Made by a program: the position numbers and the translations under genes
In this document: positions 1 through 64,000 of the stretch, one piece after another
How the letters are laid out: each line of letters opens with the position of its first letter
Numbering within the stretch: the stretch's first letter is position 1
Notes under the pieces: model-generated
The model's database searches: none
Told to the model about the DNA's origin: nothing
Seen by the model: only the letters and a program-made list of their open reading frames with translations
Virus record (IMG/VR): IMGVR_UViG_3300027816_000074
Location: 1 to 64,000 of that record
Length of the DNA stretch: 64,000 nucleotides
Strand: one strand, 5' to 3'
Origin: a virus

Positions 1-7
1 AAAAATT

Positions 8-769
8 ATGATTAACTTTAATAAAAACAATATAAATTTTTCTTTACCCCGTGATAAATTTGATTCTAGAGATTACACCTATAATAGGTCTGTAGTTCCT
101 AGTGTAAATTATATTGATTTTAGAAACGAATGTAGTCCTATTGAAAATCAAGGACAGTTAGGAAGCTGTACTGGGCAGGCACTAGCAGGAGCCATTGAAT
201 TAGTAAACAGAAAACTTAATAAAAAACATGATGTAAGTAGACTTTTTATCTATTATCAAGAACGTGTACTAATGAACACCGTAAATGAAGATAGCGGAGC
301 TAGTATTAGAGATGGTATTAGAGCTGTCAGTAAATGGGGAGCTCCGCTTGAAACTTTTTGGCCTTATACTATTAAAAGATTTGCTCAGGCTCCTAATAAA
401 CAAGCTTATACAGATGCGTTGAAAAGAAAAGTAACAGAATATCGTAGAATATTAACATTTAGTGATGTTATAAATGCGGTTTCACAAAAAACTCCTGTTA
501 TTTTTGGATTTGCAGTTTACGAAAGTTTTGTCAGCAACAAAGTAGCATACACAGGAGTTATGCCTATGCCGTCTGCAAACGAAGAATTTTTAGGAGGTCA
601 TGCTGTAATGCTAGTAGGTTTTGATAAATCTAGTAGAAGATTTATAGTTAGAAACAGTTGGGGAGCTAATTGGGGACTAAAAGGTTACTTTTATATGCCG
701 TTTAGCGTAGTTGAGAATTCAGATTTATCCTGGGATTTCTGGGCTATTACCCGAGTTCAGAATCCTTGA
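8..769 (+). CDS. papain-like (C1 family) cysteine protease
   Basis: 253 residues. The papain catalytic set is visible: Gln48 and Cys54 in NQGQLGSCTGQA, His198 in GGHAVMLVGF and Asn216 in RNSWGANWG, in the C1 order and spacing. There is no signal peptide, so it acts in the cytoplasm or is carried in the virion. It lies directly upstream of tail-fibre-like genes. C1-like proteases occur in some large phages, but the substrate is unknown; processing of virion proteins or attack on a host protein are both possible. The ATG at 8 gives a complete domain, but the upstream region is outside the window, so the start is not proven. Confidence 0.85.
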   Translation: MINFNKNNINFSLPRDKFDSRDYTYNRSVVPSVNYIDFRNECSPIENQGQLGSCTGQALAGAIELVNRKLNKKHDVSRLFIYYQERVLMNTVNEDSGASIRDGIRAVSKWGAPLETFWPYTIKRFAQAPNKQAYTDALKRKVTEYRRILTFSDVINAVSQKTPVIFGFAVYESFVSNKVAYTGVMPMPSANEEFLGGHAVMLVGFDKSSRRFIVRNSWGANWGLKGYFYMPFSVVENSDLSWDFWAITRVQNP

Positions 770-790
770 ACAGGTCTAAATTCATTTTTT

Positions 791-798
791 GATAAATA
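791..798 (+). promoter_or_regulatory. late promoter box (GATAAATA)
   Basis: GATAAATA lies 21 bases upstream of the ATG at 819. It matches the T4-type late box TATAAATA read by the phage late sigma factor, and recurs before other late-type genes in the window. Confidence 0.5.
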
Positions 799-818
799 AA
801 AAAAAGAGATTAATTATT

Positions 819-1262
819 ATGCCCATAGATACAATTAATTTAGGAAACTATGCCAATGACGGAACTGGAGATGATCTGCGTTCTGCATTTAGTAAAGTTA
901 ACAGTGCATTTGACACTTTAAATCAATTCATTACTAATAATGCTGGTACAGTCAACACCGGTTCAAGCGGACGACTTGCGTACTATCCCACTAATGGGAC
1001 TACCGTTTCAGCTAGTAATAATCAATTAGTGTGGAACAATGGACTTGGATTATTAACAGTTAATCAAGTTAATGCTAACAATATCGAATCAACAGTGTAC
1101 GGTATCGATGTTAGAAATATATTATCTTGGGATTTTGGAAATTTTGGAAATAGTTTTGATAATCCAATACAGTATTTACTGACTCAGCAGGATATTGATT
1201 TTGGGTCATTCATTCCTACATCGTTCGATCAGGACATTGATCTTGATCTTGGAATATTTTAA
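819..1262 (+). CDS. virion/tail-fibre-like structural protein
   Basis: 147 residues from ATG 819, preceded by AGAG; an in-frame TTG at 789 would overlap the promoter box and is less likely. The N-terminus (NYANDGTGDDLRSAFSKVN) is a short motif seen in structural proteins of T4-like marine phages. A later GRLAYYPTNGTTVS segment is nearly repeated in the next gene (GRLAYYATTGTTV), so the two are related by segment duplication and probably belong to the same fibre or baseplate appendage. The C-terminus is Asp/Phe/Ile-rich. Exact role unknown. Confidence 0.65.
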   Translation: MPIDTINLGNYANDGTGDDLRSAFSKVNSAFDTLNQFITNNAGTVNTGSSGRLAYYPTNGTTVSASNNQLVWNNGLGLLTVNQVNANNIESTVYGIDVRNILSWDFGNFGNSFDNPIQYLLTQQDIDFGSFIPTSFDQDIDLDLGIF

Positions 1263-1275
1263 TTAGGAGATTACG

Positions 1276-2646
1276 ATGGTTTTAAGAATTAGACAAGGTT
1301 TAGACTCCGATAGGGAATCATTTACTCCTGCTAGCGGTGAACTAATTTATACCACAGACCAAAAAGAAGTCTGGGTTGGAGATGGAACAACTGCAGGTGG
1401 TATTGCAGTCAGTGGCGGAGGTGGTGGTGGAGGTGCAACTACATTAGGAGCACTAAATGATGTAGTAATATCAGATCCCACAGTTGGGGAAGTTTTAAAA
1501 TACGACGGAACTAACTGGGTAAACGATACTGATGCATCAGGCGGTGGCGGATTAACTACTGAAGAAGTAGAAGATATCGTAGCTGCTATGTTTGCAGACG
1601 GTTCACAAACAAATATTACTATTACGTATAATGATAATGGCACAGGTAACGGAACGTTTGATGTTACTGCCAATGCAGGTGGCGGTGGTTCAGGAAATGT
1701 GGGAGCAGGTATCGCTGGACGTTTAGCCTATTATGCAACCACTGGTACAACTGTTACTGATGTAGGTTCGGGTGTTAATTGGGATAATGACACTAACACA
1801 CTTACTTTAAATAACCTAGTGTTCAACGGTAGCTCAATTAGCACAGATGATTCAGGCGCAATTGAATTAGCTAATGTAGTACACATGTTAAGTGATATTC
1901 AAGTTGACGGGGATATTTTTATCTCCCCAGGTTATCATGTATATGCAGACGGTTTCCATAACGACGATAACATTGCTATCGTACCAACGGGCGGTGAAGG
2001 TGTAGTAGCCATTGGTGGTTTCTTAAACGGTGAAGATTACGGAGCAAAATTAGAAGTTAGAGCATGGGAAACACAAGTTGGATTTAATCCAATCTATGGC
2101 GGCAATTCAATGACATCGTTTATCAATATATTTGGTAATCCAGGCGACCCAAGTGTTCAACCACCTTCCGTTGCTCTTTGCCGTGCTAGAGGTACTCCGA
2201 CGGCACAATTACCAGTTGAAAATTATGATAGTGCAGGTATCCTAAGCTTTAACTTATGGGACGGTGATAATTTTGTACTGTCTGCAGGCTTTGGTCATAT
2301 TCTTACTGGTGCACCAAGCAGTAATGTTATGCCAGGCGGTCTTGGATGCTTTGTTGCTAACAGTAGTGGAGTTTCAACACAAATTTGGTTCGTTGACGGA
2401 CAAAATGAGAGATTTGACGTACAAAGAAACTTAGTAATGTCAGAAATCAATCCTATAACATTTGTTAACGATCCTTCTAAAACATTAAGTATTACAACTC
2501 CAAGAGTAAAATTTACTCCATTAACTTCTGTTGAAAGAGATGCACTTACAGGTGTAGAGGTTGGAGAAGTTATTTTTAATACAACTTCAACTAAATTACA
2601 AGTATGCAGCGCAATTGGCCCAGTTGTCTGGGACGATCTAAACTGA
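1276..2646 (+). CDS. tail fibre protein, receptor-binding candidate
   Basis: 456 residues with a clear AGGAG ribosome site. The N-terminal 40 residues (RIRQGLDSDRESFTPASGEL...WVGDGT) resemble the Mtd-N-type domain used to attach phage fibres to the baseplate. Glycine runs (about residues 48-54, 90-94 and 137-141) separate this from LNDVVISDPTVGEVLKYDG, a short repeat common in marine phage fibres. The middle is beta-rich and aromatic, and the C-terminus (LTSVERDALTGVEVGEVIFN) is a typical fibre tip-proximal repeat. It is followed by a strong terminator. Fibre assignment is solid; receptor specificity cannot be read. Confidence 0.75.
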   Translation: MVLRIRQGLDSDRESFTPASGELIYTTDQKEVWVGDGTTAGGIAVSGGGGGGGATTLGALNDVVISDPTVGEVLKYDGTNWVNDTDASGGGGLTTEEVEDIVAAMFADGSQTNITITYNDNGTGNGTFDVTANAGGGGSGNVGAGIAGRLAYYATTGTTVTDVGSGVNWDNDTNTLTLNNLVFNGSSISTDDSGAIELANVVHMLSDIQVDGDIFISPGYHVYADGFHNDDNIAIVPTGGEGVVAIGGFLNGEDYGAKLEVRAWETQVGFNPIYGGNSMTSFINIFGNPGDPSVQPPSVALCRARGTPTAQLPVENYDSAGILSFNLWDGDNFVLSAGFGHILTGAPSSNVMPGGLGCFVANSSGVSTQIWFVDGQNERFDVQRNLVMSEINPITFVNDPSKTLSITTPRVKFTPLTSVERDALTGVEVGEVIFNTTSTKLQVCSAIGPVVWDDLN

Positions 2647-2660
2647 TCTAGTTAATTTAT

Positions 2661-2692
2661 AAAAAGGCGAGTTTTTAGCTCGCCTTTTTTTA
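2661..2692 (+). terminator. intrinsic terminator after fibre genes
   Basis: A GGCGAG/CTCGCC stem (2666-2671 with 2679-2684) with a 7-base loop is extended by A5/T5 pairing and followed by a T run. It ends the 819-2646 unit. Confidence 0.85.
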
Positions 2693-2717
2693 CGATTAAA
2701 AATAACATCAAAATAGG

Positions 2718-2726
2718 GTAAATATA
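2718..2726 (+). promoter_or_regulatory. possible late promoter box (GGTAAATAT type)
   Basis: A GTAAATAT-like sequence lies about 18 bases before the ATG at 2744. It differs from the GATAAATAT boxes elsewhere by one position, so the call is weaker. Confidence 0.3.
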
Positions 2727-2743
2727 TTATTATAGGAATAGAT

Positions 2744-5602
2744 ATGAGTTTATTACCGTCGTGGACTGTTAAATCTGGTTACAAATTTCCAAGTATTGAG
2801 GAAAGAACAGTTGTTGACTTGCCCTTGCCCTTGGACTTTACAAATCTTGATGCGGGTGACGACAGTACAGATGTGACATTTACAAAAATATCAGGAAATC
2901 TTCCTCCAGGTCTAAGACTCGAAAGTAGTAGCATAGTAGGAACACCTTTTGAAGTAGCTAGACCTACTGATTTTGAATTTGTTATTAGAGCTAGTAGAGG
3001 ATCTGCAATTTCAGATCGAACTTTAATAATTACAATCAACGGAGCAGATCCTCCAGTTTGGATTACACCTTCGGGCGATTTACCAATTGGTACTAATCAA
3101 AACTATTTTATATTAGACAGTAGTTTTGTAGAGTTTCCGCTTACAGCTATAGACTTTGACACTCCAACAGGACAAACTCTAAAATATTTTATTGACAAGG
3201 GCGCAGGTGAACTACCTCCTGGTTTAATTTTAACTGAAGATGGAAGAATTACCGGATTTATTCAACCGGCACTAATTATTAGACAAACTGACGACAAAGG
3301 ATATTATGATCAAGGATTATATGACAGTGTAGGATATGACTTTGGCTATAGATCTAGTAACGGTTATGATAGTTTTGTTTATGATAGTGTTTTTTATGAT
3401 TTTGCAAACAATTCAACTACACCAAGAAAACTTAACAGAAAATATCAATTTATTGTTAGTGTAAGCGACGGTGACGTTGTTGCTAAAAGACAATTCAACA
3501 TTTATGTAGTTGGTGATGATTTCTTAAGAGCAGATAACGTTATTACTACTGCCGGTAATGGAGTCTTTACTGTTGACAGCACTTATCTTAGATCTCCGTT
3601 GTGGTTAACTTCTACTGATCTAGGAATAAAAAGAGCTAATAATTATCTTACATTCTTACTTGACGTATATGAAGGTCCAGGTATAGTTGATCCAGTTTTT
3701 TATAACTTAGAAATTGTAGATAGATCATGGGTAGCTCAACAAACTTTTGAAACACTAATTAGAAAAACTAATACTGTTACAGTAACACAAAGTTACAATC
3801 ACGGACTAAAAACTGGCGATAAAATTAAAATTGTCAGTAGTATTCCTAACCTTACAGTTGACTCTGCTGAAGTAACTGTAATAAATTCTAGAAAATTTAG
3901 ATTTCAAAACAGAGGAAAACCATATGTAGGAGAATGGCAACCTAGTACTGTTTATATCTTTAATCAAATTGTGTTACACAATACAAAACTTTATCAATGT
4001 AGTAAAGGACACACTTCTACTAGTAATTTTAATGACGACAATGATCTCCTTTATTGGATTGAGGTAGCCGACAGTGTTTCAAATCTTGGAACTTTTAGCA
4101 AAGTTTACGAACTTAACGATCGTGCAAGTTATTTAGGAAAAGATTATATTTGTAAAATACCGCATGTTACAGGACTTGGATTTCAATTAGTGCAATGGGA
4201 GTTATATGGATTACCTCCAGGTATGATGTTTGATTCAAGAAACGGGGAAGTATTCGGAGTAGTACCTTATCAATCAGCTATAACTAAAAATTATAAATTT
4301 ACAATCACTGCAACTAGGTATAGTTCAGGAACAGAAACTGCGTCTACTGCAAGAACTTTTAGTGTAAAAATTCTTGGAGAAATTGACAGCACAATGTCTT
4401 GGATCACTGACACCGACTTAGGTTCTATTGGCGGAAACTTTTTCAGTACTTTTAAAATAGAAGCTACTTCAATTGCTAAAAATCCGTTAATAAATTACGC
4501 TATTATACAAGGTAGCTTACCTCCCGGCCTAAGTCTAAATCTTGACGGGGAGATTGTTGGTAGAGTTAATCAATTTGAGTTTCCAAATAACCCAGGTCTA
4601 ACAACATTTGATAACAGAGATTTTATCTTAGACGGAGGTACAACCACTGTTGATAGAGTGTTTACATTTACAGTATTGGCTCAAGATCAATATCTTTATA
4701 GTGCTATAACTAAAGAATTTAATATAATAGTTACTACACCTAATGATAAGCCTTATAGCTACATTTATGTGCAACCATTTTTATCGTTAGATCAACGCGA
4801 AAAATTTAAAAACTTTATAAATGACTCAAACGTTTTTACTCCTAATAAGCTTTGGAGATTAAATGATTCGTTATTTGGAGTTCAAAAAGATTTAAGAATG
4901 CTAGTGTACGCAGGCATTGAAACAAAAACTGCTGCTGAATACGTAAGTGCGATTGGATTGAATCACAAAAAGAAAAGATTCATTTTTGGAGAGGTTAAAA
5001 AAGCTTACGGAATTCCATTAGATACACAAAGAATTGCATATGAGGTAATTTACGTAGAAATGATTGATCCATTAGAAATAGGGAAAAAACATCTACCTCC
5101 TACAATACTAACTAAAGAAAAAGATTATCCGCCAATTACTGTAGATAATTCTGATATACAATGGTATGGACTAGACAGAATTGACGACTTAAATAAAAAA
5201 GAACCCTACGCACCAAGACCAACTACAAGAATAAGCGTAGATCAAACTAATTTACAGGTCAGCGATCCCGAGCCAAGAACACGTTATCCAAACAGCGTTA
5301 GTAACTGGCAATATCGATTAAAGAATATGCCGAACGCCAGTACTGAAAGAAACTATCTATTTTCGTGGATGAGGACTGTACAGCCGGGATCTAAACAAGA
5401 ATTAGGATATGTCAAGGCGGTAATATTATGCTATTGCAAGCCCGGAGAAGGTGACTACATACTGTTAAACATAAAGAACAGTGGTTTTAATTTTAAAGAT
5501 TTAGATTATACTGTAGATAGATATTATATTGATTACGTTCTTGATCAAAATACATTAGGTAAATATATCGCATTTAAAGATGATAAGGTAACAATAACAT
5601 GA
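2744..5602 (+). CDS. large virion structural protein with repeated Ig-like (He_PIG-type) domains
   Basis: 952 residues. Four copies of an LPPGLxL...GxIxG signature, typical of putative Ig-like He_PIG domains, start near residues 52, 155, 488 and 589. Between copies 2 and 3 lies a Tyr/Asp-rich stretch (about residues 187-220) with repeated YDSV and YDF units. The C-terminal 300 residues carry no recognised domain. Large Ig-repeat proteins of this kind are part of tail or baseplate appendages in T4-like marine phages and may bind carbohydrate. It is translationally coupled to the next gene by a 4-base ATGA overlap. Structural role likely; position in the virion unknown. Confidence 0.7.
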   Translation: MSLLPSWTVKSGYKFPSIEERTVVDLPLPLDFTNLDAGDDSTDVTFTKISGNLPPGLRLESSSIVGTPFEVARPTDFEFVIRASRGSAISDRTLIITINGADPPVWITPSGDLPIGTNQNYFILDSSFVEFPLTAIDFDTPTGQTLKYFIDKGAGELPPGLILTEDGRITGFIQPALIIRQTDDKGYYDQGLYDSVGYDFGYRSSNGYDSFVYDSVFYDFANNSTTPRKLNRKYQFIVSVSDGDVVAKRQFNIYVVGDDFLRADNVITTAGNGVFTVDSTYLRSPLWLTSTDLGIKRANNYLTFLLDVYEGPGIVDPVFYNLEIVDRSWVAQQTFETLIRKTNTVTVTQSYNHGLKTGDKIKIVSSIPNLTVDSAEVTVINSRKFRFQNRGKPYVGEWQPSTVYIFNQIVLHNTKLYQCSKGHTSTSNFNDDNDLLYWIEVADSVSNLGTFSKVYELNDRASYLGKDYICKIPHVTGLGFQLVQWELYGLPPGMMFDSRNGEVFGVVPYQSAITKNYKFTITATRYSSGTETASTARTFSVKILGEIDSTMSWITDTDLGSIGGNFFSTFKIEATSIAKNPLINYAIIQGSLPPGLSLNLDGEIVGRVNQFEFPNNPGLTTFDNRDFILDGGTTTVDRVFTFTVLAQDQYLYSAITKEFNIIVTTPNDKPYSYIYVQPFLSLDQREKFKNFINDSNVFTPNKLWRLNDSLFGVQKDLRMLVYAGIETKTAAEYVSAIGLNHKKKRFIFGEVKKAYGIPLDTQRIAYEVIYVEMIDPLEIGKKHLPPTILTKEKDYPPITVDNSDIQWYGLDRIDDLNKKEPYAPRPTTRISVDQTNLQVSDPEPRTRYPNSVSNWQYRLKNMPNASTERNYLFSWMRTVQPGSKQELGYVKAVILCYCKPGEGDYILLNIKNSGFNFKDLDYTVDRYYIDYVLDQNTLGKYIAFKDDKVTIT

Positions 5603-6174
5603 CAAGTCAAATAGATCCAAGTGGGATCGATCCCACTTATCCAAAAGCTGGAAAAGATAATAACAGTCAAGGATTCAGAGATAATTTTGGTTATATACAA
5701 ACTGCTTTAGAAGTTGCAGCAGGTGAACTTAGTGATTTACAATCCAAAGTAGTGTTGAAAGAACCCTTAGAAGGTGACATAGCAGTTGATAATGATCTTC
5801 TTGGTAATACCCTATATAACGCAATTTATGCAGAATTACATGGAAAAGTATATGGACCAGTTAATACTAACGGAACTGTAAATGTTAGTATTGTCGACGG
5901 TCCTTATCAAGTGTTTACTGCTACGGGAAATACAACTCTTAGATTTGAAGATTGGCCAGAAGAAGGTTGGGCAAAACTAACAGTTGAAATTAAGGGCGAT
6001 ACCCTCGGAGAGTACATTCTTAATTTTAGTACAGAAGGTGGCGGTACTATTAAAAAAGATACAGGATTTCCAGTAACATTTACATTACCAATTCCTGGAA
6101 CAATTAGAATTATAGAAGTATGGTCTAGGGACGGTGGTACTAATGTCTTTTTAAAATACATTGGAGATTGGTAA
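5599..6174 (+). CDS. virion structural protein, fibre/appendage-like
   Basis: 191 residues, ATGA overlap with the Ig-repeat gene. The N-terminus (PKAGKDNNSQGFRDNF) is a motif found in structural proteins of T4-like cyanophages and resembles the GTGDDLRSAF region of the 819-1262 gene. The C-terminal half is beta-strand-like with Gly/Thr turns and ends in KYIGDW. It probably belongs to the same appendage as the 2744-5602 product. No catalytic motif seen. Confidence 0.6.
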   Translation: MTSQIDPSGIDPTYPKAGKDNNSQGFRDNFGYIQTALEVAAGELSDLQSKVVLKEPLEGDIAVDNDLLGNTLYNAIYAELHGKVYGPVNTNGTVNVSIVDGPYQVFTATGNTTLRFEDWPEEGWAKLTVEIKGDTLGEYILNFSTEGGGTIKKDTGFPVTFTLPIPGTIRIIEVWSRDGGTNVFLKYIGDW

Positions 6175-6404
6175 TGCACCCTTTAGCAGTCGATTGTTCT
6201 AATCTTAAAGATTCTGAAATCGAAACTAAAATACAAGATTTGTCTAGGAAATATTGGATGACAAGAAATCCAGATATACAGCGACAAGTTGTTAGTTTAT
6301 TAGAACATTACAAAATGGAAATTGCACAACGACGTGCAAAATATTGGCAAGAGCAAAACGAAAAAAGAGATACAGATCTTGACAACTTGATTAAAATAAA
6401 TTAA
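6174..6404 (+). CDS. small helical protein, unknown
   Basis: 76 residues, starting at ATG 6174 that overlaps the TAA of the previous gene (TAATG). The protein is mostly charged helix (DSEIETKIQDLSRKYW, then RQVVSLLEHYKMEIAQRR) and could form a coiled coil. No homology I can name with certainty; similar small proteins follow tail genes in T4-like marine phages. The last codons contain the -35 box of the next promoter. Confidence 0.6.
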   Translation: MHPLAVDCSNLKDSEIETKIQDLSRKYWMTRNPDIQRQVVSLLEHYKMEIAQRRAKYWQEQNEKRDTDLDNLIKIN

Positions 6405-6407
6405 AAT
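6379..6407 (+). promoter_or_regulatory. sigma70-type promoter
   Basis: TTGACA at 6379-6384, a 17-base spacer, and TAAAAT at 6402-6407. The -35 box is inside the end of the upstream gene. Transcription should begin at about 6413-6415, on top of the ATG at 6414. Confidence 0.6.
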
Positions 6408-6413
6408 AGTGCT

Positions 6414-6914
6414 ATGCATTATGATAAATTTAAACGTCCAATATTTAATGACTCAGATCTAATCGAAATTTTATATGAAAAAAATCTCGAGTGTCTAAAT
6501 AATACATTAGTTGAAGCTAGTTCGGATGTTTTAAAATTTAACACTTTCACTGATAATCTACTAAAAGTCCGTTCAAATGATACTATTGATCAGGAAACCT
6601 TTGATCAAACATCGCAACAAGAATGGTTTATGCCCGAAGAATATAAAAAAATGGACATCGAAAGCTACTTAGTACAGACATGTCCTGAAGAAAATTATCA
6701 AAGATTAATCGAAGAATTACAAGAATTTCGGAAAAGAAATATGTTGGATCTACTACGTTGGCTTAAATATTTTGTAGATACTGCTAAACAAAGAAACATA
6801 ATTTGGGGAGTAGGACGAGGATCTAGTGTGGCAAGTTATGTACTCTATCTAATTGGTGTACATAAAATTGATAGTATAAAGTACAAATTAGATTGGAAAG
6901 AATTCTTAAGATAA
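6414..6914 (+). CDS. DNA polymerase III alpha subunit-like fragment
   Basis: 166 residues. The C-terminal 35 residues contain GVGRGSSVAS (132-141) followed by YLIG and a D-x-I-K-Y pattern. This matches the GRGSSAGS...YLLGIT..DP segment at the start of the palm of bacterial C-family polymerases (DnaE/PolC). The N-terminal 120 residues are helical and carry no PHP or catalytic Asp motif, so it cannot polymerise by itself. Small PolIII-alpha-like proteins occur in T4-like cyanophages; binding to a host replisome partner is a guess. It probably has no leader (promoter -10 ends 7 bases before the ATG). Confidence 0.55.
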   Translation: MHYDKFKRPIFNDSDLIEILYEKNLECLNNTLVEASSDVLKFNTFTDNLLKVRSNDTIDQETFDQTSQQEWFMPEEYKKMDIESYLVQTCPEENYQRLIEELQEFRKRNMLDLLRWLKYFVDTAKQRNIIWGVGRGSSVASYVLYLIGVHKIDSIKYKLDWKEFLR

Positions 6915-6926
6915 GGAGAGCATATT

Positions 6927-7262
6927 ATGAGCATGAAATCACCAGGACGCACAGTGTATAAAACTATGCAAGGAAAAGAAATTGATTTAGAAAAATTACG
7001 CAAAAAAAATGAACTTACTTTAGCAGTTGGTAATGTTAGAGTCAATGCCCGAGGTGACGAACTTGGTCCAGGAGGAAAGATAGTTAAAAAACGAGAAGAT
7101 GCTGTTAAAGAATATTACACAACTCATGCAGATTCTGTTCCTCATTCTGAGCCAACTGTATCTGTTCCAGGTGCAAAGTTTGCTGAACAAAAAGACCTAA
7201 TTGATAAAAAGTTCCAAAAACCATTAAAGAAAAAAAGTGTAACTAATAAGGTCCAAAAATGA
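6927..7262 (+). CDS. conserved T4-like marine phage protein, unknown function
   Basis: 111 residues, basic, with a good GGAG site before ATG 6927. A central RVNARGDELGPGGKIV segment with Gly-rich turns is followed by a charged helix and a Lys-rich tail (KPLKKKSVTNK). Its stop overlaps the start of the GroES-like gene, so the two are co-translated. The type is familiar from marine T4-like phages, but I know no function; the basic tail would allow nucleic-acid or virion binding. Confidence 0.55.
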   Translation: MSMKSPGRTVYKTMQGKEIDLEKLRKKNELTLAVGNVRVNARGDELGPGGKIVKKREDAVKEYYTTHADSVPHSEPTVSVPGAKFAEQKDLIDKKFQKPLKKKSVTNKVQK

Positions 7263-7597
7263 ACGTTGTAAAAGGAACTATAAAACCTCTTCGAAAAAAT
7301 ATTCTAGTAACGAATATGAATTTTGACGGGATCACTACAACTGGTGGAATTTATATTCCTAGTGACGACGGAAAGACTAGAGGAGTTAAGCCACGGTGGG
7401 GTCAAGTATGGGCAATTGGGCCAGAACAAAACGATGTTGAGGTCGGTGATTGGATTCTAATAGAACACGGCCGTTGGACTAGAGGTGTTAAGGTCGAAGA
7501 GGATGGTAAAGAATTTGTTATTCGAAGAGTAGACATTGATGCTGTTTTGATTAAAACAGATCAAAAACCAAGTGACGAATACATTGCCTACGATTAA
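7259..7597 (+). CDS. GroES/gp31-like co-chaperonin
   Basis: 112 residues, the length of T4 gp31 (111). The fold signature is visible: IKPLRKNILVT at the N-terminus, TTGGIYIPSDD where the GroES mobile loop lies, RWGQVWAIGP (the GxVxAxGP strand) and VEVGDWILIEHG (the VKVGDxVL strand). It would cap the host GroEL so that the phage capsid protein can fold. It overlaps the preceding gene by 4 bases and is followed by a terminator. Start ATG 7259 is coupled to the upstream stop. Confidence 0.8.
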   Translation: MNVVKGTIKPLRKNILVTNMNFDGITTTGGIYIPSDDGKTRGVKPRWGQVWAIGPEQNDVEVGDWILIEHGRWTRGVKVEEDGKEFVIRRVDIDAVLIKTDQKPSDEYIAYD

Positions 7598-7612
7598 AAG
7601 ATAAAAAATCTT

Positions 7613-7640
7613 AATAGGGCCATTGACAGGCCCTATTTTT
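7613..7640 (+). terminator. intrinsic terminator whose loop is a -35 box
   Basis: The 9-bp stem AATAGGGCC (7613-7621) / GGCCCTATT (7629-7637) is followed by a T run. The 7-base loop ATTGACA contains the TTGACA of the next promoter. Confidence 0.9.
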
Positions 7641-7651
7641 TTCTGTATAAT
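7623..7651 (+). promoter_or_regulatory. sigma70 consensus promoter
   Basis: TTGACA (7623-7628), a 17-base spacer and TATAAT (7646-7651), a perfect consensus pair. The -35 lies in the loop of the terminator above. It drives the 7674-10492 operon. Confidence 0.85.
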
Positions 7652-7673
7652 ATCTAAACAATATGGAGAAACT

Positions 7674-7850
7674 ATGTCAGTGCTTGATATACAACCTAAA
7701 GATACTAGTAAAGGGCATTTTTATGTTAGCCTTGCTAAAAGTGGAATTAGAATATTTGCTGGCGGTGTATTAATGGCCGGAAACATTTGGCTAGCTGGTG
7801 TGTGCATTGTACTAGCCGAAGTGCTAGGTGTAATTGAAGAAATTGTATGA
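7674..7850 (+). CDS. small membrane protein, unknown
   Basis: 58 residues from ATG 7674, with a GGAG site 5 bases upstream. The first 20 residues are hydrophilic; residues 23-55 form one long or two short hydrophobic segments (IRIFAGGVLMAGNIWLAG...). First gene of a strong early-type promoter, so probably made at once after infection. It overlaps the next gene by 4 bases. Function not recognisable. Confidence 0.55.
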   Translation: MSVLDIQPKDTSKGHFYVSLAKSGIRIFAGGVLMAGNIWLAGVCIVLAEVLGVIEEIV

Positions 7851-8299
7851 AGATCGGATTTACTTGTAGCACTTTTGACTTATTTCATGCCGGGCATATC
7901 ATGATGCTCAAAGAAGCTAAAAGTGTATGTGATCATTTAATTGTAGGACTTCAAACAGACCCTACTATTGATCGTCCAAGAGAAAAAAATAAACCAATAC
8001 AGACTATCTTTGAAAGATATGTGCAATTAGAAGCTTGTAAGTATGTAGACGAAATCGTAGTGTACGGCACTGAAAAAGAGTTAGTAGACATCTTGCTTAG
8101 TTATCCTATTAATGTTAGAATACTAGGTATAGAATACATAGATAAAGATTTTACAGGAAAAAAAGAATGTAATGCTAGAGGAATCGAATTGTATTTTAAT
8201 AATAGACAACATAGTTTCAGCACCACAGAATTAAGAAATCGTGTTGTATATGCCGAAGACATTAAGCGTGTACAAAATCAACCACCGTTAGGAACATAA
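7847..8299 (+). CDS. cytidylyltransferase-like nucleotidyltransferase
   Basis: 150 residues. HAGH (14-17) in the first loop and STTELR (125-130) near the end are the two signature motifs of HxGH nucleotidyltransferases such as glycerol-3-phosphate cytidylyltransferase (HxGH and a TSxIR-like motif). The length fits this family (about 130-150). It should transfer CMP or AMP from an NTP to a phosphorylated substrate. The substrate cannot be read. It sits in an early operon with the clamp loader; nucleotide-sugar or cofactor synthesis are both possible. A second, unrelated HxGH enzyme is at 22330. Confidence 0.7.
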   Translation: MKIGFTCSTFDLFHAGHIMMLKEAKSVCDHLIVGLQTDPTIDRPREKNKPIQTIFERYVQLEACKYVDEIVVYGTEKELVDILLSYPINVRILGIEYIDKDFTGKKECNARGIELYFNNRQHSFSTTELRNRVVYAEDIKRVQNQPPLGT

Positions 8300-8445
8300 T
8301 GACCGATAGAGAATATACAGATGCAATCATGATGTTACATCAAATTGCTCGCATGATTGAAACAAAAATGGGTAAAGGAAATCTCAGCGAAGACATCCGT
8401 GACTGCGCTGATCGATTACACGAATTAACTAAAAAGGTTGTATAA
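8299..8445 (+). CDS. 48-residue protein, unknown
   Basis: Reading from ATG 8299 (overlapping the previous TAA) to TAA 8443-8445, which overlaps the next ATG. The product is 48 residues, helical and charged: MTDREYTDAIMMLHQ at the start, LHELTKKVV at the end. The overlaps on both sides (TAATG each time) make it a convincing gene despite its size. No homology recognised. Confidence 0.6.
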   Translation: MTDREYTDAIMMLHQIARMIETKMGKGNLSEDIRDCADRLHELTKKVV

Positions 8446-8669
8446 TGGTATATAAAACAATTTCAACTGAAGTTGATGTAGATATCGACTTATCAGATTT
8501 TGACACTGAGGATTTGATTGAAGAACTAGAAAGTCGTGGTACCGGCGTCGATAGCTTCGGTGATGGTACTGAAGTTTTACAGACTATATACCAGAAGCGT
8601 AGACTAGGTAAAGATTATCAGCAAGAGCTAGACGAACTTATTTGGTTAGGATTAGGAAAAATTATATGA
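8445..8669 (+). CDS. small acidic protein, unknown
   Basis: 74 residues, very acidic in the first 40 (VDVDIDLSDFDTEDLIEELE), with a basic patch KRRLGK near residue 52. Start and stop overlap the neighbouring genes. Its stop TGA overlaps the clamp loader ATG (ATGA), which couples their translation. Small acidic proteins in T4-like early operons can act as DNA mimics or host inhibitors, but nothing specific is visible here. Confidence 0.55.
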   Translation: MVYKTISTEVDVDIDLSDFDTEDLIEELESRGTGVDSFGDGTEVLQTIYQKRRLGKDYQQELDELIWLGLGKII

Positions 8670-9589
8670 AAGAACTATGGGTAGAAAAGTATCGCCCGAA
8701 TACAATCGACGGATATGTCTTTAGAGATACTCATCAGCGAGAGCAAATTGAAAGTTGGATTAAGCAAGGCAGTATTCCACATTTGCTTTTTAGCGGTAAT
8801 GCTGGTATTGGAAAAACAACTCTAGCAAAAATACTGTTAAATGAATTAGAAATTAATGACTTAGATATTTTAGAAATCAATGCTAGTCGTACAAATAGTG
8901 TTGAAGATGTAAGAGACAAAATTGTAAACTTTGTACAAATGATTCCTTTTGGAAATTTTAAGGTGGTATTATTAGATGAAGCCGATTATCTTAGCCCTAA
9001 TGCACAAGCTGCTCTCCGCGGAGTTATGGAAGAGTATCATACAACTGCTCGTTTTATCCTCACCTGCAACTACCCTAATCGCATTATCCCTGCTATACAT
9101 TCACGATGTCAAGGATTTCACATTGAACGAACGGATATTACTGAGTTTACCGCTCGTGTTGCTACAATACTTGTTAGCGAAGAAGTTGATTTCGACTTGG
9201 ATACGCTTGACACGTTCGTAAAGGCAACGTATCCAGACTTACGTAAATGCATTAACACTGTTCAAATGAATAGTATGGATAAGTGTTTACATACTCCGGA
9301 AAAAGGAGACACTGGTGAACAAGACTACAAGTTGGAAATGGTAGAACTATTCAAAAAAGGAAAAATATCAGAAGCACGTAAGCTTGTATGCAGTCAGGCC
9401 AGACCTGAGGAAATGGAGGAAATTTTCCGATGGTTATATGACAACGTTAGTATATTCGGAGATGAAGAAAAGCAAGAAAAGGCTATTTTAATTATCAAAC
9501 AAGGACTAGTTGATCATACACTAGTTATTGATCCGGAAATTAACCTTGCAGCAACCTTAATTAGATTAAGTCATATTAATGAAATTTGA
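8666..9589 (+). CDS. sliding clamp loader ATPase (gp44-like)
   Basis: 307 residues (T4 gp44 has 319). AAA+ motifs are in place: Walker A GNAGIGKTT (44-52), Walker B VLLDEAD (101-107) and the SRC motif with the arginine finger (146-148). The N-terminus WVEKYRPNTIDGYV is diagnostic for clamp loader subunits. It opens the gp45-type clamp (32762-33493) and loads it at primer ends for the gp43 polymerase. ATG 8666 is chosen because it overlaps the upstream TGA and begins exactly at the family N-terminus. No gp62-like small subunit gene is evident next to it. Confidence 0.93.
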   Translation: MKELWVEKYRPNTIDGYVFRDTHQREQIESWIKQGSIPHLLFSGNAGIGKTTLAKILLNELEINDLDILEINASRTNSVEDVRDKIVNFVQMIPFGNFKVVLLDEADYLSPNAQAALRGVMEEYHTTARFILTCNYPNRIIPAIHSRCQGFHIERTDITEFTARVATILVSEEVDFDLDTLDTFVKATYPDLRKCINTVQMNSMDKCLHTPEKGDTGEQDYKLEMVELFKKGKISEARKLVCSQARPEEMEEIFRWLYDNVSIFGDEEKQEKAILIIKQGLVDHTLVIDPEINLAATLIRLSHINEI

Positions 9590-10016
9590 GCCAGAAGATC
9601 CAGCAAGAAAAAATCTTCTTCCATATCCAATTGATATTGGATCTCCTAAATTTGATTTAGTTCCCGTAACTAAGCAAAAAGATATCATGATCAATGTTGC
9701 CAGATTACATGCGCAACAAGAATATGATAGAATAATGGAACTGGTAAAGGTACTACAAAAGCAAGCAGAACAAATTAAACGTCGTTTAGAAATCACAGAT
9801 GCTGTTCATGCCGCAGAGTATCAATTCCAAGTATACCATAATCAAATATATTGGATAGCGTTTGATCATAAAATAAACAAGACTAGACTTTGCCATCAAG
9901 GCCCAAATGATTGGACGACTGGGGCTCCGGCACATTATGATTATATTGCTAGAGTAAAGTGGCTAGGAGATCATACTTGGTTAGAAGTTGACGATAATGG
10001 AAATCCAGTACCATGA
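9579..10016 (+). CDS. DUF2452-type conserved protein
   Basis: 145 residues, overlapping the clamp loader by 11 bases. The N-terminal third is a proline-containing segment, then a coiled coil (about residues 45-75). The C-terminus GPNDWTTGAPAHYDYIARVK matches what I remember of DUF2452, a family found in bacteria and T4-like marine phages with no known function. Its position between clamp loader and dCMP deaminase, where T4 has gp62, makes a replication role tempting, but it does not look like gp62. Confidence 0.6.
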   Translation: MKFEPEDPARKNLLPYPIDIGSPKFDLVPVTKQKDIMINVARLHAQQEYDRIMELVKVLQKQAEQIKRRLEITDAVHAAEYQFQVYHNQIYWIAFDHKINKTRLCHQGPNDWTTGAPAHYDYIARVKWLGDHTWLEVDDNGNPVP

Positions 10017-10492
10017 AACAAAAGTTTATTGATTTGTATATGGATTGGGCGAAACGTCTTGCTCAGTTAAGCTATGCAAAAAGATTACAAGTGGGAGCAG
10101 TGATTGTCAAAGATGATACTGTAATCAGTTACGGTTACAATGGTATGCCTGCAGATTGGAATAATGACTGCGAAGATCGTATATATGCCAACGAATGGAC
10201 TATTGATGCTGCTGAGTGGCAGTACACAGACGAAACTGGCAAACCGTATAATTTAAAAACTAAGCCAGAAGTGCTTCATGCAGAGTCAAACGCCATTAGC
10301 AAACTTGCTCGTAGTAGCAACAGTGGCGCTGGTGCTGATATTTTTATCACACATAGTCCATGTCTTGAATGTGCCAAACTTATATACCAATCAGGAATTG
10401 GGCGTGTTTATTACTGCCAAGACTATCGTGATCGTTCGGGAATTAATTTCTTATTATCTTCAGGAATATTGGTAAACAAAATAGGGGAGTAA
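10013..10492 (+). CDS. dCMP deaminase
   Basis: 159 residues. The zinc-dependent deaminase signature is HAE (89-91) with the proton-shuttling Glu90, and PCxxC (Cys117, Cys120). Residues 28-45 (VGAVIVKDDTVISYGYNGMP) match the dCMP deaminase substrate region, and the long insert with Cys53 resembles the T4 Cd structural insert. It converts dCMP to dUMP, the substrate of the ThyX encoded at 51504. ATGA overlap with the previous gene. Last gene of the early operon; its stop codon is inside the terminator loop. Confidence 0.88.
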   Translation: MKQKFIDLYMDWAKRLAQLSYAKRLQVGAVIVKDDTVISYGYNGMPADWNNDCEDRIYANEWTIDAAEWQYTDETGKPYNLKTKPEVLHAESNAISKLARSSNSGAGADIFITHSPCLECAKLIYQSGIGRVYYCQDYRDRSGINFLLSSGILVNKIGE

Positions 10493-10503
10493 TCTCCCCT
10501 ATT
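10480..10503. terminator. bidirectional terminator between dCMP deaminase and phoH
   Basis: A perfect 10-bp stem AATAGGGGAG (10480-10489) / CTCCCCTATT (10494-10503) with a 4-base loop, A/T-rich on both sides. It lies between two convergent genes and can stop both. Confidence 0.85.
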
Positions 10504-10506
10504 ATT

Positions 10507-11226
10507 TTAATCTCCGTAAATATCTAGAATTTCTTTTACTGCATTATGTCTTTCTATATCTAATTTGTCAAAGTGGACAATATCAAGATGTTCTAAATTT
10601 TGTTTTTGTTCAATTAAATTACAAAAATCCATCAATCCGTTGTCTCTTAATCTATCTGCTTGTGCCAGATCTCCTGTTACAACCATTTTAGAATTTTCTC
10701 CTAATCTAGTTAATAACATTTTCATTTGACTCTTTGTAGCATTTTGCATTTCGTCTGCTACAATATAAGAATTTTTAAAAGTTCGTCCTCGCATATACGC
10801 AAGCGGACTTATTTCGATCACTCCTTCCTCTAACATTTTAGCGATGTCTTTATTTTGATAATACTCAAGTAACACATCAAATATAGGTCTAGTCCAGGGC
10901 GCCATTTTTTCTTCTAATGTTCCTGGTAAAAATCCTAAATCTTCGTCTACTGAAATGGCGGGTCGTGTAATAACAATTTTTTCAACTCTTCCCTCTTGCA
11001 AATATTTGATTCCTGCTTGTACTGCCAACAGGGTTTTTCCTGTTCCAGCAGGCCCAACAGCAAACACTATGTCTTTTCTGCTATCTTTTAGTTTTGATAC
11101 ATAAGTTTCTTGGTGCTTGTTGCGAGGGATTAAAGATACTTGCTTCTTTTTAAGAGGCAAAAATGTTGGGAAATTGATTATATTATCTTCTGAGGTAAAA
11201 CGTTTTTTCACTCGTTGTTTACTCAT
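10507..11226 (-). CDS. phoH: PhoH-like ATPase
   Basis: 239 residues. P-loop GPAGTGKT (58-65), then ITRPA, and Walker B IVADEMQ (155-161) followed by TRLG and VVTGD, the standard PhoH order. PhoH-like proteins are nucleotide-binding ATPases often carried by marine phages; the precise role is unsettled (RNA metabolism and phosphate stress have been proposed). It is the only minus-strand gene for the first 28 kb and has its own long leader with hairpins that can hide the ribosome site. Confidence 0.9.
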   Translation of the reverse strand: MSKQRVKKRFTSEDNIINFPTFLPLKKKQVSLIPRNKHQETYVSKLKDSRKDIVFAVGPAGTGKTLLAVQAGIKYLQEGRVEKIVITRPAISVDEDLGFLPGTLEEKMAPWTRPIFDVLLEYYQNKDIAKMLEEGVIEISPLAYMRGRTFKNSYIVADEMQNATKSQMKMLLTRLGENSKMVVTGDLAQADRLRDNGLMDFCNLIEQKQNLEHLDIVHFDKLDIERHNAVKEILDIYGD

Positions 11227-11234
11227 TAAGTTCT

Positions 11235-11293
11235 CCTACTTTAAAGTAAAAGTAGGACTTGTAGGTACCCACCAGTAACTACAGAGGTCCTAC
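11235..11293 (-). promoter_or_regulatory. phoH leader with mutually exclusive hairpins
   Basis: In the phoH mRNA, GTAGGAC (11293-11287) can pair with GTCCTAC (11258-11252). The same GTCCTAC region can instead pair, as CCTACTTT (11256-11249), with AAAGTAGG (11242-11235), which runs into the AGGAG ribosome site. Either hairpin excludes the other, so the leader could switch phoH translation. Confidence 0.45.
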
Positions 11294-11349
11294 ACAGATA
11301 TTTAATGTTTTATCAAAATAATAATATAGTATGATATCGTTTAAAAGCA

Positions 11350-11357
11350 GATAAATA
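11350..11357 (+). promoter_or_regulatory. late promoter box (GATAAATA)
   Basis: GATAAATAA 26 bases upstream of the ATG at 11383, in the divergent gap with phoH. Confidence 0.55.
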
Positions 11358-11382
11358 ATTGTGCAAATTATAGGATCCAACA

Positions 11383-11922
11383 ATGCATGATATTTTAGAT
11401 GTAATAAAGAACGTCGAATCTCTTTATTCTACAAATAATAGCCTCTCTATTCTTAAAGATTTTGAGCGTGTTTTAGACGAAATGAATATGTATGTTTACG
11501 AAAATTGGGAAGACGGCGAGCTAGCCGAAGGACCTATCGTAGAAAGACATTGGATAACTGCTAGTTTTATGTGGCCTCACAAAAAAATGCCGGATCCAAT
11601 GGCAGCTAAAAGACTTCTTGAATACGGATGCAAAGTAAACTATAAAAAAAGTTCCTTAATTGAACCAAGACAAATTAAAACACCGGATGATGTAAGACCA
11701 GGAACTAGAAAAGGTAAACTAGATCGTACATCTATTTGGATTGTTGAAATCATGATGCCAAAAAAATTGGTAGAAGACATATACGAAGGTTATATGTCAA
11801 AATTAAAAGAAACTAAATTTGGTCGTACAAGTAAAGTTTCAGCTAGTCCTGCAGAGCCAGCAGATGCTACTGCAATGGCTGCTCCTGCTGCTCCTGCTGC
11901 TCCTGCTGCGCCGGCAGTATAA
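11383..11922 (+). CDS. unknown protein with Ala-Pro tail
   Basis: 179 residues. The first 140 are a mixed helical/strand domain (RHWITASFMWPHKKMPDP, then SIWIVEIMMPKKLVEDIYEG). The last 25 are low-complexity Ala/Pro made from tandem copies of a 9-base gctcctgct unit. It is driven by a late promoter box and followed closely by the 244-residue gene. A late, structural or assembly role is likely from the promoter type; no family is recognised. Ala-Pro tails also occur on the products of 13683 and 24921. Confidence 0.5.
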   Translation: MHDILDVIKNVESLYSTNNSLSILKDFERVLDEMNMYVYENWEDGELAEGPIVERHWITASFMWPHKKMPDPMAAKRLLEYGCKVNYKKSSLIEPRQIKTPDDVRPGTRKGKLDRTSIWIVEIMMPKKLVEDIYEGYMSKLKETKFGRTSKVSASPAEPADATAMAAPAAPAAPAAPAV

Positions 11923-11931
11923 AGGATTTAC

Positions 11932-12666
11932 ATGAATAGTTTAAACGAAGACCTACGCAAAGGCGATTTAAAATTACTAGTAGATAATATCTTTGAAGTT
12001 GACAGTTATGTTAGCAAAATGGGGTCTGACCAAGATGTATCAACGATCTCATTTACGGTAACTGGTCAAGCTGCTGCTAAAGATTTAGTTAAGTTTTTAG
12101 AAAACGGATATAGTTTTATTTTAGATGCTGACATAAGCTCAGGACAAGTAAAAGATGACAAATATAAAGTATTTGTAGAAATTGAAAGAAACAAAGATAC
12201 TGCTAAAAATATTACAGAGATGTTAGACGGTGTTGGTAAGTTAGCCGATGTTGAAAACTTTAAATTTAGATATTATAAAAGCTTTCAGTCTGAAGAAGCA
12301 GAAATGTCAAGATTAAATGAAATCATTCCTACTAGTCCAGATGCTTACGATTTAAGAATTAAAGAAAGTTATATGAACAATTTCAGTAACTTTTTTAATA
12401 GGAGTTTTATTGAAAATATTGATGTCAATGATGATACCCTGGTATTTCAAAAAATGTATGCTGAGCCTTTAAGAATGAAAATAAAAAACTTTGGACAGAA
12501 AAATGCTGTCTACGACAGTACACCTGGTGCATTCATGCTTGAAAGTAAAGACATGGCTGAAATCTTGTATCTAACAAAATATTTAGGCAACTATAATATT
12601 ACTAAAATTGGAAATACTTTTATTTTTGAAAATAACAATCATGCAGTATCTCTGGAGAAATTATAA
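11932..12666 (+). CDS. unknown late protein
   Basis: 244 residues, soluble, no signal peptide or membrane segment. The sequence alternates short strands and helices with several KNITEMLDGVGKLADVENF-like amphipathic stretches, and begins NEDLRKGDLKLLVDN. An AAAGGA site precedes ATG 11932. It overlaps the inner spanin-like gene by one base (TAATG), so it is expressed with the lysis genes. No family recognised; virion protein or assembly factor are the plausible classes. Confidence 0.45.
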   Translation: MNSLNEDLRKGDLKLLVDNIFEVDSYVSKMGSDQDVSTISFTVTGQAAAKDLVKFLENGYSFILDADISSGQVKDDKYKVFVEIERNKDTAKNITEMLDGVGKLADVENFKFRYYKSFQSEEAEMSRLNEIIPTSPDAYDLRIKESYMNNFSNFFNRSFIENIDVNDDTLVFQKMYAEPLRMKIKNFGQKNAVYDSTPGAFMLESKDMAEILYLTKYLGNYNITKIGNTFIFENNNHAVSLEKL

Positions 12667-13121
12667 TGTGGATGTTTAATTTTATACCTGATAGTTGGTT
12701 AATATGGTTAACTTATTCAATGTTAACAGTTGGTGTGGTTTTATATATTGCTAGTAAATTAATTTCCTGGATACCTATGATTAAAAACTACAAGATTCCT
12801 ATGGAACTTGTTGGTATTATTTTATACGGTGCTTCGGCATATTTTCTAGGAGGTTTTTCAAACGAAGAAAAATGGCAGCAACGTATAAAAGAATTAGAAG
12901 AACAAATTAGAGTAGCAGAAGAAAAAAGTCAACAAGTTAATACAGTAATTAAAGAAAAGATTGTGTATAGAACTAAAGTTATTAAACAAAAAGAAACTGT
13001 GTATGTTGATAAGATAAAAGAAATAGCCAAAGAAGTTGATGCTAAATGCGAAGTGGATCCTAGAGTGATTGAACTGTTAAATGAAGCATCTGAGAATCCG
13101 GTAAAAGGAGAAGATAAATGA
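12666..13121 (+). CDS. inner-membrane spanin-like protein (Rz-type)
   Basis: 151 residues. Two hydrophobic segments (about 8-38 and 45-62) are followed by a periplasmic-type coiled coil (EEKWQQRIKELEEQIRVAEE to KEIAKEVD) and a Cys-containing tail. The next gene is a small lipoprotein overlapping by 4 bases. This membrane-coiled-coil plus lipoprotein pairing is the hallmark of i-spanin/o-spanin pairs that fuse inner and outer membranes at the end of lysis. Two transmembrane segments rather than one is unusual for Rz, so holin-like activity is an alternative. Confidence 0.6.
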   Translation: MWMFNFIPDSWLIWLTYSMLTVGVVLYIASKLISWIPMIKNYKIPMELVGIILYGASAYFLGGFSNEEKWQQRIKELEEQIRVAEEKSQQVNTVIKEKIVYRTKVIKQKETVYVDKIKEIAKEVDAKCEVDPRVIELLNEASENPVKGEDK

Positions 13122-13384
13122 AATTTCCTATAATCCTCGTTAGTCTGATGTTAGTAGGATGTTCTACTCCAGTTCCTGTTAAAATGAAATTTCCGGATGT
13201 ACCATCTGAGTTATTAGAAGCTTGTCCAGATCTTGAAAAAGTTCCTGCAGGTACTAAACAATTAAGTACAACCGCAGAAGTGGTAATTAAAAATTATTCA
13301 AAATATCACGGGTGCAAAGGCAAAGTTGATGACTGGATTGAGTGGTACAAAAATCAAAAATCTATATCAGATTCAATAAAATAA
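13118..13384 (+). CDS. outer-membrane lipoprotein, o-spanin-like (Rz1-type)
   Basis: 88 residues. A short signal peptide ends in a lipobox LVGC (Cys15), so the mature protein would be a lipid-anchored 74-residue peptide. The mature part is Pro-containing near its start and has a CPDLEKVP...CKGKVDDWIEWY pattern with two conserved-looking cysteines, as in spanin partners of marine phages. It overlaps the membrane coiled-coil gene (ATGA). Together they should form the spanin complex and imply a Gram-negative host. Confidence 0.65.
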   Translation: MKFPIILVSLMLVGCSTPVPVKMKFPDVPSELLEACPDLEKVPAGTKQLSTTAEVVIKNYSKYHGCKGKVDDWIEWYKNQKSISDSIK

Positions 13385-13410
13385 TCAAAACTTGATTAGT
13401 TCCAAAATTG

Positions 13411-13419
13411 GATAAATAT
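13411..13419 (+). promoter_or_regulatory. late promoter box (GATAAATAT)
   Basis: GATAAATAT 24 bases upstream of ATG 13444, with an AAGGAAGGAG ribosome site between. Confidence 0.65.
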
Positions 13420-13443
13420 TAGCATATTAAGGAAGGAGCGATT

Positions 13444-13686
13444 ATGAACCTAAAATGGATCGTACTATTACCCGTTTTAATGTTCTTATCTGGATGTGAA
13501 GAGCGATACAGATATCCATGTCAAGACCCAGACAACTGGGAAGAAAAACAATGTAAAAAACCCTACTGTAGTGCCAATGGAACCTGTCCAGAAGACTTAA
13601 CAAACTACGAAAAAAAAAACGTAATGATTAATAAAGAAGGAAATGCTGTATTTGTACCAGCGCCAAGTAAAGGAGAATGTAAATGA
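13444..13686 (+). CDS. small Cys-rich lipoprotein
   Basis: 80 residues with signal peptide and lipobox LSGC (Cys18). The mature part has six more cysteines (CQDP, CKK, YCS, TCPE and the last Cys79) and no other recognisable feature, so disulphide bonding in the periplasm is likely. It has its own late promoter and a strong ribosome site, and overlaps the holin-like gene. A superinfection-exclusion or lysis-helper lipoprotein is possible. A run of ten A's near 13610 lies within it. Confidence 0.5.
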   Translation: MNLKWIVLLPVLMFLSGCEERYRYPCQDPDNWEEKQCKKPYCSANGTCPEDLTNYEKKNVMINKEGNAVFVPAPSKGECK

Positions 13687-14174
13687 TTAAAGAATTATGG
13701 GACGGACCAAGATATACGTCTGAAGAGCTTCAAGCTCGTTTAAAGTTTTTTATTGGTATAGTTCTAGGCCTAACACTATTTGGAATTGTTTTTGTAGTGT
13801 TATACAGTCTAATTTTTGTAACTCAACCAATGAATGGAATGAGCCCTGTTGATAATAAGTTTTTTGAACTCATTATACCTATCGCAACATTCTTAACTGG
13901 TACACTGTCTGGCATTATGCTAGCAGGTGACGACAAAGATTTAAGAATGAAAGCTATAGAAGCAGCTAATAAACCTCCTCCACCGAGTGCTCCTACACCT
14001 TCGCCGTCGATTTCACCAAGACCAGTTGGACCTAGTCCAATGATGCCTATGGCTGCTGCTCCGGCTGCAGGAATGGGAGTTGTTTCTGCTACGGGCGTTG
14101 GTGATCTTCCAGCTTTTGGAAAACCTGCTATTCCAAATACCCCGCTAGATGACACAATGAATCCATTAGAGTAG
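13683..14174 (+). CDS. holin-like two-segment membrane protein with Pro-rich tail
   Basis: 163 residues. A hydrophilic N-terminus is followed by two hydrophobic segments (about 21-46 and 63-82), then a soluble tail rich in Pro, Ala and Ser (about residues 97-150, beginning PPPPSAPTPSPS). It follows a lipoprotein and the spanin-like pair, which supports a lysis or envelope role. The topology suits a class II holin, but the long tail is unusual for one. Function is inferred from topology and context only. Confidence 0.45.
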   Translation: MIKELWDGPRYTSEELQARLKFFIGIVLGLTLFGIVFVVLYSLIFVTQPMNGMSPVDNKFFELIIPIATFLTGTLSGIMLAGDDKDLRMKAIEAANKPPPPSAPTPSPSISPRPVGPSPMMPMAAAPAAGMGVVSATGVGDLPAFGKPAIPNTPLDDTMNPLE

Positions 14175-14203
14175 TTGACATTGTGATTTTTGTAGTGTAT
14201 AAT
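14175..14203 (+). promoter_or_regulatory. sigma70 consensus promoter for dnaJ
   Basis: TTGACA (14175-14180), a 17-base spacer and TATAAT (14198-14203). Transcription should start at about 14209-14211, at the dnaJ ATG. Confidence 0.85.
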
Positions 14204-14210
14204 GTTTATC

Positions 14211-15041
14211 ATGAACCATTACGAAACTTTAGGAATCTCAGAAAACGCTAGTCAGGATGATGTTAAAAAAGCCTATAAAAAATTGGCTATGAAACATCAT
14301 CCCGACAGAGGCGGAGACACAAAATATTTTCAGTCATTATCCGAAGCATATGAAACTCTAAGCGACACACACAAGCGCAGAGAGTACGATATGAGTCGAA
14401 ACGGATCCCCCTTTATTAATATTAATACCGGAAATATGAATGATATTTTCGGATTCGGTATGGGAGATATGTTTGGCCATTTCTTTAGACACGAAATGCG
14501 TCAAAAAAATAGGGATCTAAATATTCAATGCACCATTACATTTAAACAAGCATTCACTGGAACTCAACTAGAAGCAAATTATAGGCTTCCGTCTGGTAAA
14601 GATCAAAGTTTAACCATTGATGTACCTCCTGGCATTGCTAACGGTCAAACCATTAGATATGCAAAATATGGAGACGATTCTTTCGCCCACCTACCTAGAG
14701 GCGATTTAAATGTTACTGTACTTGTTACACCTGATGAAAGATTTGAACGAAAAGGAGATGATATTTTTTCGCATCTCAAAATAAGCCCGTTTGAAGCTAT
14801 GACAGGGTGTATAAAAGAGATAACATCTGTTACTGATGAAATTAGTACTATTACTATTAATCCTGGAACTCAATCAAACAGTCATTATGTTAAAAGAGGA
14901 TTAGGATTTAGAAGTATTCATAACGGACAGTTAGGAAATTTTATTGTAGTAGTTGATATAGAAATACCAGCTATTACTGATCCAATTCTAAAAAACAAGA
15001 TACAGGAACTTCATGCTGAAATTACTCAAAAGCACAGATAA
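14211..15041 (+). CDS. DnaJ/CbpA-like co-chaperone
   Basis: 276 residues. An N-terminal J domain (HYETLGI... AYKKLAMKHHPDRGG) has the HPD motif at 30-32 that stimulates DnaK. It is followed by a Gly/Phe linker (about 60-85) and two C-terminal beta domains (VPPGIANGQTI, RGDLNVTV). There is no CxxCxGxG zinc finger, so it is CbpA-type. It would recruit host DnaK. ATG 14211 is chosen because an ATG at 14202 lies inside the -10 box. The transcript probably has no leader. First gene of a DnaJ-deformylase-ClpA operon. Confidence 0.88.
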   Translation: MNHYETLGISENASQDDVKKAYKKLAMKHHPDRGGDTKYFQSLSEAYETLSDTHKRREYDMSRNGSPFININTGNMNDIFGFGMGDMFGHFFRHEMRQKNRDLNIQCTITFKQAFTGTQLEANYRLPSGKDQSLTIDVPPGIANGQTIRYAKYGDDSFAHLPRGDLNVTVLVTPDERFERKGDDIFSHLKISPFEAMTGCIKEITSVTDEISTITINPGTQSNSHYVKRGLGFRSIHNGQLGNFIVVVDIEIPAITDPILKNKIQELHAEITQKHR

Positions 15042-15525
15042 TTTTTTAAAAGAAGTCTTACCAGACTTTGACTTTGATAATCCCGTTATTAATCCTCTAA
15101 CACTAGAAGAGGAAATGGTCAAGTTAATGGCAGAAGAAAACGGTATTGGTCTTGCTGCAAGTCAAGTAGGAGTCAATGCCAGGGTATTCGTTATGCATCT
15201 TAAAAATATGCCTGAAGTGTATACACCATTTGCTCTATTCAATCCTGTAATAATCAGTGCAAGTTCAGAACAAGTTGAAGATGAAGAAGGATGTTTAAGC
15301 TTTCCAGGATTATTTTTTAAAGTTAAAAGACCTAAAACTATAGTAGTCGAGTTTCTTGACAGAAATAAAAAATCTTATATACTAACACTAGAAGGAATCG
15401 ATGCTAGATGTTTTTTACACGAGTTGGATCATTTAAATGGTGTCTGTTTTACAGACCGAATAAGTAAATTAAAACTAGATTTAGCAATTAAAAAACAAAG
15501 GAAAAGATATGGTAGAACCAAGTGA
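15013..15525 (+). CDS. def: peptide deformylase
   Basis: 170 residues, overlapping dnaJ by 29 bases. All three family motifs are intact: GIGLAASQVG (44-53), EGCLSFP (92-98) with the metal-binding Cys94, and HELDH (136-140) with the catalytic Glu137. It removes the formyl group from new proteins. Phage deformylases are common in marine T4-like phages, where they are thought to speed turnover or maturation of selected proteins. Placed between dnaJ and clpA in one operon. Confidence 0.92.
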   Translation: MLKLLKSTDNFLKEVLPDFDFDNPVINPLTLEEEMVKLMAEENGIGLAASQVGVNARVFVMHLKNMPEVYTPFALFNPVIISASSEQVEDEEGCLSFPGLFFKVKRPKTIVVEFLDRNKKSYILTLEGIDARCFLHELDHLNGVCFTDRISKLKLDLAIKKQRKRYGRTK

Positions 15526-17755
15526 CAATTTGCAGTTGGTATTTGAAGCAGCAATCGATGTAGCTAAAAAACTCAATCATGAATATCTTACAATCGAACA
15601 TTTGCTGTATGCTATGTTATGCGATGAAAGTTTTACTAATTGCATTAGCGGATATGGTTCAGATCCAGAAAGCTTAAAAAAGGATGTCGAACTCTATATC
15701 AAAAATAAATTAAATGATATAGTAATCAGCGATAATACTAAGCCAAAAAAAACTCAAGCAGTTGAGCGAGTGTTAAACAGAGCATTTACTCAAGTGCTGT
15801 TTCATGGAAGACAAAAAATTGAGTCTACAGATGTTTTTGTCTCGATTATGAGCGAAAAAAAATCTTGGGCACATTTTTATATTCAACAAGCAGACATTGA
15901 TAAAGATAAATTCCTCGATTATATTAATAATGCAGCAGAAGAGGAAGAGATTGAATCACATGACACACAGAGCGATCGTGCTCTAAAAGCTTTTACTACA
16001 AATCTAAATGAAGCTGTTAAGAAGAATAAAGTTGATCCTGTTATTGGACGCATTGACGAGTTAGAAAATATCTCTCTAGCACTTGGACGTAGATCAAAGA
16101 GTAATGTAATTCTTGTAGGCGATCCAGGTGTAGGTAAAACTGCAATAGCTGAAGGACTTGCATATAATATTGTTAAAGGTGCAGTTCCAGATTTCCTTAA
16201 AGAATATACAGTTTATAATTTAGATATTAGTGCTATGTTAGCAGGTAGCAAGTATCGTGGAGACTTTGAAGAACGCTTTAAAGCAGTATTAAAAGGCCTA
16301 AGCAAAAAAGGAAAAACTGTCCTGTTCATCGATGAAGCACATATGATCAGCGGAGCAGGAAGTGCAAATAATAGTGCAAATGATCTCAGTAATATGATGA
16401 AACCTGCACTGAGCAAAGGTAATATTAAAGTTGTTGCTAGTACTACTTGGGAAGAATATCGTAAGTACTTTGAAAAGGATCGCGCACTAATGCGTCGATT
16501 CCAACGAATTACAGTAGAAGAACCTACTGCAGAAATGACTATACAAATCCTTAAAGGAATTAAAAAATACTACGAAACTTTTCATAAAGTTAAAATTAAA
16601 GATGATGCAATTCATTCTGCCGTAAAACTTAGCATTAAGTATCAAGCAGATAAGAAATTACCAGATAAGGCAATTGATTTAATTGACTGTGCTGCAAGTA
16701 GATTTAATCTTAAATTAGCTGATGAAAGAATAATCACTACTAATGAAATTGAATACGAAATTAGTAAAATGGTTAATATTCCTGCAGAGACAATTGCAGA
16801 ACAAGAATCTTCAAATCTAGCTAATTTAGAATCTCAAATTAAAGAAGACGTCTATGGACAAGATTTTGCAATTACCGAAGTTGTAGATAAGATTCTTGTA
16901 AGCAGAGCAGGGTTAAAATCTGAAAATAAACCAGTTGGTAGTTTTGTGTTCATGGGACCAACGGGTTGCGGTAAAACTGAGACTGCTAAAGCACTGTCTA
17001 AGCACCTCGGAGTTAAGCTAATTAGATTTGATATGAGTGAATATCAAGAAAAACATTCAGTATCTAAACTAATTGGCAGTCCGCCTGGTTATGTAGGTTT
17101 CGAAGAAAATGCCGGATTATTAATTACACAGATCCAAGAATCCCCGAACTGTATACTACTGCTAGACGAGATTGAAAAAGCTCATCCGGATGTGGCAACT
17201 ATTTTGTTGCAAATTATGGACAACGGATTTGTTACAGGCAGTAATGGTAAAAAGGCAGATTGTAGAAATATTATTCTAATCTTAACTACTAATGCAGGTG
17301 CAGCAGAGTCTGAAAAGAATGTTATTGGGTTTGGTGATCAAGAAAAAGTCTACGAAGATAAAGAACTTAAGAAATTCTTTGCTCCAGAATTTAGAAATCG
17401 TCTTGATGGCATTGTTACATTCAACAAGCTTGGAAAAGAAACAATGATCAAGATTGTTGGAAAATTCATGTCAGAAGTGCGTGATCAAATTAGAGAAAAA
17501 GGCGTTAAACTAAAAATCAATAACGACGCAATTGACTGGTTAGTAGAAAAAGGGTTTGATAAGAAAATGGGTGCTCGTCCTTTACAGCGTGTAATTGATA
17601 AAGAAATTAAACGTCCGTTAGCTAAGATGATACTATTTGGTGATCTTAAGAAGGGCGGAATATTGAATATTTCTATAGAAGATGATAAAATAGCACTACG
17701 ACCAAAAGTTAGTAAGTCTAAAATTGTAACAAATGAAATTCCTGAAATCTCATAA
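15509..17755 (+). CDS. clpA: ClpA-type AAA+ unfoldase
   Basis: 748 residues, close to E. coli ClpA (758). An N-domain (about 1-145) is followed by the D1 module with GDPGVGKT (204-211) and LFIDEAH (272-278), and the D2 module with GPTGCGKT (483-490) and LLLDE (550-554), then the C-terminal sensor-2 region GARPLQR. An IGF tripeptide (606-608) sits before FFAPEFRNRLD, where ClpA has its IGL loop that docks on ClpP. No ClpP gene is in the window, so it probably directs host ClpP or works as an unfoldase. There is no ClpB-type middle domain. Confidence 0.92.
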   Translation: MVEPSDNLQLVFEAAIDVAKKLNHEYLTIEHLLYAMLCDESFTNCISGYGSDPESLKKDVELYIKNKLNDIVISDNTKPKKTQAVERVLNRAFTQVLFHGRQKIESTDVFVSIMSEKKSWAHFYIQQADIDKDKFLDYINNAAEEEEIESHDTQSDRALKAFTTNLNEAVKKNKVDPVIGRIDELENISLALGRRSKSNVILVGDPGVGKTAIAEGLAYNIVKGAVPDFLKEYTVYNLDISAMLAGSKYRGDFEERFKAVLKGLSKKGKTVLFIDEAHMISGAGSANNSANDLSNMMKPALSKGNIKVVASTTWEEYRKYFEKDRALMRRFQRITVEEPTAEMTIQILKGIKKYYETFHKVKIKDDAIHSAVKLSIKYQADKKLPDKAIDLIDCAASRFNLKLADERIITTNEIEYEISKMVNIPAETIAEQESSNLANLESQIKEDVYGQDFAITEVVDKILVSRAGLKSENKPVGSFVFMGPTGCGKTETAKALSKHLGVKLIRFDMSEYQEKHSVSKLIGSPPGYVGFEENAGLLITQIQESPNCILLLDEIEKAHPDVATILLQIMDNGFVTGSNGKKADCRNIILILTTNAGAAESEKNVIGFGDQEKVYEDKELKKFFAPEFRNRLDGIVTFNKLGKETMIKIVGKFMSEVRDQIREKGVKLKINNDAIDWLVEKGFDKKMGARPLQRVIDKEIKRPLAKMILFGDLKKGGILNISIEDDKIALRPKVSKSKIVTNEIPEIS

Positions 17756-18365
17756 TGTAAAATATAGCACTAAGCTATTCCAGAACAAATACAAATATAA
17801 AGTTGTATTCACTTCTGGAGTAGCTGGCTGGTTTCGAGGATCCAATGTTGAAAGAATAAACAAGTTTTATCATAGTAATGATGATCTTTATTATTCAAGA
17901 CGTGCATCTTCTTCTGACAAAAATCGCGCACACAAATTAGCATCAACACTGGCTGCTATTGAAAATTGGCAGTCAAGAGTAGAAACTCCAACAGTTAGTA
18001 TCTATATCAATACTGAAAAAGATCTAGAAGCAATAGTTAATGTTTGTAAAAATGAAATAAAATACATAGAAATTCCAGATCCTAATCATGTAAATTCGTT
18101 GACAGAAGGTACAATTTTAGTTAAAAAGTTAAATTTTGGTTTTAAAGTAACACTAGGTGTATCTGGACAGTGCCATGCTAATTTTGTACAATGGTGCGAA
18201 AACAATCCAAAAATAAGATTGCCTAAACGTGCAGCCAAGGATCTAAGCAAGGATCGAAGTTCGGGCGGTGGGTTTTTTTATGTCAAAGATGAAAAAAGTC
18301 TCACTATGGTTAAAATGTTCCTAGGACGTACAATTACTAAAGTAGAAACTGTAGTTCAAGCTTAA
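17733..18365 (+). CDS. conserved phage protein, unknown
   Basis: 210 residues, overlapping clpA by 23 bases. It contains two similar halves in outline: YKYKVVFTSGVAGWFRGSNV with a following KNRAHKLASTL helix, and LNFGFKVTLGVSGQCHANFV followed by SLTMVKMFLG. The FTSG..GWFRGS..R pattern is absent from enzyme families I know. A shorter protein at 47180 shares the ...KLNQMF..KDFQVYKL type C-terminus, hinting at a related fold. Last gene before a terminator. Confidence 0.5.
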   Translation: MKFLKSHNVKYSTKLFQNKYKYKVVFTSGVAGWFRGSNVERINKFYHSNDDLYYSRRASSSDKNRAHKLASTLAAIENWQSRVETPTVSIYINTEKDLEAIVNVCKNEIKYIEIPDPNHVNSLTEGTILVKKLNFGFKVTLGVSGQCHANFVQWCENNPKIRLPKRAAKDLSKDRSSGGGFFYVKDEKSLTMVKMFLGRTITKVETVVQA

Positions 18366-18377
18366 AAGCTGTTTATT

Positions 18378-18417
18378 AAGAGTCTCGATACGATAAATAT
18401 CGTAAAGGGGCTTTTTT
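18378..18417 (+). terminator. terminator nested with a late promoter and ribosome site
   Basis: The outer stem AAGAGTCTC (18378-18386) pairs with GGGGCTTTT (18407-18415), allowing G-U pairs. Inside it ACGAT (18390-18394) pairs with ATCGT (18399-18403). A T run follows, directly before ATG 18418. Confidence 0.65.
18392..18400 (+). promoter_or_regulatory. late promoter box (GATAAATAT) inside the terminator hairpin
   Basis: GATAAATAT is the tip of the hairpin described above, 18 bases before ATG 18418. Confidence 0.55.
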
Positions 18418-20094
18418 ATGACTACATCATTACTAAGAAATTATATAGATATTTTAAACGAACAACAATCTAATCAAGTCAAAGTACCTCCAATTCCTGC
18501 TCTTCCTCCAACTGATGGGGAACTTAATGGAGGCGAAAAAGTCTATTCTAATCCCGATGGCACAAGATCATATGCTGGAGCATTTGGCAAATTTACATAT
18601 GATAAATCCGGCAAGGCAATAAAATATGCCACTCCTAATCTAGGCGGATTTGGAAAAGAGATTGATTTGCAAACCGGCCTTGTTAATACAGATGCGCAGG
18701 TAGGCGACATTAAAATGTCTACTAAACAGCGTCCAGATCAGAGCACAGTCACTAGTGCTAGTACTTCTGTTGGTGCTAATACTGTTTCTATGGATCAAGG
18801 TATAGGATTTGGTGGTGCAGGCAAGGATGTTGAACAAGGTGGGAATAAAATTTATAGCGTAACTGGTCCTGATCCAGAAGATAAAAGACAAGAACCAGAT
18901 AAACAAAGTTTCGTTGGTAGAAAACCATCGCAACAAGAGCTAGGTGTGTTAATGAAGGAATCTAATAAAATGTCATTAAGAAAATATTTAGATATACTAA
19001 ATGAAGGTCCTCCTCCGGGAGTAGGGCCCAATGCTGCTCCTAAAAAACAAGCAGCACCAACTATGCAACAAAGAGCAGATCAATTAGCCGCAGCAGATTC
19101 TCAAACAGGACAAGGCATGAGAGATATTGAAAAAGGTAATTATGCTGGCGGAGCAGTAGGAGTAGCTAAAGGTGTAAACCAAATGGCCAATGCTGCTGGT
19201 TTGTCGTTTTTAGATAAACTAAAAATGGGCTGGATGTTTGCCAAGGCTGGAGTAAGAGGACTAATCACTGGATTAAAAGCAGGAGATGCCGGTGCAGGAG
19301 CAAATGCGGCTGCTGCTAGTCTGATAGGCGAAGTTATTCCAGAAGTACACAAGTATGTAAATAGTCCTAATTTTGCAAAAGAATTCGAAGCTGGCGTAAT
19401 GAAGATGAAGGATAGTCCTGATCCTAAAAATAAAGAAATGTATCAAAAATATATGTCAGGAGAGCTAACTGCTAATAGTTTCAAAGCCTATGTAAATCGT
19501 CAATATGATGATTATTTAAAGATGCAAAAAGGTCAGAATGCATCAGGAGATGTAGATGATAATATGTATACAACACCTTCTGCTCCTATGAATACTAGTA
19601 ATTACTCGGCACAAACTCCGACTCCAGCAGAAGGAATACAATATAAAAATAAAAGTCTTCTAGAGCATATCGAAGAAATAGAAAATGAAGGGTCGTTAAG
19701 TTCTGGAGATTATTTCCATATAGAACTAGCAGAAGATGAAGGCATTGAAACTTGGGTCATTGCTGAGTGGAGTGAATCTGTATTGATCGAAGCAGACTCT
19801 GCTACTCTTAAATTATTAGAAGAACACGGCTGTACCTTCCATGATGAATTAACAGAAGCAGAATACCAAGGACGCAGCGTGTCATTAGGCAAACCCATGG
19901 CTGGCGATGTTAAAAAATCTAAAGTTTATGTTAAGAAGCCAAATGGCAAAGTAGTTAAAGTAAATTTCGGCGACAAAAAGTTAAGTATTAAAAAACATAT
20001 TCCTGGTCGCAGAAAATCTTTTAGAGCAAGACACAATTGTGCTAATCCAGGACCACGTTGGAAGGCACGTTACTGGTCATGCAGAGCATGGTAA
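18418..20094 (+). CDS. putative capsid-cargo polyprotein with three repeated cleavage-like elements
   Basis: 558 residues. A 12-residue element is repeated three times: SLLRNYIDILNE (4-15), MSLRKYLDILNE (185-196) and SLLEHIEEIENE (413-424). The first two end in LxE, the cleavage signature of the T4 prohead protease gp21. The segments between differ: a Gly/Ser-rich region, an Ala/Gly-rich helical region with a hydrophobic stretch (about 255-310), and a C-terminal basic domain (VYVKKPNGKVVKVNFGDKK...) with Cys pairs that is common in T4-like marine phage virion proteins. Read as an internal head protein; cleavage is inferred. Confidence 0.55.
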   Translation: MTTSLLRNYIDILNEQQSNQVKVPPIPALPPTDGELNGGEKVYSNPDGTRSYAGAFGKFTYDKSGKAIKYATPNLGGFGKEIDLQTGLVNTDAQVGDIKMSTKQRPDQSTVTSASTSVGANTVSMDQGIGFGGAGKDVEQGGNKIYSVTGPDPEDKRQEPDKQSFVGRKPSQQELGVLMKESNKMSLRKYLDILNEGPPPGVGPNAAPKKQAAPTMQQRADQLAAADSQTGQGMRDIEKGNYAGGAVGVAKGVNQMANAAGLSFLDKLKMGWMFAKAGVRGLITGLKAGDAGAGANAAAASLIGEVIPEVHKYVNSPNFAKEFEAGVMKMKDSPDPKNKEMYQKYMSGELTANSFKAYVNRQYDDYLKMQKGQNASGDVDDNMYTTPSAPMNTSNYSAQTPTPAEGIQYKNKSLLEHIEEIENEGSLSSGDYFHIELAEDEGIETWVIAEWSESVLIEADSATLKLLEEHGCTFHDELTEAEYQGRSVSLGKPMAGDVKKSKVYVKKPNGKVVKVNFGDKKLSIKKHIPGRRKSFRARHNCANPGPRWKARYWSCRAW

Positions 20095-20441
20095 AAGAGA
20101 TGGATAAAATGAACCCTTTAGATATTACAAGAAAAAAAGATAAAGATACATTAGATTTTGATCTAATTGAAGATGTTATCTATTTTATGAACAATGATCC
20201 AGAATTTTATAGGAAAACCTATTTTCCATTTATTCATAAATTTAAAAGTTATATAGATGCAGGTCGCAGATTAAAACCTGTAGTGTTTGCACCTATGTGT
20301 AAAAAGGCTTTTGATTTATATCAAAATAAATTTCCTCAAGAAAGTATGCATTTAGAATTATCTAAATCAGATTATAAAGACATGTGCGGTAAATTACACG
20401 AAAAAGAAATGACCAATATTAAAGAGGGTCATTATGATTAA
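20088..20441 (+). CDS. conserved phage protein, unknown
   Basis: 117 residues from ATG 20088, which overlaps the previous stop; ATGs at 20100 and 20109 are equally possible starts. Helical, with FYRKTYFPFIHKFKSYIDAG and a two-Cys C-terminal half. Overlaps the next gene by 8 bases. No enzyme motif seen. It separates the 558-residue cargo-like protein from the nucleotidyltransferase genes and is co-transcribed with them. Confidence 0.5.
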   Translation: MVKEMDKMNPLDITRKKDKDTLDFDLIEDVIYFMNNDPEFYRKTYFPFIHKFKSYIDAGRRLKPVVFAPMCKKAFDLYQNKFPQESMHLELSKSDYKDMCGKLHEKEMTNIKEGHYD

Positions 20442-21177
20442 TGTAAATGAAGGTGGAAACGTAATTCCAGGTGCTAAAGAAATTAATAAGAGAAATTTCC
20501 AAAGTGCAATGCAAAATCTTCAACAGGTATTACCAGATGGCATCAATGTCTATCCTATTGGCAGTGCAGGTAAGAAAGAAATCAGTAGTGATATTGATGC
20601 ACTGATTGACGCAAAAGAATTAATGTCAGTTTTTCCTGCAAAAGAATTAAAATTAAGTCGTAAGGCTCTAGAGGACTATTTTAAAGAAAACGGATACTTT
20701 GCCGCAAGAACAGGTGTTAGTATTCACGTAGGCATTCCTACTGGCGAAGGCGAGGAAATTGTACAAGTTGATCTTATGGCTGTAGAAAATGCTGCTGAAG
20801 TCCAACCTTTACACACTCATGACTACGACGAACCTACAATGAAGGGCGGAACCTTACACGCTATATGGGCAGATTTAGCTAATATGAGTCAACTTCCTGG
20901 TCATGAAAGTCTAATGATGAGTCCTTATAAAGGATTGGTTGATAGAAATACTAAAGAATTAATAACCAGCGATAAAGACAAAATCGCAAAAGTAATTATT
21001 GGATCAACGGCAAGTGCAGATGACATGGGATCACCTAAAAAAATGCTAAAGGCTCTAGAACCATATACTGAAAAGTATCAAGCAATTAAAACAAAATATT
21101 TTCCACAAACAGAAAGTTATGTTCCTGGAACAACTACTTGGTTTAGGCAAATGATTAATATAGCGAGTGTCCGATGA
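20434..21177 (+). CDS. polymerase beta-type nucleotidyltransferase
   Basis: 247 residues. GSAGKKEISSDIDALID (about 43-59) is the GS...DxD signature of the Pol beta superfamily, with a third acidic residue in VQVDLMAVE. The enzyme should transfer a nucleotide to an RNA end, protein or small molecule. It begins MINVNEGGNV, with a VNE that fits the short (I/L/V)xE leader seen in the following genes. It is directly followed by ligase-type and HxGH-type nucleotidyltransferases, so the three probably work together. Substrate unknown. Confidence 0.65.
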   Translation: MINVNEGGNVIPGAKEINKRNFQSAMQNLQQVLPDGINVYPIGSAGKKEISSDIDALIDAKELMSVFPAKELKLSRKALEDYFKENGYFAARTGVSIHVGIPTGEGEEIVQVDLMAVENAAEVQPLHTHDYDEPTMKGGTLHAIWADLANMSQLPGHESLMMSPYKGLVDRNTKELITSDKDKIAKVIIGSTASADDMGSPKKMLKALEPYTEKYQAIKTKYFPQTESYVPGTTTWFRQMINIASVR

Positions 21178-22328
21178 AATTAAGAGAATTGTTTGAAGCT
21201 GCTGCTCCTAAAGTTGGTAGAAAATATCAACACGTAGAAGACCTTGTAATTACTAATGGAGTACAGGGCGGGCTTCACGCAGTCGAAAGACTTAGAGATA
21301 TGGTAGATGATCCTAAGACTATTGAATTAAAGTGGGACGGAAATCCAGTAGTCTATTGGGGCAGAGATGCTGAAGGACGGTTTAGTCTTATACCTAAAAA
21401 TGCTTGGGAATACTTAAAAAGAGGCAAGCAGGAATTAGAAAACGGTATTAAAACTGTGATGTACGATCCCGAAGATATAAAAGATTTTATATTAGGCACA
21501 GGAAAACTAGATCCAGCAAAACAAAAAGAAAGAGAAAAGTTTGCTCAAGAAATTTCTGGATTATGGAATTATTTTGAAAAAGCCAGTCCACAAAAGGGAT
21601 ATGTTGAAGGCGGAATACTTTTTAGACCTGGACAGCCTGGCTGGTCCGGAGATCCTAATCCTTCAACGGGTGAATTTGATTTTACTCCAAATATAACTTC
21701 GTTTCATATAGGACCAGAATCACAACTATATGAAAAAATTAAAAGAGCTAAAATAATGGTAGCAGTGACCGGCTATTACGAAGAACTTGGTAGCAGTGAC
21801 GAGTTAAGATATCCAGATGCAGAAGCACTCAGCACAGAAGATGTTATAGTTCAAGGTACTACTTACATTGAAAAACTAGAAGGATTAGAAGTTCCAGAAT
21901 TAGATCAAATAGAAGAATACTTAAATAATCCAAAAGTTTCTAGTGCTATTTCAAGGTACTTGTCTCCAAAGCCTGGACTGAGTAATCCGGGAAGTGTTTT
22001 ATATACGTTTTTAAATGCTAATCTTAGAAAAAATAATCTTACTCAAGCATTTCAAAGTTGGTCGCCAACAAAATTAAGTGCTGGACAAAATCAAAAAATG
22101 TTGTCAGACATGGAAGGATTAGATTCTACTCTAAAAGCTGTAGAGATGCTTACAAATGCTAAAATGAAAGTGATTGCTGCTGCTAGTTTAGGAACACACG
22201 GCGGTATAAGACAAACTAAACCAGAAGGATATGCACAAGCACATCCAGGTAAAAAATTTAAATATGACATTCCTGGTCAATTTATAAAAGCGATTGATCA
22301 AGATACTTGGTCTCCAAAAAAGGATTGA
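21174..22328 (+). CDS. ligase-type covalent nucleotidyltransferase (RNA/DNA ligase-like)
   Basis: 384 residues, ATGA overlap. KWDG (about residues 54-57, in ELKWDGNPVVYWG) is motif I, with the lysine that becomes adenylylated. VEGGILFRPG further on resembles motif IV. This is the core of the ATP-dependent ligase superfamily; the rest diverges from T4 Rnl1/Rnl2 and DNA ligase, so the substrate is open. The N-terminus MKLRELFEAAAP matches the short leader with LFE/A of neighbouring genes and T4-type capsid-targeting peptides. Could seal or cap RNA, or modify proteins. Confidence 0.6.
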   Translation: MKLRELFEAAAPKVGRKYQHVEDLVITNGVQGGLHAVERLRDMVDDPKTIELKWDGNPVVYWGRDAEGRFSLIPKNAWEYLKRGKQELENGIKTVMYDPEDIKDFILGTGKLDPAKQKEREKFAQEISGLWNYFEKASPQKGYVEGGILFRPGQPGWSGDPNPSTGEFDFTPNITSFHIGPESQLYEKIKRAKIMVAVTGYYEELGSSDELRYPDAEALSTEDVIVQGTTYIEKLEGLEVPELDQIEEYLNNPKVSSAISRYLSPKPGLSNPGSVLYTFLNANLRKNNLTQAFQSWSPTKLSAGQNQKMLSDMEGLDSTLKAVEMLTNAKMKVIAAASLGTHGGIRQTKPEGYAQAHPGKKFKYDIPGQFIKAIDQDTWSPKKD

Positions 22329-22329
22329 A

Positions 22330-24198
22330 ATGAAAATTAATAATTTATTTGAAGATTTAACAAGAACAGGCGAGAGTAAAAGTGCAGTAGTAGGCTGGGG
22401 ACGTGGTATGGGACATAAAGGCCACATGTTCTTAGCCAGTAGCGTAGTAACTCATGCAGATGAACTTTCAGCAGATCCGTATTTTGTAGTTAGCAAAACA
22501 GTGGGCAAGGATGATCCAATAACCCCAGAAGAAAAATTAGAAATTTATAAAAAAGTTTTCCCAGAAAAAGGACATATTTTTCAAACTGCTAGCGACGAGA
22601 TGCCAGACCTTACGAGAGTGTTATCAAAATTAAATAGTTTAGGCTATGATAATGTTACTGTAGTTGTAGGCGCAGATCAAAAAAAAGCACTGAGCTATGT
22701 TCAAAATTATAATGGAACTCCTGATAAAAAAGGAAATATTCCATATAGTTTTAAAGAATTGAATGTAATTAGTAGACAAGAAACTAATGATCCTAATGCA
22801 GGAGAGGAAGGACCAAGGGCCACACCAATGAGAGATATATTAAAAAATCCAAATGCAAGCGAAGAAGAAAAATTTAAATTATGGCGATCATCAATGAGCC
22901 CCGAATTAAGCGACCAAGAAGTAAAAGACTTAATGAGTAAGGCTTCGGATCGCATGGGGGAATTCACTGGGAAAAAAGATAAGGTTGCAGAATCAGTAAC
23001 TCCTGATCAATTTAAAAAAACTATGCTTTCTGAAGTAAAAAGACTTGTAGAAGAAATAAAGAAAGACCCTTATATCTCTAAAATGTTAAAAGAAGATAAT
23101 CAGGATGAAGACTACTATTATGTAGTTCGTCGTCAGACTGAACAAGACATTGAATTAGAAATGCCTTCAAAGATGTGGACCGGTCTTAAACCTAAACATG
23201 CCACATACGAAGAAGCCAAAGCAGCATACGAAGAACTAAAGAACAAGCATCCTAGAGAAAAGTTCACAGTTACAAGACATCCTAGGACATCTCACATAGG
23301 TGGCAAACCTAATCGAGAGTTTCCAGAAGGTGTGGCGGAAGGCTCTGACAATATTGAACAAATCAAAGCCAAAATTCGAGAGTTAGAAGCAGAACAGGAA
23401 GAAAACAAATATGGTTCTTTTGCCTATGACAGTGTAGACGCTGAACTGCAATTTTTATACGGAAAGTTAGATAAAATTAAAAAGCAAGGTGTGGCGGAAG
23501 GCTCAGATGATATTGAGGATACACGACAATGGAGAGATGCTATTGCTTTAGCCAAATCACAAAAGGCGATCCGTCAGGCTCGATATGGCAAAGACCAAAA
23601 GTTTTATGCCGACGGCACACCAGTAACTCCTGAGGAAGTTGCTCGCAGAGCCGCAGAAAGAAAAGCCAAAAAGAAAGGTGTGGCGGAAGGCTCTGGCGGT
23701 GCCAGATATAAAATAAAAAGCATTGGTAAAGACAAGAACGGTGATTATTACATCAGCCCTAACACAGGCAAAAAAGTTTACAAGAATGCTAAAGTGGGTG
23801 ATCACGAAACTCCACGCGGGGAAGTAAAACCTAATGTGGCGGAAGGTAAAATTAAAATAAAAATTAAACATCCGCCAGAAACTGCTCAAGAAAAGTTATA
23901 TAAGAAGCATCAAGAATTAAGAAAGAAAAGTGGCTTACCTGATCCAGAAGAATATAAAAAGAAAGCAGCCGAAAAACAAAAAGAAATTGATGACATGAAA
24001 GAAGCTAAAACTGCTGAGCCACCTAAACCAAGAAACTTTGTAGCTAAAAACGCAAAAACAGCAGGTGCAGGCAAGCATAAAGATGCTAAGAAAGCAGAAA
24101 AGCAAGGAAAAGTTAAGCACAAAGCACAGAGCATACCATTAGATGAATCTAAATGGGGGCCTGCTATGAAAGCATATGCTAAAAGAAACATACCCTAG
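22330..24198 (+). CDS. HxGH nucleotidyltransferase fused to a GVAEG-repeat cassette tail
   Basis: 622 residues from ATG 22330; an upstream TTG/ATG would extend into the previous gene. The N-terminal domain (about 15-210) has GHKGH (28-32), a VVVGADQKK strand and a late TPMRD motif, as in adenylyl/cytidylyltransferases. From residue 218 the protein becomes a chain of unrelated charged segments separated by VAES (219-222), GVAEGS (334-339), GVAEGS (387-392), GVAEGS (450-455) and VAEG (503-506). The N-terminus is MKINNLFED. Three joints are identical 17-base DNA repeats. Each joint fits a prohead-protease site; cleavage is inferred. Confidence 0.65.
   Translation: MKINNLFEDLTRTGESKSAVVGWGRGMGHKGHMFLASSVVTHADELSADPYFVVSKTVGKDDPITPEEKLEIYKKVFPEKGHIFQTASDEMPDLTRVLSKLNSLGYDNVTVVVGADQKKALSYVQNYNGTPDKKGNIPYSFKELNVISRQETNDPNAGEEGPRATPMRDILKNPNASEEEKFKLWRSSMSPELSDQEVKDLMSKASDRMGEFTGKKDKVAESVTPDQFKKTMLSEVKRLVEEIKKDPYISKMLKEDNQDEDYYYVVRRQTEQDIELEMPSKMWTGLKPKHATYEEAKAAYEELKNKHPREKFTVTRHPRTSHIGGKPNREFPEGVAEGSDNIEQIKAKIRELEAEQEENKYGSFAYDSVDAELQFLYGKLDKIKKQGVAEGSDDIEDTRQWRDAIALAKSQKAIRQARYGKDQKFYADGTPVTPEEVARRAAERKAKKKGVAEGSGGARYKIKSIGKDKNGDYYISPNTGKKVYKNAKVGDHETPRGEVKPNVAEGKIKIKIKHPPETAQEKLYKKHQELRKKSGLPDPEEYKKKAAEKQKEIDDMKEAKTAEPPKPRNFVAKNAKTAGAGKHKDAKKAEKQGKVKHKAQSIPLDESKWGPAMKAYAKRNIP
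23329..23693 (+). repeat. three exact 17-bp direct repeats encoding GVAEGS
   Basis: ggtgtggcggaaggctc occurs at 23329-23345, 23488-23504 and 23677-23693; a shorter copy tgtggcggaaggt is at 23835-23847. All are in the same frame and separate unrelated segments. Confidence 0.9.
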
Positions 24199-24269
24199 GA
24201 CCGTTTGGGGTTATGTGGCCGGCTGCTGGCCCGATCAACGGATTCGCTACCCTGAAGATCTAAAGTGAG
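24199..24269 (+). other. GC-rich intergenic element with nested inverted repeats
   Basis: This 70-base gap is visibly richer in G+C than its surroundings. CCGTT (24201-24205) can pair with AACGG (24237-24241), and inside it GGCC (24217-24220) with GGCC (24228-24231). It does not fold as a tRNA and has no T run. It may be a structured RNA or protein-binding site. Confidence 0.3.
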
Positions 24270-24278
24270 CATAAATAT
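24270..24278 (+). promoter_or_regulatory. late promoter box (CATAAATAT) for dps
   Basis: CATAAATAT ends 6 bases before the ATG at 24285. In T4-type late promoters transcription begins a few bases downstream of the box, so the transcript would start at or near the start codon. Confidence 0.5.
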
Positions 24279-24284
24279 TACACT

Positions 24285-24719
24285 ATGGACAAATTAGAGA
24301 ACGCACTTAAAATTGCCTTTGCAAGCGAATTTAGCTTTTATTTAAAAGCTCATAACTATCACTGGAATGTCACAGGACCTATGTTCCCACAACTTCACGA
24401 CCTATTTGGAAAAATATATGAAGAAGTTTACGAAAGTATAGATCAGTTCGCTGAAGAAATTCGTGTTCTAGGCACATTTGTTCCAGCTAGTTATACTCGT
24501 TTTAGTATGTTAAGTCAAATTGAAGACGAGACTAGTATTCCAGAAGCTCAAGGTATGATTAAAGAATTGTTTGAAGATTCAGAGCGTATGATAAAAATCT
24601 TAAAATTATCCTTTGACCTAGCTAACTCCAGCGGAGAAGATGGTCTAGCTGATTTCTTGGCTGGTCGACTTGATGCTCATAAAAAGCATTCCTGGATGCT
24701 ACGTTCAACTCTACAATGA
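24285..24719 (+). CDS. dps: Dps-like ferritin (DNA-protection protein)
   Basis: 144 residues. The inter-subunit ferroxidase site of Dps is intact: His26, His38, Asp53 and Glu57 (HNYHWNV, QLHDLF, SIDQFAEE) keep the 12-15-4 spacing of E. coli His51, His63, Asp78, Glu82. It lacks the Lys-rich N-terminus that E. coli Dps uses to bind DNA. It would form a 12-mer that oxidises and stores iron and removes peroxide. It lies in a late region among cargo-like proteins, which is odd for a stress protein, and has no ribosome site. Confidence 0.88.
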   Translation: MDKLENALKIAFASEFSFYLKAHNYHWNVTGPMFPQLHDLFGKIYEEVYESIDQFAEEIRVLGTFVPASYTRFSMLSQIEDETSIPEAQGMIKELFEDSERMIKILKLSFDLANSSGEDGLADFLAGRLDAHKKHSWMLRSTLQ

Positions 24720-24934
24720 CCCTAGAAGAATTAAAAAAATTATCCGGTATAAGTTCACATAAAGGATACCAAGTGTGGGAAGGTAGTAATATTAGTCTCA
24801 CAGGGAATGAAAAAGGCGAACTTATGAAAAAACATAAGATTAAACCAGGAACTCCAGAATGGTTCCAACTATGGTTTAGCCTTCCTTATTTAACCGGTGA
24901 AAACCCTATAGGTCATTCCAATGAAAGTTTATGA
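24716..24934 (+). CDS. small unknown protein
   Basis: 72 residues, ATGA overlap with dps. The sequence TLEELKKLSGISSHKGYQV begins with an (L/I)xxL-type helix, and KIKPGTPEWFQLWFSLPYLTG in the second half is aromatic. It carries no recognised domain. It overlaps the next gene by 14 bases. Co-expression with Dps and the following capsid-leader protein suggests a virion or late role. Confidence 0.5.
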   Translation: MTLEELKKLSGISSHKGYQVWEGSNISLTGNEKGELMKKHKIKPGTPEWFQLWFSLPYLTGENPIGHSNESL

Positions 24935-25523
24935 AATCGTCTCCGAAGCTGCTGTTCTGCAACGTGTACCTAAACTAGGTGCAGATGCTATCATAAATGT
25001 TGTCAAACAACGATTATCAGGAAAAATTGCCAGTGTTGTAGCTAAAAGTATTCCTGTTGTAGGAACTGTAATTGCACTTAAAGGTGCGTATGATAAACTA
25101 AAGAGTGTTTGGCAAAGTGGACAAAGTATCAGTCAGGGGGATATAATTGGCGCAGGACTTGATGTAGCAAGTACCTTTGGGTCATTCGTAACTACTATTC
25201 CCGCTACTGCCTACAGCATGGCTAGAGAATTATATGCAGAAGCCTATGCTGGCATCAAAGGGGAAGCAGTTACTCTTGAACAAGACCTAGCATCGGACCC
25301 GCAAGGAACTAAACAACGACTTAACACATTAGTGGCTAGTATTGCAGATACAATTAAAAAAGAAGTAGATTTAGCCATGGCTAAAGTTAGAGGAACACCT
25401 CAAACACCCCCTACTGCTGTAGCACAAGCACCTGCTGCTAGACCTGCTGCTGCACCTGCTGCTGCACCTGCTGCTGCGCCTGTAGCACAAGCACCTGCCC
25501 CTAAACCCGTAGCTCGGGTTTAA
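24921..25523 (+). CDS. putative internal virion protein with capsid-targeting-like leader
   Basis: 200 residues. The N-terminus MKVYEIVSEAAV closely resembles the capsid-targeting peptide of T4 internal protein III (MKTYQEFIAEA), with a VSE/A cut site. The middle (about 35-105) is Ala/Gly/Val-rich and amphipathic to hydrophobic (IPVVGTVIALKGAY, GLDVASTFGSFV), as in proteins that enter membranes. The tail (about 160-200) is Ala/Pro repeat. I infer a processed, DNA-co-injected protein. The middle could form a membrane channel, but that is a guess. Confidence 0.55.
   Translation: MKVYEIVSEAAVLQRVPKLGADAIINVVKQRLSGKIASVVAKSIPVVGTVIALKGAYDKLKSVWQSGQSISQGDIIGAGLDVASTFGSFVTTIPATAYSMARELYAEAYAGIKGEAVTLEQDLASDPQGTKQRLNTLVASIADTIKKEVDLAMAKVRGTPQTPPTAVAQAPAARPAAAPAAAPAAAPVAQAPAPKPVARV
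25503..25521 (+). terminator. possible weak terminator hairpin
   Basis: AAACCCG (25503-25509) pairs with CGGGTTT (25515-25521), 7 bp with a 5-base loop, at the end of the preceding gene. No T run follows, so it may instead protect or pause the transcript. Confidence 0.35.
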
Positions 25524-25562
25524 AAGTTAAAAATATCAAAGATATAATAACATAAAAAAAGG

Positions 25563-25571
25563 TTAAATATA
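25563..25571 (+). promoter_or_regulatory. possible late promoter box (TTAAATATA)
   Basis: TTAAATATA 16 bases before ATG 25588, with an AAGGAGAAC ribosome site between. It differs from the main late box by one base. Confidence 0.35.
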
Positions 25572-25587
25572 CTGTAAGGAGAACAGT

Positions 25588-26217
25588 ATGTTTGAATTTG
25601 ATTTCACCCTAAATAAATTAAAAAAAGTAGTACACAAAAACAAAGAGTTGGATATTTGGTATAATGCATTTAATACCTATCTTCCGCAATTTTACATCAC
25701 AACTCCTGCTCGAGTAGCAGGATTCATTGCACAATGCCAGCACGAAAGTGCCGATTTTACTGCTCTGCAAGAGAATCTAAACTACGGTGCTAAAGGCCTA
25801 AGAGGATTATTTGGTAAGTACTTCCCAGATGACGCATCAGCAAAGGCATACGAACGTAAGCCTGAAAAAATTGCTAACAAAATATATGGCGGACGAATGG
25901 GGAACGGTCCAGAATCAAGTGGTGATGGATGGAAATATCGTGGACGTGGTATTCTACAAATAACAGGTAAAGACAATTACACAAAATGTAGTCGTGATCT
26001 GTTTAAAGATGATACCTTAATAGAAAATCCAGATTATGTAAGATATCCAGAATATGCGGTTTTAACAGCCTGTTGGTTCTGGTATAAAAATCAACTCAAT
26101 GCAATTTGCGACAAAGGTGATATTGTACTACTAAGTAAAAGAATTAACGGTGGTACTATTGGTATGGAAGATCGTATCAAGCACTGGAACGATGCATTGG
26201 ATGCATTTGAAGGATAA
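25588..26217 (+). CDS. GH19-type endolysin (chitinase-like muramidase)
   Basis: 209 residues, a single GH19 catalytic domain. QCQHESADF with Glu53 followed by ENLNYGAKGL (from Glu62) is the GH19 lysozyme/chitinase motif, and RGRGILQITGKDNY is the second diagnostic segment; VLTACWFW and SKRINGG complete the fold. It would cut peptidoglycan glycan chains. There is no signal peptide, so release needs a holin. It lies 12 kb from the spanin-like genes, so the lysis functions are dispersed. Confidence 0.9.
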   Translation: MFEFDFTLNKLKKVVHKNKELDIWYNAFNTYLPQFYITTPARVAGFIAQCQHESADFTALQENLNYGAKGLRGLFGKYFPDDASAKAYERKPEKIANKIYGGRMGNGPESSGDGWKYRGRGILQITGKDNYTKCSRDLFKDDTLIENPDYVRYPEYAVLTACWFWYKNQLNAICDKGDIVLLSKRINGGTIGMEDRIKHWNDALDAFEG

Positions 26218-26219
26218 TT

Positions 26220-26477
26220 ATGAGGTTAAGGGAGCTTCTTGGCGAAACTGCAACTGCTGGAGCCACTACCGCTGCTAATGTAGGCACGGTAGTTAGTCCT
26301 CATATTGCCATAGGTAAAGATCGAGGAAAGAAAAGTTATACAGGTAGTCCAGGCAAATCAGGTACAAAAGCACCAAGTGTACCAAAAGCAGTTCAAGCTA
26401 AAAACTCTGACGGCACTGCTAAAAATGCTCTTGATATGAAGGGCAACATTTTTGGCGGCGGCGCTGTCAAACGATAA
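26220..26477 (+). CDS. small putative capsid-cargo protein
   Basis: 85 residues starting 2 bases after the endolysin stop. MRLRELLGETATAG again has the short basic-hydrophobic leader ending in LxE (here LGE). The rest is Gly/Ala/Ser/Lys-rich and disordered, ending ALDMKGNIFGGGAVKR. Small disordered basic proteins with such leaders fit internal head proteins. No enzyme motif. The next late promoter box lies at its stop codon. Confidence 0.5.
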   Translation: MRLRELLGETATAGATTAANVGTVVSPHIAIGKDRGKKSYTGSPGKSGTKAPSVPKAVQAKNSDGTAKNALDMKGNIFGGGAVKR

Positions 26478-26481
26478 ATAT
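26473..26481 (+). promoter_or_regulatory. late promoter box (GATAAATAT)
   Basis: GATAAATAT 21 bases before ATG 26503, overlapping the end of the previous gene; a GGAG site lies between. Confidence 0.65.
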
Positions 26482-26502
26482 AGAATAAATTTGGAGAAAC
26501 TC

Positions 26503-27561
26503 ATGCATCACGATTTAATTCCGTCTGAAAGAGATCACGAAGGTAAAATGGCCCGTGCTGACCTTTTTAAACTAGCACAATATAGTTTTAAGTTATTTAA
26601 AATGCTCGATGACAATCAGCAGTTAGATGGCTGGGTACAAGCTAAGATTACCAAAGCTGCAGACTATATTGCTAGTGTATATCACTATTTAGAGTACGAA
26701 ATGAAATTTAGTGATTACGGACAAAAGCTTGAAAATAGCGATCTTTATGTTGAGTCAATTCGCAATGTCTATACACAAAAACTCACAGAAGCCAAAAAGA
26801 AAATGGATAAGCTTAAAGCCTCTTTAGATAAAAAAGAAAAAGAGATGCAAGAAGGCTTTGACGAAATGGAAAAGTATCTAAAAGATAAAAAAGGTCCTCA
26901 GCCAAGTGGCAGTGCTGGTAAGAAGCAAGGATCCAGATACGGCGGCAGCAAGCAAAAAGACGATGAAGATAAAGAGAAAGACGTTAAAGAAGGTTTTCCA
27001 ACTGTAGCAGATGCTAAAGCACGCCACGAAAAAGAAAAAGGCACCGGCAAGTTTGATAAAAAGAAAATTAGTACTGGCACAGTTTACACTCGTAAAGCTG
27101 ATAAAGATGTTGACGATGAAGAAGATACTCCGAAGAAAAACAAAAAAGTTAAAGAAGGTGCTAAGCCAGATTTCTTAGACATGGACAAAGATGGCAACAA
27201 AAAAGAGCCTATGAAAAAGGCAGTTGCTGATAAGAAGAAAAATCCGTTTGCTAAAAAAGTCAAAGAAGACACTCGTCTTGCAATGAGCCCTGCTCCTGCT
27301 CAGAAAAAATCTGGGATACCAAGTACAGCAACAACTACAGTACCAGGTATGAGAGCCACACCTGCTGATTTAAAGAAAGCAAATTCTAGTGCTGCGCTAG
27401 GCGAAGGAAAATGCAATCATAGTGCCAAAGGTAAAAAGTGTCCAGTACATGGCCTAAAAGAATGTGGTAGTATGTATGAAAGTAAAAAAGTAGTACCTGT
27501 AATACAAGAAAGTGCTGAAGTTGCAAGACTTAAAGACTTAACTAAAAAGCTGTTAGGATAA
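26503..27561 (+). CDS. virion protein with VKEG-joined disordered segments
   Basis: 352 residues from ATG 26503. The N-terminal 100 residues (RADLFKLAQYSFKLFKML...WVQAKITKAADYIASVYHY) are a helical domain conserved in T4-like marine phages. Then come charged, disordered segments joined by VKEG (about 160), VKEG (about 215), VKED (about 254), LGEG (about 299) and IQES (about 335). One segment holds DMDKDGNKKE, an EF-hand-like loop. Another holds CNH...CPVHG...C, a possible zinc-binding knuckle. The joints have the VxE/G form seen in the 22330 gene. Scaffold or internal head protein is the likely class. Confidence 0.55.
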   Translation: MHHDLIPSERDHEGKMARADLFKLAQYSFKLFKMLDDNQQLDGWVQAKITKAADYIASVYHYLEYEMKFSDYGQKLENSDLYVESIRNVYTQKLTEAKKKMDKLKASLDKKEKEMQEGFDEMEKYLKDKKGPQPSGSAGKKQGSRYGGSKQKDDEDKEKDVKEGFPTVADAKARHEKEKGTGKFDKKKISTGTVYTRKADKDVDDEEDTPKKNKKVKEGAKPDFLDMDKDGNKKEPMKKAVADKKKNPFAKKVKEDTRLAMSPAPAQKKSGIPSTATTTVPGMRATPADLKKANSSAALGEGKCNHSAKGKKCPVHGLKECGSMYESKKVVPVIQESAEVARLKDLTKKLLG

Positions 27562-27564
27562 ACC

Positions 27565-28740
27565 ATGGATTTAAAAAATTTAATTAATAAACTAGATACA
27601 ATTTCTAGCAAAAAAATATTACTAGAATCCACAGATACAGATGTAAAATTAGAAACTGAAATACAATCTGTAAAAAAGGAAAACAAAAATGTGCCTAGTA
27701 TGTCTGACAAACTCATTGAAAGTTTTGGCTATATCGCGGAAGCTAGTCCAGAGGAACTAATTAGACAACAACCTGCAATGAGTTATGCAGCAAACAAACT
27801 AAGCGGTGCAAATGCGACTGGAAGAGATACTACTGCAAACCCTACAGGATATGATCCTAAAAAAGTCCAATACTCATATCAAGACGGTAAAGCTAATCCT
27901 GACTGGCCTGGAAACAAGCCACCAGAAGATCAAAAAGATACTCCTACTGATCAAACCAATCCCACTGATCAAGACAAGCCTAAACCTAAATCAAAATACA
28001 ATGTAAATCCTGGAACTCGTGCTTATCAACACTGGTTAAACTCGCATGGTGTCAAGGTTGCTATAGATGGCAAATATGGTCCAGCAACACAAGCTGCTGC
28101 CAGCACTATGTTTGAAAAGATCAAGGCAGCTAAAGAAAAAGATCTGTACGAGCCAAGATTTCAAGAATCACAGACTATGCTAGGAGTTGGCACAGCCCAT
28201 AATGTTAAGCCAAGCCCAGGAACAAGTTACATGTGGTTAAACAGTCCTAAATACTTAGAAGCTATGAAGAAGTATGGATATGATCCTAAGACTGGTAATC
28301 CTATTCCTGGTTTCCAACATCCGAATCCAAAACTATGGGTAGGGTTTGACAGTGCCACTTCAGGACGGGGAACTCAACCAACTGACCCTAATGCCGCTAC
28401 TTCAGGAGGCACTGATGCTAAAAGTAAAGCGTCGGCTATCAGTAAGGCTATCAGTGGAGCAGGAACAGACGAACAGGCCGTGTACGGTGTATTAGATACA
28501 ATTAAAAATGCAGAAGAATTTAATCAAGTTGCAGCATCCTACAAAACACTCTGGGGAGGGAGTAGAGAGTTAGGCCAAGAACTTGCAGGCGATTTTAGTG
28601 GTTATGATCTAGTTATGCTAAATCAAAGATTGATGAAAATTGGATTAATTTTGAATACGCAAGGCCAAATAGTTCCAAGAAAAGCCGCAGCAGAATCAGT
28701 AGAACTAGATACAATTAAGTTTTTATCAGGACTCAAATAA
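27565..28740 (+). CDS. peptidoglycan-binding and annexin-repeat-like virion protein
   Basis: 391 residues. Near residue 57 IAE/A in ESFGYIAEASPEE exactly repeats the T4-type cleavage motif. Residues about 150-185 (HWLNSHGVKVAIDGKYGPAT) are a PG_binding_1-type domain. Residues about 290-360 read like one annexin repeat: AISGAGTDEQAVYGVLDTI, then VAASYKTLWGG and DFSGYD. Annexin repeats bind calcium and acidic membranes through GxGTDE. A role at the host envelope during DNA entry or release is a reasonable guess. Ends at a strong terminator. Confidence 0.55.
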   Translation: MDLKNLINKLDTISSKKILLESTDTDVKLETEIQSVKKENKNVPSMSDKLIESFGYIAEASPEELIRQQPAMSYAANKLSGANATGRDTTANPTGYDPKKVQYSYQDGKANPDWPGNKPPEDQKDTPTDQTNPTDQDKPKPKSKYNVNPGTRAYQHWLNSHGVKVAIDGKYGPATQAAASTMFEKIKAAKEKDLYEPRFQESQTMLGVGTAHNVKPSPGTSYMWLNSPKYLEAMKKYGYDPKTGNPIPGFQHPNPKLWVGFDSATSGRGTQPTDPNAATSGGTDAKSKASAISKAISGAGTDEQAVYGVLDTIKNAEEFNQVAASYKTLWGGSRELGQELAGDFSGYDLVMLNQRLMKIGLILNTQGQIVPRKAAAESVELDTIKFLSGLK

Positions 28741-28764
28741 AAAAGCGCCGAGGGGCGCTTTTTT
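28739..28764. terminator. strong bidirectional terminator
   Basis: GCGCC (28745-28749) pairs with GGCGC (28754-28758), flanked by A6 and T6. It closes the late island and also the convergent minus-strand gene. Confidence 0.9.
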
Positions 28765-29080
28765 AATGCCAACTACCTTGAAAACAATGTCTTACTTCAT
28801 GTCCAAGTGTGTGCATGTTTAACTGTTTTGAAGTATAGATATCACAACGGTTACCATTAAAAAAACTACAAGCCTTCACTGACCAACTAATTCCGCCATA
28901 TCCACGCTTCTTAGATTCTGTATCACAGGTCTTTTGAACATTATCTACTGGAAACCACTGAATAGTAGAGTTAGTAGTATAGTTATTGTTAGTGCTAAAC
29001 AGTGCATTTGGATCATCATTAAAAGCATGACCGGTAGTTGTATAAAAAGCAAGCACAATCAACGATACAGTTTTTTTCAT
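28763..29080 (-). CDS. secreted small HExxH protein
   Basis: 105 residues from ATG 29080 (GGTGGA upstream); an ATG at 29092 has no ribosome site. A signal peptide (MKKTVSLIVLAFYTTTGHA) predicts export. The mature part has four cysteines (52, 71, 79, 99) that can pair and the motif HEVRH at 94-98, the zinc-protease signature, at the very C-terminus. A third zinc ligand after the motif is lacking except His105. It could be a minimal metallopeptidase or a zinc-binding envelope protein. Isolated on the minus strand between late and replication genes. Confidence 0.55.
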   Translation of the reverse strand: MKKTVSLIVLAFYTTTGHAFNDDPNALFSTNNNYTTNSTIQWFPVDNVQKTCDTESKKRGYGGISWSVKACSFFNGNRCDIYTSKQLNMHTLGHEVRHCFQGSWH

Positions 29081-29152
29081 AAAGTCCACCATAGTTCGTT
29101 TAAGAAGTTTGTATTATACATGATTTTGATATCGAATACAATATTTTTGGTT

Positions 29153-29160
29153 AAATATCG
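29153..29160 (+). promoter_or_regulatory. possible late promoter box (TTAAATAT)
   Basis: TTAAATAT about 17 bases before ATG 29178. It is a one-base variant of the late box. Confidence 0.3.
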
Positions 29161-29177
29161 ATTTACATAATTACAAT

Positions 29178-29663
29178 ATGCTGAAAACATTAGAATCCAT
29201 AGATACAGAACCGTTGTTAAATTGTTACTATAAATTAGAACCAGAAATAAGTTGGGTAGTATCAAATTGGAGTCGACAAACTGGGATTCAATATAGACGA
29301 GATGCTGTTAGTCAAACTGAACCTTGCGAAAGTCTTAAAAACGGACGAACAGAATGGGACTACTGTTTTTTACACGACATTTATAAAAACACAATTATTG
29401 AAGAATTAGTAACCAAATATAACTTATTTAGAACTAGGCTAATGTGGGTAGAACCAAAAAGTTGTTATACTATTCACAAGGATCATTCTACTAGAATACA
29501 CGTACCGATTATAACCAATCCAGGCGCACTTTTTGTTTTTAGAAAAGGCTTTATGTTTAATTTAGAAGCAGGCAAAATTTATTGGACTGATACAACACTC
29601 GAACATACTTTTGCCAATTTCAGTGAACATCCAAGATTACATTTGGTTGGTTGCATAAAATAA
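29178..29663 (+). CDS. aspartyl/asparaginyl beta-hydroxylase-like oxygenase
   Basis: 161 residues. IHKDHSTRIHVPI with His100 and Asp102, then LEHTFANFSEHPRLHLV with His143 and Arg153, gives the HxD...H iron triad and the Arg that binds 2-oxoglutarate. The middle strand WVEPKSCYTIH is typical of the family. It would hydroxylate a protein side chain or small molecule using Fe(II), oxygen and 2-oxoglutarate. The N-terminal 60 residues are not conserved in an obvious way. A second, larger member lies at 56357. Confidence 0.7.
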   Translation: MLKTLESIDTEPLLNCYYKLEPEISWVVSNWSRQTGIQYRRDAVSQTEPCESLKNGRTEWDYCFLHDIYKNTIIEELVTKYNLFRTRLMWVEPKSCYTIHKDHSTRIHVPIITNPGALFVFRKGFMFNLEAGKIYWTDTTLEHTFANFSEHPRLHLVGCIK

Positions 29664-29668
29664 AACAG

Positions 29669-29697
29669 TTGACATTTACTTTTTAATAACATATAAT
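29669..29697 (+). promoter_or_regulatory. sigma70 consensus promoter
   Basis: TTGACA (29669-29674), a 17-base spacer and TATAAT (29692-29697). It precedes the DsbA-like gene and the polymerase gene. Confidence 0.8.
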
Positions 29698-29724
29698 TAC
29701 TCAGTCTAGGCAAGGAGAAAAACT

Positions 29725-29988
29725 ATGGCAAGAATGTATGGACCAGAAGAAAAAGCTAAACTTGAAAGATTAATCAACGAAGGCTTTCAAGTACTTAGAG
29801 AAGTTGAAGATCTGCAAGAAGGATTGAAAGAAACTGTTAAGGCAGTTGCAGAGGAACTAAATATTAAACCTTCAGTAATCACAAAAGCAATTAAAATTGC
29901 ACACAAGGATAACTGGAAGGTACACGAAGAAGAGTGGGAAGAAGTTGAAGCTATACTTGGTATAACCAATAATCTTCCTAAAGACTAA
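29725..29988 (+). CDS. DsbA-like double-stranded DNA-binding protein
   Basis: 87 residues, close to T4 DsbA (89). It is an all-helical, highly charged protein: a helix with ETVKAVAEELNIKPSVITKAI followed by IAHKDNWKVHEEEWEEVEAI. The ..ELN(I/V)KPS..KAIKIAHKDN core resembles the T4 protein, which binds DNA at late promoters. It has a strong consensus promoter and AAGGAGAAA ribosome site, so high early expression is expected. Assignment by length and pattern only. Confidence 0.55.
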   Translation: MARMYGPEEKAKLERLINEGFQVLREVEDLQEGLKETVKAVAEELNIKPSVITKAIKIAHKDNWKVHEEEWEEVEAILGITNNLPKD

Positions 29989-30028
29989 TAAGAAGGTTGT
30001 TCCAGCCATAAATGGATCTGTTGGTATT

Positions 30029-30053
30029 TGCGAGCCGAAAATCGCATAGGAGA
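30029..30053 (+). promoter_or_regulatory. candidate gp43 translational operator hairpin
   Basis: TGCGA (30029-30033) pairs with TCGCA (30042-30046) around an 8-base loop GCCGAAAA; the AGGAGA ribosome site starts 2 bases after the stem. T4 gp43 represses its own mRNA by binding a 5-bp stem with an 8-base loop at the same place. The loop sequence differs from T4. Confidence 0.5.
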
Positions 30054-30058
30054 TATAT

Positions 30059-32728
30059 TTGTACGTAGACGCTTATTTTGATAGAGATTCTGATGTCATC
30101 AAAATAGTAGAAAGAAACAACAAGGGAAAAAGAGAATTTAAAGATTTTCCAGTTCGTTATACTTTTTACTATCCCGATCCTCGTGGTAAATTTACAAGCA
30201 TTTACGGAGACCCGCTGTCTCGCGTAGTTTGTAGAAATTCAAAAGATTTCCGTAAGGAAATGGCTATCCACAGTAATAAAAAACTTTATGAAGCAGACAT
30301 CAATCCAGTATTTGTATGTCTTAGTGAGAACTACCTTAATCAAGATGCACCAAAACTAAACATTGCATTCTTTGACATCGAGGTAGACTTCGACCCTGAA
30401 AGAGGATACAGTACTCCGGAAGATGCTTTTATGCCTATTACGGCAATCACTGTATACTTAAAATGGCTTAATCAATTAATCACTTTAGCTATTCCACCTA
30501 AAACTTTAAAAATAGATCAAGCTAGAGATCTTATTAAAGACGTACCTGATACACATCTTTTTGAAAACGAAGGAGATATGTTAGAAACATTTCTTGATCT
30601 TATCGAAGATGCAGACATTTTAAGTGGATGGAACAGTGAAGGATATGATATTCCTTATACTGTTAATCGTGTTACTCGTGTACTAAGTAAGGAAGATACT
30701 AAAAGATTCTGTCTGTTCGGACAGTATCCTAAAAAACGAGAATACGAAAAATACGGTAAATCTGCCGTGACCTATGATCTGATAGGGAGAGTTCATTTAG
30801 ACAGTCTTGAACTTTATAGAAAATACACCTATGAAGAAAGGCATTCTTATAGACTTGATGCTATTGGAGAAATGGAAGTCGGTGAAACCAAGACTGTTTA
30901 TGAAGGTACCTTAGATCAATTATACAACAATGACTTTCATAAATTTATTGTCTATAACAGACAAGACGTAGCACTACTGAATAAACTAGACAATAAACTA
31001 AAATTTATAGATCTAGCCAACACACTTGCACATGAATGTACTGTGTTACTGCAGACTACTATGGGTGCAGTAGCAGTTACAGAGCAGGCTATCATTAATG
31101 AAGCACATCAACGTGGCTTTCAGGTGCCTAATAGACCAAGGCGTGATGAAGATGAAGATACACAAGCAGCAGGTGCTTATGTTGCATATCCTAAAGAAGG
31201 CTTGCAAGACTGGGTTGGTTCATTAGATATTAACAGTCTTTATCCTAGTGCTATTAGAGCATTAAACATGGGTCCGGAAACTATTGTTGGACAACTAAGG
31301 CCTGTATATACAGAAACATACGTCCACGAACAAATGACTCTTAAAAAGAAATCATTTGCAGCAGCATGGGAAGGCATGTTTGGTAGTTTAGAATTTGAAT
31401 CTGTAATTAAAAAAGACAAAGCGACGGCTATCACTATTGACTTTGAAAACGGTGAAGAAGTTGTCATGAGTGGTGCAGAAATTTATAAATTAATCTACGA
31501 CAGTAATCAACCGTGGATGATGTCTGCAAATGGAACTATTTTTACCTATGAAAAAGAAGGTATTATTCCAGGTTTGTTAAAGCGTTGGTATGCAGAACGT
31601 AAAGAAATGCAGGCTAAACTTAAAGAGTGTATAAATGCTAGTAACAAAATTGAAGAGGAATATTGGGATAAGCGACAGTTGGTTAAGAAGATTAATCTTA
31701 ATAGTTTGTATGGTGCTATTCTTAATCCTGGCTGTAGGTTTTTCGATAAAAGAATCGGTCAATCAACGACGCTTACCGGACGGCAAATTGCCAAACACAT
31801 GGCAAGTAAAGTCAACGAAATAATTACTGGAGAATATGATCATGTTGGAAAAGCTATTATCTACGGCGATACTGATAGCTGTTATTTTTCTGCTTATCGG
31901 TCGCTTAAAAAAGATATTGACTCGGGCGCGATCCCGTGGACCAAAGAAACAGTAGTACAGCTTTACGATCAGATTGGCCAAGAGGTAAACAATACATTTG
32001 CCGGATTTATGGAAAATACATTTCATTGTCCTAAATCCAGAGGCGAAGTAATTAAAGCTGGTCGAGAAATTGTTGGTTCAAAAGCATTGTTCATTACTAA
32101 GAAACGTTATGCAGTATTGTATTACGATAAAGAAGGCAAGCGCACAGACACAGATGGAAAGCCTGGTAAGATTAAAGCCATGGGTCTGGATCTTAAACGT
32201 AGCGATACGCCAGAATTTATTCAGAACTTTCTGAGCGATGTACTTGAAAAAGTATTAACAGGTGCCAATGAAGAACAAGTGCTAGAGCATATTTCTAAAT
32301 TTAGGACTGAATTTAAATCTCGTCCTGGTTGGGAAAAAGGTAGTCCAAAACGTGCTAACAATATTACTGACTATGAAGCTAAAGAAAAGCGGCAGGGTAA
32401 AGCTAATATGCCTGGACATGTTCGTGCAAGCATAAATTGGAATACGCTAAAGCGTATGTACGATGACAAATATTCTATGCAGATTGTCGACGGAATGAAA
32501 GTCATTGTATGCAAATTAAAAGAAAATCCATTAGGGTTTACATCAGTAGCTTATCCTACAGATGAACTACGATTGCCTAAGTGGTTCCAGGAGCTGCCAT
32601 TTGATCATTTAGAAATGGAAGCAACTATTATAGATAACAAGCTAGAAAACTTAATCGGGGTCCTAAATTGGGATGTTCGATCAACTGAACAAAATAATAC
32701 GTTTAACAATTTATTTGATTTTAGTTGA
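30059..32728 (+). CDS. family B DNA polymerase (gp43-like)
   Basis: 889 residues (T4 gp43 has 898). Proofreading exonuclease: FFDIEVDF with Asp106 and Glu108, GWNSEGYDIPY with Asp197, YNRQDV with Asp303. Polymerase: motif A DINSLYPS (390-397), motif B NLNSLYGA (546-553), motif C YGDTDS (602-607). The tail NTFNNLFDFS is a likely clamp-binding peptide. It is the replicative enzyme, loaded on the gp45-type clamp encoded just downstream. The start is TTG 30059, set by the AGGAGA site 5 bases upstream; no ATG occurs before residue 68. Confidence 0.97.
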   Translation: MYVDAYFDRDSDVIKIVERNNKGKREFKDFPVRYTFYYPDPRGKFTSIYGDPLSRVVCRNSKDFRKEMAIHSNKKLYEADINPVFVCLSENYLNQDAPKLNIAFFDIEVDFDPERGYSTPEDAFMPITAITVYLKWLNQLITLAIPPKTLKIDQARDLIKDVPDTHLFENEGDMLETFLDLIEDADILSGWNSEGYDIPYTVNRVTRVLSKEDTKRFCLFGQYPKKREYEKYGKSAVTYDLIGRVHLDSLELYRKYTYEERHSYRLDAIGEMEVGETKTVYEGTLDQLYNNDFHKFIVYNRQDVALLNKLDNKLKFIDLANTLAHECTVLLQTTMGAVAVTEQAIINEAHQRGFQVPNRPRRDEDEDTQAAGAYVAYPKEGLQDWVGSLDINSLYPSAIRALNMGPETIVGQLRPVYTETYVHEQMTLKKKSFAAAWEGMFGSLEFESVIKKDKATAITIDFENGEEVVMSGAEIYKLIYDSNQPWMMSANGTIFTYEKEGIIPGLLKRWYAERKEMQAKLKECINASNKIEEEYWDKRQLVKKINLNSLYGAILNPGCRFFDKRIGQSTTLTGRQIAKHMASKVNEIITGEYDHVGKAIIYGDTDSCYFSAYRSLKKDIDSGAIPWTKETVVQLYDQIGQEVNNTFAGFMENTFHCPKSRGEVIKAGREIVGSKALFITKKRYAVLYYDKEGKRTDTDGKPGKIKAMGLDLKRSDTPEFIQNFLSDVLEKVLTGANEEQVLEHISKFRTEFKSRPGWEKGSPKRANNITDYEAKEKRQGKANMPGHVRASINWNTLKRMYDDKYSMQIVDGMKVIVCKLKENPLGFTSVAYPTDELRLPKWFQELPFDHLEMEATIIDNKLENLIGVLNWDVRSTEQNNTFNNLFDFS

Positions 32729-32761
32729 AAATTCTAAATACAATCAGAAAAGGAAAATAAA

Positions 32762-33493
32762 ATGAAAGATATTTTAACAGACATCGTAGCACATACACAT
32801 AGCCTGTCTATTTTACCTTTGGTAAAAATTACAGGAACTGAGACTGAGACTGCCATTGAAGCAATGGCTGAAGATAGATCAGTTATACTCTCTGCAAAAT
32901 CACATGAGCCGGTTGAAGAGTTCCAAGGAGTTTTTGGAATGCCTAATCTTGATAAACTAAAACTTCACTTAAACTATGAGGAATACAAAGAAGATGCTAA
33001 AATCGAATTAACTAGAGCTGTGCGTAATGGCGAAGAAATTCCAACAGGCATTCACTTTGAAAATACAACTGGTGACTTTAAAAACGATTATCGTTTTATG
33101 AACGCCGACATTATTAACGAAAAACTTAAAACAGTTAAATTCAAAGGGGCCAATTGGGATGTTAGTATTGAACCGAGCATTAGTTCAATTCAAAGACTAA
33201 AGTATCAAGCTCAAGCACATAGTGAAGAGTCGACTTTCCAAGTAAAAACTGAAAACAACAATTTAGTGTTATTCTTTGGTGATGCAGGCACTCACGCAGG
33301 AAGCTTTGTATTCCAATCAGATATAGAAAGTAAACTAAAACAGACATGGGCATGGCCAGTGTCGCAAGTGTTAAGTATTTTAAATCTAAGCGGAGACAAA
33401 AAACTGATGATTAGCGATGCTGGAGCTATGATGATCAGTGTAGACAGTGGTCTGGTAAACTACAACTACATTCTCCCAGCACAGACAAAATAA
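32762..33493 (+). CDS. sliding clamp (gp45-like)
   Basis: 243 residues (T4 gp45 has 228). The protein shows the two-domain clamp pattern of alternating strands, with NKLKLHLNYEEY... type strand-helix units, PSISSIQRLKYQAQAHSEE and a C-terminal LMISDAGAMMISVDSGLVNYNYILPA strand pair. Its position right after the polymerase gene and the presence of a gp44-type loader support the call. It forms a ring that tethers gp43 and, in T4, also activates late transcription. Strong AAAGGAAA ribosome site. Confidence 0.85.
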   Translation: MKDILTDIVAHTHSLSILPLVKITGTETETAIEAMAEDRSVILSAKSHEPVEEFQGVFGMPNLDKLKLHLNYEEYKEDAKIELTRAVRNGEEIPTGIHFENTTGDFKNDYRFMNADIINEKLKTVKFKGANWDVSIEPSISSIQRLKYQAQAHSEESTFQVKTENNNLVLFFGDAGTHAGSFVFQSDIESKLKQTWAWPVSQVLSILNLSGDKKLMISDAGAMMISVDSGLVNYNYILPAQTK

Positions 33494-33502
33494 GGGATAA
33501 CG

Positions 33503-33766
33503 ATGACATTCGTATTAAACTATGTTAAAGATCATATTCCTCAAATGGAAATGATTGGAGTAGTAATGCGTATTATAAGTTTTACATTAGTATCATGGTT
33601 AGGGCCAGCAAGTCCTTTTATGTTTGTTTGGATTTTTAACACTATAGATGCTGTACTTTTAACGTATTGTGCAACTATAAAGAAAGACAAAGCATATACA
33701 CTTTTAAATGGATTTTGGATCATAGTTGGTCTAATTGGAATTGCTAGGGCAGGAGGATTGTTATGA
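33503..33766 (+). CDS. small polytopic membrane protein, unknown
   Basis: 87 residues with three hydrophobic segments (about 18-35, 38-55 and 68-86) joined by short turns; one turn carries a KKDK positive cluster. An AAGGGATAACG site precedes ATG 33503. Similar small membrane proteins follow the clamp gene in T4-like marine phages. No function known; overlaps the next gene by 4 bases. Confidence 0.55.
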   Translation: MTFVLNYVKDHIPQMEMIGVVMRIISFTLVSWLGPASPFMFVWIFNTIDAVLLTYCATIKKDKAYTLLNGFWIIVGLIGIARAGGLL

Positions 33767-34221
33767 GTGGAATGAGAGAAAAAGATCAAGCAGATTTTGA
33801 TTTAGAGACATTTGTGGACTTATTTGATACAGCGATGAGTTCAGATAATCCAGCAGTACAACGTGCATTAAAGAATCTGATTCTTATTAGTGCTATGGTT
33901 AATGCGCAAAATGATCCTAGTGGTTTGACTAAAGGACCACTACGTAGAGTAGTCGAAGATATGAGACATCTAAGTAGAAGAATAGAGCAACTGGAAAGTG
34001 CAGGCGCATATAGATCTACATATACTACAAAAACTACTACAGGTACTGGAACTCCATACACGCCTAATCAGACTCAGTGGCCTAATGTATTGCCTGGAAC
34101 TATTCCCCCTGGAACTATAATTGGTGGGCAAAGTATCAGTGGTGGTCCTAGTAATCTAGCAGCAACTAGTCAAATAGATGTTAAAGTAGGCAATTTATTA
34201 GATAAGTTAGAATTAAAATGA
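33763..34221 (+). CDS. unknown protein with Thr/Gly/Pro-rich tail
   Basis: 152 residues. The N-terminal half is helical and charged (FDLETFVDLFDTAMSSDNPAVQ, then a VVEDMRHLSRRIEQLE coiled-coil segment). The second half is Thr/Gly/Pro-rich (TTKTTTGTGTPYTP, PGTIPPGTIIGG) and ends in a short KVGNLLDKLEL helix. Overlaps neighbours on both sides (ATGA). Not recognised; a linker-type virion or adaptor protein would fit the composition. Confidence 0.45.
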   Translation: MSGMREKDQADFDLETFVDLFDTAMSSDNPAVQRALKNLILISAMVNAQNDPSGLTKGPLRRVVEDMRHLSRRIEQLESAGAYRSTYTTKTTTGTGTPYTPNQTQWPNVLPGTIPPGTIIGGQSISGGPSNLAATSQIDVKVGNLLDKLELK

Positions 34222-35750
34222 ATAAAAATTTAACTGCATCTCAAAACGATTATGCATATTTTTTGCCGGCAACTAGCGGGTTTTACGCAACCTTTATTGG
34301 TAAGCAACGGTACGGAAATTACGTTGACCCTGCACGTATTCCTAAAAGTTTTGTCAATGGTATAGAAAGTTTAAATTATCTTGAACCAGAAAAAGGATTA
34401 TTTTATTATGATCACTGTCTGTATTCAGCAGGTCATGCTAACTTAGATCTTAACAAACAAGACGAAAGTGAAGACATGTTTCGTAATCGTGACCGCAGTA
34501 CTTCATGGGTACTAGGTGACTCGGGCGGTTTCCAAATTGGTAAAGGTGTCTGGGAAGCAGATTGGAAAGATCCTAACTGTCCTAAAGCACAAAAGAAACG
34601 CAGTCAAGTGTTAAATTGGATGGATACACTTATGGACTACGGTATGTGCCTTGATATTCCAGCATGGGTCGCTCGTAGTCCGGAAGGACAAAAGGCTACC
34701 GGTATTACTACATATGCAGAAGCAGTGCAAGGAACGTATATCAATAATGATTACTTCGTAAACAACAGAAATGGTAATTGTAAATTCTTAAATGTTCTGC
34801 AAGGCGAAAATCACGCAGATGCCGAAGATTGGTATCAGCGTATGAAAAAGTATTGTGACCCTAAGCAGTACAGTGACCGTGCATTTAACGGTTGGGCCAT
34901 GGGCGGTCAAAACATGTGTGATATACATCTAGTTCTAAAAAGAATCAACTCTTTAAGATTCGACGGCTTGCTAGAAAAAGATCAACAAGACTGGATGCAC
35001 TTTTTAGGAACCAGTAAACTAGAATGGGCTACCTTACTAACTGATTTACAACGTGCTATAAGAAAACACCATAACGAAAACTTTACTATATCATTTGACT
35101 GTGCAAGTCCATTCCTTGCAACCGCAAACGGTCAAATTTATGTTCAAACAGAAATCGAAGATAGAACTAAATGGGTATATAGAATGGTTCCGTCAGTTGA
35201 CGACAAAAAGTATGCCAACGATACTAGACTATTCAAAGACGTAGTGATCCAAGATGCAGTTTTTGAAAATTTTGAATCTAGTCCAATTATTGATCAATGT
35301 AGTATAAAAGATGTATGTATATATGCACCTGGTGATTTAAACAAAATTGGTAAAGAAGGCAGTACTAGTTGGGATTCATTTAGCTATGCCATTCAAATGG
35401 GGCATAATGTTTGGGCGCATATTAATGCTGTACAAGAAGCCAATCGGCAATATGATTTGGGGAAAATTCCGTCAATGTTAGTTGACGAACGCTTTGATAG
35501 AGTTTATTATAAGGACATTGTTAACGAAATATTTTCTACAAGCGACAAAGGAAAGTCAGATAAAATCATTGAAGATTATTCCAAATATTGGATGAGTATT
35601 ATTGGCACTAGAGGAGCAACAGGAAAAAGAACTGTAAACGCTCATACCTATGCAGATAAACTATTCGATATTGACGCCAACGTTGCTAATATTAAAATTC
35701 CTAAACTAACCGAACCTGTTCAAACAACCTTTGATACATTATTTGAATGA
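34218..35750 (+). CDS. DpdA-like DNA transglycosylase (TGT superfamily)
   Basis: 510 residues. The tRNA-guanine transglycosylase motifs are present in order: GDSGGFQIG (100-108) with the catalytic-type Asp101, LQGE (194-197), AMGG (227-230) and FDCASP (293-298) with Asp294. The C-terminal CxCxxC zinc site of tRNA-modifying TGT is absent. This fits DpdA, which swaps guanine in DNA for a 7-deazaguanine and protects phage DNA from nucleases. FolE (42001) and QueE (44114) supply earlier steps. QueC and QueD are not in the window. Overlaps its neighbours by 4 bases each. Confidence 0.75.
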   Translation: MNKNLTASQNDYAYFLPATSGFYATFIGKQRYGNYVDPARIPKSFVNGIESLNYLEPEKGLFYYDHCLYSAGHANLDLNKQDESEDMFRNRDRSTSWVLGDSGGFQIGKGVWEADWKDPNCPKAQKKRSQVLNWMDTLMDYGMCLDIPAWVARSPEGQKATGITTYAEAVQGTYINNDYFVNNRNGNCKFLNVLQGENHADAEDWYQRMKKYCDPKQYSDRAFNGWAMGGQNMCDIHLVLKRINSLRFDGLLEKDQQDWMHFLGTSKLEWATLLTDLQRAIRKHHNENFTISFDCASPFLATANGQIYVQTEIEDRTKWVYRMVPSVDDKKYANDTRLFKDVVIQDAVFENFESSPIIDQCSIKDVCIYAPGDLNKIGKEGSTSWDSFSYAIQMGHNVWAHINAVQEANRQYDLGKIPSMLVDERFDRVYYKDIVNEIFSTSDKGKSDKIIEDYSKYWMSIIGTRGATGKRTVNAHTYADKLFDIDANVANIKIPKLTEPVQTTFDTLFE

Positions 35751-36001
35751 CTTTACCAGACGAAAGATTTCGAGCTGTGCTTAGAACAAGAGAGCTTTTA
35801 GTAAACTTGTGTAACCCGCAGCATACTCCCCGAGTTCCTAAAATTATCAGAGATGAAGCAAGATGGTGTCTACGACACTATCCTGATCATTACGATATGA
35901 ATAAAACATCTCAAACAAGTCCGGATATTTTTCAAGAAAGAATGGAACCTGTAACTAAACTTTTTAAACAGTACGAGGAAAGTAAAAATGATCACAATTA
36001 A
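35747..36001 (+). CDS. BPSL0761-like small protein
   Basis: 84 residues. The opening TLPDERFRAVLRTRELLVNL followed by PRVPKIIRDEARWCLRHYP matches, as I remember it, the BPSL0761-type family of short bacterial and phage proteins, whose function is unknown. Helical, Arg-rich. It overlaps the transglycosylase gene (ATGA), so it may act with the DNA-modification enzyme, but that is only position. Confidence 0.5.
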   Translation: MTLPDERFRAVLRTRELLVNLCNPQHTPRVPKIIRDEARWCLRHYPDHYDMNKTSQTSPDIFQERMEPVTKLFKQYEESKNDHN

Positions 36002-36503
36002 AGATTTTATGGAAGTTGTTGATTACCGTATCACCGAAGGTAGTCAATACATGTGGAAATGCTACGGTTCCGATGCTTATAGATTAGACTCATGGAACGG
36101 TGACCACGACGGACATAGTGTTAGTATTGTATTCGATACCAAAACTCAAGAATTTTATGAAGTTAGTGTATATGATTATAAAAATCAACGTGCCTACAGA
36201 TTAATTAATCCCAATTATAAATTTGCACACGACGACGAAGCTAGTAGTCGTGGTGTTGATCTTAATCAAGCATGGGACGATGTTAATTACACTGATTTGG
36301 ATATTGCTGAAGATTTCTTAGAAAAGGCCGAGGCCATTGTTAATGGACAACCTTATGATGAAAGAGTAATGATTGAACTTGACTTACCAGAGAATTTAAT
36401 GCTAAAATTATACGAGTTAGCACACAAACAAGACATTACACTCAATCAATTAGTTGAAAACATTATTAAGTTCGAAATAGAAAATAGAAAAAATGCAGCG
36501 TAA
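35988..36503 (+). CDS. unknown protein with ribbon-helix-helix-like C-terminus
   Basis: 171 residues. Residues about 1-125 form a strand-rich domain (YMWKCYGSDAYRLDSW, SIVFDTKTQEFYEVSVYDY). The last 45 (MIELDLPENLMLKLYELAHK, then LNQLVENIIKFEI) have the strand-helix-helix pattern of Arc/MetJ-type DNA-binding domains. The combination suggests a DNA-binding regulator with a ligand or partner domain. The N-terminal domain resembles hypothetical proteins of marine T4-like phages. Role inferred. Confidence 0.5.
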   Translation: MITIKDFMEVVDYRITEGSQYMWKCYGSDAYRLDSWNGDHDGHSVSIVFDTKTQEFYEVSVYDYKNQRAYRLINPNYKFAHDDEASSRGVDLNQAWDDVNYTDLDIAEDFLEKAEAIVNGQPYDERVMIELDLPENLMLKLYELAHKQDITLNQLVENIIKFEIENRKNAA

Positions 36504-37035
36504 TTATAAAGACGGTATTAAAAACGATGTAAATTTTTTCATCGGAAATGAAGTTGAACACACTCCTGCATTCGGAATGCGTACAATGTTTGTTACTGGA
36601 GTACACAACATAGACGATATAGAAAATATCGTTAATGAAGAAAATTCAAAACTAGATAGATCATATCACATCAAGCATATTTTCTTTGGGGCTAATCATA
36701 GTTTCAATCCTCAAACATACGAGGAACATAAATTATGGGAAGAAATGATATTTTATTTCCTCAGAAAAGATTATCTGTGTTCTCTTGATATTCCTATAAA
36801 TCAAGTAGAGGAATTCCATGAATCAGGTTACTGTGAATATGATAATTTTATTCCTCAAATTCGTGTGCCGATTCCATATATAAAACTATGGAACTATAAC
36901 ACAATGGTTAAAATTGATGATAAAGATTTTAAAGCAACTAATCCTGGCGTATGGTCACACAGTCTACATACGCTAATGAATCGTAACAAATTTACAGACT
37001 GGTCGCAATACAATAATGACGAGATCGTTAAATGA
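36493..37035 (+). CDS. conserved marine phage protein, unknown
   Basis: 180 residues. Mixed alpha/beta, with DVNFFIGNEVEHTPAFGMRT, a HIKHIFFGANHSF strand-turn and a C-terminal KATNPGVWSHSL. The FIGxEVE(H/N)TP start is a pattern I associate with paired hypothetical genes in T4-like cyanophages, but no activity is known. It overlaps both neighbours and is probably translated with the next gene. Confidence 0.45.
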   Translation: MQRNYKDGIKNDVNFFIGNEVEHTPAFGMRTMFVTGVHNIDDIENIVNEENSKLDRSYHIKHIFFGANHSFNPQTYEEHKLWEEMIFYFLRKDYLCSLDIPINQVEEFHESGYCEYDNFIPQIRVPIPYIKLWNYNTMVKIDDKDFKATNPGVWSHSLHTLMNRNKFTDWSQYNNDEIVK

Positions 37036-37427
37036 TTATTAAACAAGATGTACGTCCAAATAAAATGATTTGGGTTACCTTTCGTAAGGAAGGGATCCAT
37101 TGTTACCCGGCAGCAGCCACAGACACTAACCTAGCAACAGGAGATGAATATGATGTATCGTTCCTTGCTCATCCTCACCGTCATATTTTTCACTTTCGTG
37201 TGTGGATCAGCGTTACTCATAACGACAGAGATATCGAGTTTATCCAATTTAAAAGATGGCTTGAAAAATTGTATAATAGCGAACAAGCTGTATTGTCGCT
37301 AGATCATAAAAGTTGCGAAATGATGTCAGATGAATTGTATGACATGATTTCCAATAAGTATCCAGGCAGAGAAGTTTGGATTGAAGTCTCCGAAGATGGA
37401 GAAAATGGTAGTTTTATCAAATATTAA
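37032..37427 (+). CDS. conserved marine phage protein, unknown
   Basis: 131 residues, overlapping the previous gene (ATGA). Features: MIWVTFRKEGIHCYPAA at the start, SFLAHPHRHIFHFRVWISV with several His, and a C-terminal helix with CEMMSDELYDMI. The His-rich strand FLAHPHRHIFHF recurs in phage hypothetical proteins that sit beside the preceding family. Metal binding is possible, not shown. Confidence 0.45.
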   Translation: MIIKQDVRPNKMIWVTFRKEGIHCYPAAATDTNLATGDEYDVSFLAHPHRHIFHFRVWISVTHNDRDIEFIQFKRWLEKLYNSEQAVLSLDHKSCEMMSDELYDMISNKYPGREVWIEVSEDGENGSFIKY

Positions 37428-37449
37428 TAATTAACAACTAAGGAAAAAT

Positions 37450-37689
37450 ATGTCTCAAGAACGTCTTAAAAAATATTTTGTTATGAAACCTGAAGTAACA
37501 AAAATTTTCGATGATCTAGAAGCTTATCATAATTTTTGCAGATTCGAATTGCTGCCTTTTAATCCGGCAGATCTATATAACAAATCAAGCACTATCTGGA
37601 ATCAATATCTGCAATCAACTAGACCTCGTAGATGGAAAAACGACAGACCTGGATCATATAACGGTCATAAAAAACACTATACAAGATAA
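37450..37689 (+). CDS. small basic protein, unknown
   Basis: 79 residues, preceded by an AAGGAAA ribosome site and a 22-base gap. Mostly helical with a C-terminal basic stretch (RPRRWKNDRPGSYNGHKKHY). Its last base overlaps the next start. The basic tail may bind nucleic acid. No family recognised, though similar proteins sit before glycosyltransferase genes in marine phages. Confidence 0.45.
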   Translation: MSQERLKKYFVMKPEVTKIFDDLEAYHNFCRFELLPFNPADLYNKSSTIWNQYLQSTRPRRWKNDRPGSYNGHKKHYTR

Positions 37690-38786
37690 TGACAGTCTAT
37701 ATAGTAGATCTTGAGGCAGTAGAAACAAGGTATACTGCCCAATGGAAATCTCATTTACCTAGTATTTTAAAAAAGAAAGGTTATGATGTTCAAGTTATAT
37801 CTGGCCCTGAGGATATTCCTAGTGCCACTACTCCTGGCGCCTTCCTTAATTTTGGCGGCACTAATGTCTATAAGTCTCGTCAAACTGAAGAGATTAGTAG
37901 ACTGTTTACTACCGGTAAGATAAAATCATTTGATCACTTTGTGTTTACTGATGCCTGGCATCCCGGTATCATTAATTTAAAGTATATGAGCAGTCTGCTT
38001 AGTGTTCCAATTAAGATACACGCACTATGGCATGCCGGCAGTTATGACCCTCAGGACTTCTTAGGTCGTCTAATTGGTAACGAACCTTGGGTAAGACATG
38101 CCGAGAAGTCATTTTTTTATGCTATTGATTATAATTACTTTGCTACAAACTTTCATATTGATATGTTTGTACGCAATTTATTGAACAACGGGCTGACGGA
38201 AAATCCATGGCTAGAAGATGATTTGCAGGATGCGTTAAAGGGTGATTGGCCTAATGTTGTACGCACAGGATGGCCTATGGAATATTTTCATGACATTTTC
38301 ACACAATATCAAGGAATGCCTAAGCGTGATTTAATTCTCTTTCCTCACAGACTGGCTCCCGAGAAGCAGGTCAATATTTTTAGAGATTTAAAAGAACTGT
38401 TACCACAATATGAATTTGTAATTTGTCAAGAACAAGAATTAACAAAAAACGAATATCATAACTTATTAGGCGAAGCTAAGATTGTGTTTAGTGCTAACCT
38501 ACAAGAAACCCTAGGCATCAGCTGTTATGAAGGATGCGTACTCAATGCTATTCCTATGGTTCCAGACAGACTTTCATATACAGAAATGTATTTTGACACA
38601 TTCAAATATCCTAGCAACTGGACAGATACTTGGGACAATTATTTGGACCATAGGCAAATGTTGGTAAAAACAATAATAGATCATATGACTTTTTACGAAA
38701 CTAGACTGCCAATGTTGCATAAACAAACGGAGGCATTACGTGAGCAATACTTCGCAGGAACCAATTTATACAATAACCTTAGATGA
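37689..38786 (+). CDS. GT-B-type glycosyltransferase
   Basis: 365 residues. The C-terminal Rossmann half carries LFPHRLAPEKQV (about 217-228) and ANLQETLGISCYEG (about 264-277), the GT4-type pattern in which the Glu of ..ETLG.. contacts the nucleotide sugar. The N-terminal half starts VYIVDLEAVETRY. It would transfer a sugar to DNA, protein or glycan. A truncated UGD-like sugar dehydrogenase is encoded at 41174. DNA glucosylation as in T4 is one option, but no hydroxymethylase is seen. Confidence 0.65.
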   Translation: MTVYIVDLEAVETRYTAQWKSHLPSILKKKGYDVQVISGPEDIPSATTPGAFLNFGGTNVYKSRQTEEISRLFTTGKIKSFDHFVFTDAWHPGIINLKYMSSLLSVPIKIHALWHAGSYDPQDFLGRLIGNEPWVRHAEKSFFYAIDYNYFATNFHIDMFVRNLLNNGLTENPWLEDDLQDALKGDWPNVVRTGWPMEYFHDIFTQYQGMPKRDLILFPHRLAPEKQVNIFRDLKELLPQYEFVICQEQELTKNEYHNLLGEAKIVFSANLQETLGISCYEGCVLNAIPMVPDRLSYTEMYFDTFKYPSNWTDTWDNYLDHRQMLVKTIIDHMTFYETRLPMLHKQTEALREQYFAGTNLYNNLR

Positions 38787-39135
38787 ACTTGAGCCGTTAA
38801 AGCCCGAGGACATTACTGTTACTTGGGATATGAATAGTCTTCCAAGTTTGACTACATCAGACATTATAACATTAACAGGTACACCTTATAATTCAGGATC
38901 TTATACAATAGGCAATATAGAAACAGTAGATTTATCTGGTATTGATTCTTTTACTACTTTTAGTAATTTTTATAAAGACGAGTTTGATGGTAGATTTCCA
39001 GATTACGAACGTGTTCAAGAAATGTGTAAAGAATATCCTGGACTGGAAATCGCATATCGAAAATTTAAAGAAGTTTATAAAATGGTTAAAGAAGATTTTG
39101 ACGGAAAAGAAAGAGAACGTAAAGGATACAAGTAG
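38740..39135 (+). CDS. unknown protein, GTG start
   Basis: 131 residues, starting at GTG 38740 with GGAGG six bases upstream and overlapping the glycosyltransferase by 47 bases. The first 65 residues are Thr/Ser-rich strands (TWDMNSLPSLTTSDIITLTG). The remainder is a charged helix (YERVQEMCKEYPGLEIAYRK...). An ATG start could not be found without losing the conserved-looking N-terminus. Not recognised; co-transcribed with the next two small genes. Confidence 0.45.
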   Translation: MSNTSQEPIYTITLDELEPLKPEDITVTWDMNSLPSLTTSDIITLTGTPYNSGSYTIGNIETVDLSGIDSFTTFSNFYKDEFDGRFPDYERVQEMCKEYPGLEIAYRKFKEVYKMVKEDFDGKERERKGYK

Positions 39136-39136
39136 T

Positions 39137-39505
39137 ATGACGACGTTTACTATACCTACCACAACTACTGGCCAAATTTATGTGTCTGCTGGTAACGGTG
39201 GAAGCGGTGGAACAGGTTCGTTTACTACAAGTACAAGTACAACTACTCAATTCAATAACAGTAAGGGCAAACCTGTTATGGAAATTCCAAATAGCGACGA
39301 CCCTAGTATCAAAATTAACGGCAGAATAGAATGGAATGGTGAAGACCTCCATAATAGATTAAAACGAATAGAAACTATGTTGAACATTCCTACAAGAGAT
39401 GTTATAATGGAAGAGAAGTATTCAAAACTTAAGAAGATTAATGATGAATACAACAAAGCGTTAGCAGAATATAAAACTTGGGAAACTTTAAAGGGGTCAA
39501 AATGA
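39137..39505 (+). CDS. unknown protein with Thr/Gly-rich head and coiled coil
   Basis: 122 residues from ATG 39137, one base after the previous stop. Residues 1-40 are Thr/Ser/Gly-rich; KGKPVMEIPNSDDPSIKING precedes a coiled coil (LHNRLKRIETMLNI, EEKYSKLKKINDEYNKAL). The open reading frame extends upstream on the antisense-like side of the previous gene, but ATG 39137 is best placed. The layout (disordered head, coiled coil) suggests a virion or adaptor protein. Confidence 0.45.
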   Translation: MTTFTIPTTTTGQIYVSAGNGGSGGTGSFTTSTSTTTQFNNSKGKPVMEIPNSDDPSIKINGRIEWNGEDLHNRLKRIETMLNIPTRDVIMEEKYSKLKKINDEYNKALAEYKTWETLKGSK

Positions 39506-39714
39506 TTGAACAATTAATAACAGATCAAGCTGCATGGAAGCTTCGGTTAAAAATTAACAACTGTGTAAAGCCAGACGGCTTTAACCATCTTATGTTTACT
39601 GGAGAACAGTATAACGACGAAGGTGAATTAACTAATACTAGCACTTACGATTTTTTCCTTAGCAAAGAGGAAATTGGAAAGCTTTGGACAACCTTAGCAA
39701 ACGGTGTACGATGA
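39502..39714 (+). CDS. small unknown protein
   Basis: 70 residues from ATG 39502, overlapping the previous TGA. It has a strand-rich core (CVKPDGFNHLMFTGEQYNDEG) and ends in KLWTTLANGVR. AAAGGGG lies six bases upstream. The stop overlaps the next ATG. No function recognised. Confidence 0.45.
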   Translation: MIEQLITDQAAWKLRLKINNCVKPDGFNHLMFTGEQYNDEGELTNTSTYDFFLSKEEIGKLWTTLANGVR

Positions 39715-40256
39715 AAAAAATTTACTTAACTTGGAGAAACGTTCAAGGACACGTTCTTGAACTAGCTAAACAAATTAACAATGATAATTGGCGTCCGGAT
39801 TATATTGTAGGTATTACAAGAGGAGGTGCTGTTCCAGCAGTAATGCTTAGTCAATATCTTGATGTTCCTATGCGACCATTACAGGTCAGTTTACGCGACG
39901 GTGGAGATTGTGTCAGCGACTTAGGTATGGCCGAAGATGCATTTGGTTATGTTCCTGAAGAAGTACGAGGGGAGTCAGGTACTCAAACTGATCCTGCTTA
40001 TCGAAAAAAAATTCTTATTGTTGACGACATCAACGACACCGGTGCTACTATAGCGTGGATTAAGAAAGATTGGCCTAGCGGATGTTTACCAAATCACTTT
40101 GCTTGGGATACTGTTTGGAACAATAATGTTCGTTTTGCTGTAATTCATAATAATCTTGCCAGCAAAGAAGAAGTAGATTACTCAGCTAATGAAATTAACA
40201 AGGCTGAAGAGGATTGCTGGATAGTATATCCTTGGGAGAACTTTTGGCGTGGATAA
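39711..40256 (+). CDS. phosphoribosyltransferase
   Basis: 181 residues from ATG 39711. ILIVDDINDTGAT (101-113) is the PRPP-binding motif of type I phosphoribosyltransferases, and DYIVGITRGGAVPAVMLSQYL supplies the first loop. Compared with hypoxanthine/xanthine enzymes it has an insert of about 30 residues (63-95). It would salvage a purine base or, as in some phages, feed modified nucleotide synthesis. It overlaps its neighbours; upstream in-frame ATG/TTG starts would extend into the preceding gene. Confidence 0.75.
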   Translation: MKKIYLTWRNVQGHVLELAKQINNDNWRPDYIVGITRGGAVPAVMLSQYLDVPMRPLQVSLRDGGDCVSDLGMAEDAFGYVPEEVRGESGTQTDPAYRKKILIVDDINDTGATIAWIKKDWPSGCLPNHFAWDTVWNNNVRFAVIHNNLASKEEVDYSANEINKAEEDCWIVYPWENFWRG

Positions 40257-40629
40257 TAAAGAACTAGATCGTTTCTGCTGTAATTGGGATATTCAATTGA
40301 GGCCTAGTTCACGCACTATTAGAAAGGCTAAACCACCACAGGTTAGCACTTATCAGGATGCACATGATTTTTATTTTGCTACAGAAGATTTAGAGTGTTA
40401 TGATATTCTAATACCTAAAGATAACTTTCATGCCTTAGCCGAAATTGATCAAAGAATGAATGACGTAATTGTTAAATCTCGTGGAGATCAAGATTACATC
40501 AATCATATAAAGCGTAAAGAAATGATTGAGATTAAAGCAAGAAATAATAACCCTGCTGTTAAAAAGGCCTGGGATAATTATTCTACATTAATGAATATGG
40601 TTTGGAACGAGTATGCTGACAGATATTGA
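40249..40629 (+). CDS. unknown protein, GTG start
   Basis: 126 residues, GTG 40249 overlapping the phosphoribosyltransferase stop. Helical and charged; LECYDILIPKDNFHALAE and MIEIKARNNNPAVKKAWDNY are the most structured stretches. Similar proteins occur in marine T4-like phages; no domain assigned. It overlaps the HIT-like gene by 17 bases. Confidence 0.45.
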   Translation: MDNKELDRFCCNWDIQLRPSSRTIRKAKPPQVSTYQDAHDFYFATEDLECYDILIPKDNFHALAEIDQRMNDVIVKSRGDQDYINHIKRKEMIEIKARNNNPAVKKAWDNYSTLMNMVWNEYADRY

Positions 40630-41017
40630 AAAGGCCTTAAATGAAAAAAGAGCACCGTGGACAGAAATCGAGTACAGAACCAAAGACTTCTGGGTCTTCA
40701 GAGACGCTTATGCAGTTACCGAAGGGCATTTGTTATTTGTGCCTACCCAAGAAAACTGGAACAATCTCTGGGAATGCTACAAAGCAGCCTACAAGTTCGG
40801 ACACGAGGGTGTTGAAGCTGAAAGGTGGGATGCTTTTAACATCGGCCAAAATGTTGGAGAAGCAGCTGGACAAACAGTGATGTATCCCCACGTACACATG
40901 ATACCACGACGTATAGGCGATATGGAGGATCCAAGAGGTGGAGTTAGACATGTTATACCCGAAAAAGGAAACTATAAAAAATCCACACACAGTATGGATC
41001 AATTGGCAGCACCCTGA
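40613..41017 (+). CDS. HIT-family hydrolase/transferase-like protein
   Basis: 134 residues. NVGEAAGQTVMYPHVHMIPR is the HIT active-site region: the nucleophilic His would be His93, with His95 next, but the first His of the HxHxH triad is Tyr91. The N-terminal WVFRDAYAVTEGHLLFVPT is the usual HIT strand pair. Family members hydrolyse or transfer nucleotidyl groups from dinucleotides or adenylylated molecules. It lies in a nucleotide-metabolism stretch. The altered triad may reduce activity. Confidence 0.7.
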   Translation: MLTDIEKALNEKRAPWTEIEYRTKDFWVFRDAYAVTEGHLLFVPTQENWNNLWECYKAAYKFGHEGVEAERWDAFNIGQNVGEAAGQTVMYPHVHMIPRRIGDMEDPRGGVRHVIPEKGNYKKSTHSMDQLAAP

Positions 41018-41174
41018 TATGCCGTGGACTGAAATCTGTGCTAAGGTAATGGAAGTATTTGGATTACCTGGTCACAGATATACTAGTCATCCTACTACAC
41101 ACTTTATGACATTTACATTTAAATCAGAAAAAGATCGTGTATTATGTGAAATATTATTAAGCGAGTATTTGTAA
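40953..41174 (+). CDS. small unknown protein
   Basis: 73 residues from ATG 40953, preceded by GAGGTGG; an ATG at 40938 is an alternative. It overlaps the HIT-like gene by 65 bases, which is long but has a clear ribosome site. HTVWINWQHPDMPWTEICAK and HPTTHFMTFTFKSEKDRVL suggest a compact alpha/beta fold. Its stop overlaps the sugar dehydrogenase start. Not recognised. Confidence 0.4.
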   Translation, partial: LYPKKETIKNPHTVWINWQHPDMPWTEICAKVMEVFGLPGHRYTSHPTTHFMTFTFKSEKDRVLCEILLSEYL

Positions 41175-41971
41175 TGTATGAAAAAATAGGAATTATTGGT
41201 CATGGCTATGTTGGAGAAGCAATAGCACAAAGCATAGTGCCTCCATTTCAAGCAGTTATTATTGATCCAGCCAAGGGATGGAACACAACTTACTATGATC
41301 TAAAAAAAGAATGTTCTTGTGTGTTTATATGTGTCCCAAGTCCGCAAGGTGCAGACGGACAATGTGATACTAGTATTATTGAGAGTGTTTTAAAAGAATT
41401 GCAATTTGGATTTACTGGAACTATTATTAGTAAAGTAACTGCGCCGCCAGACTTTTACGAAGACTGGGGTAAACTGTTACCTAATTTAGTTTACGTTCCA
41501 GAATTTCTTAGAGCCTCATCTGGTATAACAGACTTTGCTAGAGCAGAATGGACTATAGTTGGCGGCACTGTTGGTGCTTATCAAAGAGAAGCAATAAGAA
41601 TTATTAAACAACTGCAAACCGAACTTAGGCATATTGAACTATGCGGTATCGGTGAAGCAGCATTTGTCAAATATTCCATTAACAGTTTCCTTGCTACAAA
41701 AGTTGTCTTTATGAATGAACTATATCAATTATCCGATAAGAAAGGTTACAATTGGAGGCAACTGTCTAATTTGATTAATATGGACAAGCGCATAGGCGAT
41801 AGTCATATGCAAGTGCCCGGGCCTGACAAGTATTATGGGTTCGGTGGAGCATGTTTTCCTAAAGATACAGAAGCACTATTAAAATATGCAGATGATCATA
41901 GTGTAAACCTAAATACTCTTGATGCAGCCGTAAAGAAAAATACTCTTTTAAGGTTGACTAAACCTAAATAA
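41174..41971 (+). CDS. nucleotide-sugar dehydrogenase-like protein, truncated
   Basis: 265 residues, against about 390-430 in UDP-glucose or GDP-mannose dehydrogenase. An N-terminal Rossmann fold (GHGYVG, 9-14) and the catalytic region GGACFPKD with Cys227 are present, so NAD binding and oxidation could occur. The C-terminal domain that binds the UDP/GDP-sugar is missing. Such short forms recur in marine phages. Together with the glycosyltransferase at 37689 it suggests sugar metabolism for a surface or DNA modification. Ends at a weak promoter. Confidence 0.7.
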   Translation: MYEKIGIIGHGYVGEAIAQSIVPPFQAVIIDPAKGWNTTYYDLKKECSCVFICVPSPQGADGQCDTSIIESVLKELQFGFTGTIISKVTAPPDFYEDWGKLLPNLVYVPEFLRASSGITDFARAEWTIVGGTVGAYQREAIRIIKQLQTELRHIELCGIGEAAFVKYSINSFLATKVVFMNELYQLSDKKGYNWRQLSNLINMDKRIGDSHMQVPGPDKYYGFGGACFPKDTEALLKYADDHSVNLNTLDAAVKKNTLLRLTKPK

Positions 41972-41982
41972 CATTGTAAAAT
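41954..41982 (+). promoter_or_regulatory. possible sigma70 promoter for folE
   Basis: TTGACT (41954-41959), a 17-base spacer and TAAAAT (41977-41982), 18 bases before ATG 42001 with AAAGGAAA between. Two mismatches to consensus. Confidence 0.45.
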
Positions 41983-42000
41983 AGCAATAAAGGAAAACTT

Positions 42001-42765
42001 ATGGTATATAACAAAATGTATGAAAGCAACGACGAGACTGGCTTAGATGCTATGGCCGGAGATGGTGGCTACCAAGAATCAACATTATCTGCTGTACTAC
42101 GTGCTAAAATGAAAAGAGAAGGAAAGCGTTTCTGGGCAGGAGACAATATCAGCGACTATCTTCATGACAGCGACAAAGAGCACTTAATTAATGAAGCTAC
42201 AGAAGCATTTGAAGGTGTACTAGACACACTGCTGATTGATCGCGAAAACGATCCTAACAGTAAAGGCACAGCCCGCAGGCTTGCTAAAATGTATTTCAAC
42301 GAAATAATGGCAGGAAGATATGACCCGGCGCCGGACTGTACAGCATTTCCTAACGATTCAGAAGAACGATATGAAGGAATGTTAGTAGTACGTAGCGAAT
42401 TAAGAAGTATGTGTAGTCATCATCATCAACCAGTTAATGGTGTAGCATATATTGGTATCATTGCTGCTAATAAACTTATTGGCTTATCTAAGTACACTCG
42501 AATCGCTCAATGGTGTGCTAGACGCGGTACTCTACAAGAAGAACTGGCCAACGATATTGCAAGAGAAATTAGTCGAGCTACTGACGCTAAAGATGTAGGT
42601 GTGTACATTCAGGCCACACATGGCTGCTGTGAGAATCGAGGTATTATGGCACATAGTAGTCTTACACAGACTACAGTATTAAAAGGTGCGTTCAAAGATG
42701 ATCAAGGCACTAAAAAAGAATTCTTTGATAACATCAAACTACAACAAGATTTTGCTCCAAGATAA
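42001..42765 (+). CDS. folE: GTP cyclohydrolase I
   Basis: 254 residues. The zinc ligands Cys138, His141 and Cys209 (MCSHHHQP and HGCCENRG) have the same 71-residue Cys-Cys spacing as E. coli Cys110 and Cys181. The catalytic regions KLIGLSKYTRIA and QEELANDIA are also present. It turns GTP into dihydroneopterin triphosphate, the first step toward folate or, with QueD/QueE/QueC, toward 7-deazaguanine. With QueE at 44114 and DpdA at 34218, the deazaguanine route is the more likely purpose. The N-terminal 45 residues are a non-catalytic extension. Confidence 0.92.
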   Translation: MVYNKMYESNDETGLDAMAGDGGYQESTLSAVLRAKMKREGKRFWAGDNISDYLHDSDKEHLINEATEAFEGVLDTLLIDRENDPNSKGTARRLAKMYFNEIMAGRYDPAPDCTAFPNDSEERYEGMLVVRSELRSMCSHHHQPVNGVAYIGIIAANKLIGLSKYTRIAQWCARRGTLQEELANDIAREISRATDAKDVGVYIQATHGCCENRGIMAHSSLTQTTVLKGAFKDDQGTKKEFFDNIKLQQDFAPR

Positions 42766-42786
42766 TAAAATGAAAGAAACTTAAAT

Positions 42787-43065
42787 GTGACTTTAATTAA
42801 CAAAGATGATATAATAGAAGTAGATGAAGATCAGTATCTTTGTTTAACAGGAACACTTGAAGAACAATTTAGTTTTCAAATTATAAATGGAGAAAAATGG
42901 GATCTACTAGGAGATGAGGAATTTCCTGTCGACTGGTGGCCCGAAAGAAGAGAAGCTAACGATTACTATATTGGATGGACTGCCGAAGAATTTTTATTAT
43001 GGGGGCATTCGCCGTTAATAGATGATCTATGCAACTATCGTAATTTATTAAACAAGGAGAAATAA
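42787..43065 (+). CDS. small acidic protein, unknown
   Basis: 92 residues, GTG 42787 (an ATG two bases earlier is immediately followed by a stop). Acidic and Trp-rich: KWDLLGDEEFPVDWWPERRE. It starts 21 bases after folE and probably shares its transcript. No family recognised. Confidence 0.4.
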   Translation: MTLINKDDIIEVDEDQYLCLTGTLEEQFSFQIINGEKWDLLGDEEFPVDWWPERREANDYYIGWTAEEFLLWGHSPLIDDLCNYRNLLNKEK

Positions 43066-43066
43066 A

Positions 43067-43255
43067 ATGAATATAGGCGACAAGCTAGCAAAAGTAGGAG
43101 ATAGTTTTACTATCAATATGTATGACAACGGATTTATGGTAGAAGTGTCGGGACGTAATTCCGACGGCGACTGGGCAACTGCTAAAGTACTTTGTCAAAA
43201 TTTAGAACAGGTAGTTTCTATAGTTACTGAAGTTTCATCAATGGAAAGAGAGTAA
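43067..43255 (+). CDS. small unknown protein
   Basis: 62 residues with an AAGGAGAAATAAA site that overlaps the previous gene end. A strand-rich core (SFTINMYDNGFMVEVSGRNS, then WATAKVLCQNL) with the YDNGFMVEVSG pattern found in paired hypothetical proteins of T4-like cyanophages. Its last base overlaps the next start. Confidence 0.45.
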   Translation: MNIGDKLAKVGDSFTINMYDNGFMVEVSGRNSDGDWATAKVLCQNLEQVVSIVTEVSSMERE

Positions 43256-43473
43256 TGGACAAAAAAGTCGAAGATGTTATTCATAGGATGAAAAATCTTA
43301 GAGAGTACAAAGTAGTACGTAATGTCTCCGAAGGATTTGTTCTTAATGGCAAGATGCCGTATGATGTTAAGCTTGACAAAAACAATGTATTGACAGTAAC
43401 ATTAATGGCTGTTGATAGAGAAGAAGCAGAACGTCGCGTTAGCGAATTTATTGCAGGAATGAACGATGATTAA
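43255..43473 (+). CDS. small unknown protein
   Basis: 72 residues starting at the last base of the previous gene. Opens with a charged helix (KVEDVIHRMKNLREYKVV), then strands, then a C-terminal helix REEAERRVSEFIAGM. Co-translated with the genes on both sides. The fold pattern (strand-helix, about 70 residues) is shared with its neighbours, but I cannot name a family. Confidence 0.45.
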   Translation: MDKKVEDVIHRMKNLREYKVVRNVSEGFVLNGKMPYDVKLDKNNVLTVTLMAVDREEAERRVSEFIAGMNDD

Positions 43474-43771
43474 AAAATGGTTTAAGAAAAAATTCAGAGA
43501 TTGGTCTAAGGAAGCGTGGGACGCCGGTATGGAAAAATCACAATCTTTAGGCATTGGTATTCCTAACAGTGTTTATGAAACTCGTCAATTGAATAGCGAT
43601 GCTGTTTTACAGTTTACTGTATACAATGCTGTTGGCGGTAAAGTAGTAGAATTTAGATATCATGATCGTAACAGTGATCGTAGTCATAATCAGATGTATG
43701 TTATTGGTAAGGATGAAGACTTTGGAGAGAAAATAGCTAAGATAGCCACATTAGAGGTATTAAAGCAATGA
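43466..43771 (+). CDS. small unknown protein
   Basis: 101 residues, overlapping both neighbours. It begins with a basic helix (KKWFKKKFRDWSKEAWDAG) and continues with strands (AVLQFTVYNAVGGKVVEFRY). The basic amphipathic start could bind membrane or nucleic acid. Similar hypothetical proteins occur in marine T4-like phages. No function seen. Confidence 0.4.
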   Translation: MIKKWFKKKFRDWSKEAWDAGMEKSQSLGIGIPNSVYETRQLNSDAVLQFTVYNAVGGKVVEFRYHDRNSDRSHNQMYVIGKDEDFGEKIAKIATLEVLKQ

Positions 43772-44121
43772 CACCGCAGATACCTGCAGAAGGAATTTAT
43801 AAAACGGGCGAATGGGGGGACTCAGTGTCTTACCGTATTGCCTGTAATTGTCACGATGCAAATCATTCTCACGATCTTTGGGTAGAAGCCAGCGACATAG
43901 GTATAGATATTACAATCTATACCACAGTTAAATCTAAATGGTGGTCTATTAATCGACTAAAACAAATTTGGATATTATTAACTAAGGGCTATATAGAGAC
44001 AGAGTCGTCGATTTCTCTTACAACACAACAAGCTCTTAATTATTCTGAAGTTTTAAAATCTTCTATAGAATATGTAGACAAATTAAGAGAAAGTTATATT
44101 AGAAAGAAAAAAGATGAGTAA
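43768..44121 (+). CDS. unknown protein
   Basis: 117 residues with a strand-rich N-terminal half containing YRIACNCHDANHSHDLWVEA, a Cys/His cluster (CNCHDANHSH) that could bind a metal. The second half has one hydrophobic helix (about 65-80, LKQIWILLTKGYIE) and a charged C-terminus. The Cys-Asn-Cys-His pattern followed by His residues is the notable feature. It overlaps queE by 8 bases. Confidence 0.45.
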   Translation: MTPQIPAEGIYKTGEWGDSVSYRIACNCHDANHSHDLWVEASDIGIDITIYTTVKSKWWSINRLKQIWILLTKGYIETESSISLTTQQALNYSEVLKSSIEYVDKLRESYIRKKKDE

Positions 44122-44971
44122 AATAAAAATAGCAGAGCTTTTTTATAGCATACAAGGCGAAGGACGCTTTATGGGTGTTCCTTCTGTTTTCTTACGTACA
44201 TACGGTTGTAATTTTAAATGCGCCGGATTTGGTATGCCACGCGGTGAGATTAGTATTGAAGCAGATGATATTGCATATACACATGCCAATATTGAATCTT
44301 TTCATAAGTACGAAGAACTGCCGTTAGTTACTACAGGCTGTGATAGTTATGCAAGTTGGCATCCAGCATTTAAAGATCTAAGCCCTATGCTAACTGTAGA
44401 TGCTATAGTTGATAGAATAATGGAATTACTTCCTTATAATAAATGGCGCAGTGAGCATCTTGTTATTACAGGCGGTGAACCTTTGCTAGGTTGGCAACGT
44501 GCTTATCCAGATTTGTTAAGTCACGATAAAATGAAAAAATTAAAAGATATAACATTTGAAACAAATGGTACTCAAGAAATATCTAAAGATTTTAGAAAGT
44601 ACTTAGAAAAGTGGACACACAAACAAGGGTATCACAATCTTACGTTTAGCGTGAGTCCAAAACTAGGTGTAAGCGGAGAGAAGAAAGAAGACGCTATACG
44701 TCCAGATATCGTTAGAGAATATGAAGAACTAGGACACACTTATCTAAAATTCGTAGTCGCCACTGAAGAGGATCTTAAAGATGCAGAACAGGCAGTTCAA
44801 GAATATCGCGATAACGGTTTCGAAGGTCACATTTATCTTATGCCTGTCGGGGGTGTTGAACGGGTGTACAATCTTAATAATAGAACAGTGGCACAGATGG
44901 CAATGCAAAAAGGATGGCGGTACAGTGATCGACTTCAAGTGCCGTTATTTAAAAACGAATGGGGAACCTAA
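44114..44971 (+). CDS. queE: QueE-like radical SAM 7-carboxy-7-deazaguanine synthase
   Basis: 285 residues. The start KIAELFYSIQGEGRFMGVPS matches QueE, and GGEPLLGW (120-127) is the SAM-binding region. The cluster motif is unusual: Cys32 and Cys36 are spaced CX3C, but the third Cys of CX3CX2C is absent (Phe39) and the next Cys is 76, in TGCDSYASWHP, an insert known from phage QueE-type proteins as I recall. It would make the 7-deazaguanine core from the FolE/QueD product. Overlaps the preceding gene by 8 bases. Confidence 0.8.
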   Translation: MSKIKIAELFYSIQGEGRFMGVPSVFLRTYGCNFKCAGFGMPRGEISIEADDIAYTHANIESFHKYEELPLVTTGCDSYASWHPAFKDLSPMLTVDAIVDRIMELLPYNKWRSEHLVITGGEPLLGWQRAYPDLLSHDKMKKLKDITFETNGTQEISKDFRKYLEKWTHKQGYHNLTFSVSPKLGVSGEKKEDAIRPDIVREYEELGHTYLKFVVATEEDLKDAEQAVQEYRDNGFEGHIYLMPVGGVERVYNLNNRTVAQMAMQKGWRYSDRLQVPLFKNEWGT

Positions 44972-45420
44972 TGAAAAACTTTATTAAAAAAATAACGGGC
45001 ATCGAACGATTAGAAAAAGAAAGAGCTGAATCATTAGCTCGTTTAGCTGAAGCTAAAGCTAGCGAAGAAGCAGCTAAAAAGGCAGAAGAAGAAGCTCGTC
45101 AACAAGAAGAATTGGCTAAAATGACGCCAAAAGAACGAGCTACTGCTAACCAAGAACCTTATATTGCTGTTTTAGATACTAAGGTCAATCCAGAAAATCC
45201 TAGAAATGGCTTTTTTGAACTTGACTGGAACGAATACTTTATTGTACAATTAAGACAAGCGGGTTATGGTTTAGATGGTGATCCAGACGAGCTTGTTGTT
45301 GATTTATGGTTCCGTGACCTTGCTCGTAATATCTTAGCCGAAGAAGGTCAAGATATTACTCGAGGAGCCGGATATATTAACGTTGTTCCAATTTCAAAAG
45401 GCAAATTAGAAGTTTCATGA
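44971..45420 (+). CDS. unknown coiled-coil protein
   Basis: 149 residues from ATG 44971, overlapping the queE TAA; GGGGAA lies ahead. The first 55 residues are a charged coiled coil (KERAESLARLAEAKASEEAA...). The C-terminal half (EPYIAVLDTKVNPENPRNGF, FVELDWNEYFIV-like stretch, RGAGYINVVPISKG) is a small folded domain known from marine T4-like phages. Likely structural or scaffold-type; function unknown. Overlaps the nuclease gene by 4 bases. Confidence 0.5.
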   Translation: MKNFIKKITGIERLEKERAESLARLAEAKASEEAAKKAEEEARQQEELAKMTPKERATANQEPYIAVLDTKVNPENPRNGFFELDWNEYFIVQLRQAGYGLDGDPDELVVDLWFRDLARNILAEEGQDITRGAGYINVVPISKGKLEVS

Positions 45421-46421
45421 CATATATTCTAGTAGATACTGCTAATACATTTTTCCGTGCTAGGCACGTAGTTCGTGGAGATGCTGATACTAAACTTGGT
45501 ATGGCTCTCCATATTACTTTTAACAGTATTAAAAAGGCCTGGCAAGATTTTGAGGGCAAGCATGTTGTATTCTGTCTTGAAGGTCGATCATGGCGTAAAG
45601 ACGTTTATACGCCCTATAAGGCTAATAGAGCCGAAACTCGAGCTGCTATGACTCCAAAAGAAGCAGAAGAAGATAAACTCTTTTGGGAAACCTTTGATAA
45701 GTTTAAGGAATTCATTACTGAGAAATCTAATTGTACTGTGTTACAACACCCACAGTTAGAAGCAGATGATCTTATTGCAGGATGGATACAAAGTCATCCT
45801 CACGACAGTCATGTTATTATTAGCACTGACAGCGACTTTGCACAACTAATTTCTCCAACTGTTCGGCAATACAACGGCGTAGCAAATGTAACTACTACGC
45901 ACAAAGGATATTTTGACGATCGAGGAAAAGAAGTAATTGATAAAAAAACTAAGCAGCCGAAGCCGGCACCTAATCCACAATGGCTGCTATTCGAAAAATG
46001 TATGCGAGGTGATACAAGCGATAATGTGTTTTCAGCATACCCAGGAGTTCGCGTTAAAGGAACAAAAAATAAAGTAGGACTAACAGAAGCGTTTGAAGAT
46101 AGAAACTCAAAAGGATTCGCGTGGAACAATCTCATGTTACAACGTTGGATGGATCATAACGGTGTTGAACATAGAGTGCTCGACGACTATAATAGAAATG
46201 TACAGCTCTGTGATCTAACTGCACAACCTGATCATATTAGATCTTTGATTAAAGAAACTATTCATGCACAGACTAGTTCTCCTAAGAAAATTGACCAAGT
46301 TGGAATTCGAATGTTAAAATTTTGTAATTTATTTGACTTACAAAAAATTTCAGACAACATTCAACAATATGCAGAACCATTCGCTGCCAAATATACTAGT
46401 AAAGAAGTTGAACTAATTTAA
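45417..46421 (+). CDS. T4 RNase H-like 5'-3' nuclease (FEN family)
   Basis: 334 residues (T4 Rnh has 305). The acidic metal-site motifs of FEN nucleases are present: Asp7 in ILVDTAN, EADD (115-118), TDSD (137-140) and GDTSDN (198-203), with PYKANR between. It removes RNA primers from lagging-strand fragments alongside gp43. Unlike the T4 genome, it lies close to queE rather than dsbA. ATGA overlap with the upstream gene. Confidence 0.85.
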   Translation: MTYILVDTANTFFRARHVVRGDADTKLGMALHITFNSIKKAWQDFEGKHVVFCLEGRSWRKDVYTPYKANRAETRAAMTPKEAEEDKLFWETFDKFKEFITEKSNCTVLQHPQLEADDLIAGWIQSHPHDSHVIISTDSDFAQLISPTVRQYNGVANVTTTHKGYFDDRGKEVIDKKTKQPKPAPNPQWLLFEKCMRGDTSDNVFSAYPGVRVKGTKNKVGLTEAFEDRNSKGFAWNNLMLQRWMDHNGVEHRVLDDYNRNVQLCDLTAQPDHIRSLIKETIHAQTSSPKKIDQVGIRMLKFCNLFDLQKISDNIQQYAEPFAAKYTSKEVELI

Positions 46422-46438
46422 ATCTATAAAGGATACAA

Positions 46439-46909
46439 ATGAATTTAAAAGCTAAACCCATTATAGAAGGAAAGTATTGGATAATAGAAAAAGATGGTGA
46501 AAAGGTTGCTATCTTACATAAAAAAGAAAACAACAAGTTTATGTTAAGTTCCAAAGACGGCGAAAAATATTTTAATCGTAAAGACGAACTAACTAAAATT
46601 TTTGGAAAAGATTTCTTTGGAAAATCTATCAAAACTAAAATCTCTTCAATAGAAGTAAGAGATGTTTACGGATTTCCTACACCATGTCATCCATACAATC
46701 CTCTTTTTGATATTAAGAGAAAATTACCTTTGTTTACAAAGAGTAGTCAAAGTAAAAGTTTATACTGTGCAGGATATTATACCATTAGATTTGATAAAGG
46801 ATGGGTAAAATCGTTCTGTCCTAAACTAATCACTATTGAAAGATATGAATCCAGAGGACCTTTTAAAACTGAATTAGAAATGAAACAGGTACTTAGTCAT
46901 GCAAAATAA
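46439..46909 (+). CDS. conserved marine phage protein, unknown
   Basis: 156 residues with an AAAGGATACA site. Basic and strand-rich at the start (KYWIIEKDGEKVAILHKKENN), with CHPYNPLFDIKRKLPLFTKS in the middle and a FDKGWVKSFCPKLITIERY stretch. The second half reads like a small beta-barrel-type nucleic-acid binder, but no family can be named. It follows the RNase H-like nuclease, and the pair may be replication-linked. Confidence 0.45.
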   Translation: MNLKAKPIIEGKYWIIEKDGEKVAILHKKENNKFMLSSKDGEKYFNRKDELTKIFGKDFFGKSIKTKISSIEVRDVYGFPTPCHPYNPLFDIKRKLPLFTKSSQSKSLYCAGYYTIRFDKGWVKSFCPKLITIERYESRGPFKTELEMKQVLSHAK

Positions 46910-47135
46910 TACTATTAACACATTACCTATTCAGCAGTTTATACAACAGGTAAGGGCTGCAGAACTAAGCCAACAAAGAGAAATTAAGTTAGATATAAAA
47001 ACTGCTAAAAATTTAGCATTTTGTTTAGGTGAAATTAGTGCTAAACTGCTGCAAGACTATACAGAAGTTCTTTCTGCACTACAAAAAACATCTGGAGAAT
47101 CGGTTACTATAAAAATGGACGGTGGTGGTTTTTAA
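46899..47135 (+). CDS. small helical protein, unknown
   Basis: 78 residues overlapping the previous gene by 11 bases. Two helices (IQQFIQQVRAAELSQQREIK and AKNLAFCLGEISAKLLQDY) and a C-terminal KMDGGGF. The pattern fits a small helical adaptor. It precedes a late promoter box and hairpin. Confidence 0.4.
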   Translation: MQNNTINTLPIQQFIQQVRAAELSQQREIKLDIKTAKNLAFCLGEISAKLLQDYTEVLSALQKTSGESVTIKMDGGGF

Positions 47136-47145
47136 CTAAAAAATG

Positions 47146-47154
47146 GATAAATAT
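47146..47154 (+). promoter_or_regulatory. late promoter box (GATAAATAT)
   Basis: GATAAATAT 25 bases before ATG 47180; the following 10-bp inverted repeat overlaps its end. Confidence 0.6.
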
Positions 47155-47181
47155 ATACGTACATTTCGGAGACGTATATAT
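47151..47181 (+). promoter_or_regulatory. start-codon-sequestering hairpin
   Basis: ATATATACGT (47151-47160) pairs perfectly with ACGTATATAT (47172-47181). The 11-base loop contains the CGGAG ribosome site, and the ATG (47180-47182) lies in the 3' arm. If the transcript includes the 5' arm, translation of the 47180 gene would be held back. Confidence 0.5.
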
Positions 47182-47464
47182 GTCGAGACCAAAACCAAAA
47201 GTTCTTCTGGAACAAGTAAATAAAAAAAATTATAAATGCGATCAAATTTTAGAAGCAGAAGCAGTTTGGGCTGTCTTCTATAAAGGTAGTCCTTTCAATT
47301 TAAAAAGTTTTAATAGTTTAACTAGTTACCCTGGACCAAAATATAAAAAAGTCAGTTTTAGTAACCCCGGACATGCACACAATCTTGCTAAAAAATTAAA
47401 TCAAATGTTTAATTGTAAAGATTTTCAAGTTTATAAATTAACATCCGGCGATCCAGTTAAATGA
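47180..47464 (+). CDS. small basic protein, unknown
   Basis: 94 residues, late-promoter gene. Basic, with YPGPKYKKVSFSNPGHAHNL and LAKKLNQMFNCKDFQVYKL. The AHNLAKKLN...KDF.VYKL ending resembles the end segments of the 17733 product, so the two may share a fold. A nucleic-acid or virion protein is plausible from charge. Overlaps the next gene by 4 bases. Confidence 0.4.
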   Translation: MSRPKPKVLLEQVNKKNYKCDQILEAEAVWAVFYKGSPFNLKSFNSLTSYPGPKYKKVSFSNPGHAHNLAKKLNQMFNCKDFQVYKLTSGDPVK

Positions 47465-47856
47465 TAGCCAAGGAAACATACACAAAAATTTTTCTTAAAC
47501 AAAAAGAAAAATCTTGTGATCCTGCTAACATAAAAATTCATATGTTCAAATGGTGGCAAAGTCACCGTTCAAAAAAAGAAGGCGGATTGAGATTATCCGA
47601 TGAAGGATACGATTTCTTAACCAAAGAGCTAGAGTTAAGAAGTTACGAAGTTAAGTTCACTGAACCAATCGAACTAAGTCCCCAAACAATCATATTTTTT
47701 GATAGATATATTGATTGTCCTTATTATCTTACTAACAGTTATTTGGTTGTTTTTTCTGAAAAAAAAGCTTTTGAACTTTACATGTTTTCGGACGACATTC
47801 GAAAATACGGATTGGTTAAAGCTATGAAAAACAGAGAAGAAGTCCAAAATGGCTAA
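47461..47856 (+). CDS. unknown protein
   Basis: 131 residues, mixed alpha/beta with IFFDRYIDCPYYLTNSYLVV and a FELYMFSDDIRKYGL helix. Cys/Tyr-rich middle. ATGA overlap with the previous gene. The end of this gene lies just ahead of the 47864 promoter. Nothing recognisable; the aromatic strands suggest a stable folded domain of about 130 residues. Confidence 0.4.
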   Translation: MIAKETYTKIFLKQKEKSCDPANIKIHMFKWWQSHRSKKEGGLRLSDEGYDFLTKELELRSYEVKFTEPIELSPQTIIFFDRYIDCPYYLTNSYLVVFSEKKAFELYMFSDDIRKYGLVKAMKNREEVQNG

Positions 47857-47863
47857 AAAGTAT

Positions 47864-47892
47864 TTGACAGTTGCCTAACTCTGTCATATAAT
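47864..47892 (+). promoter_or_regulatory. sigma70 consensus promoter for the MoxR gene
   Basis: TTGACA (47864-47869), a 17-base spacer and TATAAT (47887-47892). GACAG at the -35 can pair with CTGTC (47881-47885) in the spacer. Confidence 0.85.
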
Positions 47893-47938
47893 ACTGACTG
47901 TAACACAATTTAACCACAATTTTTTTAAAGGATAATAA

Positions 47939-49027
47939 ATGAGCGAAATCTCATCTCGACAAGTTGGACCCAATGCTGCTAAAAAAGGTTTGCGTAAAGC
48001 ATTCAAGCACAAGCGTCCTGTATTCCTTTGGGGACCTCCGGGTATCGGTAAGTCGGACATTATTAAGCAGTTGGGCGTCGAGCTTGATGCTCATGTAATT
48101 GATGTTCGTTTGAGCCTCTGGGAGCCGACTGACATCAAAGGTATTCCGTACTTTGATTCTAACAATAGTACAATGGCATGGGCTCCCCCATCTGAATTGC
48201 CCAGTAAAGCACTAGCATCAAAATATAAAAATGTCATTTTGTTCCTAGACGAAATGAATTCTGCGGCGCCCACAGTACAGGCTGCTGCCTATCAGTTGAT
48301 TCTTAATCGTCGTGTTGGCACATATGAATTGCCTGACAATGTTTTTCTAGTTGCCGCTGGTAACCGCGAAAGCGACAAGGGTGTTACTTATCGTATGCCT
48401 GCTCCATTGGCGAACCGTTTTGTTCACTTGGAAATGCGTGTAGACTGGGACGACTACTTTGGTTGGGCTACTGAAAATAAGATCAATAAGGATGTCGTTG
48501 GTTTCCTTTCTTTCAGCAAAAAAGATCTTTATGATTTTGATCCTAAGTCTGCTAGTCGTGCATTTGCTACTCCTCGTACTTGGAGTTTTGTAAGTGAATT
48601 ACTCGACGACGAAGACGGTGACGAGAACACTCTTACTGACTTGGTATCAGGTGCAGTGGGCGAAGGTCTTGCTATTAAATTTATGGCACATCGTAAAGTG
48701 GCTAGCAAGATGCCTAAGCCTGAAGATGTGTTAACTGGCAAGGTTAAAAAGATGGAATCAAAAGAGATTTCAGCTATGTACTCTTTGACTATTAGTTTGT
48801 GCTATGAACTCAAAGATGCATGTGATAAAAACGATAAGGATTGGAACAAAAAAGTTAACAATTTCTTTAACTTTATCATGAATAACTTTGAAACTGAATT
48901 GGTTATTATGGGTACTAAGTTAGCACTTACACAGTATCAGCTGCCATTAGATCCAGACGAGATCGAATGTTTTGACGATTTCCATGCTAAATATGGCAAA
49001 TATATTAGCCAAGCGACCGATCGATAA
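47939..49027 (+). CDS. MoxR-type AAA+ ATPase
   Basis: 362 residues. Walker A GPPGIGKS (32-39), Walker B LFLDE (101-105), then AAGNRESDKGVTYRMPAPLANRF with sensor 1 and the MoxR loop. The C-terminal 120 residues are helical. MoxR ATPases act as chaperones for metal- or cofactor-dependent complexes, usually with a VWA-domain partner, here the next gene. A strong early-type promoter drives it. In marine T4-like phages this pair is common, but the target complex is unknown. Confidence 0.88.
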   Translation: MSEISSRQVGPNAAKKGLRKAFKHKRPVFLWGPPGIGKSDIIKQLGVELDAHVIDVRLSLWEPTDIKGIPYFDSNNSTMAWAPPSELPSKALASKYKNVILFLDEMNSAAPTVQAAAYQLILNRRVGTYELPDNVFLVAAGNRESDKGVTYRMPAPLANRFVHLEMRVDWDDYFGWATENKINKDVVGFLSFSKKDLYDFDPKSASRAFATPRTWSFVSELLDDEDGDENTLTDLVSGAVGEGLAIKFMAHRKVASKMPKPEDVLTGKVKKMESKEISAMYSLTISLCYELKDACDKNDKDWNKKVNNFFNFIMNNFETELVIMGTKLALTQYQLPLDPDEIECFDDFHAKYGKYISQATDR

Positions 49028-49046
49028 TTGTTTGGTCCATTAAACA

Positions 49047-49075
49047 TTGACACCGCCTACGGGCGGTGTTATAAT
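49047..49075 (+). promoter_or_regulatory. sigma70 promoter whose spacer is a hairpin
   Basis: TTGACA (49047-49052), a 17-base spacer and TATAAT (49070-49075). CACCGCC (49051-49057) pairs with GGCGGTG (49062-49068) around a TACG tetraloop, a 7-bp stem that fills the spacer. It precedes the VWA gene. Confidence 0.75.
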
Positions 49076-49103
49076 ATGTACATACTAACAGTTAAGGAAA
49101 AAT

Positions 49104-50285
49104 ATGTATAATACTGATCCAATCGTTGATAAAATTGTTGTAGCTCGAGTTGGTCTCCTGCTACGTCATCCGTTTTTTGGTAACATGGCTACTCGTCTAC
49201 AAATTAAAGAAGCAGACGATTGGTGTCCTACTGCGGCTACTGACGGACGTCATTTATACTATAATACTAAATTTTTCGAAACTCTAAATATCAAACAAAT
49301 TGAATTTGTTGTTGCACACGAAATTCTACATAATGTGTTTGATCATATGAGTCGTGTCGAAGGCCGTGATCGATTCATTTGGAACGCGGCTGCTGACTAT
49401 TGTGTAAATGGTCAATTAGTTCGAGACAAGATCGGAGAAGTTCCGCCAGAAATTAAAATATTTCATGACTCCAAATATTACGGTTGGGGTGCAGAACAAG
49501 TGTATGATGAAATCTTTTCAAACATGGATGAAGAGCAACTTAAAGCTCTAGGTCAGTTACTTGACGAACACATTGACTGGAATAAAGATAACGGCGACGG
49601 TAGGCCGTCATATTCAAAAGAAGAATTGAAAAAAATTCGTGACGAGATCAGAGATGCTACTATTCAAGCAGCTCAAGGTGCAGGCGCAGGTAATGTGCCA
49701 TCGGGTGTAGAACGATTAATTAAAGAATTAACAGAACCTAAAATAAATTGGCGCACATTGCTACGTCAACAAATCCAAAGCACTATTAAAAACGATTATA
49801 CTTTTATGCGTCCAAATCGAAAAGGTTGGCACACTGGTGCTGTTTTACCAGGTATGCGATTTGACGAAACTATCGATATAGCTATTTCTTTAGATATGAG
49901 TGGATCCATTGGCGATGATCAAGCTAGAGATTTCCTTTCAGAAATTAAAGGAATTATGGAAGAGTACAAAGATTTTAAGTTAAAGATTTGGTGCTTTGAT
50001 ACAAGTGTTTACAACGAGGCAGATTTTGACGGGTATAATGACGACATCGGAGGATACGAAGTCAAAGGTGGCGGTGGTACTGACTTTGATGCTAATTGGC
50101 ATTATATGAAAGAAAACAATATTGAACCAAAGAAATTTATCATGTTTACTGATGGATATCCTTGGGGTAGTTGGGGTGACGAAAATTACTGCGATACTGT
50201 CTTTATTATTCACGGTAATGATAAAATTGTTCCGCCGTTTGGAACATATGCCTACTACGAAAATCCAAAATTTCAAGAATCATAA
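49104..50285 (+). CDS. VWA-domain protein with HExxH motif (DUF2201-like)
   Basis: 393 residues. An N-terminal metallopeptidase-like domain carries HEILH (72-76) followed by NAAADYCVN, and a C-terminal VWA domain has the MIDAS motif DMSGS (264-268) and a later GGGTDFD. This is the partner of MoxR ATPases in many bacteria and phages; the HExxH part may cleave or only bind zinc. Its own consensus promoter suggests separate tuning from MoxR. Confidence 0.8.
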   Translation: MYNTDPIVDKIVVARVGLLLRHPFFGNMATRLQIKEADDWCPTAATDGRHLYYNTKFFETLNIKQIEFVVAHEILHNVFDHMSRVEGRDRFIWNAAADYCVNGQLVRDKIGEVPPEIKIFHDSKYYGWGAEQVYDEIFSNMDEEQLKALGQLLDEHIDWNKDNGDGRPSYSKEELKKIRDEIRDATIQAAQGAGAGNVPSGVERLIKELTEPKINWRTLLRQQIQSTIKNDYTFMRPNRKGWHTGAVLPGMRFDETIDIAISLDMSGSIGDDQARDFLSEIKGIMEEYKDFKLKIWCFDTSVYNEADFDGYNDDIGGYEVKGGGGTDFDANWHYMKENNIEPKKFIMFTDGYPWGSWGDENYCDTVFIIHGNDKIVPPFGTYAYYENPKFQES

Positions 50286-50347
50286 TTTTGCTCATTTCTG
50301 TTCTATGAAACAAATTTTTATCATATATAGTGTATAAGGAGATTATT

Positions 50348-50602
50348 ATGGAACACGAAACACAAGAAAATCAAATTAATTTAACTGCACAGTCTGCCGA
50401 AGCTCAGTCCGAGGCAGGCTCTCAAAATGCTGCTGGTACCGAATTAAACATCAATGATCTGGCTGCAATGAAAATGATTGTTGACATTGCTAGTTCAAGA
50501 GGTGCATTTAAGCCTGCAGAAATGATGGCAGTTGGACAAACTTATAATAAACTTACTGCATTCTTAAATGCTGTATCTAAAGGAGCATCTAATGGATCTT
50601 AA
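50348..50602 (+). CDS. small Ala/Gln-rich protein, unknown
   Basis: 84 residues from ATG 50348, with an AAGGAGA site. The first 40 residues are Gln/Ala/Ser/Glu-rich and disordered; the remainder is helical (MKMIVDIASSRGAFKPAEMM...AFLNAVS). Overlaps the next gene by 11 bases. Similar small proteins occur in marine T4-like phages; function unknown. Confidence 0.5.
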   Translation: MEHETQENQINLTAQSAEAQSEAGSQNAAGTELNINDLAAMKMIVDIASSRGAFKPAEMMAVGQTYNKLTAFLNAVSKGASNGS

Positions 50603-51212
50603 ACACGTAGGTCGCGTTAAGGCTGATGCAAAAAAATGCTTAGTCGTTTTTCGAACACTGCCTGGTGACTCTAGTTATTGCCTTATAGTTCCTACAGAGT
50701 TATTATCAGACAGTCAACACGACGCGATTATTAGCTGCGTCGAAGGTAATACTGCACAAGCTTCCTTTGAGTTTGGCGAGGTATTAGCTAGGGTTCCATT
50801 TTCAGATGGTAGAATGATGTTACCAGCTTTACATGCTGAAGGAAAGCTAGTTAGAATAGCTACTAAAGATATTGAAATGATTCCTAATCATACTACTGCT
50901 ATTCAGCTGTCTGAGTTAAATCAAATGATTGCCGAGCAAAGAGGAACCACTGTAGATGAATTAGCTCTTAAATCGCCTAGTAAATCAGAAGGTCCAAAAT
51001 CTGAAACAGTAGATGTGGCTACTATTCAAGAAGTACCGAAAGTTTCTGAACCTGATTTAGTTACTCCTAATCCAAATGCAACACCAGAGGAGACTGCAAA
51101 ACTATACAGAAGTCAAGCAGACAAACTAAGTAAGGAAGCTGCAAACTTAAGAAGACTGGCGGAAGATCTTGTCCCAACGAAAAAACCAGAGCGAAAACAA
51201 ATGGTTTCCTAA
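50592..51212 (+). CDS. conserved marine phage protein, unknown
   Basis: 206 residues from ATG 50592, with AGGAG six bases upstream. The first 120 residues are a folded strand-rich domain (KCLVVFRTLPGDSSYCLIVP, QASFEFGEVLARVPF), then a disordered Pro/Ser/Glu segment and a C-terminal helix (ETAKLYRSQADKLSKEAANL). The adjacency of the domain to the short 50348 product suggests they act together. No family recognised. It overlaps the next gene by 44 bases. Confidence 0.45.
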   Translation: MDLKHVGRVKADAKKCLVVFRTLPGDSSYCLIVPTELLSDSQHDAIISCVEGNTAQASFEFGEVLARVPFSDGRMMLPALHAEGKLVRIATKDIEMIPNHTTAIQLSELNQMIAEQRGTTVDELALKSPSKSEGPKSETVDVATIQEVPKVSEPDLVTPNPNATPEETAKLYRSQADKLSKEAANLRRLAEDLVPTKKPERKQMVS

Positions 51213-51507
51213 AGATATCAACGATACTTGGTCTGAAATTTTTGAAGAAATTGAATTTGATGCTATACCAATTGAATACATACATGCCATTGATGTTGTT
51301 TTCAAAAATAAAAAAGTTTGGTCAATAGAAGTAGAAAAAAAATTATCCTATACATCGTGGAGTGATTTTGAGAAGGAAGTTCGAGAAATGCTCGGATCTT
51401 ATAAAGATGACATAGAACATGTTAATTTTAAACTCGACACAGAGAGACTTAGAGTAGACATTACAAACAGTACTAAAAAATTCTTCAAAAATAGAAAGTT
51501 AAAATGA
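51169..51507 (+). CDS. unknown protein, TTG start
   Basis: 112 residues starting at TTG 51169 (GGCGGA upstream); no ATG is available near the beginning. Acidic helix first (DTWSEIFEEIEFDAIPIEYI), then strands (VVFKNKKVWSIEVEKKL) and a basic C-terminus (STKKFFKNRKLK). The length equals that of T4 gp33 (112), but the sequence gives no support for that identity. Overlaps the previous gene heavily and thyX by 4 bases. Confidence 0.4.
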   Translation: MSQRKNQSENKWFPKDINDTWSEIFEEIEFDAIPIEYIHAIDVVFKNKKVWSIEVEKKLSYTSWSDFEKEVREMLGSYKDDIEHVNFKLDTERLRVDITNSTKKFFKNRKLK

Positions 51508-52172
51508 AAGTAAAGTTAATATCACATAGTACACCATCTCCTGAAATTCTTGCACAAGGGCTCGAAGATGCACAAGATCTTATAGCTTTTTGTGCAAGAG
51601 TAAGTAATCCAAGTAATCAGTTCAATACAGGAACCAGCGAAAAATTAATTAACTATCTAGTTAAACATAAACATTGGAGTCCGCTTGAAATGGTATCAGT
51701 GTGTTTAGAAATCGAAACAACACGAGACATTGCAAGGCAAATGCTACGACATCGTAGTTTTAGCTTTCAAGAATTTAGTCAACGCTACGCTGATCCAACA
51801 AAGGACCTTAACTTTGTACATAGAGAGGCACGACTCCAGGATACTGCTAATCGACAGAACAGTATAGAAACCGACGATGACGACTTACAACAACAATGGC
51901 GTCGGTGGCAGAACAATGTTATTACTGAAGCACGTATGGCATATAATTGGGCTATTGAAAACGGTATAGCTAAAGAACAAGCTCGTGCTGTATTGCCGGA
52001 AGGGCTTATTGAAAGTCGTTTATATATGAACGGTACATTGCGTAGCTGGATACATTATATCGAACTTCGTTCCTCTAATGGAACACAAAAAGAACACATG
52101 GAAATTGCTCGTGCATGTGCAGAAGTAATTTCTAAAGTAGTTCCTATGATCAATAATTTTATTACTGATTAA
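51504..52172 (+). CDS. thyX: flavin-dependent thymidylate synthase
   Basis: 222 residues. RHRSFSFQEFSQRY (82-95) is the ThyX signature RHRxxSxxxxSxRY, and the C-terminal AYNWAIENGIAKEQARAVLP and RLYMNGTLRSWIHYIELR are the FAD/dUMP regions. It makes dTMP from dUMP with methylene-tetrahydrofolate and FAD, following the dCMP deaminase at 10013. Its 3' end overlaps the convergent minus-strand gene by 11 bases with no terminator. Confidence 0.93.
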   Translation: MKVKLISHSTPSPEILAQGLEDAQDLIAFCARVSNPSNQFNTGTSEKLINYLVKHKHWSPLEMVSVCLEIETTRDIARQMLRHRSFSFQEFSQRYADPTKDLNFVHREARLQDTANRQNSIETDDDDLQQQWRRWQNNVITEARMAYNWAIENGIAKEQARAVLPEGLIESRLYMNGTLRSWIHYIELRSSNGTQKEHMEIARACAEVISKVVPMINNFITD

Positions 52173-53280
52173 ACCATTCAGTAAGTTTTTCTTTAAGATT
52201 TTTTCCGATCTGCTCTTGAACAATCTGTCTATGCTGATTGTTCTTTTTTAGCCTCTCGTTGAGATTAGTAACGGACATTATGGAATCTTTGTTCTTTAAA
52301 AGACGTTCTAGCTCTTCTGCTACCATTTTTATTCGATTACCCGGATTTGGTTCTAAATCGTAAGAATGATCTACAATATCATCAAAGACATCAAACCCGT
52401 GATCCCTAACAGCTTGCACATGCCCTTTAACTGTTACAAATAATGGTATCTGATAAGATTGAAAAGCAAAAAACGTTTTCTCTGTTAAAAATACTCTATC
52501 ACTAAAAATACCTCCACAGTAGTTAGTACATTTTGTTCCAGGTATAATAGAATCGTCATAAGTAGATTCTAAAACTACTTTTACTATTGAATCTATTGCT
52601 TCGGGCGGGTAAGTGACTACATACTGATTTCTTTTTACTATTCCGTCAGCATACATTGGAAACAAATGTGTGTATTCTGCAGGTATTAATTCTTTATATA
52701 ATTCGTCCCCGTAATCGTCTGAAACTCCAAAACTCACACACCCTAAATTTAAAAGGTCTCGTTTAACTAATTCTAAAGTAAATAATAATCTAAAATTTTT
52801 TGGATTTCTTGATAAAGAATTGTAAAAAGTTTTTCTTTGAGAAATAGGCGTTAGTGCTCGCACTACACTTGTTAGATCCAATACAGGATTAATAACAAAA
52901 GGATTTGTACCTATGTGAGGGTAACTTCCGTCTGTAGTATATCCTGCATCAACAACCATTATATCTTCAATATTTTTTCCTGTTATTTCTAAAATAAAGT
53001 CTACTATTTCTTTCCATCTGTAATTTGGTAACGCTTCATTTCTGACCATTAATAAAAGTTTAGGGTATTCTTTTAATTTCTTTATGCTATGGCCAACAAT
53101 AAAAAGTTTTATCCTGCCAAGGTTATCCCAATATTTTAAAGCTGCTACATCAAAATTAATTACGCCTATTTTACGTTTTCCTCTACCTTCTAGAAGATGA
53201 ACTATGTCTCTGTTTAACCATACCCAATCTTTATCTTTAACTCTCTCTTGTAGTACGTTTAAATGAGATTTACTTAGCAT
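52162..53280 (-). CDS. glycosyltransferase-like phage protein
   Basis: 372 residues from ATG 53280 (GGAGATAAAACTT upstream); a longer reading frame would run further into the radical SAM gene. The C-terminal TEKTFFAFQSYQIPLFVTVK, then VRDHGFDVFDDIVDHSYD, is a pattern I know from phage and bacterial glycosyltransferase-like proteins, in which the (S/T)EKT..A loop lies at the donor site. The N-terminal half is not assigned. It may move a sugar onto a product of the neighbouring enzymes. Function is tentative. Confidence 0.5.
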   Translation of the reverse strand: MLSKSHLNVLQERVKDKDWVWLNRDIVHLLEGRGKRKIGVINFDVAALKYWDNLGRIKLFIVGHSIKKLKEYPKLLLMVRNEALPNYRWKEIVDFILEITGKNIEDIMVVDAGYTTDGSYPHIGTNPFVINPVLDLTSVVRALTPISQRKTFYNSLSRNPKNFRLLFTLELVKRDLLNLGCVSFGVSDDYGDELYKELIPAEYTHLFPMYADGIVKRNQYVVTYPPEAIDSIVKVVLESTYDDSIIPGTKCTNYCGGIFSDRVFLTEKTFFAFQSYQIPLFVTVKGHVQAVRDHGFDVFDDIVDHSYDLEPNPGNRIKMVAEELERLLKNKDSIMSVTNLNERLKKNNQHRQIVQEQIGKNLKEKLTEWFNQ

Positions 53281-54430
53281 AAGTTTTATCTCCAGGAAAT
53301 AACGGTAGTTCAGTATTAGGTGCTCTTTTAGGAATTTTACTATCGGCACTACTTACACAACTTGGAGTAATACAAGGTTTAGGACTATCAAATAATCTAA
53401 AACCTGTTTCTATATTTCCCAATGGCACATCGTGACAGCTATAACTTCGTTTGATGCTTCCGTCTGGTTCGCGTATAATAATACCTCGATATCCACTACT
53501 ACATTCCCATCCTTCAAATTTGTTAAAATTAAAGGCATTAAATCGTTCGGCCTGATCCATGTACCACACCTTTTGTTCTTTATCTATAAATTCTACTTGA
53601 AAGTGTTGTGGGATATTTTGATTTTCTGCTTTATAAATTGGATCAGGCATCTTAACAAAAGTAGGAAATGGTCTTGAGACTAGTTTAGCAGTGGCAGCTT
53701 TAGCTTCAGTAAACGCCCGTTGAGGCATTCCGTTATGTAACTTTTCTAACATTTCAGAAGTATAACCATCTACTACCCGACTAGCAGTGGGATCGCTTTG
53801 AGGCTTTAATGTAACATTAATACCCCTATTATGAAAGTAAAGAGCGTTTTCATAATCTTTATCAAACCACTCTGGTACCATGACCATATTAATTGTAACT
53901 TGTACATCATGGTCTTGACAAAGTTCTAATTTATCTCCAAATTCTTTTAGCTTCTCTTTAGTGTCAACATGTTCAGTGTGTAGACTAGCAGTTATACTTG
54001 CACGGTGGAATTTACTAACAGCAGGACAATATTCATCGTTAAACCATTTTACAGTTCTGCTCATATTAGTTGTCATATGAACACTGGTGTAATTTGTATT
54101 TGGGGCATCATTATTCAAATGATTTAAAATATCTATGTACCCTGGATGAAAGGTTGGTTCGCCTCCACTAAGGCTAAAATGAAAACTATTAAATCCTCTT
54201 TCTCTAGCCTGTCGTTTAATTTCGTCTACAGTTTTAATACATAATTCTGTTGGTCTATGATCTTTTTTATCACTCCGTGCATAAGGCCAACAATAGCTAC
54301 AACGATAGTTACAATATCTGCCTAATAACCAACTTACTGTAAAAAGGTCTCTATATAACATATTTCGTTGTCCAACACGAACTATATTTTCAAACGGTAT
54401 TTTTTTAAAATCGTATTCTGATTTTTCCAT
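53270..54430 (-). CDS. radical SAM enzyme with SPASM-like C-terminus
   Basis: 386 residues. CNYRCSYC (Cys40, Cys44, Cys47) is the CX3CX2C motif, and SGGEPT (88-93) is the SAM-binding GGEP. The C-terminal part (CSSGYRGI, SYSCHDVP, PKPCITPSC) has enough cysteines for an auxiliary cluster. SPASM-type enzymes often modify peptides or proteins. The N-terminal 30 residues lack an obvious leader-binding RRE. First of four radical SAM genes in the island. Confidence 0.75.
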   Translation of the reverse strand: MEKSEYDFKKIPFENIVRVGQRNMLYRDLFTVSWLLGRYCNYRCSYCWPYARSDKKDHRPTELCIKTVDEIKRQARERGFNSFHFSLSGGEPTFHPGYIDILNHLNNDAPNTNYTSVHMTTNMSRTVKWFNDEYCPAVSKFHRASITASLHTEHVDTKEKLKEFGDKLELCQDHDVQVTINMVMVPEWFDKDYENALYFHNRGINVTLKPQSDPTASRVVDGYTSEMLEKLHNGMPQRAFTEAKAATAKLVSRPFPTFVKMPDPIYKAENQNIPQHFQVEFIDKEQKVWYMDQAERFNAFNFNKFEGWECSSGYRGIIIREPDGSIKRSYSCHDVPLGNIETGFRLFDSPKPCITPSCVSSADSKIPKRAPNTELPLFPGDKTYAK

Positions 54431-54431
54431 G

Positions 54432-54986
54432 TTAAACTTTCTGAATTGGGTCTATGCTTATTTCGTTTATATGAAATTCTTTAGGCTGTTCAATAACCCA
54501 TTTTATGTAATTTGCTGCAAGACTAATATCCATACAAGTCCTAGTTGGATGTTTATGTTGTACATTAGATAAACTACCAAAACTTACTAAAGTGACTGTA
54601 GGACCTCCTTGCCATACACCGTTCATCGAAAGTGTATTACAATAATCTCTCAAAGCTTTTTTCTCTGCATTATATAACCATGCTCCGCCTTTTTTAACTC
54701 GATCAGTTGTTGATCCTACACAAATTATTTTTAGATCTTTTTTGTTTTCTATGCAAGATTTATAAACTGCATCTAGTAGTACAGTTTGGTTAAATTTCCA
54801 TAGTGCTGAACAATTTATAAAAATATCGTAATCTAAAACTTTTTTGGCTAGAGATAACTGTCCATCCGCTGAGGTTAAATCGTAGCCAGTTGTCCTTGAT
54901 ACAAAAGTAGCGTCCGGATATATTTTAAATAGTTCAGAAGACAATCCAAAATTTTTATTTCCGGTTATTAGTATTTTGGAGCTCAC
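54432..54986 (-). CDS. short-chain dehydrogenase/reductase
   Basis: 184 residues, somewhat short for the family (about 250). ITGNKNFGLSSEL replaces the usual TGxxxGIG loop; INCSAL, Ser92 in VGSTTD and YNAEK with Tyr105 and Lys109 give the Ser-Tyr-Lys triad. NAD(P) binding is likely. The substrate may be a sugar or the product of a nearby enzyme. It begins at the divergent gap with the 55069 gene and is followed by a radical SAM gene. Confidence 0.65.
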   Translation of the reverse strand: MSSKILITGNKNFGLSSELFKIYPDATFVSRTTGYDLTSADGQLSLAKKVLDYDIFINCSALWKFNQTVLLDAVYKSCIENKKDLKIICVGSTTDRVKKGGAWLYNAEKKALRDYCNTLSMNGVWQGGPTVTLVSFGSLSNVQHKHPTRTCMDISLAANYIKWVIEQPKEFHINEISIDPIQKV

Positions 54987-55020
54987 ATCTTCCTCTTATT
55001 TTTACTTTGAAATAGTAGCA

Positions 55021-55029
55021 TATAAATAT
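55021..55029 (+). promoter_or_regulatory. late promoter box (TATAAATAT)
   Basis: TATAAATAT, a perfect T4 late box, 39 bases before ATG 55069, in the gap between divergent genes. Confidence 0.65.
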
Positions 55030-55068
55030 TTAGCTAGTAAAAACTAGCCAACATAATTTGAAGAACCC

Positions 55069-56421
55069 ATGAGAAAACTAGTTAAAAATACATACATCAT
55101 ATACATTGTTGATGATAACAAGGATTATAAAGACACCTTAGGTCAGGAAATTGGTTATAATCTTCTAGAAGCATCTGTAAGGCACGACATGCTTTACAAA
55201 TACTTTTTATCTTACGACGATGCATTTAAAAGTTTACAAACAGAAACAGCTCCTAAAGTCATTTTTACAAGACCAGGAAACACATTTGATCCAATATGGT
55301 TAGCACAGTTAGTTTCTAAAAATCCAGAGTATTCTCTAATTGGACATCTTTTAGACAAAGGTGAAGAATACTACGAACTACACAATCAATGTTTTATATT
55401 AGATGTTAAAGATTGGAAACAATCCGGATCTCCTATGTATAATTCTCCTGGAGAGCAAACATGTACAAATATCAGTAGGAGCGAGAACAATTTTCATGAT
55501 CACCACACTCCTTTATCAGTTGATAAAGGTGATGGAACAAAGACCTATAAAAAGATAAAGCCAGGCGGATTAATTATTAGTAAATTGTTAGAACACGGAT
55601 TTAAAATTAGGCCGTGGACTTCAGAAGAAAGAAAGCATAAGTTTTACCTATACGATGATCTAGTTTTAAAGTACGGATCTTATCTACGTATAGAATGTAC
55701 GTTTGACGACACTATCTTTAATTGTACAAATGAACCAATTGTAAAATTTGAACTCCCGCAAATTAAAAGAATTGTAACTCCCGCAAACGGACTACAAGCC
55801 TTACAGATTATTGACAAGTGCCCTAATGCTACTACTGTAGATTTTAGAGATATTAGTCAATCTGCAATCAATTTTACAAAAAATGTTTTAGACAATTATA
55901 TCGGAAAAGATTATGACCAACTATGTTTTTCTAGCGGGTACAATCTTCAAGTTAGCAATCAAGAGTCTATTAGAAAATCAGAACAAGAATTTTTAAACGG
56001 GCTTGTAGAACCTTATTCCGAAATGCAGTTTAGATTACTAGAACTGAATTGTAACTATTTCAAAGAAAGCTTCTTTGAAATAGAAGATTTAATTAATAGG
56101 ATGAATGGTAATACATTGTATGCGTTTAGCAATATTCTGTCTTATAGGAAAACAGCATACTTGTACAGTCAAATTCATTTTAATTTAATGTTAAAAACAT
56201 TAGCTAGTGCAGAAAGACTAGCAAAAAATGATAGTTATTTTTTAGGAATGTTACCTACTAGCGAAGCATCGACAAGAGGATATGCGTTAATGCATGTTAA
56301 AGATGTTAGTTTAGATCCTGATACAGAATTCAACTTTCCTTGGAGACAAAAATTATATGAATACTACACTGAATATCTCGGAATTCTTCGAGAAAAGGAA
56401 AGAAGAAAATCATTATCATAA
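55069..56421 (+). CDS. two-domain phage protein, Rossmann-like C-terminal half
   Basis: 450 residues. Residues about 235-300 (TPANGLQALQIIDKCPNATT, then VDFRDISQSAINFTKNVLD) follow the motif I to IV order of class I SAM-dependent methyltransferases, though the GxGxG is not standard. The N-terminal half (SLIGHLLDKG..., QCFILDVKDWKQSGSP) is a domain common in phages and not assigned. The C-terminal 100 residues are helical. May be a methyltransferase or only share the fold. Preceded by a late box. Confidence 0.4.
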   Translation: MRKLVKNTYIIYIVDDNKDYKDTLGQEIGYNLLEASVRHDMLYKYFLSYDDAFKSLQTETAPKVIFTRPGNTFDPIWLAQLVSKNPEYSLIGHLLDKGEEYYELHNQCFILDVKDWKQSGSPMYNSPGEQTCTNISRSENNFHDHHTPLSVDKGDGTKTYKKIKPGGLIISKLLEHGFKIRPWTSEERKHKFYLYDDLVLKYGSYLRIECTFDDTIFNCTNEPIVKFELPQIKRIVTPANGLQALQIIDKCPNATTVDFRDISQSAINFTKNVLDNYIGKDYDQLCFSSGYNLQVSNQESIRKSEQEFLNGLVEPYSEMQFRLLELNCNYFKESFFEIEDLINRMNGNTLYAFSNILSYRKTAYLYSQIHFNLMLKTLASAERLAKNDSYFLGMLPTSEASTRGYALMHVKDVSLDPDTEFNFPWRQKLYEYYTEYLGILREKERRKSLS

Positions 56422-57097
56422 TTTAACTGAGATACCAAAACATCTAAATTTAGATGCTCAGTTAAAATGGATTATTGAAGAATCAAACTTAAGAACTCTT
56501 AGATTAAATGTTGAGATTCCCCATGAACAGATGTATCAAGAAGCTGAAATTCTTCTTGACGAATTTTATTCTCATCGAGACGAAGGCGAAGATCACAGAG
56601 GGTGGAAAAGTCTTGTTATTCACGGACGAGGAAAACATATTACTCAAGGTGACGAACAATACGAAAATTTAAAAGATCTTCCCGACTATCATTGGACTGA
56701 GATAGCCGACAAATGTCCTATAACAACTATGTGGTTAAAAAGTTGTTGGCCTTTAGATAAATTTCTCAGGGTACGATTTATGCTTTTAGAACCAGATGGC
56801 TACATTATGCCTCATAGAGATAACAATAAAAGAAAGTTACAAGCAATTAATATAGCGTTAAATAATCCAGTTGGTTGCGAATTTGGTATGGAAAACTACG
56901 GAGTTATACCATGGAAATCTGGAGATGTTAGATTAATAGATATAAGCACGAATCATGCTGTTTGGAACAATAGTAAAACTCCCAGAATACATATTATTGT
57001 ACATGGATGGCCAGTTCAACAATATAAAGAGTACAGAAATTTAGTTATAGAAAGTTATAAAAAAACATATGAAGAATATATTGCATCTTGGAAGTAG
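56357..57097 (+). CDS. aspartyl/asparaginyl beta-hydroxylase-like oxygenase
   Basis: 246 residues. FMLLEPDGYIMPHRDNN with His153 and Asp155, and NHAVWNNSKTPRIHIIVHG with His200 and Arg210, give the Fe(II)/2-oxoglutarate site of the aspartyl hydroxylase family. An N-terminal 110-residue region precedes it. The 65-base overlap with the previous gene is long; ATG 56357 is the only early start. It probably hydroxylates a protein or peptide. Smaller relative at 29178. Followed by the tandem SGNH-like genes. Confidence 0.75.
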   Translation: MNTTLNISEFFEKRKEENHYHNLTEIPKHLNLDAQLKWIIEESNLRTLRLNVEIPHEQMYQEAEILLDEFYSHRDEGEDHRGWKSLVIHGRGKHITQGDEQYENLKDLPDYHWTEIADKCPITTMWLKSCWPLDKFLRVRFMLLEPDGYIMPHRDNNKRKLQAINIALNNPVGCEFGMENYGVIPWKSGDVRLIDISTNHAVWNNSKTPRIHIIVHGWPVQQYKEYRNLVIESYKKTYEEYIASWK

Positions 57098-57803
57098 TTG
57101 GAGTGAAGTAAATGGTGTACCTAATCATAGCTTACCATTTTTTGTAACAGAAGGCCTTATTAATCGAGGTATTGATGTAAACTATTATTCAACAGCTATG
57201 GGCGGTTGTGGATTAGGTGTTCAATTTGAAATTTTATTAAACATTTTAAACGGTAAAGAAAAAATTGATTTTGTTTTATTTGAAGTAACTACATTTGACA
57301 GATTTCATTGTCAACTATTAGACTCTGATATTGTATGGGAAAAAGAAGATAGTCATCCTAATATTGTACAATGTCGAAACTGGCTTATTAAAAACTATAT
57401 TTTTTGGATGCCGCTGCATAAAGAAATTATTAATCAACATTGGCCTTATCTGTCGAATAAAGGAACATATTTAAAAATGGCCAAACTTTTAAATGCGGGC
57501 GACTTTAATTGGGAAAGTATTTTTTTAAGTAGAATAGTAACAATTAAAAATTTACTTAAAAAAAGAAATATTCCGTTTTTAATATATGCACACGATTCGA
57601 AACAAATGGTAGATAAAACTCGGATATCTCAATTAGTACTTAAAGAAATATACGACGAACTAGACTTTTGTGTTAACGAGTACATTGGTATTGAAACTTT
57701 TAAGAAATTTGCCATCGACAGAGGATTTCATATGTCGCCCAACGGTGACAGATATATAGCTGAAAATGTTTTAATACCAAAAATTATTGAAAAATTAAAA
57801 TGA
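57069..57803 (+). CDS. SGNH-hydrolase-like protein (tandem copy 1)
   Basis: 244 residues. LHLGSSWSE (block I with Ser10), GGCGLGVQFE (oxyanion-type Gly/Gln) and IDRGFHMSPNGDRYIAEN with Asp217 and His221 reproduce the SGNH ester hydrolase pattern. It is a paralogue of the following gene with the same layout. No signal peptide, so the substrate is inside the host. SGNH proteins remove or move acetyl groups on sugars. Overlaps the preceding oxygenase gene by 29 bases. Confidence 0.65.
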   Translation: MKNILHLGSSWSEVNGVPNHSLPFFVTEGLINRGIDVNYYSTAMGGCGLGVQFEILLNILNGKEKIDFVLFEVTTFDRFHCQLLDSDIVWEKEDSHPNIVQCRNWLIKNYIFWMPLHKEIINQHWPYLSNKGTYLKMAKLLNAGDFNWESIFLSRIVTIKNLLKKRNIPFLIYAHDSKQMVDKTRISQLVLKEIYDELDFCVNEYIGIETFKKFAIDRGFHMSPNGDRYIAENVLIPKIIEKLK

Positions 57804-58507
57804 AAAAAATATTACATTTAGGGTGCAGTTGGAGTCAATTTAATCACGAAGGACAAAAAGGAGTACCTGAAAATACAGTCGAAGTATTAAAAGAGAAAAA
57901 TGTTGATGTTCTCTATTACAGTGCATCCCATGGTGGTTGCGATCTTGGAACACAATTTGAAGTACTAAAATCAGAGATAGGTAAAGGCTACGATTTTATT
58001 ATATTTCAAGTTACTTCTGACAGTAGACATCATATAAGAACTGGTCATTATAATTTAGACTGGACTCCTACTGTTTCTCATCCAAACATTTATAAGTGTG
58101 ATGTTTCTTTAAGAAAAAGTTTTGTGTTCTGGAATCCAAATTACGGAAAAGCTATAGATCAATTCTGGCATAAACATAACAGAGATTATCGAATGGCTGC
58201 TAAACTTAGTTACTCTTACGACTGGGATGATCAAAGTTTATACTTTGGTCAAATATGTTCGATTAAAAAAATATTAGAAAAATCTAATACTCCTTACATA
58301 ATCTATAGTCATCGGAATATCTGGTGGGAAAAACATAATAATATCTTTCAGGCTCACACAACTGATCTACTTGATTTTGATGTTGAAACACAATTAGGTG
58401 ACAATTTTAATTCTTATATTGTAGACGACGGACACCATTTAAGTAGTCAAGGAAATAGGATAGTAGCCGAAGAATTAATTGTTCCTAGACTACTACCCTA
58501 TCTATAA
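57800..58507 (+). CDS. SGNH-hydrolase-like protein (tandem copy 2)
   Basis: 235 residues, ATGA overlap with copy 1. LHLGCSWSQ (Ser10), GGCDLGTQFE and VDDGHHLSSQGNRIVAEE (Asp209, His213) match copy 1 residue for residue in the motifs while the rest has diverged. The two probably arose by tandem duplication and may act on different substrates or as a heterodimer. It ends one base before the stop of the convergent minus-strand gene. Confidence 0.65.
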   Translation: MKKILHLGCSWSQFNHEGQKGVPENTVEVLKEKNVDVLYYSASHGGCDLGTQFEVLKSEIGKGYDFIIFQVTSDSRHHIRTGHYNLDWTPTVSHPNIYKCDVSLRKSFVFWNPNYGKAIDQFWHKHNRDYRMAAKLSYSYDWDDQSLYFGQICSIKKILEKSNTPYIIYSHRNIWWEKHNNIFQAHTTDLLDFDVETQLGDNFNSYIVDDGHHLSSQGNRIVAEELIVPRLLPYL

Positions 58508-59410
58508 TTACATCTTAGCTTGTTCTTTTCGCCACTCTATAAGTAAATCATCATCGAGTTCAACTAAGAAAGTTAGTAATAAACCCATCTTAGCGTTCCA
58601 TAATTTTTTACCTTTGCTCTTAGTACCTTCATTAGTATTATGCAACTGTACTGCATCGAACCACATAGGTTTACCTGGTTCCCAATCTAAAATAGTTTCA
58701 GCACTTAAACCTTTTAATCTTTCATACGGAGTATTCATTACCTGCTCAAAAACAGATTTATCAAAAGGTGTTGCATTGTTTTCTTTAGGAACAGCAGTTC
58801 CTTGACCGTCATAGAATTGAAGTTCAGTGTAATCAGTGGTAATTTTATACACACTAGCAATATTAGGAACTAGACCGCCACCATTATAAACATGCGCCCA
58901 GTCAATATGTCGCTGATCGAAGAATACAATTTGTCCACCATCTTCTTCATTAAGATGTGTTCCTATCCATAAAGGTAACAACCAATTTTTCCAACAAGTG
59001 TATTTTCGTTGTTCGTGATTCAACGGGACTTTATCAAATGTAGTTGTAAAATCTTCAGGCCTTATACTATCATTATGTAATCCATATTGTTGGGGAGTAA
59101 TAAAATAATTACCGCCCACTTGTGGACTTTTTTCAGCAGGTATACCTAAACACTGATCGATTCTATCTTTAAATTTTAAATAAACTTCATGTAACTGTCC
59201 TGCTACTAACACAGTTCCGTTTTTATTCATTCTAACTTCTTTGCCTCCGGCAAATGCAAATTTCCAAATCCAATCTAATTCTTCTTTTGAAAACATTGCA
59301 TCTTCAGATTTTGATGCTCGGCTAATATGCCTACGCATATTTTCAACTGCTATAGGATGATCCATTGGAAGCATATAATGCTCCCTTCTTAAACCTTTAG
59401 TGTACTCCAT
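58508..59410 (-). CDS. 2-oxoglutarate/Fe(II) oxygenase-like protein
   Basis: 300 residues. YGLHNDS with His112 and Asp114 and a distal His257 in AVQLHNTNEG form the iron triad, followed by KLWNAKMGLLLTFLVEL. GTHLNEEDGGQIVFFDQR is the usual strand before the second half. It resembles phytanoyl-type/prolyl-hydroxylase folds rather than the aspartyl hydroxylases nearby. It may oxidise the product of the adjacent radical SAM enzymes. Start 59410 overlaps the upstream gene by 14 bases. Confidence 0.7.
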   Translation of the reverse strand: MEYTKGLRREHYMLPMDHPIAVENMRRHISRASKSEDAMFSKEELDWIWKFAFAGGKEVRMNKNGTVLVAGQLHEVYLKFKDRIDQCLGIPAEKSPQVGGNYFITPQQYGLHNDSIRPEDFTTTFDKVPLNHEQRKYTCWKNWLLPLWIGTHLNEEDGGQIVFFDQRHIDWAHVYNGGGLVPNIASVYKITTDYTELQFYDGQGTAVPKENNATPFDKSVFEQVMNTPYERLKGLSAETILDWEPGKPMWFDAVQLHNTNEGTKSKGKKLWNAKMGLLLTFLVELDDDLLIEWRKEQAKM

Positions 59411-60803
59411 AAAATACTCCTGTCATTTCTGGAAAAATTTCTTCAAAATTTAAACCTCTATGTGTATCAAGTGCTTTTAAATATTCTGTTGTTTCAGGTA
59501 ATCGGTTAGTCCAATCTTCTGATTTCATAAATTTAATCATGCCGCGCAATCTTTTGATACCATACTCGGCGTTAAGCCACTGTTCTTTTGTTACCTTACC
59601 TTTATGCCATTCAGGAACACCTAGTTCCCAGTTTTCTATCCACCATGGTATAAATTCCTCATAGTGTTGTTCGCATTTGTCTTTAAACCATTGAGGTAAG
59701 ATCTTGACATTTAGGTGTGGTGGCCAATATACAAAATGATGATTAATTCCACCTGCACCAAATGGCCACATGTTAATCTTTTTATAGTTCTGTTGTAATT
59801 TCCATTTGATAAATTCTGGAATATAATAAATGTTCAATGCCTGTACTGCACATGCAACTGTAATTTCTACGTTGTCAGATGTTTGTGTATCTAGAATCTT
59901 AAATACTTCTTCTGTACGTTCCCATTTACTAGGATATCTAATATAGGCATTCTTTTCACCTATTGCATCAACACTATAATGGAATCGAACAAGTTTAAAT
60001 TCTTTCCATAACTCAAATAAATCTTCTCGCCATTCGACTCCGTTACTGTTATAACGAAGTTCTAAATTCTTAGCATGTCCTTGCTTTATACATTCTTCTA
60101 AAATTTCGTAATGTTCTTCTATGATTAATGGCTCGCCACCTGCAAAATAAAGCTGTTGCATATTCGGGATTTGTTCATAGAATTGCTGCCAAAAAAGAGG
60201 ATTATTTTTATGCCAATTAAAACTTGAGCCGTTAACACTGCCCTTGTTTTCCCATGCCATGGTCTTGCTTAATTCTCTATTCTGTATAGTAGGATGGATC
60301 TTATTCCATTCTGGAATCCAATTACTACTATCATGCGGACTGCACATTACACAGGCTAATTGACATTTAGATCCGAATCTAAGATCAATATATTTTAAAT
60401 TAGGAGGGACTTGTCCATCATCTGTTGTCTGTGCAATTAACTGATCGATGTCCACACGCTGAGCCCAATAGTTAGTTTCCCATTGTCTTTTGCTTACATG
60501 ACCAGATTCTTCTTCTTTATAACATTTTGAACAGCTTTCTGGCTGTCCATTATCTAACATAATTTTTCTTACATTTTTCATGTAAGTGCTGTTCCAGCTT
60601 GATTGGAAATCGCTAACATTTAAGTTAGCTGGTTTACCTTCTTCTGTCTTCAACATTCCGACATGACCCCCGGTTTCAGCATTTGTAGATCCAACACCGC
60701 TAGCATTAGCAGTGCAACATACTCTCATACTACCGTCAGGTCTTGTACTTAAATGTATCCAAGGAAGAATACAAAATGTGTCTGATGGATATTTTTGTGT
60801 CAT
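59397..60803 (-). CDS. radical SAM enzyme, twitch-domain type
   Basis: 468 residues. An N-terminal cysteine region (CILPWIHLSTRPDGSMRVCC with Cys11, Cys29, Cys30, then CSKC at 91-94) precedes the radical SAM motif CQLACVMC (Cys147, Cys151, Cys154) and FAGGEPL. This arrangement is typical of twitch-domain-containing radical SAM proteins found in many marine phages, with no known product. It is a paralogue of the 61986 gene. Substrate unknown. Confidence 0.75.
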   Translation of the reverse strand: MTQKYPSDTFCILPWIHLSTRPDGSMRVCCTANASGVGSTNAETGGHVGMLKTEEGKPANLNVSDFQSSWNSTYMKNVRKIMLDNGQPESCSKCYKEEESGHVSKRQWETNYWAQRVDIDQLIAQTTDDGQVPPNLKYIDLRFGSKCQLACVMCSPHDSSNWIPEWNKIHPTIQNRELSKTMAWENKGSVNGSSFNWHKNNPLFWQQFYEQIPNMQQLYFAGGEPLIIEEHYEILEECIKQGHAKNLELRYNSNGVEWREDLFELWKEFKLVRFHYSVDAIGEKNAYIRYPSKWERTEEVFKILDTQTSDNVEITVACAVQALNIYYIPEFIKWKLQQNYKKINMWPFGAGGINHHFVYWPPHLNVKILPQWFKDKCEQHYEEFIPWWIENWELGVPEWHKGKVTKEQWLNAEYGIKRLRGMIKFMKSEDWTNRLPETTEYLKALDTHRGLNFEEIFPEMTGVFYGVH

Positions 60804-60823
60804 GGAAATATTTAGTTATTATG

Positions 60824-62002
60824 TTAATTGGCAAATTGGTTACTGAACATATCGTTTTTTACACCACATGTTTTGGCACAGATTTGTAATTTCCCGTCAG
60901 CACAACTAGATTTGGTCCAACTATTAGGAACAATATCTTGAAAATATAATCCATTTACGATTGATTCTAAACTGTGATTTTTGGCATTTAAATTTTCTTT
61001 TCCTACTTTATTAATTGCTTGCCAAATTTGGCCGCCTTCTGGTAACCAATACCAAACATACATTTGTCCGGCGGTCCAACAACAAGGTTGAACAATACCT
61101 TCAGCTGAAACATAAAGACTTTTTTCTTCTGCTACTTTACATTTTATTGGAACTTCGTCCCAATACTTCTCCATTGGTTTTTTCTTAGAGGGATCAATAT
61201 GAAATTTTTGTTTACTTTGCACAATGAATGCTTCTTCTGCTTTACTTGGAACAAAAGAAATAGTATCTTCTAGTTTTTTATCAATTTTACTTAATTCTGC
61301 TAATGCTGTATTTTTATACTTGTCATCAGTAGGAGGTTTTAAAAGAGTAGTTGCTTGTCCTTTACGATTGGCCGCTTGATGAGTGTCTTTTGTTGCGCCC
61401 GAGGCATTGCTGAAAAATCTTGCTGATTTTTTAAATTGAAACTTTTCAAACCCCATTTTCCCACTTAATGCTCTGGCCTCGTCGACCTGATGTTCGTTGT
61501 GTTCAAATACAATATAATCCCATCTTGCCCTGCCGCCAGCATTTATAAAAGCCTGAGCATTTTCCATAATTTTAGACCATATAGTATTTTGTCTGTACAG
61601 ATGATTAGTATCTTCTAATCCGTCTAAACTAAACACTACATTAGAATTTTTTCCCATAACTTGAGCAAGACGTGCCCACCAATCCGGTTTCTTCGCACTG
61701 CCGTTGGTGTGCATACTTAAATTCATTTTAGGATTAGATTGTCTAAAATATTCAAATATTTCTAAAGTATCTCTAGCAGCAATAGGATCTCCATAATTGC
61801 CACACATATATAGTCTGTCTAATTGCTGTATAAACTCAACTGTAAATATTCTTTTAACATCATCAAGATGTAATTCTGTGTTTGGTAACTGAGGATTGTC
61901 TTCGCCACCGTTAATGTTTCTAGCACACATTGGGCAGGCTGCGTTACAGCTATCTGTAACTTCTAAGTGTACAGTTCTAATGTCGTTATAGTGGTATATC
62001 AT
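60824..62002 (-). CDS. radical SAM enzyme with SPASM-like C-terminus
   Basis: 392 residues from ATG 62002; a TTG at 62011 is also in frame. SCNAACPMC (Cys19, Cys23, Cys26) is the radical SAM motif, MCGNYGDP replaces GGEP, and the C-terminal part (IKCKVAEEKSLYVSAEGIVQ, PCCW, SCADGKLQICAKTCG) has the cysteines of an auxiliary-cluster domain. It overlaps the next gene upstream by 17 bases. Differs from the two twitch-type enzymes on either side. Confidence 0.7.
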   Translation of the reverse strand: MIYHYNDIRTVHLEVTDSCNAACPMCARNINGGEDNPQLPNTELHLDDVKRIFTVEFIQQLDRLYMCGNYGDPIAARDTLEIFEYFRQSNPKMNLSMHTNGSAKKPDWWARLAQVMGKNSNVVFSLDGLEDTNHLYRQNTIWSKIMENAQAFINAGGRARWDYIVFEHNEHQVDEARALSGKMGFEKFQFKKSARFFSNASGATKDTHQAANRKGQATTLLKPPTDDKYKNTALAELSKIDKKLEDTISFVPSKAEEAFIVQSKQKFHIDPSKKKPMEKYWDEVPIKCKVAEEKSLYVSAEGIVQPCCWTAGQMYVWYWLPEGGQIWQAINKVGKENLNAKNHSLESIVNGLYFQDIVPNSWTKSSCADGKLQICAKTCGVKNDMFSNQFAN

Positions 62003-63260
62003 CTTGTTCAAATAGATAACTAAATTGTTTTAAATAATCTTTATTTACTGCTTCTTGAAAATACAGAAATTCTTCTTTTAACTTATTATTTGCTCTTGTA
62101 CTAAAATCGTGATTGTCTAATAAATCAAAAACATTTTGAAAGTCTGATTTATAATCTAAATTACAATCGTTAATAACATTAATTAAAGATTGTTTTGACT
62201 TCATAATATATTTTTTTGGAAGAACATTAATAGACATTGATCGTGGCCAAGTGAGTATAATTGGTTTAATTACACATCTTTTATCTCCAAGTGTTTTTTT
62301 CCACCAATAAATTAAATTATCTAAATATCTTACATTTAACCCGCTGACTACAGGTACTAAAGTAAGTTGGAAATTATCGTCTACATGTTTGACCGCTAAG
62401 TTAACATTTTTTTCAATATTATTCCAATCTGAACTCGTTCTTAAATATTCATTCAATTCGCCATACGCATCAATACTTAAATTTAATTCTACACTTTTAA
62501 AACTTTTAAGAAGATTTAATTGGTATTCGCTAAACTGAGACGTATTTGTATTACACCAGAATACAATGTTTGATGAGTAACCTTGCTCAACAAGAAAGGT
62601 TATAAAGTTCCAAAGAGGTTTAATAATAAAAGGTTCGCCGCCTGTAACATACAGATGCTCTAACTTATTTGCAATGTCTTTAAGCCCTTCCCAAAAAGTT
62701 TCACTTTTATCTAATTGTTCTTCTCCTGGATTATTAGACCACCATCGTTGATTTAACAACATTGTCTTTTTTTCTTCTCCCATTTTTTGCCCTATAGAAG
62801 TAATTAAAGAAGACCAATCTGTAGAACACATAATGCAAGCATAGTTACAAGTTTTAGCTACTTGCAAATTATAATAGCTGGGTACTAACTTTGTATCAAA
62901 CTTTTCCCAATTAGAAAAATCTTCAGGTAATGAAGTATCATAATTTTGTTGAAAGACATTCCACTCTTCTAATCGTTTAGAAACTAATCCTTGTTTTTCT
63001 TTGATCCAACAAGATTCACATTCTGAAAGTTTTTCTCCATTTATCATCCGTTTTCTAGATTCGTTGTAGTATGAATTATTAAAAATTTCTATAATCTTTG
63101 TAGACTTACCGTCAACTTTTTCTATGTCAGGATTATACTTTGCTTCGCAACAAAATTTTATTTGTCCTTTAGTTTCTGTACTAAAATGATTGAATAACAA
63201 AGGACACATTGTTGGATGTGTACCTGGAGAAAATCTATTTAAAAATTCTTCTCGATTCAT
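61986..63260 (-). CDS. radical SAM enzyme, twitch-domain type (paralogue)
   Basis: 424 residues. It has the same plan as the 59397 product: TMCPLLFNHFSTETKGQIKF with Cys19, CC at 37-38, CESC at 81-84, radical SAM motif CNYACIMC (Cys138, Cys142, Cys145) and VTGGEPFII. It is probably paralogous to the 59397 product and sits in the same operon. Two copies point to two related reactions or substrates. Overlaps the 63257 gene by 4 bases. Confidence 0.75.
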   Translation of the reverse strand: MNREEFLNRFSPGTHPTMCPLLFNHFSTETKGQIKFCCEAKYNPDIEKVDGKSTKIIEIFNNSYYNESRKRMINGEKLSECESCWIKEKQGLVSKRLEEWNVFQQNYDTSLPEDFSNWEKFDTKLVPSYYNLQVAKTCNYACIMCSTDWSSLITSIGQKMGEEKKTMLLNQRWWSNNPGEEQLDKSETFWEGLKDIANKLEHLYVTGGEPFIIKPLWNFITFLVEQGYSSNIVFWCNTNTSQFSEYQLNLLKSFKSVELNLSIDAYGELNEYLRTSSDWNNIEKNVNLAVKHVDDNFQLTLVPVVSGLNVRYLDNLIYWWKKTLGDKRCVIKPIILTWPRSMSINVLPKKYIMKSKQSLINVINDCNLDYKSDFQNVFDLLDNHDFSTRANNKLKEEFLYFQEAVNKDYLKQFSYLFEQDDIPL

Positions 63261-63628
63261 TGTGTTTCCTTATCCCAATACATTTTATTATTTTTTTGAT
63301 AAAAGTAATCTTTTTGCATTTCATATACATCATCGTAATCTACTCTATAATGAAATGCTTGACTTTTTAAGTATATTGCTATTCTAACATATGCAGCAGG
63401 TTTCGACTCTGGTCTAGGTCCCGAAGTTTTATATTGGATGTGCCAAACTGCATTATCAGTTTGTATTTGACATCCACCTTTTTTATTCCAAAATCCTAAT
63501 ATTTTTTCAAAATCTTCCACCTTTAACATGTAAGTGTTTACTGTGTTAGAGCTGACAAGAATACTTAAACTAACTTCGTTAGTTTCTTTAAACAAATAAA
63601 TTTTTAATGGCTTGGTAAATTCTAACAT
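63257..63628 (-). CDS. unknown protein
   Basis: 123 residues, overlapping the radical SAM gene. Strand-rich (SLSILVSSNTVNTYMLKVED, AAYVRIAIYLKSQAFHYRV) and ends in KMYWDKETQ. No cysteine-rich or leader-like peptide. It could be the substrate or partner of the enzyme, but no peptide-precursor pattern is seen. Not recognised. Confidence 0.4.
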   Translation of the reverse strand: MLEFTKPLKIYLFKETNEVSLSILVSSNTVNTYMLKVEDFEKILGFWNKKGGCQIQTDNAVWHIQYKTSGPRPESKPAAYVRIAIYLKSQAFHYRVDYDDVYEMQKDYFYQKNNKMYWDKETQ

Positions 63629-63852
63629 TAATTATCCAAAACTAATTTAACATCTTTTCCTGGACCAACATGACTTGGTAATCCACCATACTCGTTGATA
63701 TACCATTCAATTACAGCCTTATACCAATTTTGGCTATCGTGATGAGCCTGCTGGTTAAATTTAAAAATATTATTGTTGGTAGCTTCTATAGCTACTAGAG
63801 CTCTTGCAGATTCTTTTTGAAGAGTTCTTAAATCAAAATCATTTATATCCAA
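63628..63852 (-). CDS. small unknown protein, TTG start
   Basis: 74 residues from TTG 63852, preceded by AGGAGA ten bases away; no ATG start is available. Mostly helical and acidic, ending PSHVGPGKDVKLVLDN. It overlaps the next gene downstream by one base and the upstream gene by a few. A small adaptor or substrate for the radical SAM enzymes is possible. Confidence 0.4.
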   Translation of the reverse strand: MDINDFDLRTLQKESARALVAIEATNNNIFKFNQQAHHDSQNWYKAVIEWYINEYGGLPSHVGPGKDVKLVLDN

Positions 63853-64000
63853 TTCTCAAAAATCTCCTATATTTTGGTAATTCTAATTCACCTTCGTACA
63901 GACAATCTCTCATCGGAGTTTTGTCTGTAAAGTCAATCAAAGAACTAGAACAGTTTACGTGATCTTCAATGTCAAAATAATCGTTAGTTTGCAAAATCAC
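63839..64000 (-). CDS. C-terminal end of an unknown gene (cut by window edge)
   Basis: The frame is open from the window edge to a TGA at 63839-63841, 53 codons before the stop: it begins VILQTNDYFDIEDHVN and ends YRRFLRIGYK. The stop overlaps the start of the 63852 gene, as expected for a tightly packed operon. A single Cys pair (residues 17 and 34 of the fragment). No family recognised from the fragment. Confidence 0.4.
   Translation of the reverse strand: MILQTNDYFDIEDHVNCSSSLIDFTDKTPMRDCLYEGELELPKYRRFLRIGYK

Follow-up and report, generated by a model that had tools for sequence, protein, structure and literature searches.

The window analysed here, i.e. positions 1-64,000 of IMGVR_UViG_3300027816_000074 (itself a linear virus record of 108,619 bp, labelled G000), carries genes for a DnaJ protein, a peptide deformylase and ClpA downstream of a perfect sigma-70 promoter (Table 1). 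A preliminary description of this DNA had proposed a dnaJ-deformylase-clpA operon under one strong promoter, with a GroES-like gene about 7 kb upstream; the three genes, their order and coordinates were all confirmed, as was the GroES-like gene, which is collinear in relatives. The extent of the operon had to be revised, since the three genes do have overlapping ends but a fourth overlapping gene 3' of clpA had been missed.

Table 1. Features of the operon and of the promoter-terminator overlaps (window coordinates unless a contig label is given).
Feature	Position	Strand	Remarks
Sigma-70 promoter	14175-14203	+	TTGACA-N17-TATAAT, perfect; drives four-gene operon
dnaJ	14211-15041	+	class B J-protein (predicted): HPD motif, DnaJ_C, no zinc finger
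Peptide deformylase gene (def)	15013-15525	+	motifs GIGLAASQ, EEGCLS, HELDH
clpA	15509-17755	+	Clp_N, two AAA+ modules, GYVG pore loop, ClpP-docking loop IGF 606-608
Fourth gene	17733-18365	+	210 aa; overlaps clpA; conserved in relatives
GroES/gp31-like co-chaperonin gene	7259-7597	+	Cpn10, 40 bits; outside dnaJ operon
Terminator stem-loop with perfect promoter	7613-7637 (stem-loop), 7623-7651 (promoter); span 7613-7651	+	-35 box in loop
Nested dnaJ promoter, example	L044:2496-2572
Nested dnaJ promoter, example	L022:9071-9147

The DnaJ protein matches PF00226 and PF01556, and its score against the class A profile TIGR02349 (175 bits) lies below the cut-off of 377. The zinc-finger motif CxxCxGxG is absent from the window protein and from 73/73 relatives, whilst HPD is present in 66 of these 73. 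With a J domain bearing HPD, a DnaJ_C region and no zinc finger, we assign the protein by its sequence to the class B (CbpA-like) J-proteins. Translation of dnaJ probably starts at ATG 14211, because the in-frame ATG of the longer open reading frame (14202) sits within the -10 box, and since only 7 nt separate the end of the -10 box from ATG 14211 the dnaJ mRNA is probably leaderless. The deformylase matches PF01327 (151 bits) and TIGR00079 (133.8 bits, curated cut-off 103.95) and has the motifs of its class, GxGLAxxQ, EGCLS and HExxH, as read from the translation. Its gene is present in 37 of the 62 relatives whose contig extends to the site, and we regard it as an accessory member of the operon. 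Identity of DnaJ and deformylase to their relatives is mostly ~45-55%, compared with 73-79% for ClpA across 78 diverse relatives, two near-identical records giving 100%. A megablast search of the locus against phages gave no match.

The ClpA protein matches TIGR02639 with 894 bits over residues 6-722 and comprises an N domain (Clp_N), two AAA+ modules with Walker A and B motifs and a D2-small domain, these motifs being found in 79-80 of 80 relatives; a GYVG pore loop begins at residue 527. The profile matches, together with an IGF tripeptide at residue 606, bear out the full-length ClpA with both AAA modules and a docking loop at 606-608 that had been described. The protein is nearer to ClpA (894 bits) than to ClpB (689 bits) and does not reach the TIGR02639 equivalog cut-off of 993 bits, which is attained by no phage ClpA that we tested. 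In a phylogenetic tree the phage ClpA proteins, including those of all isolate jumbo phages tested, formed one clade apart from the bacterial ClpAs (support 100/99), the sole phage ClpA outside it being that of the 735-kb megaphage LR756501, on a very long branch. Because the cut-off is missed and the clade is separate, we file the window protein with a phage clade of ClpA-type unfoldases and not as a ClpA equivalog. The motif IGFG is invariant in 80/80 close viral relatives, among which 27 different codon strings encode it and the residues on either side vary; mutation of the loop in relatives, which had been named as counting against capture of host ClpP, was thus not found in this set, and the constancy of IGFG despite the 27 codon strings indicates that the docking loop is under purifying selection.

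The fourth gene follows clpA in 79/80 relatives. The predicted structure of its product (pLDDT 93) has two alpha/beta ferredoxin-like halves, and the family was found only in phage relatives, with a weak structural relative in Atu_ph07. It was considered as a known Clp adaptor and rejected, there being no convincing sequence match in Pfam or the PDB and no convincing fold match in the PDB. Elsewhere in the window, positions 6414-6914 encode a stand-alone piece of 166 aa, conserved and collinear in relatives, whose match is confined to the beginning of the DNA polymerase III alpha NTPase domain, whilst on the minus strand four radical-SAM proteins lie in one region (53270-63260); the one of the four that was searched (59400-60803) had no tblastn relative in the phage collection.

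The DNA polymerase of the record is closest to those of phages Phosso (469 kb) and Atu_ph07 (490 kb), and both the DNA polymerase and the ClpA clade are held in common with Atu_ph07, Phosso and RaK2. From this polymerase affinity and ClpA clade we assign the record to a RaK2-like jumbo phage, of which it is a fragment; the record itself spans 108 kb, and the genome size of >200 kb that goes with the supergroup is seen in its close relative G016 (345 kb). The window is taken to hold the dnaJ-(def)-clpA module of a RaK2-like giant freshwater phage. G016, which is near-complete and has a ClpA 75% identical to that of the window, encodes ClpA, ClpP, ClpS, DnaJ, GroES and Hsp20. An Hsp20-ClpS-heme oxygenase cluster, the heme oxygenase being named by eye, occurs in two related jumbo phages (G016:299630-300951, L358-L359; and L253). 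The phage dnaJ-(def)-clpA module is also carried by PBPT01000016.1 (L162), CAJQJC010000070.1 (L164) and NZHE01000019.1 (L165), contigs filed in metagenome-assembled genomes (MAGs) of Neomarinimicrobiota, Pelagibacter and Rickettsiales that are very likely misbinned jumbo phages. A reading of the 335-kb contig described below and of other MAG contigs with high ClpA identity as hosts was rejected in favour of misbinned phage. The top tblastn match, 'Acinetobacter phage MD-2021a' (CAKLQF020000008.1, L087), was rejected as a bacterial sequence with an argC neighbourhood and clpS-clpA order.

The dnaJ promoter is conserved, within 0-2 mismatches, in most of 65 relatives. In 32 distinct relative sequences there is a long stem upstream of dnaJ with the promoter's -10 box at or close to its loop and, usually, a T-run after the stem; the layout is TTGACA-GGCTCC...TATAAT...GGAGCC-TTTTTT. 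These 32 sequences had a median folding z-score of -6.0 against mononucleotide shuffles, and stem positions 3-6 are occupied by several different base-pair types, i.e. by compensatory changes. RNAalifold run on a MAFFT alignment returned no structure, probably because gaps displaced the 3' arm, and the folding result rests on per-sequence folding instead of alignment folding. The palindrome at the -10 box of the relatives was considered as a repressor operator, a reading superseded by the covarying stem and T-run, which fit a terminator; the element looks like the terminator of the upstream operon with the next (dnaJ) promoter nested inside. In the window itself the dnaJ promoter has no clear stem of the nested type and belongs to the leaderless kind. 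Similarly, in L004-L012, L015, L018, L024, L025, L030, L038 and L051 only 5-8 nt separate the end of the -10 box from the dnaJ ATG, and a leaderless dnaJ mRNA is likely in this group of relatives, whilst the other perfect promoters of the window (7623, 29669 and 49047) have leaders with Shine-Dalgarno-like sequences. In a second layout, seen at the window stem-loop of Table 1 and in L008, L010 and L025, the terminator loop contains the -35 box TTGACA and the promoter spacer contains the T-run. Using a strict automated terminator scan, which misses many asymmetric stems, 26 of 211 distinct near-consensus promoters overlapped a terminator compared with 12 of 1,231 shifted controls, and over half of the overlap examples with a perfect promoter were the dnaJ promoter itself. 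A brief look at the literature found no paper on a promoter nested in a terminator hairpin.

ClpP (PF00574), ClpS and HSP70 were sought in the full 108,619-bp record and none was found. The absence of ClpP noted in the preliminary description therefore holds for the record, but not for the lineage. A PF00574 search of 12 related records found ClpP in four, always on the strand of clpA and 47-55 kb upstream of it; the remaining eight records hold <47 kb upstream of clpA. A second scan, started from ClpP, gave three further contigs with both genes, 48-57 kb apart, as well as 11 shorter contigs lacking clpA, so that 7/7 related contigs with both genes have an intact ClpP upstream of, and on the same strand as, clpA. 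The window genes are collinear with the four ClpP-bearing contigs of the first search. Since our record begins 15.5 kb upstream of clpA and the ClpP of relatives lies 47-57 kb upstream, the missing ClpP is almost certainly a truncation artefact. The Ser-His-Asp catalytic triad is kept in the phage ClpPs that were aligned. ClpS, absent from our fragment, is present in G016, where it retains the NDDxTPM motif. A 335-kb relative contig (ClpA 64% identical; misbinned as a Neomarinimicrobiota MAG) carries ClpA and ClpS with no ClpP, and may be incomplete.

In a survey of 12 phage genomes with ClpA (11 isolates and LR756501) and six controls without it, ClpP is encoded in 11/11 of the ClpA-bearing isolate genomes and ClpS exceeds the Pfam cut-off in 10 of these 11, the match in XaC1 being sub-threshold (E 5e-4). 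The megaphage LR756501.1 has a ClpA (352550-354721, L157) with a degenerate docking loop, and neither ClpP nor ClpS was detected in it. Neither ClpS nor a full ClpA was found in the controls T4, phiKZ, KVP40, P-SSM2, G and HTVC008M; in phage G, weak AAA+ matches that we read as ClpX-like lie directly beside its ClpP. The ClpA loop is IGF in phages whose ClpP is ~48-63% identical to that of E. coli, and VGF, IGV, IGM, LGM, MGM or MNM in those whose ClpP is 32-37% identical. In the diverged phage ClpPs positions 49, 82, 112 and 114, which from knowledge of E. coli ClpP we take to form the docking pocket, are altered in varying combination. Such joint change of loop and pocket would be expected if ClpA pairs with the ClpP of its own phage, though it follows phylogeny and so is not an independent test. 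No HSP70 was found in the 12 phage records and, if canonical, DnaJ must therefore use host DnaK. The order dnaJ-def-clpA is annotated in the complete phage Phosso, and dnaJ-clpA in Atu_ph07 and PA5oct.

Because longer relatives bear the matching protease and usually the adaptor, the phage probably carries the whole degradation machine, and we consider it probable that ClpAP(S) is supplied by the phage itself, while its DnaJ acts through host DnaK. This phage would encode ClpP outside the sequenced fragment, and phage ClpA hexamers, docking on it by the IGF loop, would give a ClpAP of the phage's own, to which ClpS would deliver N-degron substrates. DnaJ may recruit host DnaK to hand over or refold clients, and the deformylase may meet the demand for N-terminal processing when phage proteins are made in a burst. 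Over an infection that is long and high in output, the net role would most likely be protein quality control combined with removal of selected proteins of phage or host. More speculatively, ClpA, ClpP and ClpS might constitute an autonomous N-degron protease whose loop and pocket have co-evolved so that it is insulated from, or outcompetes, that of the host, with the dnaJ-clpA arm in many relatives driven by a host-type promoter nested in the terminator hairpin of the upstream operon, a compact element kept by compensatory changes; this extended scheme is somewhat doubtful.

The preliminary description had instead read the loop as a means of capturing host ClpP. The docking loop is real and under selection, but capture is not our favoured interpretation, since close relatives encode an intact ClpP at a fixed place beyond the point where our contig ends and complete relatives add ClpS. 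In this alternative, phage ClpA would displace host ClpA or ClpX, dock on host ClpP and redirect host proteolysis, possibly beside a ClpP of the phage's own; the canonical loop and the 335-kb relative with ClpA and ClpS lacking ClpP mean that it could still operate in addition, and SPO1 Gp53 offers a precedent for a phage protein that redirects a host Clp protease (PMC6873191). We nevertheless judge it unlikely, given the ClpP genes of close relatives and of all 11 isolates, and the diverged ClpA loops that accompany diverged phage ClpPs.

Less probable again is a proposal made for jumbo phage ClpA (PMC7824862), in which the protein would work chiefly without ClpP, as an unfoldase or chaperone in virion assembly. 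The adjacency of clpA to tail or virion genes in RaK2, GAP32, 121Q, XaC1 and Vibrio phage 2.275.O would suit such a role, as would the one megaphage that retains ClpA with a degenerate loop and no ClpP; a pure chaperone, however, would need neither the loop that is invariant in this lineage nor the ClpP that co-occurs with ClpA. That the genes are recent captures from a host, of no particular function to the phage, seems hardly credible: all three families are bacterial in origin, but the high ClpA identity across diverse relatives, the separation of the phage clade from bacteria and the retention of gene order in a cultured soil phage all speak against it. A phage-owned protease thus remains our preferred reading. 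With it, the proposal that phage ClpA hijacks host ClpP becomes a testable claim of another kind, namely that a complete phage-owned ClpAPS is kept across a giant-phage supergroup, and if this protease is orthogonal to that of the host its substrates would reveal which proteins giant phages need removed.

The Clp components themselves are already known from Atu_ph07, for which the original authors list a ClpA adjoining DnaJ as well as ClpP and ClpS (PMC6102473); in our partial coverage of the literature we found no paper stating that ClpA, ClpP and ClpS co-occur across the supergroup. A jumbo-phage review (PMC7824862) treats ClpS-bearing phages as feeding host ClpAP, citing AMM43882. This protein is the ClpS of phage CBB, which also encodes ClpA and ClpP, and the presence of all three parts in CBB qualifies that view. 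SPO1 Gp53 resembles the present system as a case of phage control of Clp proteolysis (PMC6873191), but it is an adaptor for host ClpCP and not an unfoldase. Sinorhizobium jumbo phage AP-J-162 is reported to have neighbouring deformylase (gp154) and DnaJ (gp155) genes together with GroES, Hsp20 and six Clp proteins (PMC11242549), a likeness by description; its Clp proteins are discussed there only as a list. In Atu_ph07, as here, ClpA (gp292) adjoins DnaJ (gp293), with ClpP and ClpS elsewhere in the genome, but no deformylase gene lies between dnaJ and clpA and its ClpA is only ~41% identical. Sinorhizobium phage Phosso shares the dnaJ-def-clpA order, again with ClpP and ClpS elsewhere, whereas its ClpA is 43% identical and a different small gene lies 3' of clpA. 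E. coli ClpAPS has the same three parts, an IGL/IGF loop and the NDDxTPM motif seen in the ClpS of G016; it differs in that the phage ClpA clade is separate and the phage genes are scattered over 50-120 kb, whilst clpS and clpA are adjacent in E. coli.

Follow-up and report, generated by a model that had tools for sequence, protein, structure and literature searches.

The genome of an environmental phage, which is T4-like, from freshwater, and probably a jumbo phage, carries a gene that joins a nucleotidyltransferase-like domain to a series of unrelated cassettes, and these cassettes are exchanged between genomes at a short, nearly constant DNA sequence (here termed the joint). The account that we favor, and judge likely from the sequences compared, is that the gene product is a polyprotein destined for the head, where the prohead protease would cleave it into packaged modules, and that the DNA of the cut site is also the junction at which modules are shuffled. 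Exchange, breakpoints, conservation of the joint DNA, and protease-like constraint on the joints were all computed here.

Organization of the polyprotein gene

The window (the whole stretch of 64,000 nt that was analyzed) spans bases 1 to 64000 of a 108,619-bp virus record, and positions 22330 to 24198 of its plus strand form one open reading frame (ORF) of 622 aa, counted from the ATG; all features of the polyprotein lie on this strand. The protein opens with a putative capsid-targeting leader, MKINNLFE (22330 to 22353), with an L-x-E site after residue 8, a designation that draws on orthologue N termini, disorder in the structural model, and likeness to T4 IPII and IPIII. There follows the nucleotidyltransferase-like domain (22354 to 22992), recognized from its IMG/VR relatives, its similarity to cyanophage proteins, and its model (pLDDT 87). 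It contains the motifs GMGHKGH and GPRATPMR, shares 27 to 32% identity with cyanophage cytidyltransferases, and closes with a VAE joint spelled in other codons (gttgcagaa, 22984 to 22992). A Foldseek search against the PDB returned no significant match for either this domain or cassette C, so motifs and sequence similarity are the sole basis of the enzyme label.

The remainder of the chain was delimited largely by reading the sequence itself. Segment X (22993 to 23328) runs from the VAE joint to joint 1 (23327 to 23345), which is read in the frame GVAE/GS (the slash marks the candidate cut). Cassette A (GSDNIEQIKAKIRELEAEQEENKYGSF..., 23341 to 23487), joint 2 (23486 to 23504), cassette B (GSDDIEDTRQWRDAIALAKSQK..., 23500 to 23676), joint 3 (23675 to 23693), and cassette C (GSGGARYKIKSIGKDKNGDYYISPNTGKKVYK..., 23689 to 23844) succeed one another, and cassette C closes with joint 4 (23835 to 23846), read as VAE/GK. 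Within the fetched set, other copies of cassette A occur only in near-identical records of the same phage, whereas cassettes B and C are found at 14 and 17 loci, respectively; cassette C is predicted to adopt a small beta fold (pLDDT 80). The C-terminal basic module (23845 to 24195), which contains PRNFVAKNAKTAGAGKHKDAKKAEKQG, weakly matches phrog_1359, a family to which 9 of 59 other cassette ORFs also show matches, and segments resembling it lie near the N terminus in the loci L148 and L149.

Conservation of the joint DNA

The initial annotation described three joints as identical over 17 bases; identity at the DNA level was borne out, and the repeat is in fact longer, as joints 1 to 3 share 19 bp (AAGGTGTGGCGGAAGGCTC); joint 4 agrees with them over 12 bp (TGTGGCGGAAGG). 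Exact copies of GTGGCGGAAGG in the window are confined to the four joints, and those of GTGGCGGAAGGC in the complete 108,619-bp record to the first three. Since GTG, GCG, and GGC are minor codons in the usage of this phage (9% of Val, 6% of Ala, and 20% of Gly, respectively), four joints of the same spelling are far from chance. An assembly artifact was rejected because the repeats are shorter than the usual assembly words and because the same arrangement recurs in three other IMG/VR records, which are probably separate assemblies.

A separate origin of the cassettes had also been argued from enrichment in gcc and aag codons. This argument is weakly supported, with marginal enrichment for gcc (Fisher P = 0.07) and none for aag (P = 0.78); the cassettes do nonetheless differ in GC content (43%, versus ~36% in both flanks).

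Conservation of the joint DNA exceeds what the encoded residues require. At VAE[GS] sites in loci that were fetched by cassette or nucleotidyltransferase similarity, without use of the joint, Val is encoded by GTG in 66% of cases (background, 15%) and Ala by GCG in 65% (background, 7%), and the next Gly is mostly GGC. Where cassettes share 30 to 60% amino acid identity, their fourfold third positions agree at 0.38 and the third positions of their joints at 0.82, a comparison biased toward conserved joints because part of the set was chosen with the 17-mer. Among nearly identical cassettes the order is slightly reversed (0.94 for cassettes versus 0.90 for joints), as separate histories of joints and cassettes would predict. 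Synonymous variation at the joints, proposed at the outset as an argument against the repeats having a role of their own, thus exists but is smaller than in the cassettes that they flank, nearly identical cassettes excepted.

Exchange of cassettes at joints

Querying IMG/VR with the nucleotidyltransferase domain, independently of the joint, recovered 73 related loci, mostly 60 to 75% identical. The complete orthologues are 230 to 949 residues long and have tails of unrelated content; the conserved cassette order that had been named beforehand as grounds for refutation was not seen among these orthologues. Individual cassettes show how the tails come to differ. Cassette B is 91% identical in DNA to a segment of L148 and L149 from joint to joint (window positions 23480 to 23691), and the nucleotidyltransferase region of the contigs bearing those loci is 71% identical to that of the window, with their copy of cassette B residing in a different protein. 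Cassette C shares 94% DNA identity with another locus (L162), and the match stops exactly at GTGGCGGAA. In pairwise comparisons of L180 with L188 and with L198, homology ends inside the joint, at GGTGTrGCGGAAG.

Comparison of all pairs (identity of at least 75%, with a breakpoint assigned to a joint if ≤15 bp from GVAE) yielded 727 distinct breakpoints, 23% of which fall on GVAE in both sequences, versus 0.25% of random positions. Breakpoints thus coincide with joints ~100 times as often as random positions do, and an earlier per-pair count agrees, as does the original suggestion that the 17-bp repeats mark breakpoints; about 60% of breakpoints have no GVAE nearby in either sequence. Stricter clustering (single linkage, in which fused segments merged families, was set aside) resolved 95 cassette families present in at least two ORFs, with a median length of 73.5 residues for an internal cassette, and 65 of the 95 have different neighbors on both sides. 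Neither the breakpoints nor the families count as independent events, because many pairs have a common history. With content and order varying among orthologues, neighbors changing, and breakpoints lying on the joints, we hold with high confidence that cassettes are exchanged at joints, and of the two roles first proposed for these repeats, recombination point and protease site, the former is the more strongly supported. Exchange may rely on the general recombination of phages acting on short homology, or on a dedicated process.

Joints as candidate protease sites

Joints that have drifted from the consensus by one to four mismatches (n = 322) retain Glu at P1 in 317 instances and an aliphatic or similar residue (V, M, L, or I) at P3 in 319, while P1′ is occupied by G, A, D, E, S, V, and others. 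At the codon level, these joints show almost no change at position 2 of the Val codon (T) or at positions 1 and 2 of the Glu codon. The pattern resembles the cleavage motif of T4 gp21, L/I-x-E, which is cut after Glu (PMC9026906), and the protease of the giant phage SPN3US cuts after A-x-E (PMC5694885, PMC10052503).

Among the 19 joint-bearing contigs, an S77 prohead protease gene is present on 8 and a gene for a gp23-type capsid protein likewise on 8. A near-identical 180-kb relative has both, with the protease at L249:6411-7046; neither gene was found in the 108.6-kb record of the window itself, which is a fragment. The capsid proteins examined have an L-x-E-like site at the expected maturation cut, mostly followed by an ATAGAT-like sequence; in the relative, this site reads YLME/SPSAGAT, with the cut positioned by likeness to T4 gp23. 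Val at P3 of the joints does not match the T4 preference for Leu or Ile: its acceptance is something we infer, whereas both the protease and a comparable site do occur. Given the retention of an aliphatic P3 and a P1 Glu under drift, together with the protease and L-x-E capsid site of the relative, the proposal that joints are protease sites gains support, and the joints are probably cleaved by the prohead protease. On a separate note, two stray short matches on a 364-kb joint-bearing contig (L143 and L144; G001:C1:201018-201194 and 13510-13689) involve the N-terminal part of the gp23 capsid domain.

The joints could instead be flexible linkers that double as recombination junctions, in a head-packaged protein that stays uncut and is delivered whole, as polyvalent proteins are. 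Their composition is linker-like, exchange at joints is possible without cleavage, and phage polyvalent proteins of 2 to 15 domains are known (PMC5512222). Linkers, however, need no fixed Glu and aliphatic P3, yet drifted joints keep both as P1′ varies, and we consider this explanation unlikely. Slightly more doubtful still is a variant in which the joint is at once a protease site and a dedicated recombination site, where a phage recombinase or a programmed short-homology process would, in integron-like fashion, diversify an injected arsenal.

Modules and their probable packaging in the head

The window protein combines several disparate domains in one chain, the nucleotidyltransferase-like domain plus unrelated cassettes, and many cassettes at large are short and charged. 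Pfam matches among 59 multi-joint ORFs include GNAT acetyltransferases, the SutA RNA polymerase (RNAP)-binding domain, AT-hook, TAT signals, GP88, and several DUFs, and PHROGs further assigns a cytidyltransferase and many families without an assigned role. Such a set, judged by domain matches, would suit early host takeover. No Pfam peptidase family was detected in the window protein or among the 59 related ORFs. Several cassettes (in L198, L024, L047, L057, L084, and L162) open with a twin-arginine-like stretch (DRRGFLKGLGAAAVAG), which is odd for a head-packaged module.

In 26 of 27 orthologue N termini, [LIV]xE precedes the RTG motif, versus ~1.7% expected, and residues 1 to 7 of the window protein are disordered and of low confidence in the model. 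T4 IPII and IPIII begin MKTYQEFIAEA, and in T4 the first ten residues suffice for packaging (PMC9026906). The cyanophage nucleotidyltransferase homologue in P-SSM2, annotated as T4-GC190, begins MKSFSQFLTET, and mass spectrometry of purified S-SM1 virions detected T4-GC190 (PMC3037559). Under a strict N-terminal pattern, 20% of joint ORFs qualify versus 12% of a control that itself contains other leader-bearing proteins. Among PA5oct proteins, targeting-like N termini are not enriched in those detected by mass spectrometry (4/93 versus 9/237; P = 0.76). On balance, the polyprotein is likely packaged in the head, and delivery of active modules into the host is somewhat probable.

Two other explanations bear on packaging. 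The protein might serve as a scaffold or as part of the prohead core, its modules being cleaved and lost from the head in the manner of T4 core proteins rather than injected as a payload. The protease and the compartment would be the same, most fragments produced by cleavage of T4 gp22, gp67, and gp68 exit the head (PMC9026906), and short, charged cassettes would fit. A conserved nucleotidyltransferase with a cyanophage homologue present in mature virions speaks against such a role, as do enzyme-like or RNAP-binding modules in related ORFs, leaving it improbable. Even less credit goes to a tail that is never packaged, made of ordinary cytoplasmic modular enzymes or regulators in which V-x-E is a coincidence of the common descent of joints: leader enrichment is indeed modest under the strict pattern and absent in PA5oct, but constraint on P3 and P1 across drifted joints, the leader in nearly all orthologues, and the virion-borne cyanophage homologue make this very improbable.

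Leader-like N termini recur in neighboring genes. Immediately upstream of the polyprotein gene, a DUF6267 protein (21174 to 22328) bears a KWDG motif; among its relatives, 12 of 14 distinct N termini have an [LIVF]xE leader, with a conserved GRKYQH shortly after, and the differing leaders look like an exchange of targeting leaders. The 558-aa protein at 18418 to 20094 starts with a leader-like sequence (LLRNYIDILNEQQ) and contains another one internally (MSLRKYLDILNEG, with LNE at 18997), which gives it the look of a fusion of two leader-bearing proteins; its basic C terminus, ending RRKSFRARHNCANPGPRWKARYWSCRAW, closely matches the end of the cassette protein at L150. A short protein at 26220 to 26477 (MRLRELLGETATAGATT...) contains LGE/TATAGATT, similar to the capsid-protein maturation site, and the protein at 26452 to 27561 has two identically spelled VKEG sites (26983 and 27148). 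Both are candidates for the same class as the polyprotein. The CNH...CPVHG segment named in the initial annotation (27412 to 27453) lies in the latter ORF and not in the polyprotein. Elsewhere in the same virus record, a 330-aa protein (L125:679-1671) starts with MRISDLIAEAGP, very near the leader of T4 IPII and IPIII.

Distribution of the joint

Scanning IMG/VR with the 17-mer joint returned at least 119 stretches and, among the matches listed, nearly all copies are in an open frame as GVAEGS with differing neighbors. Sequences at or close to CAAGGTGTGGCGGAAGGC were tallied across the fetched loci by mismatch and reading frame, and they occupy the same open frame in 134 of 136 exact, 107 of 111 one-mismatch, and 89 of 91 two-mismatch cases (330 of 338 overall). 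That the cassettes are selfish mini-elements inserting in frame, like the Rickettsia palindromic elements, with GVAEGS as the translated element end, would account for the recurrence of short, constant-ended elements across many genes and genomes; it was rejected as barely credible, because the families are unrelated and share the joint alone rather than a common element body, nearly all copies occupy one frame of an open ORF where intergenic and other-frame copies would be expected, and drifted joints remain under protein-level constraint.

In GTDB, 26 exact 18-mer matches were found in 257 Gb of contigs, versus ~7.5 expected from length alone with base composition ignored, and no link of the joint to bacterial genomes was seen. 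The joint is absent from the five isolate records scanned (PA5oct, CBB, Vibrio 2.275, Phosso, and P-SSM2), and the P-SSM2 record has no match to GVAEG-coding or joint DNA. In the open-license literature, GVAEGS has no match and a head polyprotein of this arrangement (DUF names included) is not described.

Other genes in the window

Two further regions were annotated by eye only. Positions 53270 to 63260 (minus strand) hold a run of radical-SAM-like proteins with CxxxCxxC-type motifs beside an oxygenase-like protein, which is unusual for a phage. Between 34218 and 45000 lie tRNA-guanine transglycosylase-like, GTP cyclohydrolase-like, and QueE-like radical-SAM proteins, a set that suggests 7-deazaguanine DNA modification.

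Proposed mechanism and relation to known systems

For the head-targeted, protease-cut polyprotein, we infer cleavage itself, packaging, ejection, and module roles as follows. A short N-terminal capsid-targeting sequence would carry the polyprotein into the prohead core, where, during maturation, the S77 (gp21-type) prohead protease would cleave after the Glu of every V-A-E joint. Cleavage would free the nucleotidyltransferase and the small modules, which would remain in the head and go into the host along with the DNA. Recombination between phage genomes at the joints would lead to cassettes being gained, lost, or swapped, with repeated exchange, selection, or both holding the joint DNA nearly constant.

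T4-like phages pack and inject poorly conserved internal proteins, and the isolates closest by capsid-protein similarity are jumbo T4-like phages (Phosso, 72%; PA5oct-like, 67%). As in the T4 internal head proteins (IPI, IPII, IPIII, and Alt), there is a short N-terminal leader ending in [LI]xE and a gp21-type protease in the group, and head packaging and ejection are presumed here; unlike them, the chain holds several modules with repeated VAE sites in between, and these sites, conserved as DNA, coincide with breakpoints of recombination. Polyvalent proteins of phages and conjugative elements likewise carry many unrelated domains per chain, with a GNAT-type domain in common, and are predicted to be injected with DNA, to be pieced together from solo versions, and to be processed by embedded metallopeptidases, of which a zincin-like one is common though not universal (PMC5512222). 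Here, by contrast, a prohead protease is proposed to act in trans at repeated short joints, and the modules are mostly small and of unassigned families.

Giant-phage head proteins processed by gp175/gp245-type proteases (phiKZ and SPN3US) are packaged and cut after x-x-E, with several motifs per propeptide; these propeptides are mostly removed, and the available portions of the reports do not describe module swapping at the sites (PMC5694885, PMC10052503). Domain mosaicism similarly involves protein fragments continually shuffled between phages, with that study stressing receptor-binding proteins, endolysins, and replication proteins and its abstract naming no constant DNA joint or protease site (PMC10684548). 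Cyanophage modular proteins (P-SSM2 T4-GC119, S-CAM9 gp160, S-RIM2, and P-TIM68) contain modules also present in the freshwater cassette proteins, arranged in other orders; the one record scanned of these four, that of P-SSM2, lacks the joint. By analogy, the arrangement may function as a combination of the T4 internal-protein and polyvalent-protein systems.

If the joint is both cut site and crossover site, any cassette inserted in frame could still be freed as a module of its own. Were this reading true, joint plus leader would predict injected payload and so give meaning to many “hypothetical proteins” in aquatic T4-like phages, and the idea of polyvalent proteins would extend to a form that is cut in trans by the capsid protease.
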